A DNA stretch of 64,000 bases, taken from Mytilus galloprovincialis. Taxonomy: Eukaryota; Mollusca; Bivalvia; Mytilida; Mytilidae. This document shows positions 1-64,000 of the stretch, piece by piece. The stretch's first letter is position 1; every line of letters starts with the position of its first letter. Position numbers and translations under genes: made by a program. The notes beneath the pieces are model-generated. The model made no database searches, was not told where the DNA came from, and was given only the letters and a program-made list of their open reading frames with translations. Location: positions 92,089,743 to 92,153,742 of the forward strand of contig NC_134839.1 of assembly GCF_965363235.1 (NCBI RefSeq), in the 5' to 3' direction.

Positions 1-540
1 AGTAAAGTTATTATTTTTAGCTGGTTGTTAATTGATTTCACAATTATCCTCTATAATCTTTTTGAGTTCATTTAATCTCCCGTTGAACTTCAATATCTAA
101 TTTTGCTTAAAATTCCTTTTTCACTATACACCTTAAAGTACAAAAAAAAAATGTATAGTCAACAATACAACTGCAATACTGATATCAGTAATCAGGTAAT
201 ATACCGGTATTGTTGTTTTTTTTTAAAGTTACAATACTGGTACAAAATTTTTATATTAAAACATGACATGACATGTAAAACTGATTTTTATTTAAGACTC
301 TATACATTGTCTTTTATAATCAAAAAGGGATAGTGCAAAACAGAATTGTACAGTATGCAACTACAGACGCGGACGTTGCTGCATCACTCGTTTGTGATGG
401 CTGCTTAGAGTGGTTTCACCAAAATGCGTCGGACAAAAACATGCTTCCATAAACAACATATGGGACTTGTAGAAACTGACATTGTAGATAAAAAAAACAA
501 TTGTATGCAATATTGCAAAATTCAAATAAAAGTTTTCAAT
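1..540. other. AT-rich DNA without recognisable feature
   Basis: Only short open frames without family resemblance are present. I see nothing else here that can be supported. Confidence 0.5.
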
Positions 541-760
541 ATAAAAAAGAAGATGTGGTATGATTGCCAATGAGACAACTATCCATAAAAGACCAAAAAT
601 GACACAGACATTAACAACTATAGGTCACCGTACGGCCTTCAACAACTTGATGAGCAAAGCCCATACCGCATAGTGAGCTATAAAAGGCCCCGATAAGACA
701 ATGTAAAACAATTCAAACGAGAAAACTAACATCCTTATTTATGTAAAAAAAATGAACGGA
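541..760 (+). repeat. Dispersed mussel repeat A (copy 1)
   Basis: This stretch starts with 'gatgtggtatgattgccaat' and runs through a 'taggtcaccgtacggccttc' word. It is closely matched at 59909-60120, and in more diverged form at 8108-8310 and 13403-13560. Part of it is found inverted at 60750-60875. There is no open frame. I recall this sequence as very common in Mytilus introns; that part is memory, the internal matches are seen. Confidence 0.85.
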
Positions 761-1417
761 TATAAACGGTATCTGTTTATCCATTTTAATTTCATTCCTA
801 AAAAAAGCAGGCAAAAAACGCAAAAAAACGATAAAAATTGACATGTCTTACAAAACTGTAAAATAAACCTTATGGTTTTATTTTTTTTTTTTTTTTACAA
901 CATGACAAGAAATGCTGTAGTTTGCAATCTTCAGAACAAGAACACCTATCTGTACATTCCAGACCAGAGGTAGGTTTTTGGTGAGCAATTTTTCTGAAAA
1001 AAAACTAGAAAAAAGCACAACGCACGATATGTGACTAGACAAAACATGCGTCAATGCTTCATAGCCTCAAGACGATCAAATACATGTAATGATCATCATC
1101 AGATACTACATATGTATTAACATCTGCTGCAATGTCAACCAAAATGCATGGTGTCGTAGTATTGGTCAGTATCACAGGCAATGTTCCCTTATCAGAAAGT
1201 TAACATAGACTAATTTGTTTTTATCGTTATAAAATTAAATTTTGATTGGTATGTTAATTCCTTCCAGGTTTCTGTTGTTGACATTTTTATTTGCAATGTG
1301 TCGAACTACATTTTATCAGGCATCTGAATGTAACCATATGTTACATTAATACTTTCAGTTTGCCCACGAGCAAACAATTTTAGGTATGCCTATTAATTAC
1401 TGCAAGAGAGAGATAAG
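761..1417. other. Upstream flank of the thyroglobulin-domain gene
   Basis: AT-rich DNA with a poly-T run near 880-896. No coding frame or clear repeat is seen. Confidence 0.4.
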
Positions 1418-1426
1418 TATAAAAAG
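1418..1426 (+). promoter_or_regulatory. Probable TATA box
   Basis: TATAAAAAG lies 69 bases upstream of the ATG at 1487. With the usual 25-30 base spacing it would place the transcription start near 1448-1452 and give a 5' leader of about 35-40 bases. The match and spacing are seen; use as a promoter is inference. Confidence 0.55.
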
Positions 1427-1486
1427 TGAATGTTAAATTGTCTCATAGTGCAAACTGACATCAGAATTGTAAAGACAACACATAAA

Positions 1487-1568
1487 ATGAAGGGAGTCTG
1501 TAATTTTGCTGTCTATATTCTAAGTGTTTGCTGTTTAATTCTTCTGAATGGAGTCACCTGCGATGAAG
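1487..1568 (+). CDS. Thyroglobulin-domain gene, coding exon 1 (signal peptide)
   Basis: The exon encodes 27 residues plus one base of a split Glu codon. The stretch Asn-Phe-Ala-Val-Tyr-Ile-Leu through Leu-Ile-Leu-Leu is a signal-peptide core. The donor is gaag|gtatat. The ATG is the first in frame and lies 69 bases after a TATA box. Confidence 0.85.
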
Positions 1569-4500
1569 GTATATTATATATTATAAAATTACATCCATAA
1601 GGGTCAAGCAATACAAACATGACAATTATACATTTTAAATACAATGCAATTCAATGAAATACAATACAATATAATAGAACATATTTTAAGAGTTCAAGTA
1701 TAAATTTATGTATAAAACACCATCATGAGCTTGTCTCCGGACATGGGTCTGACCCTCTCAGTTCTAAGGACTGCTTAATGAAGACTCCAACATGACAAAC
1801 AAGTTCAGGGATGGGGTTAAGAATGTATACTAAACCCCTAACGGGACGGATTGTACCTGATGTTCATAATAATTATGATGAAATCATAATCTTTCAGTCA
1901 GTTTGATTGAAGTCTGGAGCTGGCATGTCAGTTAACTGCTAGTAGTCTGTTGTTATTTATGTATTATTGTCATTTTGTTTATTTTCTTTAGTTACATTTT
2001 CTGACATCAGACTCGGATTTCTCTTGAACTGAATTTTAATGTGCGTATTGTTATGCGTTTACTTTACTACATTGGTTAGAGGTATAGGGGGAGGGTTGAG
2101 ATCTCACAAACATGTTTAACCCCGCCGCATTTTTGCGCCTGTCCCAAGTCAGGAGCCTCTGGCCTTTGTTAGTCTTGAATTATTTTAATTTTAGTTTCTT
2201 GTGTACAATTTGGAAATTAGTATGGCGTTCATTATCACTGGACTAGTATACATTTGTTTAGGGGCTAGCTGAAGGACGCCTCCGGGTGCGGGAATTTCTC
2301 GCTACATTGAAGACCTGTTGGTGACCCTCTGCTGTTGTTTTTTATTTGGTCGGGTTGTTGTCTCTTTGACACATTCCCCATTTCCATTCTCAATTTTATT
2401 TAGTTTATTAAATGCATCAAGATGTTGAAATAATGGTAAACAGTAATGGTTATACATAAAATGATATGCCAGGTATGTTTTACAGTGAAAACTGCATTTA
2501 ACCATATATATAGTCAATAATTAATATTTTCTAAGTGATGGAGCAAGGTTATTGTATACAGCTGCATGTGAAAAAAGGAAATATTTTTTTGTTGTTGTAA
2601 GATTTTAAATCCAATTTGTTACATATTCTTTATATTTTTTTTATCAAATTAATGTCCCTTTACGATGTATCAAGGAGGTTTTGATATCTTATACATTATA
2701 TCTTAATGCATCACACACCACTTCAATTTGGAAACGATTTGGTAAAACTTTAAGCACGCAAACTATTCCATGGTCATCAGAATTCAGGATGATACGGCTA
2801 ATTTTGTCATCAACTTTTCAAAATTTCCAATTCAATAAAAACTTAATGATTACTAGTAATAATGAATCAGTTTGATATACATTTTAATCAAGATGTGGCC
2901 ATTTTGATATTTGTGTTTGGTGAAAATAATAAGACATACTGATTGGTTAGAACCTGAACAACAGCGACGCAAGATTATTTTTCGTTTTTTTTTTTTTTGT
3001 TATCGAGATTTTGTTTAATATAAGCAGGTGTTATATAACTGTCCCAAAGATTCAACGAACATATTTTGTATTATTTCAATATACATATTTTTCAATATAT
3101 GGTTACCTTTTCGTCATTTGATTTATTTTTGCCATATTATATAGGCTATACATACATATAGATTCTACCACTGCATCGAGTTTGATACGATATGTATCCA
3201 CTCGAGACAGTTAAATTTTCAAATTTAAAACGCGAGGCTCACCGAGCGTTTTAAATATTTAAAATTTAACTGTCGAGAGTGGATAAATATCGTATTACAC
3301 GATATTTGTTGGTGGAATCTGTTTCTCTAATGATTTTCAAACAATATGCAGGCAAATTTATTCCTTCATTCGATCTGCAAAAGATGTGTTCTTTCTTTGT
3401 GACGTCATTAGGCATGGTCGCCTTTTTACATGCCGTCACAATCGGAAATTCAGAGGAAAGCAAGAAAATTCGACGTCCTAATCGGATTTTAACCAATGAT
3501 GAACTGACATCAAACGAACCACACGTTGATTAAATTTATTATACAATGGGTGCAGAAAGGGATAAATTCACGAAGAATTAGAGAAATATGTACATATATG
3601 TGTCTGTTTTTGCTTCATTAATTCTCTATTTTTTATCACTTAATCGTTTCAGAGTTTTCATCGCATAAGCATTAGTTTCAGATTTTCGTCACATAAGCAT
3701 TGGTTTCAGAGTTTTGCACCACATAAACACCGTCTTCAGAGTTTCCCATTACAATTAGCATTGGTTTCAGAGATTTTTTTCTTACATCGGTTTCAGTGTT
3801 TTAAAGTCACATAAATATAGTTTTCAGTGCCGACCCTGTAAGTCTGTAAGGGCTGTATAGACAGTCAATGTCGTTAAAAACTACCATTTGTTGAAGTCAC
3901 ATAAACATCGGTTTCATAGTTTTTCAGTAAGATCGGTTTCATAGTTTTTCAGTAAGATCGGTTTCGGAGTTTCTCACCACATCATCTTTGGTTTCAGAAA
4001 TTTTCATTTTCATTAGTCGAATCTTTTACATAGGGTAACATAACGACAGGCAATTTTATGATACAACAAGTTTGACATACTAGTACTTTAATGTCGTCCA
4101 AAATCATGTCATATGGACATTTATCTTTGATTGTTTTGTCTTTTGGATGAATGCTCTGGACATTTTCATAAAGTATTCAATGTGATGAAATAATTTGCAG
4201 TTTCCAGGCATGAATTATTTCATTTTTCGTATGTTTATAAAATGCGTTTTCAAGGCCGTAACTAGGCATCTTATTTTAGTGAGGCAAAATAATTGAGCCG
4301 AGCGAAGCGAGGCGAAAATTGTTTTTGGAGGGTATGAAATGAATGGTGCAAAATCCTGCTTTCTAGGCATTTTTAGAGAGTTTGATAATGTTTTGAATTT
4401 GGACACTTTTTATATAAATTTTTCATATTTTAAGACTTTTAATTACTAACACCAAATTTTTAACAACTTTATTTAAATTTATATGTAAGATAAATATCAC

Positions 4501-7500
4501 TGATTTGAGTCTGGTGCCAGAACATAGAACAAACATCGATTCAGTAGAGTTTGCCAAATTTTTCTATGGCCGGTTCAGTCAAATCGTTTCCGAATCATAG
4601 TTTGGTCTGCTGATATCCTTATCGCGATAAACATTGAGCATGGCAAGACCGCACAATCTCTCGCCACTCATGCATGCTCTTTTCCAAGATTTCAGTCGTT
4701 TCAGGGCAGTCTGTGTTTCTAAAGGTAGCACATTATCATCAACACAATGATCAATGTCTTCTTCCAATTCCTTCTCCATCAGCAATTCGGTAGCAGCATC
4801 GGTAGTAACAGTTTTGTTTGCAAAAGGGAATTAAGCTTTCCTGTAAGCACCATCATACAGTCGCAGTTACAAAATATTAAACTCGCTTTTATGCTGACAA
4901 AGAGTAGACAAACTAGGGATAGAATGAGATAAGATACATGTATATGATTCTATCTATAGAGTAAGTATATATGATATGGGAACATGGGAATTGGAATGGA
5001 GTTTTTGACGTTTACATGTAGTTTCGTAATTTCAAATTATTTCTGGAAATAGTTGGTGGTATTTTAGTTCCCGAATCTATAAATTTAGGGGTTAGGGGTT
5101 GGGGGTGTCCCATTCCGAAACCCCGAATATAAAGAAACGAAATTCCGTAGTCCCGGATTAGTAAAGACAAAATCCTGTGTTAAAGGTTCTACCATTCCTC
5201 AATAATATCAAATTGGAATATGGAATGTTCTTTCAAATTTTAAGGTAAAAGAAACATTGATAAAAGCTAATCCATGCATGCATTCATGTTTCATATTATT
5301 TATATTTTATTTATCTGTAAAGAGAAAGATTAAAGTTCGTGAAATGAATACGCAGACAGGACTGCCCCCCTTCCGAAGACCAGTACTTGATTTGTCAGTC
5401 TACTTATCCTAATGAAGTTATATGCAATACTAAGACTCTGTTCACCAAAAAACTAGTTTACTAGAATTATTCCTTCTTTATCTTCAGTTTCTTTTCCTTT
5501 TTCTGCAAGAGCCTGTTTTAACTAAAGATCCATGATGATTATCGTTACTAGGTTAATGTAATCGAGAAACATCACCCGTTGAGATGCTGGGTTATATCCA
5601 TGAAGAATAGTTTAAAAGGAATGAATAAGTTATAGAAATTGAGGTTGAGACAGAACAACAAAAGACTATTATATTTCATGATATATGTGTATAAAAAAAA
5701 ATAATCAGTGTCGAAATTTTAGTGAGGCAATTGCCTCACTTGCCTCAAGGGTAGTTACGGCCTTGGTTTTCTTGTGTTTTATTTTGAGAATAGTAGTAGT
5801 GATTCAGGAGTGGTCTACGTTACTTAGAATTAGGTTTCAAGGGAAGATAATAAACTTTTGTCACGTAAGAGATAACAAGTATATATGATATGATGGCTAT
5901 ATACAATTTAGCACAGCTCTTTAAATGTAAACTATTCTTTCAGAAACATATTGTCAACAAGAGTTGAAACAGTTTCATAAAAACTCAGAGCTGGGTATGG
6001 TTGGAGGAAGAAAGCCGGTTTGTGATAGCGAGGGAAACTACGCCCCGAAGCAGTGCTCAGGGTCTCAGTAAGTGCTGTAATACAAACAAATTAAATATAA
6101 TAGACTTTCGTATTGAAACAATATCAATGGGACCTTGAAGGGAAATGCGTGACAGTTCATCAATGAGTGAATATATATGATTGTGCATTCTCGCATTTAG
6201 AAGATACTATAACATTTAGAAGGGGGATTAAACAAACGTAACTATGATAAAGAGTTAAATTTTAGAAAAACTTTGAAAACGTCCGTTTGCACAGAAACTA
6301 AATATAAAAGATGCATAACACGTTAAATGCAACAGCAACACTATCCACATAAACAAAAGACATCTAAAAAGCAACAAACAATCACCAAAAATACATATAC
6401 TAGTACTAGTGATATACTTTGTCCTAGATGTACCTGATCAGACATACACTGAAAGAGCAATAATGTGCTTCTGTGACGGATTTTTCTGCCAAGCCTCAAA
6501 TCTGGATTATAACAAAGTTAGCGCACTGGTAAATACATAGTATCGCTCAAAATGTATAAGATTAGCAAACCCATAAAGATAAAGACCAGAATTTAAATAC
6601 TAAGGAACGAATGTAATACAAAGTACAACATTTGAAATCTTGCAAAAAAATAACATACAAAAAAAAAAAAACCCAACAAAACCAAAATTAAACCACATCT
6701 GAGATTTGTCTACGGTTTGCATAGAAACCCGCTAATTCTTGCTCAAAAACACTTCAAAGTTAAAATAATGTATTTCCAGAGAACTGCTATGTAAATGTCT
6801 ATATTAAGAAAATGATACTATAAACCCAGATTTTTGTTTTGTTTTATTATAGAATGTATGTACCCATTGGTGGCCTTCGGCTGTTGTCTGATTTATGGTT
6901 GGGTTGTTGTCTCTTTGTCACATTCCCCATTTCCATTCTCAGTTTTATATGTTTGAATTAGATACAATATGCGTTTTTTCATATTGGTGTTATTGTCAAT
7001 TTCAGATGTTACTGTGTAAAGGAGGACGGTAAACAAATTGAAGATTTTAGTGTTAACCGTTGGGAGGCCGAACAACAGACATGCAGTAAGTATCCCTGTA
7101 TTATATAATCTCTATAGAACAACAGACATGCAGTAAGTATCCCTGTATTATATAATCTGTATTGAAAACTGATTGCGTTAAAAAAAAAAATGGGAATGGA
7201 AATGTGGAATGTGCCAAAGAGACAACAACCCGACCAAAGAGCAGACAACATGTCTACTTACACCAAGATGTCGTTAAATGAAGATTTTCAGTAGAATACT
7301 TTATGGTCAAATCGCTGAAATATCCTCTCCTAAATGTTTAAAAAAAATCATTTTGCATTGAAAATATCTTTGATACAAATTAGATACACTCGTTCGGGGT
7401 TACGCCTTCAAGGTGTATCTAATACTTAGATGTATAAATACCACGAATTGGTAACTCGAATACAGTAATTGTGAAAACAAATAGGTTCGCCTACAATTAT

Positions 7501-7948
7501 GTGAATGTATTTCTTGAACTATTCATAGATAGGATAATGGAATGTTGTTCTCATTGTAGTGTTTATTGTGTATTTATAGTTTTTATCAACAACAAAAAAA
7601 CAGTGATTAAGTCTGAAAATATAAAATTGTATAGCCATCCACACATGGACTTTGATTGAAAGATTGCAATTTTCCCCTCAAAATTTTATTTCTCTTATAC
7701 TTAAATCGTATTATCAAAACCGTTTATTGGTAATTAAAAGCTCCATCAATTTATTTACAGAATGTGCACGTTCTCAAGCTGAGTATAAGGAAACTGGTAT
7801 GATGGGGAAATCGTTCCGTTGTACAGCCGATGGAAGTTATGACGAGGTTCAGTGTACAGGGTCACAGTGTTACTGTGCTGACGAAGACGGACAACAAATA
7901 GGAAGTGACAGTGTTCATATTATTAATCTAGACAAACTTAATTGTTAA
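1487..7948 (+). CDS. Secreted two-domain thyroglobulin type-1 protein (whole gene, four coding exons)
   Basis: Joining 1487-1568, 5944-6067, 7006-7085 and 7761-7948 gives 474 bases: 157 residues and a TAA. All borders are GT-AG and the frame is kept (intron phases 1, 2, 1). Residues 1 to about 25 form a hydrophobic signal peptide ending near Val-Thr-Cys. Two thyroglobulin type-1 domains follow, each with six cysteines: domain 1 has Cys31, 54, 65, 70, 72 and 95; domain 2 has Cys97, 116, 127, 132, 134 and 157. Both carry the family core QC...CxC, but the usual Trp of CWC is Tyr (QCYC). In this family such domains often inhibit cysteine proteases or occur in extracellular matrix proteins. With no other domain, a small secreted inhibitor or matrix protein is the best guess. 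The role is inference; the domain call is firm. Intron 1 hosts a hAT element. Confidence 0.9.
1920..2400 (+). repeat. Dispersed mussel repeat B (long copy, in intron 1)
   Basis: The same sequence lies in reverse orientation at 23208-23600. Shared words include 'ggacgcctccgggtgcggga' and 'ggtcgggttgttgtctcttt'. Short pieces of its 3' end recur at 6866-6945, 7188-7252 (reverse) and 13740-13820. It is non-coding. Confidence 0.85.
3160..3320. repeat. About 160-bp hairpin element with GC-rich loop
   Basis: The left arm, from 'gattctaccac' through 'cagttaaattt', is mirrored by the right arm 'aaatttaactgtc' through 'gtggaatct'. The centre, near 3230-3250, is the GC-rich 'gcgaggctcaccgagcg'. A TGACGTCA palindrome (3400-3407) and an AACCAAT word (about 3491) lie just downstream. 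No open frame is credible. Confidence 0.75.
3648..4010 (+). repeat. Irregular 'ggtttcagagtttt' minisatellite
   Basis: About ten degenerate units, each about 30-35 bases, built on 'cataagcattggtttcagag'. At 3832-3895 the array is interrupted by a module (gtaagggctgtatagacagt...) that also occurs at 28268-28330. Confidence 0.7.
4251..5765 (-). mobile_element. Degenerate hAT-type DNA transposon
   Basis: The ends are inverted repeats: 'caaggccgtaacta' at 4251 and its complement 'tagttacggccttg' ending at 5765. The words around 'ttttagtgaggcaa' are also shared inside both ends. Between them, on the minus strand, lies a piece of a hAT transposase C-terminus. A possible short target duplication (gttttc) flanks the ends with an offset, so it is weak. 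The element sits in intron 1 of the thyroglobulin-domain gene and is clearly inactive, because most of the transposase is missing. Confidence 0.7.
4579..4785 (-). pseudogene. hAT transposase C-terminal fragment
   Basis: The frame has the typical hAT dimerisation-domain layout: 'ALKRLKSWKRACMSGERLCG' followed by LAMLNVYRD. Active hAT proteins usually have (S)xLxRLKTxxRxxxxxxRLxxLAxLxIxR in this place. The fragment ends in a natural TGA. It is 69 residues against more than 500 in whole transposases, so only a C-terminal relic remains. The assignment is by motif recognition, without a search. Confidence 0.6.
5944..6067 (+). CDS. Thyroglobulin-domain gene, coding exon 2
   Basis: The acceptor is ctttcag|aaac and the donor ctca|gtaagt. 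The exon encodes most of domain 1, Cys31 to Gly67/Ser68, including the PVC...GNYAPKQC core. It starts after one base and ends two bases into the Gln codon before CYC. Confidence 0.88.
6068..7005. other. Intron 2 of the thyroglobulin-domain gene
   Basis: Non-coding. At 6866-6945 it holds a fragment of repeat B ('ggccttcggctgttgtctga' onward). A polyadenine run lies near 6659-6672. Confidence 0.6.
7006..7085 (+). CDS. Thyroglobulin-domain gene, coding exon 3
   Basis: The acceptor is atttcag|atgttac and the donor tgca|gtaagt. The exon encodes the CYCV end of domain 1 up to Cys95. The last 16 bases and the donor are duplicated in tandem immediately downstream (see 7070-7163). Confidence 0.85.
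7070..7163 (+). repeat. 47-bp tandem duplication spanning the exon 3 donor
   Basis: The word 'gaacaacagacatgcagtaa' and the 27 bases after it occur at 7070-7116 and again at 7117-7163, with about one mismatch. Each copy has the last bases of exon 3 and a full GTAAGT donor, at 7086 and 7133. Use of the second donor would bring in a stop codon (TAA) after eight extra residues, so the first donor is the productive one. Confidence 0.9.
7188..7252 (-). repeat. Fragment of dispersed repeat B
   Basis: 'gacaacaacccgaccaaaga' and its surroundings are the reverse complement of the 3' part of the copy at 1920-2400. Confidence 0.7.
7761..7948 (+). CDS. Thyroglobulin-domain gene, last coding exon
   Basis: The acceptor is tatttacag|aatgtg. 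The exon alone encodes thyroglobulin type-1 domain 2, with all six cysteines and the QCYCADEDGQQIG core, and ends in TAA just after Cys157. The nearest AATAAA words are far away (for example 8642), so the poly(A) site is not settled. Confidence 0.9.
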
Positions 7949-8107
7949 GGTTTTTTTTTCCTTTCGTACTATTATGATATGAAATTTTGAAAATACAACT
8001 TGATCTTAAAGTGAATGTAGTTTGTTATACTGACAGTGTTTCCAAATCTTCTTTTGTATATATTTTTTTTTATCGCAGTTCCATATACGAGAAACGTATA
8101 TGTAAAA

Positions 8108-8310
8108 TATAAGCTATGGTATGACTGTCAGTGAGATAAATCTTCACAAGAGACCAAAAGACACAGAAAATATTAACTATAGATCACCGTATTGCCTTTA
8201 ACAATGATCAAAGCCTATACCGCATAGTCAGCTATAAAAGGTCATGAAATTACACATGTAAAACAATACAAACAACAAAAAAGGCCTAATTTATGTACAA
8301 AATAATGAGC
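8108..8310 (+). repeat. Dispersed mussel repeat A (diverged copy)
   Basis: This is a diverged match to 541-760, sharing 'ccgcatagtcagctataaaa' and neighbouring words. Confidence 0.75.
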
Positions 8311-9455
8311 GAATATAGCCTTAATATGTTTTTCATAATAAAAACATATCGCTTTTCTTTTAGAAAAATATCGCATTAATATAAGACAACATAGCATTAT
8401 CAATCTAGTACACGTTATTGTGGCTTCAAATGCAATAGAACATGTTGAAAGTGTATTTAACTTTTTGTGATTCACGATTTTTTAGTATTTGTACACATCA
8501 ACATTATATGTCATTCAAACTGACTATGTATACAGTAAATTACAAACTACTTGCGCGGGAAGTAATACAGACGAAATTCTTTTTTTTTCTTTCCAAATGT
8601 GATATTAATCCCACATCTCGGTTTTTCCATAATGCATATTGAATAAAAAAGAAACTATAGCTACTCAACATAAGTAACGGGTTTCTCGTTTCGCCCTTTC
8701 CATAGACTGGGTATTTTTCAGGTATAATTTCACTTGAAGCTGTGGTCTGTAATTATCTTATTATTCAGTTTAGTACCATTTCAAGCGGGACATTAATTTC
8801 TTTTATTCTGATTTGTTACCGTCCAATATTCCAATATCGTGTCGAAATAATTTAATGAGAAGGTTTAATATATATAAAAACTTTTTGATCCCGTCGTATG
8901 TTAATGCACTTGTTTCAGTGTTGAAGGCGATCCTGTTTTAGTTGCAAATATGATAATTTGTGAATGAATCAGCACCGAACTGTCACCACCATATGTCGAC
9001 CCCGATTGACCAAAGTAAATCCGAAGTCAAGTCATAAACAGAGACCAACTATAGGCCTTTTGTTTGCAATATTGTATTCCAAAATTACTATTGTATGCTA
9101 TAGCGTATTCTATATATCTGTAACACTTATGTCAATAAAGTGCAATATCTGCATGTTCTAATAATTTTTGCATACTTCCTTTATTTTTTTTATGGACAGT
9201 AGCAGTAAATAACGTTGAATAAATAGAATAACCATCAGATTCCATAGTTTTTTGTTCAAACGATAATGATGATAATGCCGTGACCCAACATCCAGTCACC
9301 TCAGTATGCTTTTATAAATGCTTCTCAGTATTCTGTAACAATTTTTCGTCAAATTTCCTATTATTAGATAATCACAAATTACTATATACAAAATGAGCAA
9401 GGAATTCTGCAAAACACATAGCAACTTTCCTTGAATTTTTTTCGAAACAAACCTA
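8311..9455. other. Intergenic DNA without recognisable feature
   Basis: AT-rich. Short open frames only, none with family resemblance. Confidence 0.4.
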
Positions 9456-9552
9456 TTTGAAATACAATCTAATTAAAAAACGATCTCTCATCGCTCCTGT
9501 TTCTGATATGTCGCACATGAGAGATCGTTTTTTAATTAGATTGTTTGAAATA
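9456..9552. mobile_element. 79-bp MITE with 27-bp inverted repeats and 9-bp target duplication
   Basis: The element is 9465-9543. It begins 'caatctaattaaaaaacgat' followed by ctctcat and ends with the exact complement. A loop of about 25 bases separates the arms. TTTGAAATA stands directly before (9456-9464) and after it (9544-9552). A 9-bp duplication is typical of Mutator-like elements. The structure is seen; the superfamily is inference. Confidence 0.85.
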
Positions 9553-10141
9553 GATTTTACCAAAATTTGAGTATTCGTCTCTTTATCTGCATCAAAAGGG
9601 CATTTGTAAACACAACAATTGGTGACAGAGGGCGCATTTCTTTCTAACACAAACGATGCAAACGCATCATTTCTTTCAAACACACGTTTTCAAAGTTTAC
9701 ATAAACTTTGACAAACTATGCACACGCTAAAAATGCGTCTGCAGTTTGTCGTTTGTAAGTACAAACGCTACATTTGTTTCTACGTTTGTTAAAAGTCTGT
9801 TTACCAACAACATGTGCATGCATTATTGAAAGTTCAAACAGGGTCATTAAAGACTTATTAAACGATGTATTTGTTTCTACTTTTGTATATATAGCGTTTA
9901 GAAAACAACAACAAACGCGACAGAACGTTTATCAAATTTGGTTTAGAAAGAAATGAGACCTTTATGAGATGTCCTATGGCAAATATAACATGTTGAGCAA
10001 GACGAGGACTATTAATGTGATATTATATGATGTAGGAAAAAATATCTTGTGAACAAACAGTGTAAGTTATGGACCAAAATGTAATGAATCTTAAAAAAAA
10101 TGCTAAAAGTAGAAAAACAGAGAGAACACTAGTTTAGTATT
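9553..10141. other. Intergenic DNA rich in aaacg/cgttt words
   Basis: Repeated short words such as 'caaacgatgcaaacgcatca' and 'gtttgtcgtttgtaagtac' suggest a degenerate short-palindrome array. No gene is seen. Confidence 0.4.
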
Positions 10142-10147
10142 TTTATT
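10142..10147 (-). promoter_or_regulatory. Candidate poly(A) signal of the aldo-keto reductase
   Basis: AATAAA on the minus strand, 50 bases after the stop codon at 10198. Confidence 0.4.
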
Positions 10148-10197
10148 TAAGTATAAAAACACGTATTTAGGTATACTAAAAGTGATAATTAACATTA

Positions 10198-10293
10198 TTA
10201 TTCACATCTATCCGGATGAGCCCATTGATCTAGAACTTTTCCTATTTTTGCTTTCACTGGTTCTGTGGCATCTGTCAGCTCTTGAACTACACT
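10198..10293 (-). CDS. Aldo-keto reductase exon 8 (C-terminus)
   Basis: The acceptor (minus strand) is cgtttcag|agtgta. The exon encodes 31 residues ending in QWAHPDRCE and TAA. The helix [20 protein letters not shown] is typical of the family's C-terminal end. Confidence 0.88.
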   Translation of the reverse strand, partial: SVVQELTDATEPVKAKIGKVLDQWAHPDRCE

Positions 10294-13200
10294 CTGAAAC
10301 GAGGACAAAGATTATTTATAGCCTGAAATATCGTGCAAACATACATTGTAATTGCATTTACTGTTTATTGGAGACTAAAAATAGTAAGTTTATTGTAAAT
10401 GTCTTTTGGTTCTTTTTGTCATTGGTTTGCTGAAGATGTGTTTGGACTTTTTCTGTCGTTGAGTTGCTGTAGAGGTATTTTAGTTATTTGCATCTGTTGG
10501 TTGCGGTCTCATTGAAATTATCCATCTCCTTTCTTTTGTAAGATTTAAGTATATAAAAACGAAATCATTCAGAGTGGTGACTATGAGCTCCCCAGAATAA
10601 TTTTTTTTGAAGATGACAAAAAATGTATAGACACAAAAAATGATGTGCATCTTTTCAGTTGTGCATTACCTAAAATATCGATAAGAAATCAAATTGACAT
10701 GTAAGTTCAAAATACCTGGGGTAAAGTGGGAACATCTATGTTTTTCACAATTTGGTCTGGTGAACTGGCTCCTGTTATTGCTACCGGTACATTGTCTTGC
10801 TGCAGTAACCAGGCTAAAGATGCTTTCCCCATGTCTACGTTGGCTCGCTGACATATATTCTTCATTTTAGCAATTGCCTGTGAATAAAAGGTATGTGTGT
10901 CATGGAAATGGAGTAAAAACTAGAAACTGAAATATCTGAGGGTCCAAACAGACACATTTAACACTTCTAAATAATGCAAACAAAACACAACGCATATTTG
11001 GAGTCGCATTTTCGAAAATTTTAACACCAGAAATTAATTCACCTTCTACGAATGACAACGGGAATCATCTTTAAAAATAGCTACAAATACGCCTTTGTTA
11101 CCATCCTAGCGCAAAAAGTTGATGCTAAAAAAAAACACAATGCTTTTCCATCATCATAGAATCATAAAGACATTTCTCTTCACAGATATAAACGCCATGC
11201 GTACAAATAACGGAAATCTGTTGAATAAATCTGTGTTTTATGCTTTAGATGTGTACGATATAGAAGTGCTCATGGGAGGACAGATATAGTGTTAATAACT
11301 ATAAGTCGCATACAAGTGGACCCAAATTACACTGTAAATGGGTTTAGGGCGTAGACTACATTGAATTCAAATAAATCATTAGTCATTTAGAAAATAAAGC
11401 AGTACTTTTTTTAAGGTAAAAATATAGTAAGAAAGAAGTTTTCTCTGAAATATCACAACCGATTTACCCGGCCTGGTCACAATCTTAGCGTTTTTACAAG
11501 AATCAACCAATGCTGCGCTCATCCTGAACGTGCAAGCAAAATCTTCAAGCTCTTTCTCTGGAACATAATATTATAGTTATACTCTACAAACAGATTTCGA
11601 CAGAAAACCAGAAGAACTTGATTTCACAATCCTGCAGACGACTGTTATGCTTTAGTAGATAATTACCGTAAACATCTCGTCTTCTGCACCATCTTGACCA
11701 TGTCTGGTTTTAGGATTTCTTTAAAAATCAAATAACATATTTTTATTTTTAGTATCTTTAAAAATCGAAAAGATAAATTTTTATAATTTCAACAGAAATA
11801 CACATGAGCGGAGTTTTTTCTGAAAAAAATATAAATGAAAAGGTTGGCAGCTATTTTTGTCAAGTACAAATTTGTAAAATTTGGTCTCAGTATTTTATTT
11901 TGTCTGAAGATTTATGATTAAATATTGTTTTCCTCCATACTTTAATTTGATTAATATGAGTTATAATTTTGGCCATATTAAAAAAGTAGATATATCAGTA
12001 TTTAATTTAAGATCATATAATCATTGAAAGTATAGTATTTGAATTTAGGTAAAAGTAAAATTGCATTAAAAGAGAAGGTAGTGATCAAGTTTATACATAT
12101 ATGCCATCCTGTCTGAACTTACAGACTGATCAGCGCATGTTTTTACCCAGATGTGTGGAAAAGTTTAGTCAGCCTCCGTCCCATAGGAACATCATCAAGT
12201 TTGGTAAATTTTCCTGTAAGAAGACCTTGTTGCAGCGGCGAATAAGCCAGTATACTTATATTGTTTTCCTTGCATAATGGTATAACTTCATGCTCGGCTG
12301 ATCTCCATAATAAATTGTATCCCATCTATATTAAGTAAATATTTAAAGAGTTAGATATAAGAAGATGTTACATGTGTGCCAATGAGACAATTCTCCATCC
12401 AAGTCACATGTTGTATGTGGTCAGAGACCACAATTGTCGTCCCTTGATTTTCGTTGTAGTCCCTAGTGTTGACAGTGGGTTACTTGCCATTAATTTTTAT
12501 ACCCCTTCCAAATTTATTTCTCCATGTTTAATGCCTCAAATTGCAAGTAGGGGGGTGAAATTACACTGTAAAAAAAATTGGGTCCAGAATTTTAAAGGAA
12601 AGTAGTGATTTGGTCCAGCTGAAAAAGGTTGAAAATTAGCACTTCGGAAGCTGTCAAAAGATTTCAAGACGCCCTAAACATAAAATTGTCCATATTTTGA
12701 GTTAGAGCCGATGAAGTTTTCTATAATTTTGATATAATTTGTCCCAAAAGTAGTACAACACACTGTAAAAGTTTCTTTGAGAAAGCGCAGGTGGGATTTT
12801 TTTTTATTTTCATTTATGTTCTAAAAGAAATGCACTACGAAATAATTGTGTTCTCGGACCATGTATTGAAACAATTCCCTATCACAGAATGTTTAACATG
12901 ATACAAGGCTTAAAGTATTAAGTGCAATCGAATACTAGTATACAAGAAACTCCTATGGTGTCTGTTCATTGAAAATAACTCGTACATTCAGAGGGATAGA
13001 GTTCATAGATTTTCATTTGCTTTGCAGGATTTAGTTTCGAGTGCTGATAATGAAAAGTAAACACTTAACAGATAATTCCACCTACGACTATGTAGCACAC
13101 AAATGTGTGCACAATCACCTACCTGATTAGAAACGGGTTTACCACCCAAATCTAGAAAATTCTTCAAGTTTTTAGGACCATAGTTAGATAAGCCATAGTA

Positions 13201-16200
13201 TCGAATTCTCCCTAAAGCGATTTGTCTGTTGAGTTCCTTTACACAATCACTAACATCCGCAACAAAACTAGGAAAATGAATCTGAAATAAAATAAAAATT
13301 TAATAAAAAGCTTATAATCAATAAAATACATTATTTGGAAAGAAAACAATGCATACAGTGGTTCAATTTATAAACTGAAGATGGAAAATCTAACAGATTA
13401 TAAAAATAAAAAAAATGTGGTAATGAGACACCTCTCTACAGAAGACCAAAATGACAAGAAATTAACAACCATATGTCAATGTACAACCTTCAACAATGAG
13501 TAAAACCCATACTGCACACTCAGATATAAAGACCCCGAAATGACATAAGTCAAAAAACAGTAAACATATGAAATGTTTAAAAAATAAGTGTAGCAAAAAA
13601 TGTATTGTCAAAATATTTAACGGTATTTCCAGTACTGGTTTGTATCCCCAAAAAAGTGAAGATTAGTTACCAATGTTTTTAAAATTCTGATTCAAAATGC
13701 CATAACATTGCAGGGCTATAACAATTATGAGCTGCATTGCAAACTTTCGGCTGTTGTCTACTCTTTGGTAGGGTTGTTGTCTCTTTGACATATTCAACAT
13801 TTCCATTTTCAATTTTATTTTAATGTATTGCTAAATAACAGATAAGATCACTATTTAGACATATTTAGTATCATGTCAGAAACTTAAATTGGTTTTCAAA
13901 CGAAAGTGAGAACTGCTGATCGCATATTTATTTTGAAGGATAAAAAATCATATCTGATTGTTCAAACGGTCAAAGAGATATAAAAATGTTTTTAAATATA
14001 TGAATAAGATATTTTTCTTTTATTCTTGAATGCAGAAAATTAAATTTAACTATACAGGAGGCCACGTGATAAAGCACATGCATATGCTTCCATAAATATC
14101 AGCCTTAAATGCCTGTTAAAATTACCTGAAGTAAGTCTACATATGAGGTTTGTAATTTTGTCAAAGCCTTTGTTATAGCCTCGTCTATTTGTACAGCGGT
14201 ATAAGGCGGAGTGTTAGGTCCTTCTCTAAATCCGAACTTAGTAGCTATAATAGCTTCCTGTCGTCTGCCTTGTAGAGCTCGCCCTAATACCTGCTCAGAT
14301 CCAGCATAACCCTGTAATAATAAATACAACATTCCACATTGGTGTGTTGACATTTCAAAATTCAAGAAATGTAGAAATTCATGTAACGGATAGTGACATG
14401 TTACAAATTAAGAAATTGCATTTTACAAATTAAGAAATTGCATTTTACAAATTAAGAAATTGCATTTTACAAATTAAGAAATTTCATTTTACAAATTAAG
14501 AAATGTATAATCATGGCGGATAATCCCCTCCATAGAGTATATTTTAGTTTTCAGATTCCGATTGCAGTTCTCTATATGCATGTGTTTTTGTATTGGGTTA
14601 GTGATGAAAGTATGTTCCGTCTTAATAAAGTATGCAATGCTATGTTTAAAAATGGTACTATAAGTGATCACAAGATTTAAAAAATCTTTTGACAAAAGGG
14701 TAATTGAAAAATATTTAAAAATAAAATCAGAAGTATGAAGGGTTGTATTAAACAATAACAGAAAAGATTGTTTAGGGAATGTTTCATGTGTCACACAATT
14801 ATAAGGAATCTTGAAAACACCCTTAATTAGATATAATACCAAGGTACCTCAGCTGTATCAAAGAAATTTATTCCGACTTCCAAGCATTTGGTTACTATAG
14901 CTCTCGAAACCTACAAACAGGCAATATACATAATACTCATAAAAAGATTTGCTACATATTTCGGTTTATATAAGTTATATCAATGTTGTGATTACACAAC
15001 TGTTCCATCTAAGGGAATTAGGTTGTCTAATGAGCGTTTGGCCCCTGATACATTCCTTATATGCCGGTCCCAAGCCAGGAATCTGTAGTTTAGTACTTGT
15101 CGTTTGATGTTTGATCTTGGTCTATATAGATTCAGATTCAGATTCAATATTTTATTAGTCTCACCACTTGCAATAAATATAATACAATCATCATAATATA
15201 TACATTGAATAAAACAGTAATTTTATAAATTAAAATACAAGTGCCATTCTATAAAGAATTATGAAAGATTATAGAAATCAATTTAAATTATAACTATATA
15301 TTTATCATGATTATAAAATATTTCCGTTATGTAAAACTATATATGTATGGGTATGTTGCAATCTAATAAAATTTCAAAACTTTCGAAATGGCGTGCTCGT
15401 TCGTCATCTTAAACACAATTTGTGTGCCCTTTCTAATACAGCATTTCTCGCACAAGAGAGCCTGCTCGTAAAAGCCTTTTCTAGAAGTTACAGTTGCCCA
15501 TACGAAATTTTAAACGTGTTTTCTTTGTTCAATTGGAAATATATAGCTGTTCAGCTAGTTTCGTATCCCTTCATAACTGCAAGATATCCCGGGCCCCTAT
15601 CCTTTGGATTATTGGTGTACGCCATTTAGAAGTACTGCCTTGAGATAAAAGGTATGGAGAGAAAAGTATGTCACATTAAAGATTACATATACATGTGTGA
15701 AACTCAATATTTATCCTTTATCTCTTTACCAATGATACCTATATACTTCACTTTGCTATGTACTAGGTCAGAAAATAAGAACATCTTACATAAGGACAGC
15801 CGGTTTATTGTTGGGTCAAATGCGTTTAATGATAATTGACATAATATATATTAAATTATATCAAACATGGAACATTTAATTCAATGAACTTACATACATT
15901 TATTAAAGTTCATGAACAGTTTCATATCTTTGTTACACAAACCAGCATGGATTTTATTTTGTGTAGAAAATAACCCATTTCAATTGTAAAACAAGTCTCC
16001 AAAGCTTACTTAAATTTAAAAACTCATACTTCTTACATAATTATGGAGTTACTGAAAAAAAAAAATCAAAAAAAATTCATAAATTATTGCTGTGTTCGGT
16101 AACATTGGTTATAAATTACCTCTACATGAACCATACCTCTTCTGACTGTGCCTCCCAAGCATTAGTTTCTTTGTTGTCATTGAATTGCCAGGTACCTAAA

Positions 16201-16259
16201 CAAATCCTAGAAACATTCAAATCTGTGCCTGGTATGGTAATTCTTGGTACAGCTGACAT
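10198..16259 (-). CDS. Aldo-keto reductase (whole gene, eight coding exons)
   Basis: Joining 16259-16137, 14910-14848, 14311-14126, 13281-13123, 12325-12147, 11718-11667, 10877-10716 and 10293-10198 on the minus strand gives 1020 bases: 339 residues plus TAA, the normal family length. All junctions are GT-AG and in frame; only the exon 5/6 intron is not phase 0. The catalytic set is complete: Asp59 (FFDTAE), Tyr64 (GYAGSE), Lys87 (ATKFG) and His126 (IHFP). The NADP-binding end is also typical: [14 protein letters not shown], then [11 protein letters not shown] near residue 297. The enzyme should reduce aldehydes or ketones with NADPH in the cytosol. It resembles the bacterial-type Tas/YajO and Kv-beta-like branch more than the mammalian AKR1 branch. 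The substrate cannot be told. The gene is intact; a long CTT tract and a LINE relic lie just upstream of the ATG. Confidence 0.93.
10716..10877 (-). CDS. Aldo-keto reductase exon 7
   Basis: 54 residues, phase 0 at both ends. It contains [20 protein letters not shown], the conserved strand and NADP-phosphate-binding region. Confidence 0.9.
11667..11718 (-). CDS. Aldo-keto reductase exon 6 (52 bases)
   Basis: A small exon. It begins with the last base of a Gly codon shared with exon 5 and encodes [17 protein letters not shown]. The next exon joins as AIAKMKNIC, which restores the usual helix. Confidence 0.8.
12147..12325 (-). CDS. Aldo-keto reductase exon 5
   Basis: 59 codons plus two bases. 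It holds YNLLWR, then [19 protein letters not shown], a highly conserved barrel strand. The donor chosen is tctgg|gtaaaa because it keeps frame with exon 6. Confidence 0.9.
12360..12810 (+). repeat. Dispersed repeat D in the aldo-keto reductase intron
   Basis: 12420-12805 is matched in reverse by 60885-61276. Shared words include 'gaccacaattgtcgtccctt' and 'gtcccaaaagtagtacaaca' (with small differences). It starts next to a short piece of repeat A. Confidence 0.85.
13123..13281 (-). CDS. Aldo-keto reductase exon 4
   Basis: 53 codons, phase 0 at both ends. It begins with the catalytic IHFP and includes [20 protein letters not shown], the conserved Ser-Asn cofactor-contact region. Confidence 0.9.
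13403..13560 (+). repeat. Dispersed mussel repeat A (diverged copy)
   Basis: 'aagaccaaaatgacaagaaa' and the following words match 541-700 and 59940-60060. Confidence 0.7.
13740..13820 (+). repeat. Fragment of dispersed repeat B
   Basis: 'gggttgttgtctctttgaca' and its flanks match the 3' end of the copy at 1920-2400. Confidence 0.7.
14126..14311 (-). CDS. Aldo-keto reductase exon 3
   Basis: 62 codons, phase 0. It contains [13 protein letters not shown] with the catalytic Tyr, ATKFGF with the catalytic Lys, and SYVDLLQ leading into the catalytic His of exon 4. Confidence 0.92.
14403..14506 (+). repeat. 22-bp tandem repeat, about five units
   Basis: 'acaaattaagaaattgcatt' plus tt recurs at 14403, 14425, 14447 and so on, inside the aldo-keto reductase intron between exons 2 and 3. 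Confidence 0.9.
14848..14910 (-). CDS. Aldo-keto reductase exon 2 (63 bases)
   Basis: 21 codons, phase 0. It encodes [20 protein letters not shown] and Glu, with the catalytic Asp. The acceptor is gtttgtag|gttt. Confidence 0.88.
16137..16259 (-). CDS. Aldo-keto reductase exon 1 (start)
   Basis: 41 codons starting at the ATG complementary to 16257-16259. It encodes the first barrel strand, [13 protein letters not shown]. The donor is gaag ag|gtatgg. This ATG is the only in-frame one that gives a usual N-terminus. Confidence 0.8.
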
Positions 16260-16524
16260 TGTTGTCTTTATACGGGAGTATACTATTATGACACTTTTAT
16301 CGTATCAAATTGACTGAGATAGTGATAAGAGGATTTCGTTGAAAACAGTTTTGTTTACGTGATAACCAATGAGGCAACTCTCTAACATGCAGAGACCGAA
16401 TGACATAACGGGTAGTATAGTTAAACTCTCATTTTTAAACAATTTGAGATGTGTCGATTCTTGAATGCTTCACTTAAATGCATTTGTTTCCATTTAACAA
16501 GGGTTAAATACCTTGTATTCAAAA
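16260..16524. other. Upstream flank of the aldo-keto reductase
   Basis: It carries a short piece of repeat A at about 16360-16410 ('gataaccaatgaggcaactc'). No clear promoter element is seen. Confidence 0.4.
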
Positions 16525-16827
16525 TTCTTCTTCTTCTTCTTCTTCTTCTTCTTCTTCTTCTTCTTCTTCTTCTTCTTCTTCTTCTTCTTCTTCTTCTTCT
16601 TCTTCTTCTTCTTCTTCTTCTTCTTCTTCTTCTTCTTCTTCTTCTTCTTCTTCTTCTTCTTCTTCTTCTTCTTCTTCTTCTTCTTCTTCTTCTTCTTCTT
16701 CTTCTTCTTCTTCTTCTTCTTCTTCTTCTTCTTCTTCTTCTTCTTCTTCTTCTTCTTCTTCTTCTTCTTCTTCTTCTTCTTCTTCTTCTTCTTCTTCTTC
16801 TTTTCTTCTTCTTCTTCTTCTTCTTCC
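16525..16827. repeat. (CTT)n / (GAA)n microsatellite, about 100 units
   Basis: A nearly pure trinucleotide tract, with one extra T near 16801-16804. The long homopolymeric open frames it makes on both strands are artefacts. On the minus strand it directly follows the stop codon of a LINE fragment, so it may be that element's 3' tail. Confidence 0.97.
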
Positions 16828-16842
16828 ATATACTGCCCACAT

Positions 16843-17166
16843 TCAACTTTCTGAATATACTGGCAAATTGGTTCTGCATGGTAAAAAACAGGATAAAAAC
16901 AAATGTTCAACTTTATTTCTTAGGTTGGTCATTAGAGATTTGAATGTCTCAAATGACTGTGCTGTGGCGATCTCCGGGGGAAGCTTGTTCCTGTCTTTGG
17001 TGGTGTTCACAAAGAAGTACCATTTCCTGCAGTCTTTGGTTGCTGTGTATGTCTGGATACTCTGGTTGGTCTTTGGAGTTGCATGTCTTTGTTGATGGCT
17101 ACCTTGTCGTTGTCGATCTTGTGTATCATAGCGTACAAAATCGTGCCCTAAATAGTAAGCGCCCAA
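16843..17166 (-). pseudogene. Non-LTR retrotransposon ORF2 C-terminal fragment
   Basis: The frame has the hallmark tail of LINE-type reverse transcriptase proteins: an aromatic-rich FFVNTTKDRNKLPPEI, then SFETFKSLM. This resembles the usual (D)WN(S/K)LP.E......TFK. About 100 residues remain, with no polymerase domain. The stop lies about 15 bases before the (GAA)n tract on the same strand. Confidence 0.6.
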
Positions 17167-17583
17167 TGTATTTTTGTGTAGGATATCGAGCTTGGTCTCT
17201 TTCTTTATGCTCGCTTAGAATTGATCCAAGTTCACTGAAATCGGCTCACTGCTATTCCTTCGTAAATAAGTAGATTCTCAAAACTATCATGGTGATGTAG
17301 AAACAAATTATCACTTCCTGTTATCATATCATTGATGTGGTCTCTAAATGTTGAGATTTTATGTTAACATATAATGTTGTTATGTTTTACATGAATGTTG
17401 ACATGTTTTAAATAGAGAATTAATTTTTAACTTTGATATTGTCCTATGTCAGTGAGTATGTGTATTTTATTTAATTGTACATTATTCATTGTATACGCTC
17501 TTAGACGGATTTGTGGCTACCCTGTCTGCAAGTGCCCCCGTTGTAATGGGGTAGTTTAAGCTTAATAAATATATATATATATA
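17167..17583. other. Possible second LINE 3' end, then TA repeat
   Basis: 17500-17583 ('ctgcaagtgcccccgttgta' then aataaat and (TA)n) looks like a retroelement 3' end with an AT tail, in plus orientation. The rest is unassigned. Confidence 0.3.
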
Positions 17584-18465
17584 TATGTCGTGTACAAGTT
17601 GCGATTTTGTACATGTTATAACATGTACAAAAATATTGTACATGTTATAACTTGTATAATGCAAAAATACAAGTTATAACATGTACAAAAGTTCCTCATA
17701 CATGTTATAACCTGTACACAATATTGCTTAAAAATGGTTGTAACTTGTGCAAAATCGAAAAATAAGGATATTTTTCTATTATCGTAACAGATGATATTGA
17801 CCTCAATAACATTTTCATAACTTTTATTATTCCTTCATGTAAGTGTGTTTTGTCCTTTTTTGATACAGTTAATGTCCAGGGGTCGGTATTACGAAGCATT
17901 ACTAACCCTGTCATAAGATATATCTTAGGACATGTCTTATGATCCTCTTATGACTATCTATGAACATGTAATGATCTTATAGTTTATAAACAAAAATTGA
18001 GTTATAAATTTACATAAGTCATGCTGAAGGCCAAAAATGTTGAAAAGTAGATTCAAAGATATTGATAATGAAGCGTGGTCCAATGAAAACTATTTCAGCT
18101 CTCTCTTGCTTTTACAGAGTAAAACACATGTGTCATGAAAACACATTTTGCCAACATAAGTCATGAAACATATATTTCTGAAACTTTGTGATCATTGTCC
18201 TCTACAGAAAAAGACACGTTCTGGCCTATTTATTGTTGTTCTTTATGCATTGGTGAATTTAAATGTATATTTTACTACAGTAAGATTTATTTTAAATTTT
18301 GTACAAGTTAAAACCATTTTTAAGCAATTTTGTACAGGTTATAACATGTATGAGGTACTTTTGTACATGTTATAACTTGTATTTTTGCATTATACAAGTT
18401 ATAAAATGTACAATATTTTTGTACATGTTATAACCTGTACAAAATCGCAACTTGTACACGACATA
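17584..18465. mobile_element. 882-bp foldback element with palindromic ends
   Basis: The arms 17584-17757 and 18294-18465 are near-perfect inverted repeats of about 175 bases. Each arm is built from repeated copies of the near-palindrome 'ttgtacatgttataacttgt'. The core of about 530 bases has no coding frame. It is flanked by (TA)n on both sides, so a TA-type target is likely but cannot be proved. Confidence 0.9.
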
Positions 18466-18554
18466 CGTACTTATATATATATATATATAACTCTTCTAAA
18501 CATCAACCCAACAATGTTAGATCTGTAAATTTGATTTCGCAAATTATTGGTTCT

Positions 18555-18652
18555 TCCCTCGCCGGGATTCGAACCCATGCTACTGTGATATCGTGACACC
18601 AAATCGCCTGCACTGCAGCCGTCCCGCTAGACCACACGACCACCTGGGCTCT
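18555..18652 (-). mobile_element. tRNA-derived SINE head
   Basis: On the minus strand it has an A box, tggtctagcggga (18623-18635), and a perfect B box, GGTTCGAATCC (18565-18575). The region cannot fold as an intact tRNA, so a SINE is the better call. A 20-base piece (18761-18780) repeats 18613-18632. Confidence 0.7.
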
Positions 18653-19434
18653 CAAAAAAAGAGCTTTCGCTGGCCGTGTGTTACCTTTCCTCGTCAGTTT
18701 TAATCTAGCGGCGTACTACAGTACATGATATATAAGGCATGAAGATGTTATTGTTACAGACTGCAGCCGTCCCGCTAGACACACACATATATATATATAT
18801 ATATATAACAAGTCAAAAAGGGTACAACATCACCATTAAATAACTATAAAATATACAAATATTAGATATTTCGGATAACAGATATCCTTCTTCGGTAATT
18901 GCACAATGACAAATGAATCATGTCAATTCAAATTGAGACTCTATCAAAATCTTGATTTATACAATTTAAGCGAACGCTGGAACAATTTTAAAATTTCCAA
19001 ACACACCGCAAAGACTACAGAAATATGCCAAAAATAAAAATAGTTATTTACGATGTGAAATGGCACAACTCTAGATTTCCAAAGGTTGTGACAGTTGAGA
19101 TGTTATAACTGCATTGAGGGCAGTCCTCAAACAAAAAAATCAAAAATGTCCTAACCGATCCAGGATGGTATAAATTAGACAACGGTAGGGCAATTACAAC
19201 AGAAACTACATATTTAAGCCTCCCAAACGAATATCAGTCTAATAATGATTGAAAAAATAAGTATTGTATAATGAGGTAAAATAATTGAACGTGGCAACGT
19301 ACTTATACATCATCCCGAATCAATGAAAACCTGTAATTTAAACTGTTATTTTAAAAATAATTTCGAACTGTAAAGCCAGTACTAAATCCGGCGTTGTTTG
19401 AAACAGGTAGTCACAGGAAAATGAGGGACTCGTT

Positions 19435-20070
19435 CTATGTTTTTTCATTTATACCCTCTGGGGAGACTGTCCGTAACTTTCTTATCCAAAATCTTTCCCG
19501 AGCGACTCTGTCGACCTTCGACCAACCCTCGTTGTGGTCTATGATCGTGATGGTAAGGTTTTTGAGATCAGCTTGTGTGTGTCCAGGTGATCTCAAATGA
19601 CGACTTACGGGTAGGTCGGGCTTGCAAGTGTAGTCACTTCGATGACCATTCATGCGTTTGTTAAATGGCTGCTCTGTCTCGCCAACATACTGCATGCCAC
19701 ATCGACATTGAAGGAGGTATACAACATTCTGGGTTTTGCAAGTTACATTGCAATATATAGTGTACACAGACCCAGTCGAGTGGCAAGTGAATGTTTGAGT
19801 ATTCAGTATTTGTTGACAAGTCAGGCAACGTCTGTTACCACATGACTTGCACCATCCTGCAATTGAACAGCTTTTATTTGAGGAGACGTCAGCTCTAACA
19901 AATAAGTCTTTCAGACTTGCTGGTCTCCGAAAAGCTAAGACAGGAGGATTGGGAAAGATCTTGGATAATTTAGGGTGTTTGGCAATAGTTTGCCAATTGG
20001 CACGGATCAAACGTGAAAGGTTATTAAAGGCTGGATTGTATGTAAGAACTCGGAATTCGTCGATTTTCAT
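19435..20070 (-). pseudogene. Penelope-like element, left copy: zinc motif and GIY-YIG endonuclease
   Basis: The 211-codon frame contains a Cys-rich linker (CKSCGNRRCLTC) and a GIY-YIG-type nuclease core (VVYLLQCRCGMQYVGET, then a conserved Arg and His-Arg). The first seven or so codons come from antisense of the neighbouring copy's reverse transcriptase, so this start is not native. No polymerase domain is left. Confidence 0.85.
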
Positions 20071-21540
20071 TTAAGATCTCATGTAGAAAATCTTCCTTCC
20101 CACATTCAAGACACTACAGATTATCTTCGTAAAATGGAATCCATGAACCCTCTTCCTCCGGAAACCCTCCTTGTCACTTTAGATGTCACCTCATTGTATA
20201 CCAACATACCTCATGATGACGGCATACAATCTTGTAGGGAAATATGGGACTCGCGCAACATTTTAGAACCACCTACTGAATGTTTAGTCCAGCTGCTTAC
20301 TCTGGTCCTGAAATGCAACAATTTCACCTTTAATGGTGAGCATTACCTTCAAATTAACGGGACAGCGATGGGGACGAAAATGGCACCGTCTTACGCCAAT
20401 ATTTTCATGGGCAAATTAGAAAAACAAATTATTGCAACATCTTTATCCAAACCTTTGTCTTGGTTCCGTTTCATTGATGATGTTGACATGAAATGGATTG
20501 AATCTCAACAAAAACTGGATGATTTCATCAGACATGCAAACAACGCCCACCATTCAATTAAATTTACGTATGAAATTTCCGACTCTAAGATATCTTTCTT
20601 AGACACAACCACATCTATAAAGGACGGTGTCATATCAACAGACCTTTACTGTAAACCCACAGATAAACATCAATACCTTTCTCCCCAAAGCTGTCACCCC
20701 AAACACTGTACAAAAAGTATCCCGTACAGTCAAGCTCTCAGAGTCAAGCGGATTTGCTCCTCTGAGGAGGCTGTCACGAAACGGTAACAGGAACTTCGCG
20801 GATTTTTGACAAAACGAGGTTATAAGAAATTGGACATAGATAAGGGGTTTGCGCGCGCTAACAATAACAGCCGCAATGACCTCTTACAATACAAACGGAA
20901 GAGGCGCAGCAAAATAGTCCCGTTTGTTCTTACATACAATCCAGCCTTTAATAACCTTTCACGTATGATCCGTGCCAATTGGCAAACTATTGCCAAACAC
21001 CCTAAATTATCCAAGATCTTTCCCAATCCTCCTGTCTTAGCTTTTCGGAGACCAGCAAGTCTGAAAGACTTATTTGTTAGAGCTGACGTCTCCTCAAATA
21101 AAAGCTGTTCAATTGCAGGATGGTGCAAGTCATGTGGTAACAGACGTTGCCTGACTTGTCAACAAATACTGAATACTCAAACATTCACTTGCCACTCGAC
21201 TGGGTCTGTGTACACTATATATTGCAATGTAACTTGTAAAACCCAGAATGTTGTATACCTCCTTCAATGTCGATGTGGCATGCAGTATGTTGGCGAGACA
21301 GAGCAGCCATTTAACAAACGCATGAATGGTCATCGAAGTGACTACACTTGCAAGCCCGACCTACCCGTAAGTCGTCATTTGAGATCACCTGGACACACAC
21401 AAGCTGATCTCAAAAACCTTACCATCACGATCATAGACCACAACGAGGGTTGGTCGAAGGTCGACAGAGTCGCTCGGGAAAGATTTTGGATAAGAAAGTT
21501 ACGGACAGTCTCCCCAGAGGGTATAAATGAAAAAACATAG
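20050..21540 (+). pseudogene. Penelope-like element, right copy: reverse transcriptase and GIY-YIG endonuclease
   Basis: One reading frame runs from the junction to 21540 with a single in-frame TAA at 20785-20787. The 5' part shows polymerase motif A ([11 protein letters not shown]), motif B ([16 protein letters not shown]) and motif C (RFIDDV). The 3' part repeats the Cys-rich linker and the GIY-YIG nuclease of the left copy. The N-terminal part of the polymerase is missing. Such proteins copy RNA at a nicked target; this copy is dead but looks young. Confidence 0.88.
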
Positions 21541-22157
21541 AACGAGTCCCTCATTTTCCTGTGACTACCTGTTTCAAACAACGCCGGATTTAGTACTGGC
21601 TTTACAGTTCGAAATTATTTTTAAAATAACAGTTTAAATTACAGGTTTTCATTGATTCGGGATGATGTATAAGTACGTTGCCACGTTCAATTATTTTACC
21701 TCATTATACAATACTTATTTTTTCAATCATTATTAGACTGATATTCGTTTGGGAGGCTTAAATATGTAGTTTCTGTTGTAATTGCCCTACCGTTGTCTAA
21801 TTTATACCATCCTGGATCGGTTAGGACATTTTTGATTTTTTTGTTTGAGGACTGCCCTCAATGCAGTCACAACCTTTGGAAATCTAGAGTTGTGCCATTT
21901 CACATCGTAAATAACTATTTTTATTTTTGGCATATTTCTGTAGTCTTTGCGGTGTGTTTGGAAATTTTAAAATTGTTCCAGCGTTCGCTTAAATTGTATA
22001 AATCAAGATTTTGATAGAGTCTCAATTTGAATTGACATGATTCATTTGTCATTGTGCAATTACCGAAGAAGGATATCTGTTATCCGAAATATCTAATATT
22101 TGTATATTTTATAGTTATTTAATGGTGATGTTGTACCCTTTTTGACTTGTTATATAT

Positions 22158-22740
22158 TATATTTTGTAGTGTACAGAATCATATTACATGATCCATCGCC
22201 CTGTAAGATTGATCGTTGACTATTTATTCAGTCATTTTATATATATATATTGTCCCATATCCATTGTTTAAAGACATGAACTTTTAGCTTCTGTTTCATT
22301 TCTTCTTGTCCAAGTTGACACAACTTGAAAGTTTGGTGTTTAGATCAACGGTACTCTCAGATGAGCAAAACCGTCACTGATTTATTTAGTTTAGTGCAGA
22401 GCTATATTATCAAAAACATTATAACCCTTAATGTTACTGCTTCATCCTTCAAAAGGTACCAAAGTATTTCACACCATACATTACAAAAATTCGGGTTTAA
22501 TTTTTCTTCTTCTCTTTTGTATTTCCACCTTTTATATATGTATATAGATCACGCCTGTCGCCCAGTATAACAGGGTTGTAAAAGCATGCTTGTTTTCCTG
22601 TCTTCTCAGTTTAACCAGGTAATTATCCCGAACGAGACTCCGAAAAGCAATAAATATGTGTCCAAGTCTATTTAATACTTCCAGAGAAATATTATAAATT
22701 AATAATACAACCATGATTAAATGTCATACTCTATAATGCC
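22158..22740. other. Spacer without recognisable feature
   Basis: AT-rich, with short TA tracts near 22240. No gene is seen. Confidence 0.4.
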
Positions 22741-22765
22741 TTACACTGCCCGTCCCACAGGGACT

Positions 22766-23095
22766 CGGTTAGCAGATTAAAATTTTGTAAATCAATGTTT
22801 TTAATTTATGTTTTATTATTTCCTGTCTATTTGCATTACTCTGTTAACGTGTTTAACGTTGCCAACACTATTTCTTTGATTTTCTGGCAATGTGCAGTTT
22901 ACTATCCATATCCGATACTGTACTGGATTTTTCAGTATACGGATATGGATAGTAAACTGCACATCGCCAGAAAATCAAAGAAATAGTGTTGGGAACGTTA
23001 AATACGTTAATAAAGTAATGCAAATAGACAGGAAATAATAAAACATAAATTAAAAACATTGATATATAAAATTTTAATCTGCTATAAACTAAGTT
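22766..23095. repeat. Long hairpin element (about 125-bp near-perfect arms)
   Basis: 22795-22919 is repeated inverted at 22937-23059, with a loop of about 20 bases at 22920-22936. Weaker pairing continues outward (agcagattaaaatttt on both sides). The paired small frames on the two strands are mirror artefacts. Confidence 0.92.
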
Positions 23096-23118
23096 CCTGT
23101 GTCCGGCCGAGTTCGGTT

Positions 23119-23883
23119 ATGTAAAGGCACTGGCTACGGTTACATGGAAATGTAACAATAATAAAAATATTATTGTTACATTGGAAACTAATTGCCGGAA
23201 TGCAAAGTTGGGTAAGGAATATGTCAAAGCGACAACAACCCGAACATAGAGCAGACAACAGCCGAAGGTCACCAATGGGTCTTCAATGTAGCGAGAAACT
23301 CCCGCACCCGTCGGAGGCGTCCTTCAGCTGGCCCCTAAACAAATATGTATACTAGTTCAGTGTTAATGGACGTCATACTAAACTCCGAATTATACACAAG
23401 AAACTAACAAAGGCCATGCAAAGGCTCCTGACTTGAGAAAGGCGCAAAATTGCGGCTGGGTTAAACATGTTTATGAGATCTCAACCCTCCCCTATACCTC
23501 TAGCCAAGTGTAGAAAAAACAAACGCACAACACTACGCATAGTAAAACTCAGTTTAAGAGATGTCCGAGTCCGATTTCAGAATCCTTGAAAGACGTACTA
23601 TAAAACAATCAAAAAAGTGTATGTTATACTTGTATGTATTGTAAATATAAGATAATGTCTTCAACTTTTATTATTTAGTACATATTACTAGTCCCATCGA
23701 ACATTGCTGTTTTTCATGTAACAATAACGCAATGTAACCGTAGCCTCAATAATTATTGTTACATTCGTAATTAATCGGTTCCTTATCCAACCATGCATTC
23801 CGACATTTAGTCCCCAATGTAACAATAACATTTTTATTAGTGTTACATTTCCATGTAACCGTAGCCAGTGCCTTATGTAAACC
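23119..23883. mobile_element. Terminal-inverted-repeat element with a nested repeat B
   Basis: The ends share 'ggcactggctacggttacat', then ggaaatgtaacaata, in inverted orientation (about 23126-23190 and 23812-23876). Inside, 23208-23600 is a reverse copy of repeat B. A further partial end copy lies at about 23716-23765. No coding frame. Confidence 0.8.
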
Positions 23884-24289
23884 GGCAGACTCTATTCCTT
23901 TTGATCTTTTTATGGTGTGCCTTACAGTACTAATCGTTTCGGTTAGTTTATACTAGTAACTTAAGACTTAATTTTTAGGTTGGTGCCCTCCGTAAAATAT
24001 TCAGTTCTCAATATTTGAATTTCCAAAATTGCGGGTACCAATCTCAGTAAGACTTAGTGATGTATATGTCTTGAATACGTAAATCCGGAAAGTCTCCCGT
24101 CAAATGATGTGGATTTTAGTCAATTCATAGAAAACGAAGTAGGAGAAATATTACTTTTCAGATTTAAACGCAGATATATTGTAAGTACGGAATAGATTTA
24201 TCACAAAAATATACCATCTACCATATCTGGTTGCAAAGTTACGTCATTACTTTAAATCATGGCGCTTATTGCTGCTGTCGATTCGATAA

Positions 24290-24871
24290 AGGCACAGGCA
24301 CTTGTTTCTATCCATTGGAAGACCCACTTAGTATCAACGTACATTTACGAGAAGGTACCCAACTACCATTTTTCACCTCTCCCCTTAAAACCCTTATTTC
24401 TCTGTCAATTCAGTCTCAAATTTCTTGTCCCATACACCATTCGATTCATTAAAAGTTTTTCTTTCAGATGATATGCATTGACATTGTATAAACGTATTTA
24501 CAATTTTGGTCTTTAGCTGTATTTTGCCTCCGAAAGACCTTATATCACCTCCGAATAACCTTTTGACGTCAAAGCAACAATCACTTTTTAGTTGTGACGT
24601 CAAATGTTTAGAATTATGATGTCAAAGTTTACGGGAACCTGTGTGATTTTATGTAATGGCAGACAAATTTGCATATAAGTGTAAATACGTCTATTTACCC
24701 TTAGACTAGAGTACCCCTTTACCCCCAATACACAAGATTTGACAATAAATTTTCATGTTATCGTTTAAGTCCTCCTACAAAATACAACAACGTGAAAAAA
24801 GTAGTTGGTTACCTTCTCGTAAATGTACGTTGATAGTGGGTCTTCGAATAGATAGAAACAAATGCCTGTGA
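24290..24871. repeat. Foldback element, about 75-bp arms
   Basis: 24290-24367 and 24801-24871 are inverted copies ('accttctcgtaaatgtacgt' in the right arm). The 430-base interior has no gene. Confidence 0.8.
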
Positions 24872-25019
24872 GTAAGACCCCTGTCTTAATAAAGCAGTTC
24901 TACAAAATTGTTAACATGTAAACTTTTAGCTATTTATTGTAAAGTAGAATACTTATGCTACTTAAATATGGGCTGATTTTGACGATACAATGCACATGTG
25001 TCGGGTACTGGCATCATTA

Positions 25020-25200
25020 AGGACGGGGGATAGGACCTTTATTGGAACTCCGGGATTGGGTGTTTTAATGTCGGGATTTTGAGATTAACCCTTTCGGGAT
25101 CCGGGAATTCTTTGTTTAAATTTCTGGATGACGGGAATTTTTTTAAATTCAGGACCTCAGGATTTCTATTTTAAGCCCAGGATTTCAGGATCAGGACCCC
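25020..25200 (+). repeat. Degenerate 'cgggatt' repeat
   Basis: Repeated words such as ccgggattggg, tcgggattttgag, tcgggatccggg and ccaggatttcagg. A related, inverted and degraded stretch is at 5085-5175. Confidence 0.55.
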
Positions 25201-25389
25201 TCCTAGTCCGAGATTACTCTGACCTCCAACAGCTGTTTTGCCAGGCAATCTGGGGCTGTGGGACGTCAGAGCTCTTCCCATTTCAAAAAGTGGATATTTG
25301 CCCATCCAAAATAGATGTGCTGCTTCATGGCTTGTGGTGCCAACTAACAGCCTTGGAATTATATAAATCCGGTATCAATTTGTTCATTT

Positions 25390-26150
25390 TTAGCTCACCT
25401 GGTCCAAAGGGCCAAGTGAGCTTTTCTCATCACTTGGCGTCCGTCGTCGTCGTTAACTTTTACAAAAATCTTCTCCTCTGAAACTACTGGGCCAAATTAG
25501 TCCAAACTTTGCCACAATCATCTTTGGGGTATCTAGTTTAAAAATGTGTCTGGTGACCCGGCCATCCAACCAAGATGGCTGCCATGGCTAAAAATAGAAC
25601 ATAGGGGTAAAATGCAGTTTTTGGCTTATAACTCTGAAAACAAAGCATTTAGAGCAAATCTGACTGTGGTTAAAATGTTTATCAGGTCAATATCAATCTG
25701 CCCTGAAACTTTCAGATGGATCTGACAACCCATTGTTAGGTTGCTGCCCCTGAATTGGTAATTTTATGGAAATTTTGCCGTTTTTGTTATTACCTTGAAT
25801 ATTATTATAGATAGAGATAAACTGTAAACAGCAATAATGTAAAGCAAAGTAAGACCTAAAAATAAGTCAACATGACCCCCTAAGGAGTTATGGCCCTTTA
25901 TAGTCAATTTTTAACAATTTTCATAAAATTTGTAAATTTTTACTAACATTTTCCACTGAAACTACTGGGCCAAGTTCATTATAGATAGAGATAATTGTAA
26001 ACAGCAAGAATGTTCAGTAAAGTAAGATGTACAAACACATCACCATCGCCAAAACAGAATTTTGTCATGAATCTATCTCCGTCCTTTGTTTAATATTCAA
26101 ATAGACCAAGGTGAGCGACACTGTTACGGCTGAGGCTCTTTAGAGGCTTT
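25390..26150 (+). repeat. Dispersed bivalve repeat C ('agctcacctgg' family)
   Basis: It starts 'tagctcacctggtccaaagg', followed by gccaagtgagctttt, a small hairpin. A second copy begins at 58613. Interior pieces (aagatggctgccatggctaaaaata) recur at about 45890-45930 and 49520-49560. Non-coding. I recall the family as abundant in bivalves. Confidence 0.85.
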
Positions 26151-26870
26151 AGTTTTAATATTTAGATCAATTTATTACCCTAGATATGAGTATGGATAAT
26201 TCATGTAAGTATGCAGTATTAAGCATTTATCATGATTATGTTGATTATGATTTATATTATTAGTTATCAAGGTCATTGTGTATGCCAAGTTATACTAAAA
26301 TATATGTCACTGAATTTTTTGTACAATGTACCATCAACATGAACAATTAGTTTTAGTACATGTGTATGTCAGATGTTATGACATGTCATTGATGAGTGTA
26401 GTATGTGACAATGAGGTGTAACTCATGTACTTTTGATAACTATTATATAAGCAAAGTAATGCTTTGGAAAATATTTGAAAGTACATGTACATGTAGGCTG
26501 GCCCATCCAACAAAGAATATTGCTATGGGCACATAATCTAAAAAGGGATTATATATAATTATATATATAATTACCCAACCACCCAGATACAGATACCCTA
26601 TAATTTACAATTTCTGCAAATTATTCATTGTTATTTGACTTGATCTATTAAAGATGGTATATTGTTGAACATGTTGAATATAATAATATCATTCATCAAA
26701 TGTTGTATAGCCAATGATAGCTTATGATTGTTAAGCAATTGAATTTCAAATTCACTTGTATATATATATGTATATACCATGTGTAAAATGCATTTGATTC
26801 AAACAAAGTTGGGAAATCAGCAAGGTACATGTATTCAAAAATGTACAGAAGTTATTTTTCTTCCACCTAC
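26151..26870. other. AT-rich spacer without recognisable feature
   Basis: No coding frame or clear repeat beyond short TA tracts. Confidence 0.4.
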
Positions 26871-26875
26871 AAATA

Positions 26876-27085
26876 TATGTACATGTATCATGTATATAAA
26901 TGTATCATGTAATGTATATACATGTATCATGTAATTTATCTAACATTGTTGGGTTGATGTTTAGACGAGTGGCATGTATCGTGTAATGTATATACATTTG
27001 TACATGTATCATGTAATGTATATACATCATGTAATGTATATAATTGTATCATGTAATGTATATACATGTATCGTGTATTTAAATA
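26876..27085 (+). repeat. 'catgtatcatgtaatgtata' minisatellite
   Basis: About seven degenerate units of roughly 20-25 bases, interrupted at about 26945-26970. Confidence 0.8.
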
Positions 27086-27353
27086 GAATAACTAAAATAG
27101 GAAAAAAATAATTTTCAAGCCTCTGAAAAGTTAATATCTATGAAATGTATATTTAGCCATTAGACTATGAAACTACATATGTACAATATTTCTCTACTAT
27201 TTTGTGTAAAAGTTGGATATTGATGATTTTTATATTGATGTTTAGGGTTTTATGGTCCTCGAGTTTTATGGTCCTTGATTGATTAGAAAATTACTCTCTA
27301 CTTAGAAATCCGGTCTTACATTTTAATTTTGAAATACATGTATGTTTCTTGTG

Positions 27354-27720
27354 TTATTGCGAATCAATTGAAACTTTTACACAGATTCACCTCCTATTGA
27401 AATTGGTCAATCTATTTGAAGTTTTGTCAGTTCTATTGTCCCAAATAATAGAGGCAATATATACATTTATCTATTGTTCTCTGTGTAGTTTTTAAGTGAC
27501 TTTAAACAATTTTTTATAAGAAAAATCCATCACCATGATCACTAATAGTAAAAAAAAAATATCCTTTAAGTAGATGAAAATACCTGTTTTAACTAAATAA
27601 TTTTTATATGATTCTGTATTAAACTACACAGAGAACAATAGCTATTTTATTATTCAATGGGACAATATAACTGACCATAGGAGATGAATCTGTCGAAAAC
27701 TTTCATTTGTTTCGCAATAA
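27354..27720. repeat. 367-bp foldback element
   Basis: The left arm, from 'ttattgcgaatcaattgaaa' through tctattgttctctgtgtagt, is mirrored imperfectly by the right arm, ending in tttcgcaataa. No coding frame. Confidence 0.75.
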
Positions 27721-28267
27721 AATGGAGGTCAAGATTTCAATATTGTCGGTCAGGAGTTATGTCCATTGACTGCAATTGACAGTAGTTAATTATCATGATC
27801 CATATTTTATAATTGTAAGAAAAACCTGGTAAGATGTCTTTTTGACAGTCTCTTGTTTATGAAACTCTATTAAAGCTAGAAAAGATGAATAAAATAAAAT
27901 CTAATTTCTATGTTTCAGCATGCACATATCATCTTAACAAAATCAGTTCATTTACTTTATGAATCAAGTAAATTCTTGTGCAAAAGCATTATATAGAATG
28001 GAAAATGACTGGCAAAAACAAACTCTAACAAGGATCAGATAAAGCATATCAAAGTATGAAATAACAGGCTTAATAATGCATACCATTTATTGAAAATGGA
28101 AACACAGCTACATTTGTAGTAACATACTATACATGTATTTCATGATTAAAAGTTTAAGCAACAAAAAAAAAGTTTGAATATTAACCTGGTAAATTTTAAA
28201 TAGGATTGAGGATGTTCATATTTGAAAATTAGATTTACTAAATTTTCATAAATTGCATCTGTTTCAG

Positions 28268-28330
28268 CAACCGACCGTGCAAGGGCTGTATAGCCAGTCA
28301 AGGTCATTAAAAACTTCCATTCATTGTTGT
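28268..28330 (+). repeat. Short repeat module shared with 3832-3895
   Basis: 'gcaagggctgtatagccagt' then caaggtcattaaaaact matches the module inside the minisatellite in intron 1 of the first gene. Confidence 0.6.
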
Positions 28331-28775
28331 TTCAGCAACGTTTAATACACAACAACACATTGAAAAATAAGCAAAGGATCCTTATAATTATAAATGCTAG
28401 TTTTTGTGATACAAGCAGGCTGTAATACATTTAAATGATTTTCCTATCAATTATAGGTCCATGTATCTAAAATTTCAACAGCTGTCACACACAACTTCTA
28501 CAGAAAATTAAAGATGTGAATGTAATTCTGATTACCATGACAAACACATCAGAATTCAATAAAGTGATTGATTTTGAGGCCTTATTTTAAAGTTTTATGG
28601 TAGTAAGTAGTTATTAATCAAAAATTAGAAATACCAGTGCTTGTGAAATTGAAGAAAAGTATAATTAATAGGTAACAGTCATTTTTTAATTAATCACTTA
28701 TTTATACATTCTTATTATGAGAAGTGGCTTCACATTGATTTTTTTAACAACAAAATTAGTTTACAGTATGTATTG

Positions 28776-29026
28776 TCAAGTATACTTTGTTGTTGTTAAA
28801 CTTTACATGCTGTCATATTGCTCTATTTGTACTATCAGTAAGCTTCCCTTTTCTATGACCTTTTTTCTTCCCTCTAAATTGGTTCAGTCAACAGATGGCA
28901 GATGAGTGGTCAATAAAGCTAGGGCCAGAGGGAAGAAGAAAGGTCAAGAGAAAAGGGAAGCTTGCTGGTAGGACACATACAGCAAAATAGCAAGCTTGAA
29001 GTAAAACAACATCAAAGTATACTTGA
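28776..29026. repeat. About 250-bp imperfect hairpin
   Basis: 'caagtatactttgttgttgt' at the left and its complement at the right end frame arms of about 100 bases, including tagtaagcttccctttt / aaaagggaagcttgctg. The loop is about 55 bases. Confidence 0.8.
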
Positions 29027-29484
29027 ATATTGCTGTATAGGCTGAACCTGGGGCAATATATGTATTGTTCATGTCTGGCAATCTACAAATTATTTTGTGT
29101 CCTCTCAAGTGTATAATGTCTTCTTCCTGTCATTTCTCTGTGCAGATCTTTATTGTTAACCTCAATCAGTTCTGTCATCTTTAATTTCTTATCTTGAGGT
29201 TTGCTGCTATCTGAAAAAGTTCATGTGGAACTTATTTTATCAGAATCATTGGTAATCCATGCAATTAATGTCTCTTCTATGGACATTAAAACTAAATATT
29301 AAATAAACGACACTGCTAATTGTTACAATATTATGGGCTTCAAAATATATATATTTATATACATGTATTCTTGATATGTTTAATAAAATTAAATAAAAAA
29401 AACACAATTGAAATATCGATAAAGAAAATTGTACAAATAAGTTTTAGACATATTGTTTTAATTTAAGGTTAAAATTATATGTAA

Positions 29485-30368
29485 ATGTTCCAGACCATAT
29501 GAGTATTTGGACCGTTCGTATACGGTCCGGACCGTATACGTATACTCGTACGGTCCGACCATACGCGTACGGTCGGACCGTATGAGTACACGTGTACGGT
29601 CCGGTACGAGCTGACCATACATGTTATATTATCATATGGGTAATTAATTAAATTGAAACAAGCATTTATCACAATCTTTATTTTACTAGTGATTTTTTGT
29701 TTTACAAATTGTTATTGATAATTTATTACAATTAGATAAAATGAACAAACGAACAATTGAAATTAAGTATTTGTTTAATTGTAAATCTGAATCCTATTTT
29801 GGTACTATCGCCCAAGGTGACACAATTCAAGTAACGTAATATTTTTTTTTACATTTTCATGTATGCAGTTCATGCACGTTCCTTTGCATTTGCATTTTGT
29901 GGTAATAGTTATCAAAAGTACCAGGATTATAATTTTATACGCCAGACGCGTGTTTCGTCTACATAAGACTCATCAGTGACGCTCAGAATTGCTAAATATT
30001 CCAAAACAATTGACCTCCCACATGATATTTACTTCCGATATCTTCAATTTCAGTGATCATAATTCAATTAATGTATTACTGACTGACATGCTAGATACAA
30101 GAGATTTACAGATTTAATTAGCGTGAATTTAAAAAAAAAGTTAATATATATAAAGTTTTGTTTCAATTACAATTGAACTTTTTATATTAATTTGATAGTT
30201 AAGTTATGTTGATCTGCTATATGCATTTGTATCTAACAAACCTGACCATCTTTTTTAATATTAGTCAGACCGTACGCGTACGGTCCAACCGTATGAGTAT
30301 TTTGAAAAAGTACGCATACGGTCCAGACCGTACGCGTACGGTCCAAATACTCATACGGTCTGGAACAT
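29485..30368. mobile_element. 884-bp foldback element with GGTCCGTACG palindromes
   Basis: The ends share 'atgttccagacc(a/g)tatga', then gtatttggaccg, in inverted orientation. The arms, about 29485-29625 and 30262-30368, consist of repeated palindromes such as 'ggaccgtacgcgtacggtcc' and tatacggtccggaccgtata. The interior holds a piece of another dispersed repeat (about 29920-29985, 'gccagacgcgtgtttcgtct', reverse of 55470-55500). No coding frame. Confidence 0.88.
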
Positions 30369-32023
30369 AAATACAAGTGCATGACTACATGTACAGATGT
30401 CATACCCTAAAACATGTCAATTAAAGACAGCATGAAAGATATTTATTTGTGCATCTGTTAGATGAAACTATTATTGTCAAAGTAATAAAAATTTTGATAA
30501 ACTGTTATATTTGATTTAAATTGTATATAAACTATATCTTGTATTGTTTTATGAAGCGGTGTCGTTATGGACATTGCTTCATGTGACTGAATTAACTGTT
30601 CACAAACTATCTCCAGTCTACATCTAAGCCCAAGAATTTGCATCATAATGATGTTAAATAAAAAGTGAACTTATACATGTTTAATGGTTTTAGCATAAAA
30701 CTGTCCAAAACAACAAAATTCAAGCACACATCTGTCAAACACTGACTGGATATGTTCAACTCCTCTACAGCTGCAATATACTAGCTTTGCCCATACTATT
30801 AGCAAGACAGATGTATGATTCAAATATGACTCTCTAAATTAAAATACAAAGACTGTTCTCTGATAGACTTGTTTAGTATTCACTTATGGTCAAGGACTTT
30901 GTTTAAGTTAACACCACAAGCATGACCAGATAAAAATATAAAAAAAATTTGAAAGATAGAATATTTCTTTCCATAAGTTTCCTGTTTGAAGGCTAACATG
31001 CAAATTTTAAGAATATGGTTGTTTAGACTATTTCCAAGTCTTTATCTTCTAAGTGAATGTTTGAAGACTGTCTGAAGATTTGATAATTTATAGATTTATT
31101 GCAGATTTTGAGTGAGGGACCAAAAAGGAGAACTGGTAAAAAAATTAATAGTTTTCTTTTTTATATTTCTTTATTTCATTTAACAGGTCTTGTTGGTGAT
31201 ATATTCATTGTTAGAAATTGTCAAGTTACCTCAAGATGTTTACTACACCACATCTTATTTTATTATATGAGAATAGAAAGTTGATATGTTGTTTATTGAT
31301 TTATTTGTAGGTCTTCAAACACATCAATATACCTGACATGCCCAAGTGCAAAACACTTGATTCAAATATTTAACAGATTTCTACATACTCAAGGCCTGAC
31401 AGATACACAGGTAATTCATGAAAACAATTTTATTTCTATATGCTTATAGTGTGATATTTTAAAGCAGTATTTGTAAGAAACTTATATTTCTTTTTATAGT
31501 CACCAAAGTGACAGTCACTTGATATGAAAATAATTACATACTGAAAGAATGATCAGTATTCAGTGTGTATGAGTTATAGTTTAATTCTGGGTTTCAATTT
31601 ACTCAAATTTGAATGAGAATTACAGAAAAATGTTACCTTACCTAATTTTTAGAACAATTATTTGTCAGTAAAGTTTCAAATTCCCAAAGTATTAAATATT
31701 TACAACAGCATGTATGGATATAAACTTCTCTGTAAACATGGTAAAGAAGGATAATTTGAAGGCTGTACCAACGTTATCAAGGGTAAATAATGAAATATCT
31801 TTTATATGATTGTTAGTATCCTTTGAAGTTTTATGACAGTGCATTTTTTTGCTTTTAAATAATTGTTTTTTAATTTACTGTTAATTAATATTGATATATG
31901 GAACATCACTGTTTTCAGTCATGTCATTTCAGATACAACACTAGATGACATAAAGTTCAGTTCTACAACACAACAGTTGACTTGAAAGCAGAGTCATTTC
32001 CAGACCAGAATTTAACCAGAATA
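30369..32023. other. Upstream flank of the FkbM-domain gene
   Basis: AT-rich. Possible 5' untranslated exon borders (tgttttcag near 31918, catttcag near 31932) lie about 90-105 bases before the ATG. Nothing else is supported. Confidence 0.35.
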
Positions 32024-32437
32024 ATGAGAGTGTCAACATCATGGTTTGTAGCCGGAGTTGGAGGCTTGTTTTTTCTACTTGTCATGATGTTTTATGCCAA
32101 AAATTCTAGTTTAAGTCAATATTTGACATCAAATCTAGATATTTCTTCTCCTGAGATCAGAGGGGCTTTCAATGAAGACAGAAAACAAGTGGTTTTCATG
32201 CAACAATTCCAACCACAACAAATAAATCAAAACAGGATAGCACAATTTGATTATAAAAAGGCGATGAAGGAACTGATAGATAGGAATACAGCTGCTGATG
32301 ATAAGACATTGGTTACAATGATAAGGAACTATTACATAGAACAACCTTCTACAGAACCATACCACTTAGATTTCCCAGATAGACTGGAGTACTCAAATGG
32401 ACAGACACCATTCATTGATAGTAGGCTCAATTACATA
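32024..32437 (+). CDS. FkbM-domain gene exon 1 (membrane anchor and stem)
   Basis: 138 codons. The ATG at 32024 is chosen because the anchor follows at once. The exon ends LNYI with donor ttacata|gtaagt. Its last 77 bases, from 32361, are unit 1 of the tandem array. Confidence 0.85.
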
Positions 32438-35400
32438 GTAAGTAAATGTACCTATCTTAGACAACTTAGATTTCCCTGATAGACTGGAGTACTCAAATGA
32501 ACAGACACCATTCATTGATAGTAGGCTCAATTACATAGTAAGTAAATGTACCTATCTTAGACAACTTAGATTTCCCAGATAGACTGGAGTACTCAAATGG
32601 ACAGTCACCATTCATTGATAGTAGGCTCAATTACATAGTAAGTAAATGTACCTTTCTTAGACAACTTAGATTTCCCAGATAGACTGGAGTACTCAAATGG
32701 ACAGTCACCATTCATTGATAGTAGGCTCAATTACATAGTAAGTAAATGTACCTTTCTAAGACAACTTAGATTTCCCTGATAGACTGGAGTACTCAAATGA
32801 ACAGTCACCATTCATTGATAGTAGGCTCAGTTACATAGTAAGTAAATGTACCTTTCTTAGACAACTTAGATTTCCCAGATAGACTGGAGTACTCAAATGG
32901 ACAGTCACCATTCATTGATAGTAGGCTCAATTACATAGTAAGTAAATGTACCTTTCTTAGACAACTTAGATTTCCCTGATAGACTGGAGTACTCAAATGG
33001 ACAGTCACCATTCATTGATAGTAGGCTCAATTACATACTAAGTAAATGTACCTTTCTTAGACAACTTAGATTTCCCTGATAGACTGGAGTACTCAAATGG
33101 ACAGACTCCATTCATTGATAGTAGGCTCAATTACATAGTAAGTAAATGTACCTTTCTTAGACAACTTAGATTTCCCAGATAGACTGGAGTACTCAAATGG
33201 ACAGTCACCATTCATTGATAATAGGCTCAATTACATAGTAAGTAAATGTACCTATCTTAGACAACTTAGATTTCCCAGATAGACTGGAGTACTCAAATGG
33301 ACAGACACCATTCATTGATAGTAGGCTCAATTACATAGTAAGTAAATGTACCTTTCTTAGACAACTTAGATTTCCAAGATAGACTGGAGTACTCAAATGG
33401 ACAGTCACCATTCATTGATAGTAGGCTCAATTACATAGTAAGTAAATGTACCTATCTTAGACAACTTAGATTTCCAAGATAGTCTGGAGTACTCAAATGG
33501 ACAGACACCATTCATTGATAGTAGGCTCAATTACATAGTAAGTAAATGTACCTTTCTTAGACAACTTAGATTTCCCAGATAGACTGGAGTACTCAAATGG
33601 ACAGACACCATTCATTGATAGTAGGCTCAATTACATAGTAAGTAAATGTACCTATCTTAGACAACTAAGATTTCCCTGATAGACTGGAGTACTCAAATGG
33701 ACAGTCACCATTCATTGATAGAAGGCTCAATTACATAGTAAGTAAATGTACCTTTCTTAGACAACTTAGATTTCCCAGATAGACTGGAGTACTCAAATGG
33801 ACAGACACCATTCATTGATAGTAGGCTCAATTACATAGTAAGTAAATGTACCTATCTTAGACAACTTAGATTTCCCTGATAGACTGAAGTACTCAAATGA
33901 ACAGACACCATTCATTGATAGTAGGCTCAATTACATAGTAAGTAAATGTACCTATCTTAGACAACTTAGATTTCCCAGATAGACTGGAGTACTCAAATGG
34001 ACAGACACCATTCATTGATAGTAGGCTCAATTACATAGTAAGTAAATGTACCTATCTTAGACAACTTAGATTTCCCAGATAGACTGGAGTACTTAAATGG
34101 ACAGACACCATTCATTGATAGTAGGCTCAGTTACGTAGTAAGTAAATGTACCTTTCTTAGACAACTTAGATTTCCCAGATAGACTGGAGTACTCAAATGG
34201 ACAGTCACCATTCATTGATAGTAGGCTCAATTACATAGTAAGTAAATGTACCTTTCTTAGACAACTTAGATTTCCCAGATAGACTGGAGTACTCAAATGG
34301 ACAGTCACCATTCATTGATAGTAGGCTCAATTACATAGTAAGTAAATGTACCTATCTTAGACAACTTAGATTTCCAAGATAGACTGGAGTACTCAAATGG
34401 ACAGACACCATTCATTGATAGTAGGCTCAATTACATAGTAAGTAAATGTACCTTTCTTAGACAACTTAGATTTCCCAGATAGACTGGAGTACTCAAATGG
34501 ACAGACACCATTCATTGATAGTAGGCTCAATTACATAGTAAGTAAATGTACCTATCTTAGACAACTAAGATTTCCCTGATAGACTGGAGTACTCAAATGG
34601 ACAGTCACCATTCATTGATAGAAGGCTCAATTACATAGTAAGTAAATGTACCTTTCTTAGACAACTTAGATTTCCCAGATAGACTGGAGTACTCAAATGG
34701 ACAGACACCATTCATTGATAGTAGGCTCAATTACATAGTAAGTAAATGTACCTATCTTAGACAACTTAGATTTCCCTGATAGACTGAAGTACTCAAATGA
34801 ACAGACACCATTCATTGATAGTAGGCTCAATTACATAGTAAGTAAATGTACCTATCTTAGACAACTTAGATTTCCCAGATAGACTGGAGTACTCAAATGG
34901 ACAGACACCATTCATTGATAGTAGGCTCAATTACATAGTAAGTAAATGTACCTATCTTAGACAACTTAGATTTCCCAGATAGACTGGAGTACTTAAATGG
35001 ACAGACACCATTCATTGATAGTAGGCTCAGTTACGTAGTAAGTAAATGTACCTTTCTTAGACAACTTAGATTTCCCAGATAGACTGGAGTACTCAAATGG
35101 ACAGTCACCATTCATTGATAGTAGGCTCAATTACATAGTAAGTAAATGTACCTTTCTTAGACAACTTAGATTTCCCAGATAGACTGGAGTACTCAAATGG
35201 ACAGTCACCATTCATTGATAGTAGGCTCAGTTACATAGTAAGTAAATGTACCTTTCTTAGACAACTTAGATTTCCCAGATAGACTGGAGTACTCAAATGG
35301 ACAGTCACCATTCATTGATAGTAGGCTCAATTACATAGTAAGTAAATGTACCTATCTTAGACAACTTAGATTTCCCAGATAGACTGGAGTACTCAAATGG

Positions 35401-38400
35401 ACAGTCACCATTCATTGATAGTAGGCTCAATTACATAGTAAGTAAATGTACCTATCTTAGACAAATTAGATTTCCCAGATAGACTGGAGTACTCAAATGG
35501 ACAGACACCATTCATAGATAGTAGGCTCAATTACATAGTAAGTAAATGTACCTTTCTTAGACAACTAAGATTTCCAAGATAGACTGGAGTACTCAAATGG
35601 ACAGACACCATTCATTGATAGTAGGCTCAATTACATTGTGAGTAAATGTACCTATCTTAGACAACTTAGATTTCCCTGATAGACTGGAGTACTCAAATGG
35701 ACAGTCACCATTCATTGATAGTAGGCTCAGTTACATTGTAAGTAAATGTACCTATCTTAGACAACTTAGATTTCCCAGATAGACTGGAGTACTCAAATGG
35801 ACAGTCACCATTCATTGATAGTAGGCTCAATTACGTAGTAAGTAAATGTACCTATCTTAGACAACTTAGATTTCCCTGATAGACTGGAGTACTCAAATGG
35901 ACAGACACCATTCATTGATAGTAGGCTCAATTACATAGTAAGTAAATGTACCTTTCTTAGACAACTTAGATTTCCCTGATAGACTGGAGTACTCAAATGG
36001 ACAGACACAATTCATTGATAGTAGGCTCAATTACGTAGTAAGTAAATGTACCTATCTTAGACAACTTAGATTTCCCAGATAGACTGGAGTACTCAAATGG
36101 ACAGTCACCATTCATTGATAGTAGGCTCAATTACATAGTAAGTAAATGTACCTTTCTTAGACAACTTAGATTTCCCTGATAGACTGGAGTACTCAAATGG
36201 ACAGTCACCATTCATTGATAGTAGGCTCAATTACATTGTAAGTAAATGTACCTATCTTAGACAACTTAGATTTGCCAGATAGATTGGAGTACTCAAATGA
36301 ACAGTCACCATTCATTGATAATAGGCTCAATTACATAGTAAGTAAATTTACCTATCTTAGACAACTTAGATTTCCCTGATAGACTGGAGTACTCAAATGG
36401 ACAGACACCATTCATTGATAGTAGGCTCAATTACATTGTAAGTAAATGTACCTATCTTAGACAACTTAGATTTCCCAGATAGACTGGAGTACTCAAATGG
36501 ACAGACACCATTCATTGATAGTAGGCTCAATTATGTAGTAAGTAAATGTACCTATCTTAGACAACTTAGATTTCCAAGATAGACTGGAGTACTCAAATGA
36601 ACAGTCACCATTCATTGATAGTAGGCTCAATTACATTGTAAGAAAATGTACCTTTCTTAGACAACTTAGATTTCCCAGATAGACTGGAGTACTCAAATGG
36701 ACAGTCACCATTCATTGATAGTAGGCTCAATTACATAGTAAGTAAATGTACCTATCTTAGACAACTTAGATTTCCCAGATAGACTGGAGTACTCAAATGG
36801 ACAGACACCATTCATTGATAGTAGGCTCAATTACATAGTAAGTAAATGTACCTTTCTTAGACAACTTAGATTTCCCAGATAGACTGGAGTACTCAAATGG
36901 ACAGTCACCATTCATTGATAGTAGGCTCAATTATATAGTAAGTAAATGTACCTATCTTAGACAACTTAGATTTCCCAGATAGACTGGAGTACTCAAATGA
37001 ACAGACACCATTCATTGATAGTAGGCTCAATTACATAGTAAGTAAATGTACCTTTCTTAGACAACTTAGATTTCCCAGATAGACTGGAGTACTCAAATGA
37101 ACAGACACCATTCATTGATAGTAGGCTCAATTACATAGTAAGTAAATGTACCTTTCGTAGACAACTTAGATTTCCCAGATAGACTGGAGTACTCAAATGG
37201 ACAGTCACCATTCATTGATAGTAGGCTCAATTACATAGTAAGTAAATGTACCTTTCTTAGACAACTTAGATTTCCCAGATAGACTGGAGTACTCAAATGG
37301 ACAGTCACCATTCATTGATAGTAGGCTCAATTACATAGTAAGTAAATGTACCTATCTTAGACAACTTAGATTTCCCTGATAGACTGGAGTACTCAAATGG
37401 ACAGACACCATTCATTGATAGTAGGCTCAATTACATAGTAAGTAAATGTACCTATCTTAGACAACTTAGATTTCCCAGATAGACTGGAGTACTCAAATGA
37501 ACAGACACCATTCATTGATAGTAGGCTCAATTACATAGTAAGTAAATGTACCTTTCTTACACATCTTAGATTTCCCAGATAGACTGGAGTACTCAAATGA
37601 ACAGACACCATTCATTGATAGTAGGCTCAATTACATAGTAAGTAAATGTACCTTTCTTAGACAACTTAGATTTCCCAGATAGACTGGAGTACTCAAATGG
37701 ACAGTCACCATTCATTGATAGTAGGCTCGATTACATAGTAAGTAAATGTACCTTTCTTAGACAACTTAGATTTCACAGATAGACTGGAGTACTCAAATGG
37801 ACAGTCACCATTCATTGATAGTAGGCTCAATTACATAGTAAGTAAATGTACCTATCTTAGACAACTTAGATTTCCCTGATAGACTGGAGTACTCAAATGG
37901 ACAGACACCATTCATTGATAGTAGGCTCAATTACATAGTAAGTAAATGTACCTATCTTAGACAACTTAGATTTCCCTGATAGACTGGAGTACTCAAATGG
38001 ACAGACACCATTCATTGATAGTAGGCTCAATTACATAGTAAGTAAATGTACCTTTCTTAGACAACTTAGATTTCCCAGATAGACTGGAGTACTCAAATGA
38101 ACAGACACCATTCATTGATAGTAGGCTCAATTACATAGTAAGTAAATGTACCTTTCTTAGACAACTAAGATTTCCCAGATAGACTGGAGTACTCAAATGA
38201 ACAGACACCATTCATTGATAGTAGGCTCAATTACATAGTAAGTAAATGTACCTATCTTAGACAACTTAGATTTCCCAGATAGACTGGAGTACTCAAATGA
38301 ACAGTCACCATTCATTGATAGTAGGCTCAATTACATAGTAAGTAAATGTACCTATCTTAGACAACTAAGATTTTCCAGATAGACTGGAGTACTCAAATGA

Positions 38401-41400
38401 ACAGACACCATTCATTGATAGTAGGCTCAATTACATAGTAAGTAAATGTACCTTTCTTAGACAACTTAGATTTCCCAGATAGACTGGAGTACTCTAATGA
38501 ACAGACACCATTCATTGATAGTAGGCTCAGTTACATAGTAAGTAAATGTACCTATCTTAGACAACTTAGATTTCCCAGATAGACTGGAGTACTCAAATGG
38601 ACAGACACCATTCATTGATAGTAGGCTCAATTACATAGTAAGTAAATGTACCTATCTTAGACAACTTAGATTTCCAAGATAGACTGGAGTACTCAAATGG
38701 ACAGACACCATTCATTGATAGTAGGCTCAATTACATAGTAAGTAAATGTACCTATCTTAGACAACTTACATTTCCAAGATAGACTGGAGTACTCAAATGG
38801 ACAGTCACCATTCATTGATAGTAGGCTCAATTACATAGTAAGTAAATGTACCTTTCTTAGACAACTTAGATTTGCCAGATAGACTGGAGTACTCAAATGG
38901 ACAGACACCATTCATTGATAGTAGGCTCAATTACATTGTAAGTAAATGTACCTTTCTTAGACAACTTAGATTTCCCAGATAGACTGGAGTACTCAAATGG
39001 ACAGTCACCATTCATTGATAGTAGGCTCAATTACATAGTAAGTAAATGTACCTATCTTAGACAAATTAGATTTCCCAGATAGACTGGAGTACTCAAATGG
39101 ACAGACACCATTCATAGATAGTAGGCTCAATTACATAGTAAGTAAATGTACCTTTCTTAGACAACTTAGATTTCCCAGATAGACTGGAGTACTCAAATGG
39201 ACAGACACCATTCATTGATAGTAGGCTCAATTACATAGTAAGTAAATGTACCTTTCTTAGACAACTTAGATTTCCCAGATAGACTGGAGTACTCAAATGG
39301 ACAGACACCATTCATTGATAGTAGGCTAAATTACATAGTAAGTAAATGTACCTTTCTTAGACAACTTAGATTTCCCAGATAGACTGGAGTACTCAAATGG
39401 ACAGACACCATTCATTGATAGTAGGCTCAATTACATAGTAAGTAAATGTACCTATCTTAGACAACTTAGATTTCCAAGATAGACTGGAGTACTCAAATGG
39501 ACAGTCACCATTCATTGATAGTAGGCTCAATTACATAGTAAGTAAATGTACCTTTCTTAGACAACTTAGATTTCCCAGATAGACTGGAGTACTCAAATGG
39601 ACAGACACCATTCATTGATAGTAGGCTCAATTACATAGTAAGTAAATGTACCTATCTTAGACAACTTAGATTTCCCAGATAGACTGGAGTACTCAAATGG
39701 ACAGTCACCATTCATTGATAGTAGGCTAAATTACGTAGTAAGTAAATGTACCTATCTTAGACAACTTAGATTTCCCTGATAGACTGGAGTACTCAAATGG
39801 ACAGTCACCATTCATTGATAGTAGGCTAAATTACGTAGTAAGTAAATGTACCTGTCTTAGACAACTTAGATTTGCCAGATAGACTGGAGTACTCAAATGA
39901 ACAGTCACCATTCATTGATAGTAGGCTCAATTACATAGTAAGTAAATGTACCTATCTTAGACAACTTAGATTTCCCAGATAGACTGAAGTACTCAAATGG
40001 ACAGTCACCATTCATTGATAGTAGGCTCAATTACATAGTAAGTAAATGTACCTTTCTTAGACAACTTAGATTTCCCAGATAGACTGGAGTACTCAAATGG
40101 ACAGTCACCATTCATTGATAGTAGGCTCAATTACATAGTAAGTAAATGTACCTTTCTTAGACAACTTAGATTTCCCAGATAGACTGGAGTACTCAAATGA
40201 ACAGACACCATTCATTGATAGTAGGCTCAATTACATAGTAAGTAAATGTACCTATCTTAGACAACTAAGATTTCCAAGATAGACTGGAGTACTCAAATGG
40301 ACAGACACCATTCATTGATAGTAGGCTCAGTTACATAGTAAGTAATCATACCTATCTATAAAGTCATAAAACCAAGCTCTCCCATAAAAATGTTTGAAAA
40401 TCATATTGTGACCCTCAAAACAAATAAGAAATAAAAAGTCTTTAATACTGTCCTCACATAATTGCTGATCAGCTATTTATAATAATACCTGCTTATAGTA
40501 AATCTTATCAATGAACAAATGTTTATATGATCATAAAAGAAATATATTTCTTTCTATGGGTGCCTATTATATACCTGTATACATGTTTAAACATATTTAT
40601 TCAGTTATATTGTTATACCAAATTCAGATTTTTGTTTACATCATTAATACATCAAAGTAATACAAATTGAATGGTATGTGCAATGACACTGTAAAAAGTC
40701 TTCTCGTACTTTAGAGAAAAAGATAATTAGCAGATCAATTCATGATATATTGAAAAAAAATAAATTTAAAACTAAAACTTTGTTTACATAATTCAGTTAC
40801 CAGTGAACACATGTATCATTAGACTTGCTACAATTCCCTTTCTTTTATTTCTTTCTTAATAATTTATATATGTAATGTTTACTGACAAGTGTCAGTCTAC
40901 TGATTGGCATTGCAGATGTCAGTATAATGGCATTCTCCTAGTTATAGCAGTACAATTGTTAAAGGGTCAAAATTGAAAAAAAAACATAATTAGGAAGAGA
41001 CATGTAGCAAGTCTAATGTATCATCAACATTGATATTTCATAAAAAATTAACTTATTCATATTTTCAACCAAAAAAACACAAACTGTCAGCTCCTTATTA
41101 TCACTTGTCAGTTGTAAAATGAAGTTGCTAATCAGAACCATATTGACAATTTATATTTTCTGATAACCATGATAACAAAATGACTGAAATTTTGAATTAC
41201 TGGTATCTATAGGAGACATGACATATTAAAGATTAAAACACAACTTAGCCTTTCAATTAGAGATTTGACAAATAGTATAACTATAACCAAGGCCAGTACT
41301 ATGCTTGTTCCTGACCTGGTTATTCATCTTGCTAGGTTGGGGGAACTAGCTGGTAGCTTTTATATGAATACATGTCAACGTAACACAGATTCAAAGTTCA

Positions 41401-43981
41401 ATATATAATGTTTATTAATTCAGCATTCAGTATAGTTTATCAATCACAATAATCACAATAATCACATATGTTCATGAAACATGATAAAACAGTATGTCTG
41501 ATATAAATCCAAGTCTATAACACAAGTGTAAACTACAAGTGTCAGAATACAAGTCCAATACGTGACTCTAAGGCAAGTGTCCCAAACTACATGGTCAACT
41601 ACTATATATTGTATTTTCTCATAATTCAATTTACATAACATTAATACTCATTTATCTAATTTACATAATAATGCTATTTTATCTATTTTCCCAAATATCA
41701 GGTCTTTGTGACATAACCTAAATTATCTTAAAAAGTAAGAAATCCTTTTTGTCTATAACACTTCTCTAATCCTTAATTCTCTATTGTCATTTAGCCCTCA
41801 GGGGATTACATAATAATTTGCTTTACACTTATCTAAAATTGTGAAGATTTATATTAACTATTTATCAAGTAAATTATTTCTTAAGCTAGTGCTAAATATC
41901 TTAACTAATACTGAATTATAACAAATATTCAAATTCCACATTTTAACATTCTTGCATCTAAAATATACTGGTTATATAACCATTTCTCTTATGGTTGTGG
42001 CCTGTTATCTATTTCTTGTATGAATAGATATTTCTGGTATAATCCTGCATGGTAGATGAAAGAAAATATACATTTTGCCAATATAGGAGTAAGTTTGGTT
42101 ATGTTTCTAATTAACCTGGATATTTAGTCCATTATTTCAAGGTAAAAATGGTTCCAGATGATGAAAAATTAAATCAAACTATTTTTATGAAGTTTTTCTT
42201 TCAAAGCATTGGCGTTTTCACTGCCAAAAAGGTTCAAAATTGAGATTGGGATAATTGTTTTAATCAATTATATATGTAGGAAACATAGAGCCCAGGGTTT
42301 TGACAAAGTGAATTATCAGATACATGTATATCATTTATAGTAACCAACATATTAAGAGTAGATTTCATTTGTCCATGCATGCCCTATATGCTTCTTGTCA
42401 TGAAAAACAACAGAAATTCACCTATTTTCATTGACTTCCATAAATAAGGATCTCAATTTCTGTAAAAAACACTGAATCTTCAAAGTCCAACAAAAAGACC
42501 TATTTCTTATCTAGACACTGTTCATGCTGTTTGAGCTAGGATTCATTATAATAGTGGTCATAAATCATTATTTGAAATTTTAGCTACAAATGGATCATTT
42601 TCACACCTACTCCTTTAAGTTATAAATATAAATTTACAAGAATTAGGTAAAATAAAGTACACATGTATGACTGCAGTAAGCAAATACAAGAATATAAGTT
42701 TATAAAAATAAGGTGACATACAGAACACAAATCCAGGAAAATATACACTCTACCGATAAATTTCAAGTTTAAAATATAAGGATAAAAATATTACACAGCT
42801 ATATCCAAGAACATACTAGTTGTGTACTGTTTCATAGATGGTTCTCTGCTCTGGTGCCTTTTTAACTTTTTATACAGTTTGCTTTTGCTTAATTTGTTAA
42901 AGGCCACACAATGACCTGCAGTTGTTTGCACCATTTCTTTTGGTGCTGTGTTTGATTGTTGTTTCTATCACAATGAAACCACACTTTCTGATTTCTATAT
43001 TTCACACTGTTCAGTAACACCAGTAAAAAATTCTGGGATTTTCTTTTAAAGGAAAAACAGAATATTAATACTTTTCTTATTGACCATTAATTGATAATTT
43101 GCAGGAAGGAGGTTTTTATGTAGAATGTGGTGGTCTGAATGGAGAGAAAGGATCTAACACATTTTTCTTTGAGAAAGTCAGGAAATGGAATGGTTTACTG
43201 ATTGAGGCAGATCCTACCAATTATGCAGCATTAAAATCAAAGCATAGAAAAGCTTTCTCAGTGAATGCTTGCCTAAGTCCTAGAAGTACTCCAGCAAAGG
43301 TATGCTATAGTTACTTATTGTCAGCAAAGATATTCAGTAAGATTGCATAAATAATCAGACAAAACAGAAACACAAGTAAAGGGATATTTAGTATACAAGG
43401 ATAAAAAAAGAAGATGTGGTATGATTGCCAATGAGGCATGTTTGATGGGATCTCCAGCTTAGTTTTTATCCAAAACTTCCAGAGATTTCAAAAACCAGAA
43501 ATAGTTAATACCATTAATGGCGAATGCTTTGTCACTGTCATAAATAAAATCCTTAATGATTGTAAGAGCATAAGTCAGAAGAAGCAAGTTATTCATATTC
43601 AATTATTTACTGGATATAGTTAATACTATATTTAAAAATAGTCAAATTTATAAAGATTGTTGAAAAAATTAAGGAGCCAAAACCCAGTGGGAACCTGTTT
43701 GTATTCAGCAGTAGCTTTGCATTCAGTCCTTATTGAAGCATGTTTGCCTACAATTAAATCTTTATAAGATGTTGTAGGTATTAAAGAACTTGAATTTATT
43801 ATCTCAGTTTTAAGTATTTTGTTAAAGTAATTATGCCAAACAAGACAATATGTCTGTGTGATTCTCTAAACTTATAATTACGCTGTGGCTGCTGTCTGTC
43901 TTTAAATTTCTCATTGCCCTGGAGTAAAGAAAGCTAGGATTATGTGCCACTGCCGTTGCAGAAGGGACAATAAGTTTTACC

Positions 43982-44064
<83 letters not shown>

Positions 44065-44960
44065 TCATAAGTCCCAATATTGGTTTCCATTCTTTAACTT
44101 GAGTTTGCCTCAACCAAATGTTATGAATCTTATACAATATGCATAATACTGCAAAACATAGATCAAGTACAACTTTGGGTTGTGTCACTTATACTATTCG
44201 TTAGTTATGTCCCTTTATAAGGTCATATGCAAGTGGGGCCATCATCTGTGTACCATAGACATATTCCCTATTTATTTTATTCAACATGTCTAACTTGTTC
44301 CTTGGCATATTATCATTTCAAACAGACACATTTTTTTTACTGTCATAGCTATATAGTCAGTTTTAACCTTTTGCAATTGTATGACTACCTAAAAAGCCAA
44401 AAAAAAAAAAATACCCAAATTTTTGTGATGAATCATACAATTCCTATGTTTGACATCCTCAAATAACAAGTTACTGGCTTAATTGAGGAGTCATCAGAAA
44501 AATTATAAAAAGGTGACCACAAATTATGCAGATATTTTGAAGTACTTACAGTTATCTTATTATGTTTTTTTTCCAGTTGACATTTAACAAAGCATTTAAC
44601 AGAGGAAGAATAGTACATGATAAGGATGCACAAGATTGGATTAGAAGGCAACACATAGCTTCAGATCCTGTAGAAATAGAATGTTTTCCATTTTACTCCT
44701 TCATGCTAGCACTGAATAGAACAACGATAGACTTCTTCAGTTTAGATGTAGAGGGTGATGAACTTAATGTATTAAAAACTATTCCTTTTGATAAATTAAA
44801 TATCAAAATGTTGGCAGTGGAGTACGTTCATGAAACTGGTGGCCATAACCAGTTACAGAGATACATGGAGAGTAAAGGCTACGACACATTGTTAAAAATG
44901 CAGAGAGATGATGGCGGTGTAAACGATTTAATATTCAGAAAAAAGGGGTTAAAGCATTAA
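32024..44960 (+). CDS. FkbM-type methyltransferase-domain membrane protein (whole gene, three coding exons)
   Basis: Joining 32024-32437, 43105-43299 and 44577-44960 gives 993 bases: 330 residues plus TAA, with both introns in phase 0. Residues about 7-25 (SWFVAGVGGLFFLLVMMFYA) form one membrane anchor at the N-terminus, as in type II Golgi proteins. The FkbM-type domain begins with GGFYVECGGLNGEKGSN (about 140-156), the SAM-binding start. WNGLLIEADP follows, then FFSLDVEGDE (256-265), the most typical FkbM motif. The family methylates sugars or other small substrates; many animal members are uncharacterised, so the substrate is unknown. Intron 1, over 10 kb, contains about 80 tandem copies of the exon 1 end with its splice donor. 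A candidate AATAAA lies at 45506-45511. Confidence 0.9.
32361..40358 (+). repeat. About 80-copy, 100-bp tandem array of exon end plus splice donor
   Basis: The unit is 77 bases of exon 1 (acttagatttcccagatag... to ...caattacata) plus 23 bases of intron (gtaagtaaatgtacctttcttag). The start word recurs every 100 bases from 32361 to 40261 without any shift of register, that is, 80 units. Substitutions are scattered: gacacca/gtcacca, aaatgg/aaatga, cctatc/cctttc. A block of nine units is itself duplicated. Nearly all units keep GTAAGT; the unit near 33038 has CTAAGT. The last unit's donor, at about 40338, is intact. Confidence 0.98.
40359..43104. other. Rest of FkbM-gene intron 1
   Basis: Unique-looking AT-rich sequence. 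No coding frame or repeat family is recognised. Confidence 0.5.
43105..43299 (+). CDS. FkbM-domain gene exon 2
   Basis: 65 codons, phase 0. The acceptor is atttgcag|gaagga and the donor caaag|gtatgc. It holds the first two FkbM motifs (GGFYVECGG and GLLIEADPTNY). Confidence 0.9.
43409..43437 (+). repeat. Short fragment of repeat A in intron 2
   Basis: 'gatgtggtatgattgccaat', then gaggca, matches the start of 541-760. Confidence 0.75.
43984..44062 (+). repeat. (TCTG)n microsatellite
   Basis: About 19 units with one interruption (gtgtctg near 44013). It is followed by a dispersed module (44063-44190, 'gcctcaaccaaatgttatga') that recurs at 57055-57130. Confidence 0.95.
44577..44960 (+). CDS. 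FkbM-domain gene exon 3 (C-terminal half of the domain)
   Basis: 127 codons plus TAA. The acceptor is ttttttccag|ttgaca. It contains IDFFSLDVEGDELNVLKTI and KMLAVEYVHE, the SAM-fold strands typical of FkbM. Confidence 0.92.
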   Translation: MTFNKAFNRGRIVHDKDAQDWIRRQHIASDPVEIECFPFYSFMLALNRTTIDFFSLDVEGDELNVLKTIPFDKLNIKMLAVEYVHETGGHNQLQRYMESKGYDTLLKMQRDDGGVNDLIFRKKGLKH

Positions 44961-45172
44961 TGTATAGATTGTGAAAAGCTAATATGATATTTGTAAAGAC
45001 TAGAAAATCAATGGGGTTATATTATGTGAGATGAATAAGACTTTTTATTGAAAAGAAGGAAAGGTTAAAACATAAATGTTGAGATTGTAAGGCAAGAATA
45101 AGTCTATTCATTATGATTACATTGTCTATTTAAGAGATGTCATATTTTCTTAATATTGTTAATATAATTAAA
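44961..45172. other. Downstream flank of the FkbM-domain gene
   Basis: Probable 3' untranslated sequence, nothing distinct. Confidence 0.35.
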
Positions 45173-45330
45173 TAATCTGGCCAAAAGTTATGGGTTATAA
45201 TTTTATGAGATTAATAGTTTTTAGATGATCTGGCCGAAAGTTATGGGTTATGATTATATAAGATTAATATTTTTTAGATAATCTGGCCAAAAGTTATGGA
45301 TTATAATTATATGAGATATTTCATCACTTT
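45173..45330 (+). repeat. About 60-bp tandem repeat, three units
   Basis: 'atctggccaaaagttatggg' recurs with small changes near 45176, 45228 and 45281. Confidence 0.85.
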
Positions 45331-47185
45331 TCATCACATTTCATGGATACTGTGAATAGAAATTGAACATAAGAGAAAAAATATGAAAAAATCGGTCAGA
45401 ATCTCACCTTCAATTTTTACAAAAAATCATCAGATGACTCCTTATAGGAGTTTGTGTATGACTATTTTATTACCAAAAACAGCATTTTAACCTCTTATCC
45501 AGTGCAATAAAATTTTACTGTAAACTTGTGATATGTCTACCTTTTTTCTTAAGTAATTATTATAAACCAACAGAAACTGTTAACAGTAGTTCAAAGATGA
45601 TCAAAAATGCCAAAAAGTAAATACTTATTAACTTGTTGTAGAAGTTATTGCCTTTTATAACCAGTATTTTTCAAACTGTTTTTATAATAAGAAACTTAAA
45701 TCAACAAATAATATTAGTAATGCAAGATTTAAAAAAATACCTAAACATAGATGTTTTCCTGGAAGCAGTAATTGCCATTAACTGGCTGTTTTTGACCATT
45801 GTTTGCCTTTATTGAACCACTGTTTTAAATTTACATGAAGGATCTGAGTGTAACAGTTATTATTTAGTGAATTATATAGTAGATTTGTCAGCCAACATGG
45901 CCACCATGGCTAAAAATAGAACAAAGAGGCAAGATGCAATGTAAACTGTAGTAATATGAGAATCTTGAAGGAACATACAAAAGATGGAAAAGTGAACATC
46001 TGTTATTCTGTCAAAATTGTCAGATGATTCGTATTTGATTTATTGCCCTAAAATGTTGATTTGTATGAACTTTTTAAAACACTTTTTGGGATATTTTCCT
46101 GAAAACAATAATGGATAGGGACAATTAGAGAGAAATTTAATAAAAAAAAAAGCAACAAAACTGATCGACAAGAAAATTAAGATCTACAAATCATTTTCTT
46201 GGTTACTAATATGATGAATTTTTGATAAACTACTAATTCCAATCATATTATTTGAAATAAGGGGGAACAAAGGAGGTTTTTGCTAATATTATTTTTGATC
46301 CTGATTTTACTGAAGATATCAGTACTGCTACTGCCAAATAGGCAGTTCAGACATCCAGTAGTAAACTTTTTCTATGAGTTATGTTGATTTATCATTGTGA
46401 TTTAATTAATCAGAGTGTAAATGTGTAATTGAATTGATATTGTGAGATACCAAATACTCAACAAACATACTCTTATGTTTTAAATGAATTCTGAGTGCTG
46501 TAATATTTACTTTGATTTTAAAGCTAGTCAGGTTGTTGAAGCTATGCATTTTATTTTTATTATTTTAATGATACAAATTAAATGGAAAATCAGCATTATA
46601 GTTAATGTATTTAATTCAAAAAGAAGGAAATGAATTGTTACAACACCCCTCAGTTATTTTTAGGTTCAGTTAATTTTCCTTGTGTTTTTCTTTTCATTTT
46701 TTTTCTTTTATTTGTTATGTTGTGTTATCATTCCTTATGATGGCTGCCTTTCGTTCATTGGTATTTAATTAGTTATACATAGATTTAAGTCAAATTAAGA
46801 TGGTTTTGTCTGTTTGTTTTTATTGTAGTCGAGTAGCTGTTAATTGTCTGTCATATTTCACCCTATTTGATCAAGGCAAAATGAACAAAGGTCATCAAAA
46901 GCCGTCAAAAATAAACATTTTACTTTGATTCATAATATCAGTTAGAGCATTCCCTCATATATAATAGAAAGTGTACAATCCTTCTGCTTTAAGTTGTTTT
47001 ATTATTAAATCTCTATTGTTTTGTAGTTGATGCTACCTTGTTATATTCTTTAACTATTATGTTTTTAAAATTATTAATGATTTACTTTGCATTTGCTTAC
47101 TTGGTTTGTGCCATGTTGCTGTTTTTAATGTTTGTTGTGCCATGCATTTTCTTTTAATTTTTGTTTTGCCATGACTTCTTACATT
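45331..47185. other. Intergenic DNA, mostly unassigned
   Basis: A candidate AATAAA lies at 45506-45511, and a fragment of repeat C at about 45885-45940. No gene is seen. Confidence 0.4.
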
Positions 47186-48175
47186 TTTATTATACGCCCG
47201 TCAAAATTTTGACAGGACGTTTTTATTGTATACAAATGTCCGGTGTCCGTCCGTCCGTCCGTCCGTCCGTCTGTCCGGCGTAAACATGTCGCACTGTAAC
47301 TTGAGAACGACTTATCTAAATTTCATGAAACTTAATATGGTTGTTCTTTATGATGGTCAAATGATCTGTATACTTTTTGGTGAAAATAAGATTTAAACTT
47401 TTTGAGTTATTGCACTTTGTAACTAAAACAGGGGTGTGTTTTTTTTCACATGTCGCACCGTATCTCAAAAACGATTTTTGATTATTGCCTTAAACTTTAC
47501 ACACTTCTTAGTTATATTAATCTTAATATCTGTATACTTTTTGGTGATGATTCAAAATTTCATTTTTGAGTTATTGAGTATTTTGTAAAAAAGGGGGAGG
47601 GTTTTTTACATGTCGCGCCGTATCTCAAAAACGATTTATGATTCTGGCTTAAAACTTTACACACTTCTTTGTTATATTAATCTAAAGATCTGTATACTTT
47701 TTGGTGATGATTCAAAATTTCATTTTTTGAGTTGTTGAGTATTTTGTAAATAAGGGGGAGGGGGTTTTTACATGTCGTGCCGTATCTCAAAAACGATTTA
47801 TGATTATTGCTTAAAACTTTACACACTTCTTTTTTATATTAATCTTAAGATCTGTATACTTTTTGGTGATGACTCAAAATTTCATTTTTGAGTTATTGAG
47901 TATTTTGTAAAAAAGGGGAGGTTTTTTTTTTACATGTTGCGCCGTATCTCAAAAACAATTTATGATTATTGCTTGAAACTGTACACACTTCTTTGTAATA
48001 TTAATCTAAAGATCTGTATACTTTTTGGCTTGATTCAAAATTTTATTTTAGTGATGTTTGTAAAAAAACAAACAGGGTGGGGGGGGTTTCACATGTCCCG
48101 CCATGTCTCAAAAGCAATAAATGGTAATTGCTTAAAACTTTCTCAGAAACAATTTATGATTATTGCATAAAACTT
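47186..48175 (+). repeat. Dispersed element with about 162-bp tandem core
   Basis: It starts with 'cgcccgtcaaaattttgaca' and a (CCGT)n tract (47246-47272). It then has about five degenerate units, each with 'acatgtcgcgccgtatctca', near 47448, 47609, 47771, 47933 and 48092. G-rich runs precede each unit. Non-coding. Confidence 0.85.
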
Positions 48176-48990
48176 CCACACAAGATGTCGGGCGTATCAT
48201 GCGCTCATGGTGCAGCTGTTTATATACATAGCAATACTTTTGACTTATTGATTGTGGATAATCATTCACTTGGTAGTTTTACAATTTCTAGGAATGATAA
48301 TTATGTAAGAAGTTTCATGAATATGTATTATGTAACAGAATTGACAGGGATTTTTCATTTAATGAATTTTTTAGAAAAAAAGTTTTGTAAGTAATTTTGA
48401 CGAATAATTTGCATTTAGAAAAAATCTGATTTATATATTAAGTATAGGAAGGTTATCAAAATAATCAATGTTTAAAGTTTGAAGCAATAAACCTTTTATG
48501 TTCAAAAACTATATGCCATAGATGCTTATAATCGTAAAGGTGCATGTAAACCCCTAGATGTGCAGGTATTACTTTATTGTGTAATTTCCAATCATCCTTT
48601 GAACAAATTTTATGGGCCTTTATATTCAAGAAAATAATTTTATGAAGAAGCTATAAATATATAATTAAAGTTCTCTGGAATTGCCTATAGTGGCTTACAT
48701 CCACTTCAATTTAACTTTGGTGGATAGCTGTCTCATAGGTAATCGTACCACACCTCCACATTTTTTAATTCTGTTTCACATCGCCACATTGTTATATTCT
48801 GTGTTTAAGACTATTTGTCTTCCTTTTTGCATTTGTTACATAATGAATTAAAATCACCTGGATATGCATTTATTGTTTTGAACATTCGTTAATTATTTTA
48901 TTTTGCATTTAAGAAATTACCAAAGACAGTTAATTCTACTTTTTTTGTTTTATGTATTACTGTGAATAAAATGATTTCATCTCCTTCTGA
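48176..48990. other. Intergenic DNA without recognisable feature
   Basis: No gene or repeat family recognised. Confidence 0.4.
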
Positions 48991-49001
48991 ATAATCATTA
49001 T

Positions 49002-49058
49002 TAGGAGGTAACAGATGTTATTAGGAGGTAACAGATATTATTAGGAGGTAACAGATGG
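49002..49058 (+). repeat. 20-bp tandem repeat, three units
   Basis: 'ttaggaggtaacagatgtta' recurs three times. Confidence 0.9.
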
Positions 49059-50300
49059 AAGCAACTTTTAATGCATTGCATATTCATCATTGATTCATAA
49101 ACTATCCCAATAAATAAAGTATGATTTGGAAGCTAACTTAGCTGGCAAACATTTTTTTGAAGAATTGTAGAGTCAGCTGAAGCACCATTTGAAGTATCTG
49201 CCTTAATTAATGTTATACCTTTTTTTGGTCTATGTTAGCCATTGTCATGATGACGTCTGTCATCCATTATCTGTAAACTTTAACAAATATATTGTCTACT
49301 GAAACAGCTATGTAACAAACACATACATTTTTTAACCTGTCAGATTTCTATATTGATGAAGGTTTTCAAGACATCAGATAATTACATGAATTTCATGCCT
49401 TTGTTCTATATTTAGACATGGAATGTCAGGCCAGAACACCATCCATTCTTTTTAAACTAAATATCCATCACAACAATCATTAGAATATCTAGTTTAAAAC
49501 ATATGTATGTTGTTCCCAACATACATTCCATTTGGCTGCCATGTCTAAACATACAACAAAGGGGTAAAGTTAATACATTAAAGTCTTGAAAATCTGTATG
49601 GATATAAAATCTAACTAGTTAAAAATGTATGAGTAAGTAACATATGGATAAAAGGGGAGATAACTGAATTCTGTGTTACTGAACAATGCCATCATTATAT
49701 TTGTTAAAGTAGATGTATAAATTTTTTATAATTTTTCTTAAGCTTATATATAGCATACACAATTAGGTACTATTTGACAATTATTTTTAAAGAGTTCCCT
49801 TAAGCTTCTACGCCTGCATAATTTCTCTCTATATATAGGAGACCTAAATATAGAAATAGACTGTTTACAATTTTCTTTTAATAAAACCAGAGATAGACTG
49901 AATAAAATGAAACTGTTATAAATGGCATAAAGACGAACGTGTGTTTTAAGCTTTTAAAATGACAATGTTTGTAAGAAATAAGTTCTAATATAACATTGGG
50001 TATTATCAGTCACAATCAATATATTTATCTTGTTTACTACTGGCTATCTACATTATACAGTTCAAAACAATTTTGCATGTCAGTTTTCAAGAACCAGAAC
50101 TAAGGCATTGTTCATTTGGTAAGGGAAAAGTGTAAATCAGTCTTATATTTAGTACTGTTAATGTTTTAATAGGTAATTAACAGTAAATGTTTGCAATAAA
50201 TGTAGTAAATGGGGGAATCATTACATGTAGTTGGTTTTTGTTGTCATTTTTTACATCTAATATTGCATAAGTCTAAGTATGGGACCAATGCAAGGACTGC
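49059..50300. other. Intergenic DNA, mostly unassigned
   Basis: It holds a fragment of repeat C near 49520-49570. No gene is seen. Confidence 0.4.
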
Positions 50301-50301
50301 A

Positions 50302-50460
50302 CTTTGAACATCTTAGATATGGGTTTGAACATCTTAGATATGGGTTTGTAAATATCAGCTGTATTGCATTTTGAACATCTTAGATATGGGTTTGTAAATA
50401 TCAGCTGTATTGCACTTTGAACATCTTAGATATGGGTTTGTAAATATCAGCTGTATTCAT
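50302..50460 (+). repeat. About 54-bp tandem repeat, three units
   Basis: 'tttgaacatcttagatatgg' then gtttgtaaatatcagctgtattg recurs three times, with a shorter leading unit. Confidence 0.9.
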
Positions 50461-51769
50461 TGTATAAACTAGCCTTGGTTGTATAGAGGGTTATAGTCAT
50501 AACTAAGGTCTTCAAATTTGATGTTGGTCCATATTAGTGTTTCATTATTTTGGATAGGTAATTAAAGTTCTATTTTTTCTTTGTATATAATATTTGTTTG
50601 TTGTGCTTCATTTTTGCATTTTTTTGTTTTTATTATCCAATAACATTTGAAATTACAACTTATATTATTTAACTTGCAATCAAAATTTAAATCATGATTT
50701 TGTGAAATGTTATTTTGTTGTTTACATATTTGTAAATTGATTCTGTTTAGTTGGCATTTTACCTTATGAGCCGTAAGAGATGTGCAGTCAGTGTATTGAT
50801 ACATTGTTTGAGTATCATGCAATACTTGAAATCTTTTTATTTTTATGGTGTATCCAGTACTTCCAGTATATATGTAACAAATATGATATCTTTTAGATTA
50901 AGTAAGAATTTTTACCTGTTTGAGATTAGTGATACTGTGGTTTCCATTATTTTTAGAGGTATCAAATTTTGTGGATTGAGGACATGTTCAAATTTTAGTG
51001 TTATTGCCAAAGTCATTATACAAGCATTAATTAAATATACTTTTGTTGAACATATGGTCTAACTACATCCGCGAAAATTTCATTCCTAGTTCCAAAACAT
51101 ACTCTTTAGATATATTAGTGAGGAAGGCAATTCATTCCTTTATAATTAGAAAGTAAACAAGTATAAAATAATTAGTAAACTCATTACGCAAAAATAATTT
51201 AGATATTATTTTTTTAACTTACTTTGTGGTAATACAGTGTTCACGTACAGATCAAATGTTTGTTAGTTCTGATATTTTCTTTCATTAATGTCAAGTATCC
51301 AATGATCAATCATAAGAATTTAATTTTTAGGTAAAATTTATGTCGATTGTTCAGTCATTCGTAGCAACAGCCATACAAATCAGGTCTGAATTTGATACCA
51401 GTAAAATCAGTCAGAAATCAGATTGAAGATATACAAATTTTGCTTTATCTCAAATTTAAAGAATTATTGATGATAATTGCCATAGGTGGAAATCTATTGC
51501 CAAGTCAACATATATAAGCTGCCATTAAAATTGTATTTTAACTTTTATTTCATATTTCTCGTTGCTAGTCATAGTGTATTGTTTTAAATTTAATGTTATA
51601 TAATTTAATACATGATGAATGACCTTTGTCATTGAGCCATAGTAGAGAAGTTGTTATGAGTCTGACCTTAATTTTTGCAACTGTCTTGCCATTGGTAAAT
51701 CATTGAGGATGCTGTAAATTTTTGTTGCCATATTTAGTCATTAAAATGTATACTACAATAGTCTATGCA
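50461..51769. other. Intergenic DNA without recognisable feature
   Basis: Short open frames only; none resembles a known family. Confidence 0.4.
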
Positions 51770-51775
51770 TTTTTT

Positions 51776-53610
51776 TATGCCTGTTTACGGGATATATTAT
51801 GGTATACAGTTGACAGTCCGTCTGTTCGTCTCAACTTCTTTGACTACACTGATCAGAAACCTATGATATGTCAAATATTTACTTACAATCCATATTCAGA
51901 CCTGTATCAATCTTGAATATTGTGTTCATTTTTGCCCCAACTGTTAGGGTTGGACCTCTGCGGGCGTATCCAGCTGCCCTCAGCAAAGCAGTTTTTATTA
52001 TATTTCATAGATTATAATAACTTCTATTTCACCAGGTCCTCTCAACTAATCTTCTGTCCTAAAACCATACAAGTTCGAACTTAAATGGGACTTTACATGT
52101 ATCCTGTGTAGGATTTTACTCTCAGATTAAAACAATAGAGGGGGGGCAAGGGGTTTAACTGTTATGCTGTTATGGGGCAATTTAATTCTTTGTTATCTGT
52201 TATTTTGAAAATATATTTGCTGTTAGCTGTTATTGTCTTATTCTTTGTTAGCTGTTATTGGGCTTTTAGTTTTTTGTTATCTGTTATTGTGATAATGTAT
52301 TTGCTGTTAACTGTTATTGGAAATAGGAATGTTAGCATTTTTTTTGACAGTCAATGATTCTGTAAAAATTGAAGATCATTGGCCATTGGGGTCTACCACT
52401 ACTAATATGTTTGCCCCGTATTCAGAGAAGGATTCCATTAACATATACCCAGAAGTGAGGTCCAGGACAATTCAAGTGTATCTTATGATTATCCTTTGTA
52501 ATAAATTCCATTTTTTTTATGAATGTGTATTTAGAATTATCTTAATTTTTTGTATGAGAATAATGTTCCTTGTTTTCCGTACGAACATATTAAATTAAAA
52601 CAATTCTTAATATGACAAAAAGGAAAACATATGGCCAGGAATATCTGACAAGGATCTCAATTAAGGACTAGGTCCAAACAACCACTTAACCTTTTATATA
52701 ATATGGTACATAGACTCAGCTCTGTGATTCTTTTCAAAGCAGAACCAAATGCATTGTACAATGAAAGTTCCAATCATGTACTTGGGTCCGAAGCTGCACA
52801 TAACTCATTACAAACAAAGATTTATTTCGTTTCAAGCCATTGTTTCCCTACTAAACTATGTATTTTACTTACTAGTACACTTGGTACAATAAAAAATCTC
52901 AGCTGATAAAAAATTGTTCAAATAAGGCCTTTGAAAATAGTGGAATAAATTGCTTTTAGAGTGTCAAAATTCGTTCGAAGTACTTGATAAATTGCCTGCT
53001 TATAATTGGTGCTTTTGATTTTTCTACCCTATATACCACTTTGCCTCAAAGTTTTATTAAGAAAAATTCATACACCTCATTAAATGGTCATTTAGAAAAA
53101 GTCAGAATATTCAAACTCTTTTAGGTCACTTTTTTGATTAGCAACAAAGGGAGCTTCAGTCAATATATATAAACAATACACCAAGTTTCATGAGAACTGC
53201 TGAAAACATTTTTGTGTTAATGTCTGAAAACTGGAAAATCACCCCTTTTTAATTAATAAAACCCGTTAACTCGGAAACGTAAAATCTAAAATTTATAAAA
53301 ATTGAAAATTACCTCATGTTAATAGATATAAACAATTTACCAAAATTCCTTGCTTTGTGAAAGCATTTTTGAGATATTATCAGAAAACTGAAAAAACCAC
53401 CAATTTTATTGAATAAAAACCCAATACCAAGAAACTTAAAATCTAAAATTTATAAAAAAAAAAAGAAAAAAAAGGGAGCTCACGTCAATAGATATAACCA
53501 ATTTCCCAAAGTTTAATGCAAATGGTTAAAGAGTTTTTGAGTTAATGTCCGACATGTTGATAACAGAAGGACAACAGTATACCATAATACGTTCCGTAAA
53601 CGAGCGTATA
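51776..53610. repeat. Inverted pair of a dispersed 'tatacgctcgtttacgg' repeat
   Basis: The left copy (51776-51960, 'tgtttacgggatatattatg') and the right copy (ending 53610, 'accataatacgttccgtaaa') are inverted. Between them lie (ctgttat)-rich repeats at 52150-52325 and degenerate units at about 53240-53480. Whether this is one element with inverted ends or two insertions is not clear. Confidence 0.55.
52150..52325 (+). repeat. 'tttgttatctgttatt' minisatellite (copy 1)
   Basis: Repeated ctgttagctgttattg words follow a G-rich 'gggggggcaaggggtttaac'. A related stretch at 54113-54230 ends with the complementary ccccccttgcccccccccc. Confidence 0.7.
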
Positions 53611-53624
53611 AAAAATATTATAAG

Positions 53625-53763
53625 TTATATGGTTCGCTACTGACCCCATACGGATCCATAGAGGGTTAGTAAAATCCATAGGGGTTGAGGCCGGAGGCCG
53701 AGTCCCCTATGAATTTTATTCACTTTCTATGGATCCGTAGGGGGTCGGTAGTTAACCGTATAA
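53625..53763. repeat. 139-bp hairpin with GGCC-rich loop
   Basis: The arm 'cgctactgaccccatacgga' then tccata is mirrored by tatggatccgtagggggtcggtag. The centre is gaggccggaggccgag. Downstream are a TGACGTCG word (53842), a cattacggcgtcatg palindrome and AACCAATCA (about 53931). Confidence 0.85.
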
Positions 53764-54112
53764 CAAATTTATCGGACGCTGGACTTTTTCTGCGGCGTTT
53801 TGTTGAAAAATAAACAATGAAACACAACAACATTTTAAAGATGACGTCGCCATTACGGCGTCATGAACCCCATATGAAAGTTACTAACCCCATACGGTCT
53901 CATAGGGGGTAACCACGTGACGGTGTTTAACCAATCACAACGTGATAATTCATCTGTGGTCCGATAATATAATATATTGAGTAGTAATTTATACACATTC
54001 TAGATACATAAATTAATACTAAAAACATAGTCATAAAAAATGGAATGCATTACAAAGGATTATATCCGTAATAAGAAATACTGATTTGTCAAAGACAGAA
54101 TTATTTTAATAT

Positions 54113-54230
54113 TTCATTTACTGTTATCTGTTTTTGTCCATTTTAATTCCTTGTTATCTGTTATGAGCCAAATCAATTTGCTGTTTTGCTGTTATTGGGA
54201 CCCCCCTTGCCCCCCCCCCTCACAATAGGT
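54113..54230 (+). repeat. 'tttgttatctgttatt' minisatellite (copy 2)
   Basis: See 52150-52325. It ends in a C-rich run. Confidence 0.6.
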
Positions 54231-54552
54231 CAGGCACAATCACTAACATAGATGCTTATACAAATAGTAAGACCATGTGATTAAAATGAAGACATATGAT
54301 TTTAAAGTTCACTCGGTAGGTGGCTTCTCCTTTATGAAGGTATTTAAGGATAGCCTCTTGAATTCGTCAAATTTATCAAAAGGGTGCAATGGTTATAATT
54401 ATATGTAACAGGGTTATTTAGAAATTGTCTTCTGATAATATGACTAATTAATTCGTATGTGTCAACTTTCATAACCACTAAGAGGGGTAGATCTACTGAA
54501 GCTACATTTCATAGACTCTATTTAAAAGTGTTATTAATTATTACCATTATAT

Positions 54553-54710
54553 AAATAACATATAGCTGAGAGGGTGATAGAGCAGATTGGTACCCCGAGA
54601 AAACATTGTCAACCGCGGCGAAGCCAAGGTTGACAATGCCTTCCGCGGTTGACAATGCCTTTTCGAGGGGTTCCAATCTGCTCTATCACCCTCTCAGCTA
54701 TGTGTTATTT
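54553..54710. repeat. 158-bp hairpin with GC-rich centre
   Basis: 'gctgagagggtgatagagca' and the rest of the left arm are mirrored exactly by tgctctatcaccctctcagc. The centre carries ttgtcaaccgcggcg and two further ttgacaatgcc words. Confidence 0.93.
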
Positions 54711-54797
54711 AATTTATTATACTGAATGTTCTGTTATTACTGTCGATTTTTTTAAAACTCAAAGTAATAAACTGTGACATCTTGTACATAACCATCC

Positions 54798-55015
54798 GTA
54801 TTTAATAAAGCGCACACTTGATCAAACGTCTCCGTGAAGGGTAATAGAGTATTTGCCATAGGATAGTGTTGTATTGAATAAAGCGCACACTTGATCAAGC
54901 GTCTCTGTGAAGGGTGATAGAGTATTTGTCATAGGATAGAGTCGTATTTAATAAAGCGCACACTTGATCAAGCGTCTCCATGAAGGGTAATAGAGTAAAT
55001 TGACACCCTCGTATT
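54798..55015 (+). repeat. About 77-bp tandem repeat, three units
   Basis: 'aataaagcgcacacttgatc' starts each unit (about 54801, 54878 and 54951). Each continues through gaagggtaatagagtatttg. Confidence 0.92.
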
Positions 55016-55129
55016 AGCCAATCAAAATCTGGCATTTTGACATGAAGTATAATAAAACTGCATGTTACATACTTTTGTTTTGACATTTAATATTCAGTTA
55101 AAATTTTGGGTATTGCATCAGATTTAGAA

Positions 55130-55560
55130 GCCTCTTGCAGATATTCAGACTGTTTAAATTCATAGTCCGTTTCTATGTATGTTGGCGTTTGTTTTTGTTG
55201 CAGTTCAGTTTTTCTATTGTTCCGTTGTTTTCCTCTCATATTTGATGTGTTTCCCTCAGTTTTTAGTTCGTAATCTAGATTTGTTTTCACTTAAACGATT
55301 CATGACTATTGAACAGTGGTTTACTAGGCTTTTCTACCTCAGTCATAGATTACCTTAGCTGTATTTGTCAACACTTTAAGAAATTTTGGATTTCAATGCT
55401 CTTCAACTTTGTACTTTATTTGGCTTTTTTAAAACTTTTTTGGATTCGAGCGTCACTGATGTGTCCTTTGTACACGAAACGCGTGTCTGGCGTATATACA
55501 AAATTTAGTCCTGGTAACTATGATGAGTTTATTTACTACTTTGCCTTTATTCCTAAAAAG
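55130..55560 (+). repeat. Dispersed repeat E (copy 1)
   Basis: 55320-55530 is matched by 56795-57010. Shared words include ttctacctcag.(a)atagattacctt, 'aatgctcttcaactttgtac' (with changes) and gatgagtttattt. Part is found reversed at 29920-29985. The minus-strand open frame here is not credible as a gene. Confidence 0.8.
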
Positions 55561-55654
55561 GCACATTTGTGTTTTTTTTTTTTCTGAAAGAAAATGCTTC
55601 CTATTATTTGATGACATTTTCAAAAATGACAAAAAAGTAAGATGAACTCACCTG

Positions 55655-56050
55655 ATTTTGAACAACTGGTAAACGAAAACTCATGAATACTCACATTCAT
55701 GTGAACTACGACGTGTTCGGAATGATGTACTCACCTGAATATGAACAGCTGCCTGGGGACCGAAAGCTCATAACTGACTTACAATCACGTAAATCACTAT
55801 CTATTCTGAATGCGAACAGCTGATGATTGAAAACTCATGACCAACATACAATCATGTAACCTACGATGTGTTCTTCATGATGTACTCACCTGAATGTGAA
55901 CCACTGGTAAATAAAAACTCATGAATAACTTACAATCCGGTAAACTACAATTTGTTCTGAATATGAACAGCTAGTAAACGAAAACTTATGCCAACGTATA
56001 ATCAGACAAACTTCGCTGTTTTCTGAATGTACAGTTTGTGATTTCTGAAT
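55655..56050 (+). repeat. Degenerate tandem repeat, about five units
   Basis: Units of roughly 75-85 bases carry ctgaatatgaacagct, gaaaactcatgaa and acaatcatgtaaactac. Divergence is high. Confidence 0.65.
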
Positions 56051-56077
56051 AGCAGGAATCAGATGTATGAGTTTGGA

Positions 56078-56226
56078 CAGTGGCGGATCCAGAGGGGGTT
56101 CCGGGGGTCCGCACCCCCCCTTTATTTTGGCCGATCAATGCATTTGAATCGGGACATATGTCTGCACCCCCCCCCTTTGCCCTGGGCTAGCACCCCCCCT
56201 TTCGAAAATTCCTGCATCCGCCACTG
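56078..56226. mobile_element. 149-bp MITE with CAGTGGCGGATCC ends
   Basis: It starts CAGTGGCGGATCCAG and ends CTGCATCCGCCACTG. TTGGA stands directly before and after it (56073-56077 and 56227-56231), so the target duplication is probably 5 bp. The interior is C/G-run rich. Confidence 0.85.
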
Positions 56227-56254
56227 TTGGACTTGCATAACTTTAATATATGAT

Positions 56255-56735
56255 TGAGGATGTATAGGAGAGGGGAGAAAGATACCAGAGGGACATTCAA
56301 ACTCATAGTTAAAAAAAAATAAACTGACAAGGCAATGGCTAAAAAAGAAAAAAGAAAACAATAGTACACAAAACACAACATAGAAAAATAAAGACTAAGC
56401 AACACGGACCCCTAAAAAAAAAATGGGTGTGATCTCGGGTACCCCAGAAGGATAAGCAGATCCTGCTCCACATGTGGAAACCGTCGTGTTGCACATATTA
56501 TTACAGACCCGGTAAAAAGTCTAATTAGGTGGTTCACATTCGTGAAAAGTGAGGGGATTGTAGTTACGATATGAGGAACATATCCGATATCATATGTGTA
56601 ACGGATATTCCATAACGGTCAACAAACTCGGGATAGCGTCCGTAAAATTTACGAAGGGATGATTTCAACTTCACCATTTGGATCTCTTGATTTAATAGTT
56701 TCCTGGTGAGCATCAACTCTCTATCAAGAAAATCA
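56255..56735 (+). repeat. Dispersed mussel repeat F
   Basis: It contains 'aaagataccagagggacatt' and 'cagatcctgctccacatgtg', and ends in the about 'gatttcaacttcaccatttg' region. There is only one copy in the window. The call as a mussel-wide repeat is from memory. Confidence 0.6.
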
Positions 56736-56794
56736 GACAACTATACTGGTACTTAAAAATTATCTGTTAACAAAAATTTGAATTTTTGAAATAC

Positions 56795-57010
56795 TAAGGT
56801 TTTTCTACCTCAGGAATAGATTACCTTGGAAGTATTTGGCAAACATTTAGAAATTTTGGTACTCAATGCTCTACAACTTCGTACTTTATTTTGCCGTTTT
56901 AACTTTTTGTATTCGAGCATCACGGATGAGTCTTTTGTAGATGAAACGCTCGTCTTGCGTAAATACTAAATTTCAATCCTGATACAAGTATCTATGATGA
57001 GTTTATTTAT
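56795..57010 (+). repeat. Dispersed repeat E (copy 2)
   Basis: Match to 55320-55530 (see there). Confidence 0.8.
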
Positions 57011-57728
57011 AAATATTATAAGACCACGAAGACATGTCGCTATTTAGTTACACCAACTTATAGGTCCCATAGTTGGTACCTTAACTTTAGTTTGCCTCTA
57101 CCAAATGTTATGAAACTTCTAACCAAGGCTTATCACCACCAAACACATATGAATTTTGGTGACTTAACTTTCACCGTTCTCGAGTTTCCCCATTACTGCT
57201 TGTTATTGAACGACGAGAGCACTCAACCCCCAAACAATCTCTTATGACAACATATCGATCATGTCGATACAATACTAATCATCACCAAACACAGATCTAG
57301 TTTGAATTTTTGTGACGGCACTTTCGCCTTTTTTTTTTGAGTTACACCATTACTGTTTAAAAAATAATTGATGCAAGCTATACTTTATTGTAATTTTAAC
57401 ATGGGTAGGCATTATATTCGTGCTTATTTTGCCCGAGCGATAGTGAGCAATACAAATTATACCTATTGACTTCTTTTTATTTCACCCAGTTGATAATTGG
57501 TTTGATTTAAGATTTAAATTATTTAATTAGCAAAACAGTTAAACATATTTTTACATCTCAGTAATCACACTGGTTCAAACTAGATTTTTGTTAGTATAAA
57601 CTCTTGCATTAAATTTACTCACTAAATTAATTCGATCTTTTTATTGGTTATAAACATTTCCTTTGTTCTTAATTGTTTATTTATACTATTGCAAAGTGTT
57701 TTCTTAACTTTTTGAATTTGATATTACG
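57011..57728. other. Intergenic DNA with a dispersed module
   Basis: 57055-57130 matches 44085-44140 ('taactttagtttgcctctac'). A related word pair (atcaccaaacaca...) occurs at about 57135 and 57283. The remainder is unassigned. Confidence 0.5.
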
Positions 57729-57959
57729 TTGAAATTAACCACCCTCCCTCATAGGACAATTAATGTAATTTCTAAGTCCGATGTGTATAAGTGTAAAGGG
57801 TTAGTCCATGAACCTCCCTCTTTCGTTTGTAAACAGGCAAACGACTTTCAATGTGATTGTTCAGACGGAGGAGGTTTGACCAGCCAACACGAACGGTTGT
57901 CGTATCGAGGTCCAATCTGTCAATTTAGAAATGCAACACATGACAGCTATAATAAATGA
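57729..57959 (+). CDS. Candidate Cys-rich (EGF-like) exon, uncertain
   Basis: An open frame follows a possible acceptor (ccctcatag|gac near 57757) and ends in TGA at 57957. It has VYKCKGL, FVCKQANDFQCDCSDGGG and GPICQFRN. The CxC then a Gly-rich stretch then C resembles the end of an EGF-like domain, but one or two of the six expected cysteines are missing. No partner exon is found. A dispersed repeat begins right after the stop. It could be a last exon, a broken gene or chance. Confidence 0.25.
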   Translation: MKLTTLPHRTINVISKSDVYKCKGLVHEPPSFVCKQANDFQCDCSDGGGLTSQHERLSYRGPICQFRNATHDSYNK

Positions 57960-58265
57960 AAAAAGTAAAATCACAAAAATACTCATCTGGAGGAAAATCA
58001 AATCGGAAAGTCCATAATCACATGGCAAAATCTAATGACAAAACACATCAAAAACGAATGGACAAGAACTGTCATATTCCTGACTTGGTACAGGCATTTT
58101 CAAATGTAGAAAATAGTGGATTAAACCTGATTTTATAGCGTTAAACCTCTCACTTCGTTGACAGTCTCGTCAAATTCCGTTATATTTATAATGATGCGTG
58201 AACTAAACAGACATAATAAATAAAATAGTCAAAATATGGGTACAGCAGTCATCATCGTGTAACAA
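57955..58265 (+). repeat. Dispersed mussel repeat G
   Basis: 'cctgacttggtacaggcatt' followed by ttaaacctgattttatagcg is, from memory, a common mussel repeat. Only one copy is in the window. Confidence 0.55.
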
Positions 58266-58376
58266 TTTTAAAAGGAACAATTTAACAGAACACAAAAACA
58301 TCTATCTACAAACACATTCATTGATTCGCGAGTCAGAACTTTTTTTACGTCACATATTTTTGTCATTTGATACGGT

Positions 58377-58612
58377 GCTTTTTGTCCGCGATTTGTTTTT
58401 TGTCCGATTATTTTGCTTTTTGTCCGATACTTTTGCTTTTTGTCCGTTGCTTTTTGTCCGTTTTGCTTTTTGTCCGATACTTTTGCTTTTTGTCCGATAC
58501 TTTTGCTTTTTGTCCGTTGCTTTTTGTCCGTTTTGCTTTTTGTCCGATAATTTTGCTTTTTGTCCGACACTTTTGCTTTTTGTCCGTTGCTTTTTGTCCG
58601 TTTTGCTTTTTA
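58377..58612 (+). repeat. 'gctttttgtccg' minisatellite
   Basis: Units of about 20 bases ('ttttgctttttgtccgatac') alternate with shorter ttgctttttgtccg units in a higher-order pattern of about 75 bases. The array ends exactly where repeat C begins (58613). The Cys/Phe-rich frames are artefacts. Confidence 0.93.
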
Positions 58613-58880
58613 GCTCACCTGGACCATAGGACTAAGTGAGCTTTTCTCATTTTCTCATTATTCGTCGTCGTCATTAATTTTTACAAAAATCTTCTCTTCT
58701 GAAACTACTGGCAAAATTAAAGCAAACATGGCCAAAATCATCCTTAGGGTATTTAGTTTCAAAAAAGTATCCGATGACCCCGCCCAATAATTAAGATGGC
58801 CGCAATGTCTAAAAGAAGAGCATCGCATAAAATGTAGATTTTGGCTTATATATCTGAAACAAAACCATAGAGACAATCTA
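58613..58880 (+). repeat. Dispersed bivalve repeat C (copy 2)
   Basis: Matches 25390-25640 ('acaaaaatcttctcttctga' and following). Confidence 0.85.
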
Positions 58881-59908
58881 ACAAGGGATAAGAACATTTC
58901 GCCTCATAAAATAATGTGGACCAGTCTGAACTTTTCATGTGGGACAATATGAGCTCTTAATTTAAAAAAAAAAGTGGGACAATCGGGAATAAGCCCTACA
59001 GACTTGAACAATTCTAAAATAAACACTGTTGATGTATCTCTTTTAAATTTTCTATTAAAAAGTGTTTTACATTTACGAATGCACTATATTGTATTTGTAT
59101 CTAAAATATTAAACGCATTTATTTCGTGATAGAAATTAAGTAAATGCTTAAGTAACCATTTTATTACTTTCCCCCCTCTTTTCGAGTTTGTCAAACAAAA
59201 ATAAACTACTTTGTTGAAAATGCTGTTGTGTTAACCAAAGTTTCCTTAATCTTATTACTTGAATAACCTCGAACTTCCTCGTCATTTGGATATAGTTGCT
59301 AAATAATTCCGAAATGTATGGATTAATACAGTTTATCTAAATAAATAGCTACACATGAATTACGTAAACTTTGTGATAGTGTTCCAAAAATGAAGTTTGT
59401 TTGTTTGTTATATTTGTAATATTTGTAATGTTTAAGAAAAATAAAGTTGTTGGAAATATGACGAAAATATTACCAGACTTAAAAAAGTTTTTTTTAACTG
59501 AAATGTTGCAAAATATTTTGGAGCGACTGTCAATCGGCCATTCGCATATAAGTGCAAATGGTGACTATATATTATTAGCGGGAAGAAGAAACTGTGCGTT
59601 TAAGCAATAACATGTCGTAAATGTGTGCACTTCCGCATGTAGCAAACGCCGACACCATTTAACATAATGATAAAACTATTCAAACGAGAAAACCATTGAT
59701 TTACAAAACACTATACGACAAACAAATACAGAAACAAACAACAACTATTGAATTACAGATTGAAACTCCGTTCCTGACTTATTCGTATGATTATCATATA
59801 TAATATTTAGCGCGGTTAAACATCAATTTAGAATTTCAATAACGAAATCATCACTCAAGGAAAATTTGATTTGATAAATTTCTAAACTATTCTAAAGTTT
59901 CGAGCATA
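58881..59908. other. Intergenic DNA without recognisable feature
   Basis: AT-rich, no gene seen. Confidence 0.4.
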
Positions 59909-60475
59909 TAAAAAAGAAGATGTGGTATGATTGCCAATGAGACAACTATCCACAAAAGACCAAAATGACACAAACATTAACAACTATAGGTCACCGTACG
60001 ACCTTCAACAATGAGCAAAGCCCATACCGCATAGTCAGCTATAAAGTCCCCGATAAGACAATGTAAAACAATTCAAACGAGAAAACTAACGGCCTTATTT
60101 AAGTAAAAAAATGAACGAAAAACAAATATGTAACACATAAACAAAAGACAACCACTGAATTACAGGCTCCTGACTTGGGACAGGCACAGATTTAAATAAT
60201 GTGCCGGAGTTAAACATATTAGCGGGATCCCAACCCTCCCCTAACCTGGGACAGTGGTATAACAGTACAACATAAGAACGAACTATAATAATCAGTTGAA
60301 AAAGGCTTAACTCATCAGATAGACACAAATACAAAAAGACGTGGCCGGGTACTTATACATCCCGACACAAAAAGTCACAATGAACAGATCTGAGAGTACT
60401 CGCAGTTATCTGACAGCTATTTCAAAGCCACTAACAACTAATAAAAAGCCATGCCTCTGAGACTTAACGTTCGTT
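59909..60475 (+). repeat. Dispersed mussel repeat A (longest copy)
   Basis: It begins like 541-760 and continues through 'caggctcctgacttgggaca', gatcccaaccctcccc and 'tggccgggtacttatacatc'. It is the most complete copy here. Confidence 0.85.
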
Positions 60476-60649
60476 TAAGTCGATCTTTGAATATCCCATG
60501 TATTCTACAAATTGGTGTACGTACACCATTGCTCACACGTTTGAGGATGACAGACTAACTTACGACCAGAATGAATAAGAATTAGTCTATATAAGAAGAT
60601 CTAAAATATTTCTAGTGTAAAAGACTTTAACCTCGCCACATTATTTATG

Positions 60650-60875
60650 TATGTGCCTGTACCAAGTCAGGAGCCTGTATATTCAGTGGTTGTCGTTTGT
60701 TTATGTGTTGCATATTTGTTTTTTCATTTATTTTTTTGACATAAATAAGGCCGTTAGTTTTCTCGTTTGAATTGTTTTACATTGTCTTATCGGGGCCTTT
60801 TATAGCTGACTATGCTGTATGGGCTTTCCTCATTGTTGAAGGCCGTACGGTGACCTAATGCTGTTAATGTCAGTG
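60650..60875 (-). repeat. Dispersed mussel repeat A (inverted copy)
   Basis: Reverse complement of 59965-60175; 'gccgttagttttctcgtttg' is shared. Confidence 0.88.
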
Positions 60876-60884
60876 TCAAAAAAA

Positions 60885-61276
60885 AATTTTAAAAATCCCA
60901 CCTGCGCTTTCTCAATGAAACTTTTACAGTGTGTTGTACTAATTTTGGGACAAATTGTATCAAAATTATAGAAAACTTCATCGCGTCTAACTCAAAATAT
61001 GGACAATTTTGTGTTTAGGGTGTCTTGAAATCTTTTGACAGCTTCCGAAGTGCTAATTTTTAACCTTTTTCAGCTGGACCAAATCACTACTTTCCTGTAA
61101 AATTCTGGACCCAAATTTTTTTACAGTGTAATTTCACCCCCCCCCCCCCCTACTTACAATGTGAGGCATTAAACAAGGAGAAATAAATTTGGAAGGGTTA
61201 TAAAAATTATTGGCAAGTAACCCACTGTTATCACTAGGGACTAATAACGAAAATCAAGGGACGACAATTGTGGTCT
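60885..61276 (-). repeat. Dispersed repeat D (inverted copy)
   Basis: Reverse complement of 12420-12805 with modest divergence. A run of about 14 C lies near 61138-61150. Confidence 0.88.
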
Positions 61277-62743
61277 CGGACGAAATCATTGAAATTTAAA
61301 ATCTGATCAACAAGAACTAATGCAACTGTGATGATGTATGGTTAACTGGAAGAGTAAGATAATCCTGCTCCGTCCATTAAGTTTTAAAAAGTCATGTATT
61401 AAACTCAAACTCTCGAACACGTTGTCTTGGAAGATCTTTATTCCAAGGGGGTCCTTAATAGTTGCTTTTTGATAATCCTATAAGGAGTTTATAATTTAAC
61501 TCCTTGCGAACACTTTCATAAGGAACGAAAATTCCAATCTGCATCTTTTTGAAAAGATTGCAAATATTGTTTAAATTAAATAGGGTATCCCATTTCAAAC
61601 CCAGCGTCTCGGAAAATCTCATTTTAGGGCACTAGACAATGATTAAATGTAGTAATTCGATAATAATACATGGATTTCTCGCGAAAACATCGTTAAGGCG
61701 AAATTTAAAGTTTGTCTTGGCTGATTGAAGAAATTTCACAATAAAAACTGAAACGCAAAAAGGCAAAAACGCATAAAGATGTTTATTCAGGACAATAACT
61801 TATATAAAACAACAGCAGAAATACATATAATGTATCACCAATGGAGGTTGTAAAATACTGTAGGTGATACTTAAACGTGATGTTCTATTTATTTTTTTTT
61901 GTCGTTAAGGGGACTGGAGGGTATTAATCCATTATCTTTTAAATATACATGTAGGATTTTGCTTGTTTTTCTATAGATGAACTTTTATCATATACTAAAT
62001 AGAAAAATCAAATAAAAACATGGGGTTATCGTTCACTTAAGCTCACAATCTGCCCTCGAAAGAAGCAACCATTTTTGTTAAGGTACTTTTTTTTAAGTTG
62101 AACTAATAGGAGAAATAGAGAGATATATATATCGAAATAAAAAAAGAACTAAATTACAGCAATCGATTTAATTTTACAACTGTTTAGTTTACGTAAAGCA
62201 TATTTGAAAAATATCTATAGGTCACCGATGAGTTGAAAAAGACATTTTATTTCTAATGTCAAAACAAAATGTCATTATTGCACTAAAGGGAGACAATTTG
62301 GAGCTTTTACAGTGATATAAACATTTGAAAAGTAAATCTGAGGCCAAAATCATTCGATTTTTTGGGTTGATTTTTGAGCCAATTCATAAAGTTATAACTA
62401 ATAGTGTAATAAATAAAATTTGTAATGAAAACAAAAATGATAAAATTTTTGCTGAAATTACCCTCGAGCCTCCGAAAGAGCAAGTATTGCACAAAAAAAA
62501 AGGAATCATCCTTTAACGGAAACAACTCTTGAAATCATCGGCTATTCGTCGATGACTAAAGGCTATTTATTTCTGAAATCTAAATTTTGTTTTGCTGTTC
62601 TGAGTGTTCAAGATGTTACATGCAGCTAAAATATTGGTAAAACATTTGAAAAAAATACTGATCTGTATAAAATCTACACAAAAGTAAACGAATGAAAGCC
62701 ACTGGAATGCAGTCCAGGACTCGGATAAATAAGCACATTTAAA
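61277..62743. other. Intergenic DNA without recognisable feature
   Basis: The two overlapping open frames near 62307-62525 on opposite strands show no family resemblance. No gene is called. Confidence 0.4.
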
Positions 62744-63840
62744 CAAGAGTGCACACACTGAAATGTCTCGCCTACTTTACTCATCATTAATATTATGTTG
62801 ATAGCCCTAAGTATAAAGATTTATTACAACTGCCACATAAACTTAACATTAACCAAGATAGCTAAACAAAGACCAAATGAATTATGAAAATGAGGTAAAG
62901 GTCAGACGAACCATACCAGGCAGACATGAACAGCTAACAATTCTTCGATACAACAAATATACTTGACCTATTACTTATAGTTTAAGAAAAACAGACCAAA
63001 ACACAAAAACTTAACACTGTGCAATGAACCGTGAAATTGAGGTCATGGTCAAATAAAACCTGGGAGACTTATATATAGATCATAAGATATTTTCATGCAC
63101 CAAATATAGTGACCTTTGGCATATAATATTAGATAAAAAGACCAAAACTCAAAAACTGAACTTTGACCACTGAACCATGAAAATGAGGTGAAGGTCAGAT
63201 GATATCTTCCCGCTAGACATGTACACCTTACAATCATTCCATACAACAAATATTGTAGACTCATTGCATAAAGTATGAGAAAAACAGACCAAGACAGAAA
63301 AATTTAACTATAACCACTGAACCGTGAAAATGAGGTCAAGGTCAGATGACACCTGCCAGTTGGACATGTACACCTTACAGTCCTTCCATACACCTAATAT
63401 ACTAGCCCTGTTGCTTATAGTATCTGAGATGTGGACTTGACCACCAAAACTTATTCTAACCTTTGTTCACTGATCCACGAAATGAAGTCGAGGTCAAGTG
63501 AAAACTGTCTGACGGACATGAGTACCTTGCAAGGTACGCACATACCAAATATAGTTATCCTATTACTTATAATAAGAGAGAATTCAACATTACAAAAATT
63601 CTGAACTTTTTTTTCAAGTGATCACTGAACCATGAAAATGAGGTCAAGGACATTGGACATGTGACTGACAGAAACTTCGTAACATGAGGCATCTATATAC
63701 TAGTACAGAGCATGAAGCATCCAATTCTTCCACCTTCTAAAATATTAAGCTTTTCAGAAGTTAACTTACGCCGCCGCCGCCGCCGGATCACTATTCATAT
63801 GTCGAGCTTTCTGCAACAAAAGTTACAGACTCGACTAAAA
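62744..63840 (+). repeat. Dispersed bivalve repeat with about 150-bp tandem core
   Basis: It starts 'acaagagtgcacacactgaa' then atgtctcgcc. It has about five degenerate units, each with 'ccatgaaaatgaggtcaagg' and tacaacaaatat. It ends after a (GCC)n tract (63769-63785) and gtcgagctttctgcaacaaaag. Non-coding. Confidence 0.8.
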
Positions 63841-64000
63841 TGACAGGTTATATGAACTGAGTGGCAATAAAAGCACAAGTCTAACACTTGCTTTTTAAAA
63901 AATTAAAATCTTTATTTAAAATGGTCATCTTTAAACAAACAAAAATTGAATATGAAAATTTACAATTCCAACAATAGATCGATATTAAACAGAAATGTTT

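Follow-up and report, generated by a model that had tools for sequence, protein, structure and literature searches.

The 844ins68 variant of human CBS is a duplication that spans the boundary between an intron and an exon and adds a single copy, at the acceptor. Its inserted extra splice site is accompanied by mostly wild-type mRNA according to an extract of PMC1334203. A 31-bp variable number tandem repeat (VNTR) of the same gene, c.1444_1467+7(16_21), is given with 16-21 copies and single-base substitutions in a portion of PMC2630376; since its name denotes 24 exonic and 7 intronic bases, the repeat multiplies a 5' splice site. By its title, Lievers et al. 2001 associated this VNTR with reduced CBS activity. 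Long intronic minisatellites of human ABCA7 (intron 18) and hTERT (intron 6) are tied to splicing or expression in excerpts of the literature, and longer ABCA7 VNTRs go with lower expression in an excerpt of a review. Intron gain is ascribed, in part of PMC3443670, to the duplication, in tandem and at the genomic level, of exon sequence that contains AGGT, by which splice-site sequence is multiplied.

A preliminary description of the locus analyzed here held that no system of this form had been described, which is contradicted by the CBS 31-bp VNTR, crossing a 5' splice site, and by one clear and several probable further cases in the same genome. The literature on tandem donors, searched by topic and without gene names, returned related VNTRs and, by title and abstract, no paper on donor arrays. 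To our knowledge, spliceosomal choice between 5' splice sites of equal quality is usually studied with a few engineered sites. The window, a 64,000-nucleotide stretch of Mytilus galloprovincialis DNA, holds an open gene with 80 mostly near-equal donors, of which the first alone is predicted to give protein; a clear two-copy case is present in the same window, and others are probable.

Structure of the array

The array and the exons around it are as follows.

32024-32437 (+), first coding exon, 138 codons with an N-terminal hydrophobic stretch, ending ...NYI/ (in-frame join, open CDS)
32361-40358 (+), boundary-spanning array of 80 units (TRF, unit table)
32438-32443 (+), donor 1, ATA/GTAAGT, alone among the 80 predicted to yield full-length protein (in-silico splicing from every donor)
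32538-40343 (+), donors 2-80, spaced 100 bp apart (unit table)
40261-40360 (+), copy 80, with 9 differences from the consensus (unit comparison)
40338-43104 (+), intron remainder past the last donor, 2767 bp
43105-43299 (+), second coding exon, where the FkbM methyltransferase domain begins (EGGFYVECGG...)
44577-44960 (+), third coding exon, including the stop codon

All 80 units are exactly 100 bp long and start at 32361 + 100n, each consisting of 77 nt of coding-exon end and 23 nt of intron start; copy 1 is the last 77 nt of the first coding exon. TRF reported period 100 with 79.9 copies at 32364-40357, matches of 96% and indels of 0%, and together with the unit table this confirms the 80 same-direction copies of exon end plus donor that had been described inside the intron. 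In copy 80, 6 of the 9 differences fall within the last 15 intronic bases and represent the passage into the native intron. A TAA in the exon frame occurs in copy 80 and in 5 other units. Counted from donor 1, the intron is 10667 bp long. Calling it intron 1 is correct for the first coding intron, though it is possibly not the first overall: a 5' UTR exon upstream of the first coding exon is possible, with a candidate donor CAG/GTAATT at 31411.

A DNA search of the mussel's own genome with the unit placed 35 of 35 scored matches (the best candidates were scored) inside the array. A dispersed satellite was rejected on this basis, although, as very common words are left out of such a search, confinement of the matches is no proof of rarity.

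Host gene and predicted outcomes of donor choice

The three exons (32024-32437, 43105-43299 and 44577-44960) form a CDS of 993 nt that is open to the stop and encodes 330 aa. The first coding exon has a 100% match at G000:C2:92121766-92122179, and the join NYI/EGGFYVECGG across the acceptor 43104/43105 is in frame. With the query short of five residues at the start of exon 3, PF05050 (Methyltransf_21) scored 46.3 bits versus a curated cut-off of 22.7 (E 6.5e-12). Judged by this domain match, the host gene is an FkbM-type methyltransferase gene.

In-silico splicing to the acceptor gave the full protein from donor 1 and a stop at codon 152 from donors 2-80 (79/79). Competition among donors would therefore matter. 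Inclusion of a single 77-nt pseudo-exon from units 2-80 placed the stop at codon 141 in 72/79 cases, at 164 in 6/79 and at 170 in 1/79. As predicted from the sequence, the full protein is obtainable solely by splicing from the first of the 80 donors.

For 78/80 donors the predicted energy of pairing with the 5' end of U1 lies between -7.0 and -7.2 kcal/mol; for the remaining 2/80 it is near -4. Elsewhere in the window, counting both strands, 98 of 6255 GT sites pair at -7.2 or better. AATAAA and ATTAAA are absent from the array, and 3 + 3 of them occur in the 2.7 kb downstream; the absence follows from one unit that has neither signal and was multiplied.

Paralogs

Exon 1 is single in all six paralogs found in the genome, and its phase-0 donor has the same position in each, which indicates that the exon/intron junction predates the array. 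The donor of the array gene is predicted to pair with U1 at -7.2 kcal/mol, versus -8.0 to -12.5 in the six paralogs, and it lacks the -1 G that all six possess. One paralog has an intron of 4823 bp without an array. A tblastn search of 209.7 kb of flanking sequence (L009-L029) returned no FkbM relative.

Variation among units

A total of 189 of the 8000 cells in the 80 units deviate from the consensus, or 2.4 per unit, with 42 distinct substitutions and 52 distinct unit sequences. The statement that nearly every copy keeps the donor consensus is upheld, as GT is intact in 79/80 units, GTAAGT in 77/80 and ATAGTAAGT in 66/80. The accompanying hint that the donors are being kept was not borne out. 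Distinct variants per site number 0.50 in GTAAGT versus 0.42 in the whole unit, and the six GTAAGT sites hold 3 distinct variants where 2.5 are expected (permutation P(<=observed) = 0.77); the power of this test is low, since with 42 distinct variants none would fall in six donor bases by chance in 7.5% of throws. Selection on the donor bases was rejected within the limits of this weak test, because variation there matches the rest of the unit, and youth plus homogenisation would account for the kept donors.

One higher-order duplication was found within the array.

33484-35229 (+), units 13-19 equal to units 22-28, an identical stretch of 846 bp with an offset of 900 bp

This 846-bp stretch is the longest exact internal repeat, followed by one of 218 bp. 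Rare variants are common to distant units, and adjacent units differ by 3.42 positions on average versus 3.62 for any two. Such near-equal likeness fits extensive shuffling of variants.

Other clear and probable donor-spanning repeats in the genome

Another gene in the window also carries a repeat across its donor.

7006-7085 (+), exon of a thyroglobulin type-1-like gene, ending GCA/GTAAGT (in-frame join to 7761)
7070-7166 (+), second donor-spanning duplication, 47-bp unit in 2.1 copies, donors at 7086 and 7133 (TRF, splicing test)

PF00086 matched the joined protein of this gene with E 3.1e-9, the matched stretch being in the second exon. The 47-bp unit consists of the last 16 nt of the exon and 31 nt of the intron; donor 1 is in frame and donor 2 leads to an early stop. 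Tandem arrays with units of at least 20 bp occupy 25.1 of 223.7 kb of flank and paralog sequence, so that tandem duplication is common in this genome.

Seventeen other arrays with GGTAAGT were compared, in which the -1 G is set by the search pattern itself. For the backwards motif TGAATGG the counts were 801 + 1251 versus 1636 + 1444. In six of the 17, the open frame into the first donor is longer than in shuffles (p <= 0.05); one of these, L044 (48-bp unit), is open throughout the piece read and may be a coding repeat. The case of L041 (57-bp unit, open-frame p 0.073) is uncertain, and the copine-like L046 has p 0.136. Modest homology to known exons was seen in 3 of the 17 flanks. Pfam, run on the 10 of 17 flanks with longer open frames, gave a sub-threshold myotubularin-like match (E 0.0022), together with Y_phosphatase3 (E 0.066), and no match for 8 others; a DHNA match on one flank (E 0.14) was taken as chance. 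The units of L046, L047 and L049 (50, 52 and 62 bp) resemble the main array in covering an exon-like open-frame end plus a donor. Such arrays differ from it in belonging to other genes and in copy number, which is 2.9 to 4.7 within the stretches of sequence examined; some arrays extend beyond these stretches.

The same genome thus has one further clear donor-spanning case, at 7070, and probably several more, and to judge from these sequences the 80-copy array is probably not unique in it. We propose tentatively, and with rather less than even confidence, that exon-end/donor minisatellites form a recurrent class in this genome, situated at the 3' edge of genuine exons in unrelated genes and ranging from a few to 80 near-identical donors, which exists as splicing commits to the 5'-most donor. 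Under such commitment among equal donors, a donor-spanning duplication would be invisible to protein selection. If this class is real, its members would replicate in nature the classical competing-donor experiment, copy number being what varies.

Origin of the array and alternative explanations

We consider it fairly probable that the locus is a boundary-spanning minisatellite tolerated through use of the 5'-most donor. In the FkbM-type methyltransferase gene, a 100-bp segment spanning the donor of an old phase-0 intron would first have been duplicated in tandem, and slippage and unequal exchange would later have grown the array to 80 units; this order and kind of events we infer. Copy 1 would remain the true exon end with the true donor, and copies 2-80 would be plain intron. 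Were the spliceosome to take the 5'-most donor almost always, donor-spanning duplications would spare the protein and be free to drift to large size. At most, the extra donors would lower the yield of correct splicing somewhat, and nonsense-mediated decay would remove their products. Among competing 5' splice sites, however, the intron-proximal one is reportedly often favoured, as Eperon et al. are said to have found in 1993. The same preference is indicated by the title of Hicks et al. 2010. Copy 80 would then be favoured here, which counts against use of the 5'-most donor.

It is rather unlikely that the array is an expression dial or hypomorph, in which 79 decoy donors compete, stop-bearing and lost transcripts rise with copy number, and alleles differ in protein amount. 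The stop at codon 152 from all 79 later donors, the stops by codon 170 in all 79 single 77-nt inclusions, the near-equal U1 pairing in 78/80 donors and the weaker pairing of this donor than those of the six paralogs (-7.2 versus -8.0 to -12.5 kcal/mol) all agree with such a dial, as do the reduced CBS activity named in the Lievers et al. 2001 title and the lower expression with longer ABCA7 VNTRs in the review excerpt. The gene is still open, however, and such a dial may come as a by-product of the 5'-most-donor explanation and not be an alternative to it. A functional U1 platform, whose roughly 80 sites in 8 kb retain U1 snRNP on nascent RNA and so curb premature poly(A) use, hold RNA on chromatin or strengthen a weak first donor, appears improbable. 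It would conform to the density of donors (78 at -7.0 or better in 8 kb, versus 98 GT sites at -7.2 or better elsewhere in the window on both strands), to AATAAA/ATTAAA counts of 0 in the array and 6 in the next 2.7 kb, to the loss of the -1 G kept in 6/6 paralogs, and to the proposal, in part of PMC11289892, that U1 acts via deep intronic sites in SMN genes. Yet the donor bases have no extra conservation (by the weak test above), a paralog copes with a 4823-bp intron and no array, and the lack of poly(A) signals follows from a single unit.

An assembly artefact, with a real array far shorter or a wrong copy number, is very improbable. The copy number does come from one assembly, but there are 52 distinct unit sequences and no N in the window, which is part of a chromosome-size contig of 115.9 Mb, and with exact internal repeats of at most 846 bp and then 218 bp, reads a few kilobases long, if accurate, would suffice to place the array. 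Repeated micro-exons, with each unit spliced as a 77-nt exon bounded by an ACCT(A/T)TCTTAG acceptor and a GTAAGT donor of its own, are hardly credible even though an AG directly precedes the exon part in 78/80 units. Such an exon shifts the frame, with stops by codon 170 in 79/79 single inclusions, and the reading was rejected for this broken frame; moreover, the spacer between units is a mere 23 nt, and the 3' site is ordinary in pyrimidine content, 31% of the AGs in the window equalling it. The final four bases of this site tend, if anything, toward more variation than average, with 5 distinct variants where 1.7 are expected (P 0.01); the flank of copy 80 accounts for two or three of the five. 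A coding repeat was rejected on 248-253 stops per frame and a longest open stretch of 46 codons. A structured RNA array was likewise rejected, as fold z versus shuffles was -0.08 to 1.02 for two units on the + strand, one on the - strand and one 3-unit stretch. Rfam gave no match at the gathering threshold across the window.

Comparison with known systems

Creation of a new intron from an exon by AGGT tandem duplication differs from the mussel array, which lengthens an old intron from its 5' end. The ABCA7 and hTERT VNTRs are also unlike it, in that the available excerpts describe no exon/intron-boundary make-up for them. CBS 844ins68 is similar in having an additional splice site and dissimilar in that a single copy is added, at the acceptor. 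The CBS 31-bp VNTR shares with the mussel array units that join the end of an exon to the donor and first bases of the intron, constant unit length and point substitutions, and differs in its shorter unit, about a quarter of the copies and another gene; it is a known polymorphism with a reported enzyme-activity association, whereas the mussel array is known from one assembly. The locus bears on whether repeats of this kind are without effect or reduce gene output, the latter being what the CBS paper suggests, by its title, for the CBS VNTR. By its sequence, the array appears to belong to this already known kind of boundary-spanning repeat and to be unusually long for it.

Structure of the donor array

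The window corresponds to C2:92089743-92153742 of the assembly. The array lies inside the first coding intron of an FkbM-type methyltransferase gene:

32024-32437, 43105-43299 and 44577-44960, plus strand: coding exons of the methyltransferase gene, joined into an open CDS of 993 nt

The domain was recognised in the encoded protein (PF05050, E 6.5e-12) with a query lacking five residues at the start of exon 3. A total of 80 units of exactly 100 bp occupy 32361-40358. In each, 77 nt come from the end of the exon and 23 nt from the start of the intron, and indels are absent; this confirms the 80-copy exon-end and donor array of the preliminary description. The units carry 42 distinct substitutions at 38 positions and represent 52 distinct sequences; 27 of these variants are transversions and 15 transitions, A>T being the most frequent change (10). 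Rare variants reappear in distant units, units 13-19 are the same as units 22-28, and adjacent units differ nearly as much as any two (3.42 versus 3.62 differences per pair), as expected from repeated unequal exchange. The longest exact repeat inside the array measures 846 bp.

Paralogs and age of the junction

The exon-1 protein gave 86 matches in the 1.385-Gb assembly of 331 contigs, namely the exon itself, the 79 other array units and six other exon 1s. In the nearest paralog, at C2:92319331-92325893 on the minus strand, the intron occupies the identical phase-0 position, spans 4823 bp and starts with one donor, ATG|GTAGGT. The other five possess a single donor each at the same place and in phase 0, their acceptor side being known from match starts alone. 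No donor array was found in the 0.6-1.8 kb around each of these five, where the sole repeat is an 18-bp unit in 3.2 copies near one exon (L034). Judged from this comparison, the exon/intron junction is older than the array, since all six paralogs have a single phase-0 donor at that place. The -1 G is kept in all six (AAG or ATG) and absent from the array gene, whose donor is ATA|GTAAGT (ATA at 32435-32437); predicted U1 pairing is weaker for this donor (-7.2 kcal/mol) than in the paralogs (-8.0 to -12.5 kcal/mol).

Splicing outcomes and variation at the donors

Splicing was simulated in silico from all 80 donors to the acceptor at 43104/43105. Donor 1 (32437/32438) yields the full protein; with any of the remaining 79, the reading frame ends at codon 152. 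When a single 77-nt pseudo-exon from units 2-80 is included, the stop falls at codon 141 in 72 of 79 cases, at codon 164 in six and at codon 170 in one. Counted from donor 1 the intron is 10667 bp long, and counted from the last donor 2767 bp.

Counts of distinct variants across the 80 units show no sign of selection on the donors, in a test made weak by the 42 variants in all: 3 fall in the six donor bases against 2.5 expected (P(<=3) = 0.77). Exonic bases of the unit account for 28 against 32.3 expected (P 0.06), and codon positions 1 and 2 for 16 against 21 (P 0.06). At the final four bases of the unit there are 5 against 1.7 (P 0.01), two or three of which come from the flank of copy 80. 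By coding effect nine variants are synonymous and 19 are not, 20% of possible changes being synonymous. A young or homogenised array would have well-formed donors anyway. The earlier interpretation is partly supported: the donors may compete, and the variant counts give no indication of selection on them.

Donor-spanning repeats elsewhere

Merging of 35 tandem-repeat rows left 25 separate arrays in the window. All were checked for GTAAGT, which is present in two, and an exon/intron junction underlies both. The second array is small:

7070-7166: 47-bp unit in 2.1 copies, made of the last 16 nt of exon 7006-7085 and 31 nt of intron

In silico, its donor 1 joins in frame with the exon at 7761, and donor 2 leads to an early stop. 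The gene encodes a thyroglobulin type-1-like protein (PF00086, E 3.1e-9, the match lying within the second exon). Other features of the window are:

20017-20784: reverse-transcriptase fragment (PF00078), within 19435-21540
13003-14407, minus strand: aldo/keto reductase-like exons (PF00248, E 4.1e-10, from the piece at 14105-14407)
16525-16826: run of 101 TTC, 99% matches

The reverse-transcriptase fragment is flanked by the same downstream open frame in opposite orientations (19435-20070 minus, 20788-21540 plus). The shorter aldo/keto reductase-like piece, 13003-13299, had no Pfam match.

Across the genome, three GGTAAGT spaced by 30-60 nt gave 1636 + 1444 matches versus 801 + 1251 for the motif read backwards (TGAATGG); these are matches rather than arrays, and the window's own array, having no G at -1, would escape the pattern. 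The 1.5-fold excess mostly reflects the abundance of tandem repeats in this genome. Within 23 pieces of sequence, 66 tandem arrays cover 25.1 of 223.7 kb, and one of the 66 has at least two GTRAGT on one strand.

Upstream flanks were read for 17 GGTAAGT arrays, all on contig C1 and among the matches listed. In six of them the frame that runs open into the first donor exceeds in length that of shuffled flank (p <= 0.05); one of the six (L044) may instead be a coding repeat. Three flanks show modest homology to known proteins: one to copine (Protein BONZAI 1, with E 9.1e-6 over the full chain of two C2 stretches and only 0.85 for the best single stretch; open-frame p 0.136), another to the gelsolin family (fragmin P, E 6.8e-4), and a third to myotubularin (Pfam E 0.0022, under the curated cut-off; PDB E 0.16). 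Pfam searches of seven of the other 14 flanks gave nothing in six and one DHNA match at chance level. Several of the 17 arrays start in exon-like open frames, which suggests that there may be a class of exon-end arrays.

Proposed origin and comparison with known systems

The array is probably best read as a boundary-spanning minisatellite tolerated through use of the first donor. Upon duplication across a 5' splice site, copy 1 would remain the exon end and the added material would fall into the intron; with the first donor used, the protein would be unchanged and repeat growth would go unchecked. This is the simplest way to account for 80 copies within an open gene, and also for the smaller repeat at 7070. 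It would demand that donor 1 be chosen over 79 near-equal rivals. Eperon and colleagues, working on competing donors in 1993, reportedly obtained a result favouring the intron-proximal site. The title of a further study of competing donors (Hicks et al. 2010) points to the same site, and the choice of donor 1 is thus not trivial. It is quite possible that the array reduces correct splicing, at a cost that rises with copy number.

For the 31-bp VNTR of human CBS, alternative splicing was reportedly described by Lievers and colleagues in 2001. This VNTR, c.1444_1467+7(16_21), consists of 24 exonic and 7 intronic bases in 16-21 copies (PMC2630376). The boundary-spanning kind is therefore already known, and the earlier statement that no such system had been described was incorrect. 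The CBS unit, like that of the window array, is constant in length and carries substitutions (PMC2630376); the title of Lievers et al. 2001 (cited in PMC2630376) links it to reduced CBS activity. A narrow search of open-licence literature returned no paper on such arrays outside humans. The novelty of the window array lies in its size, 8 kb with 80 donors, and in the signs that such arrays recur within one genome.
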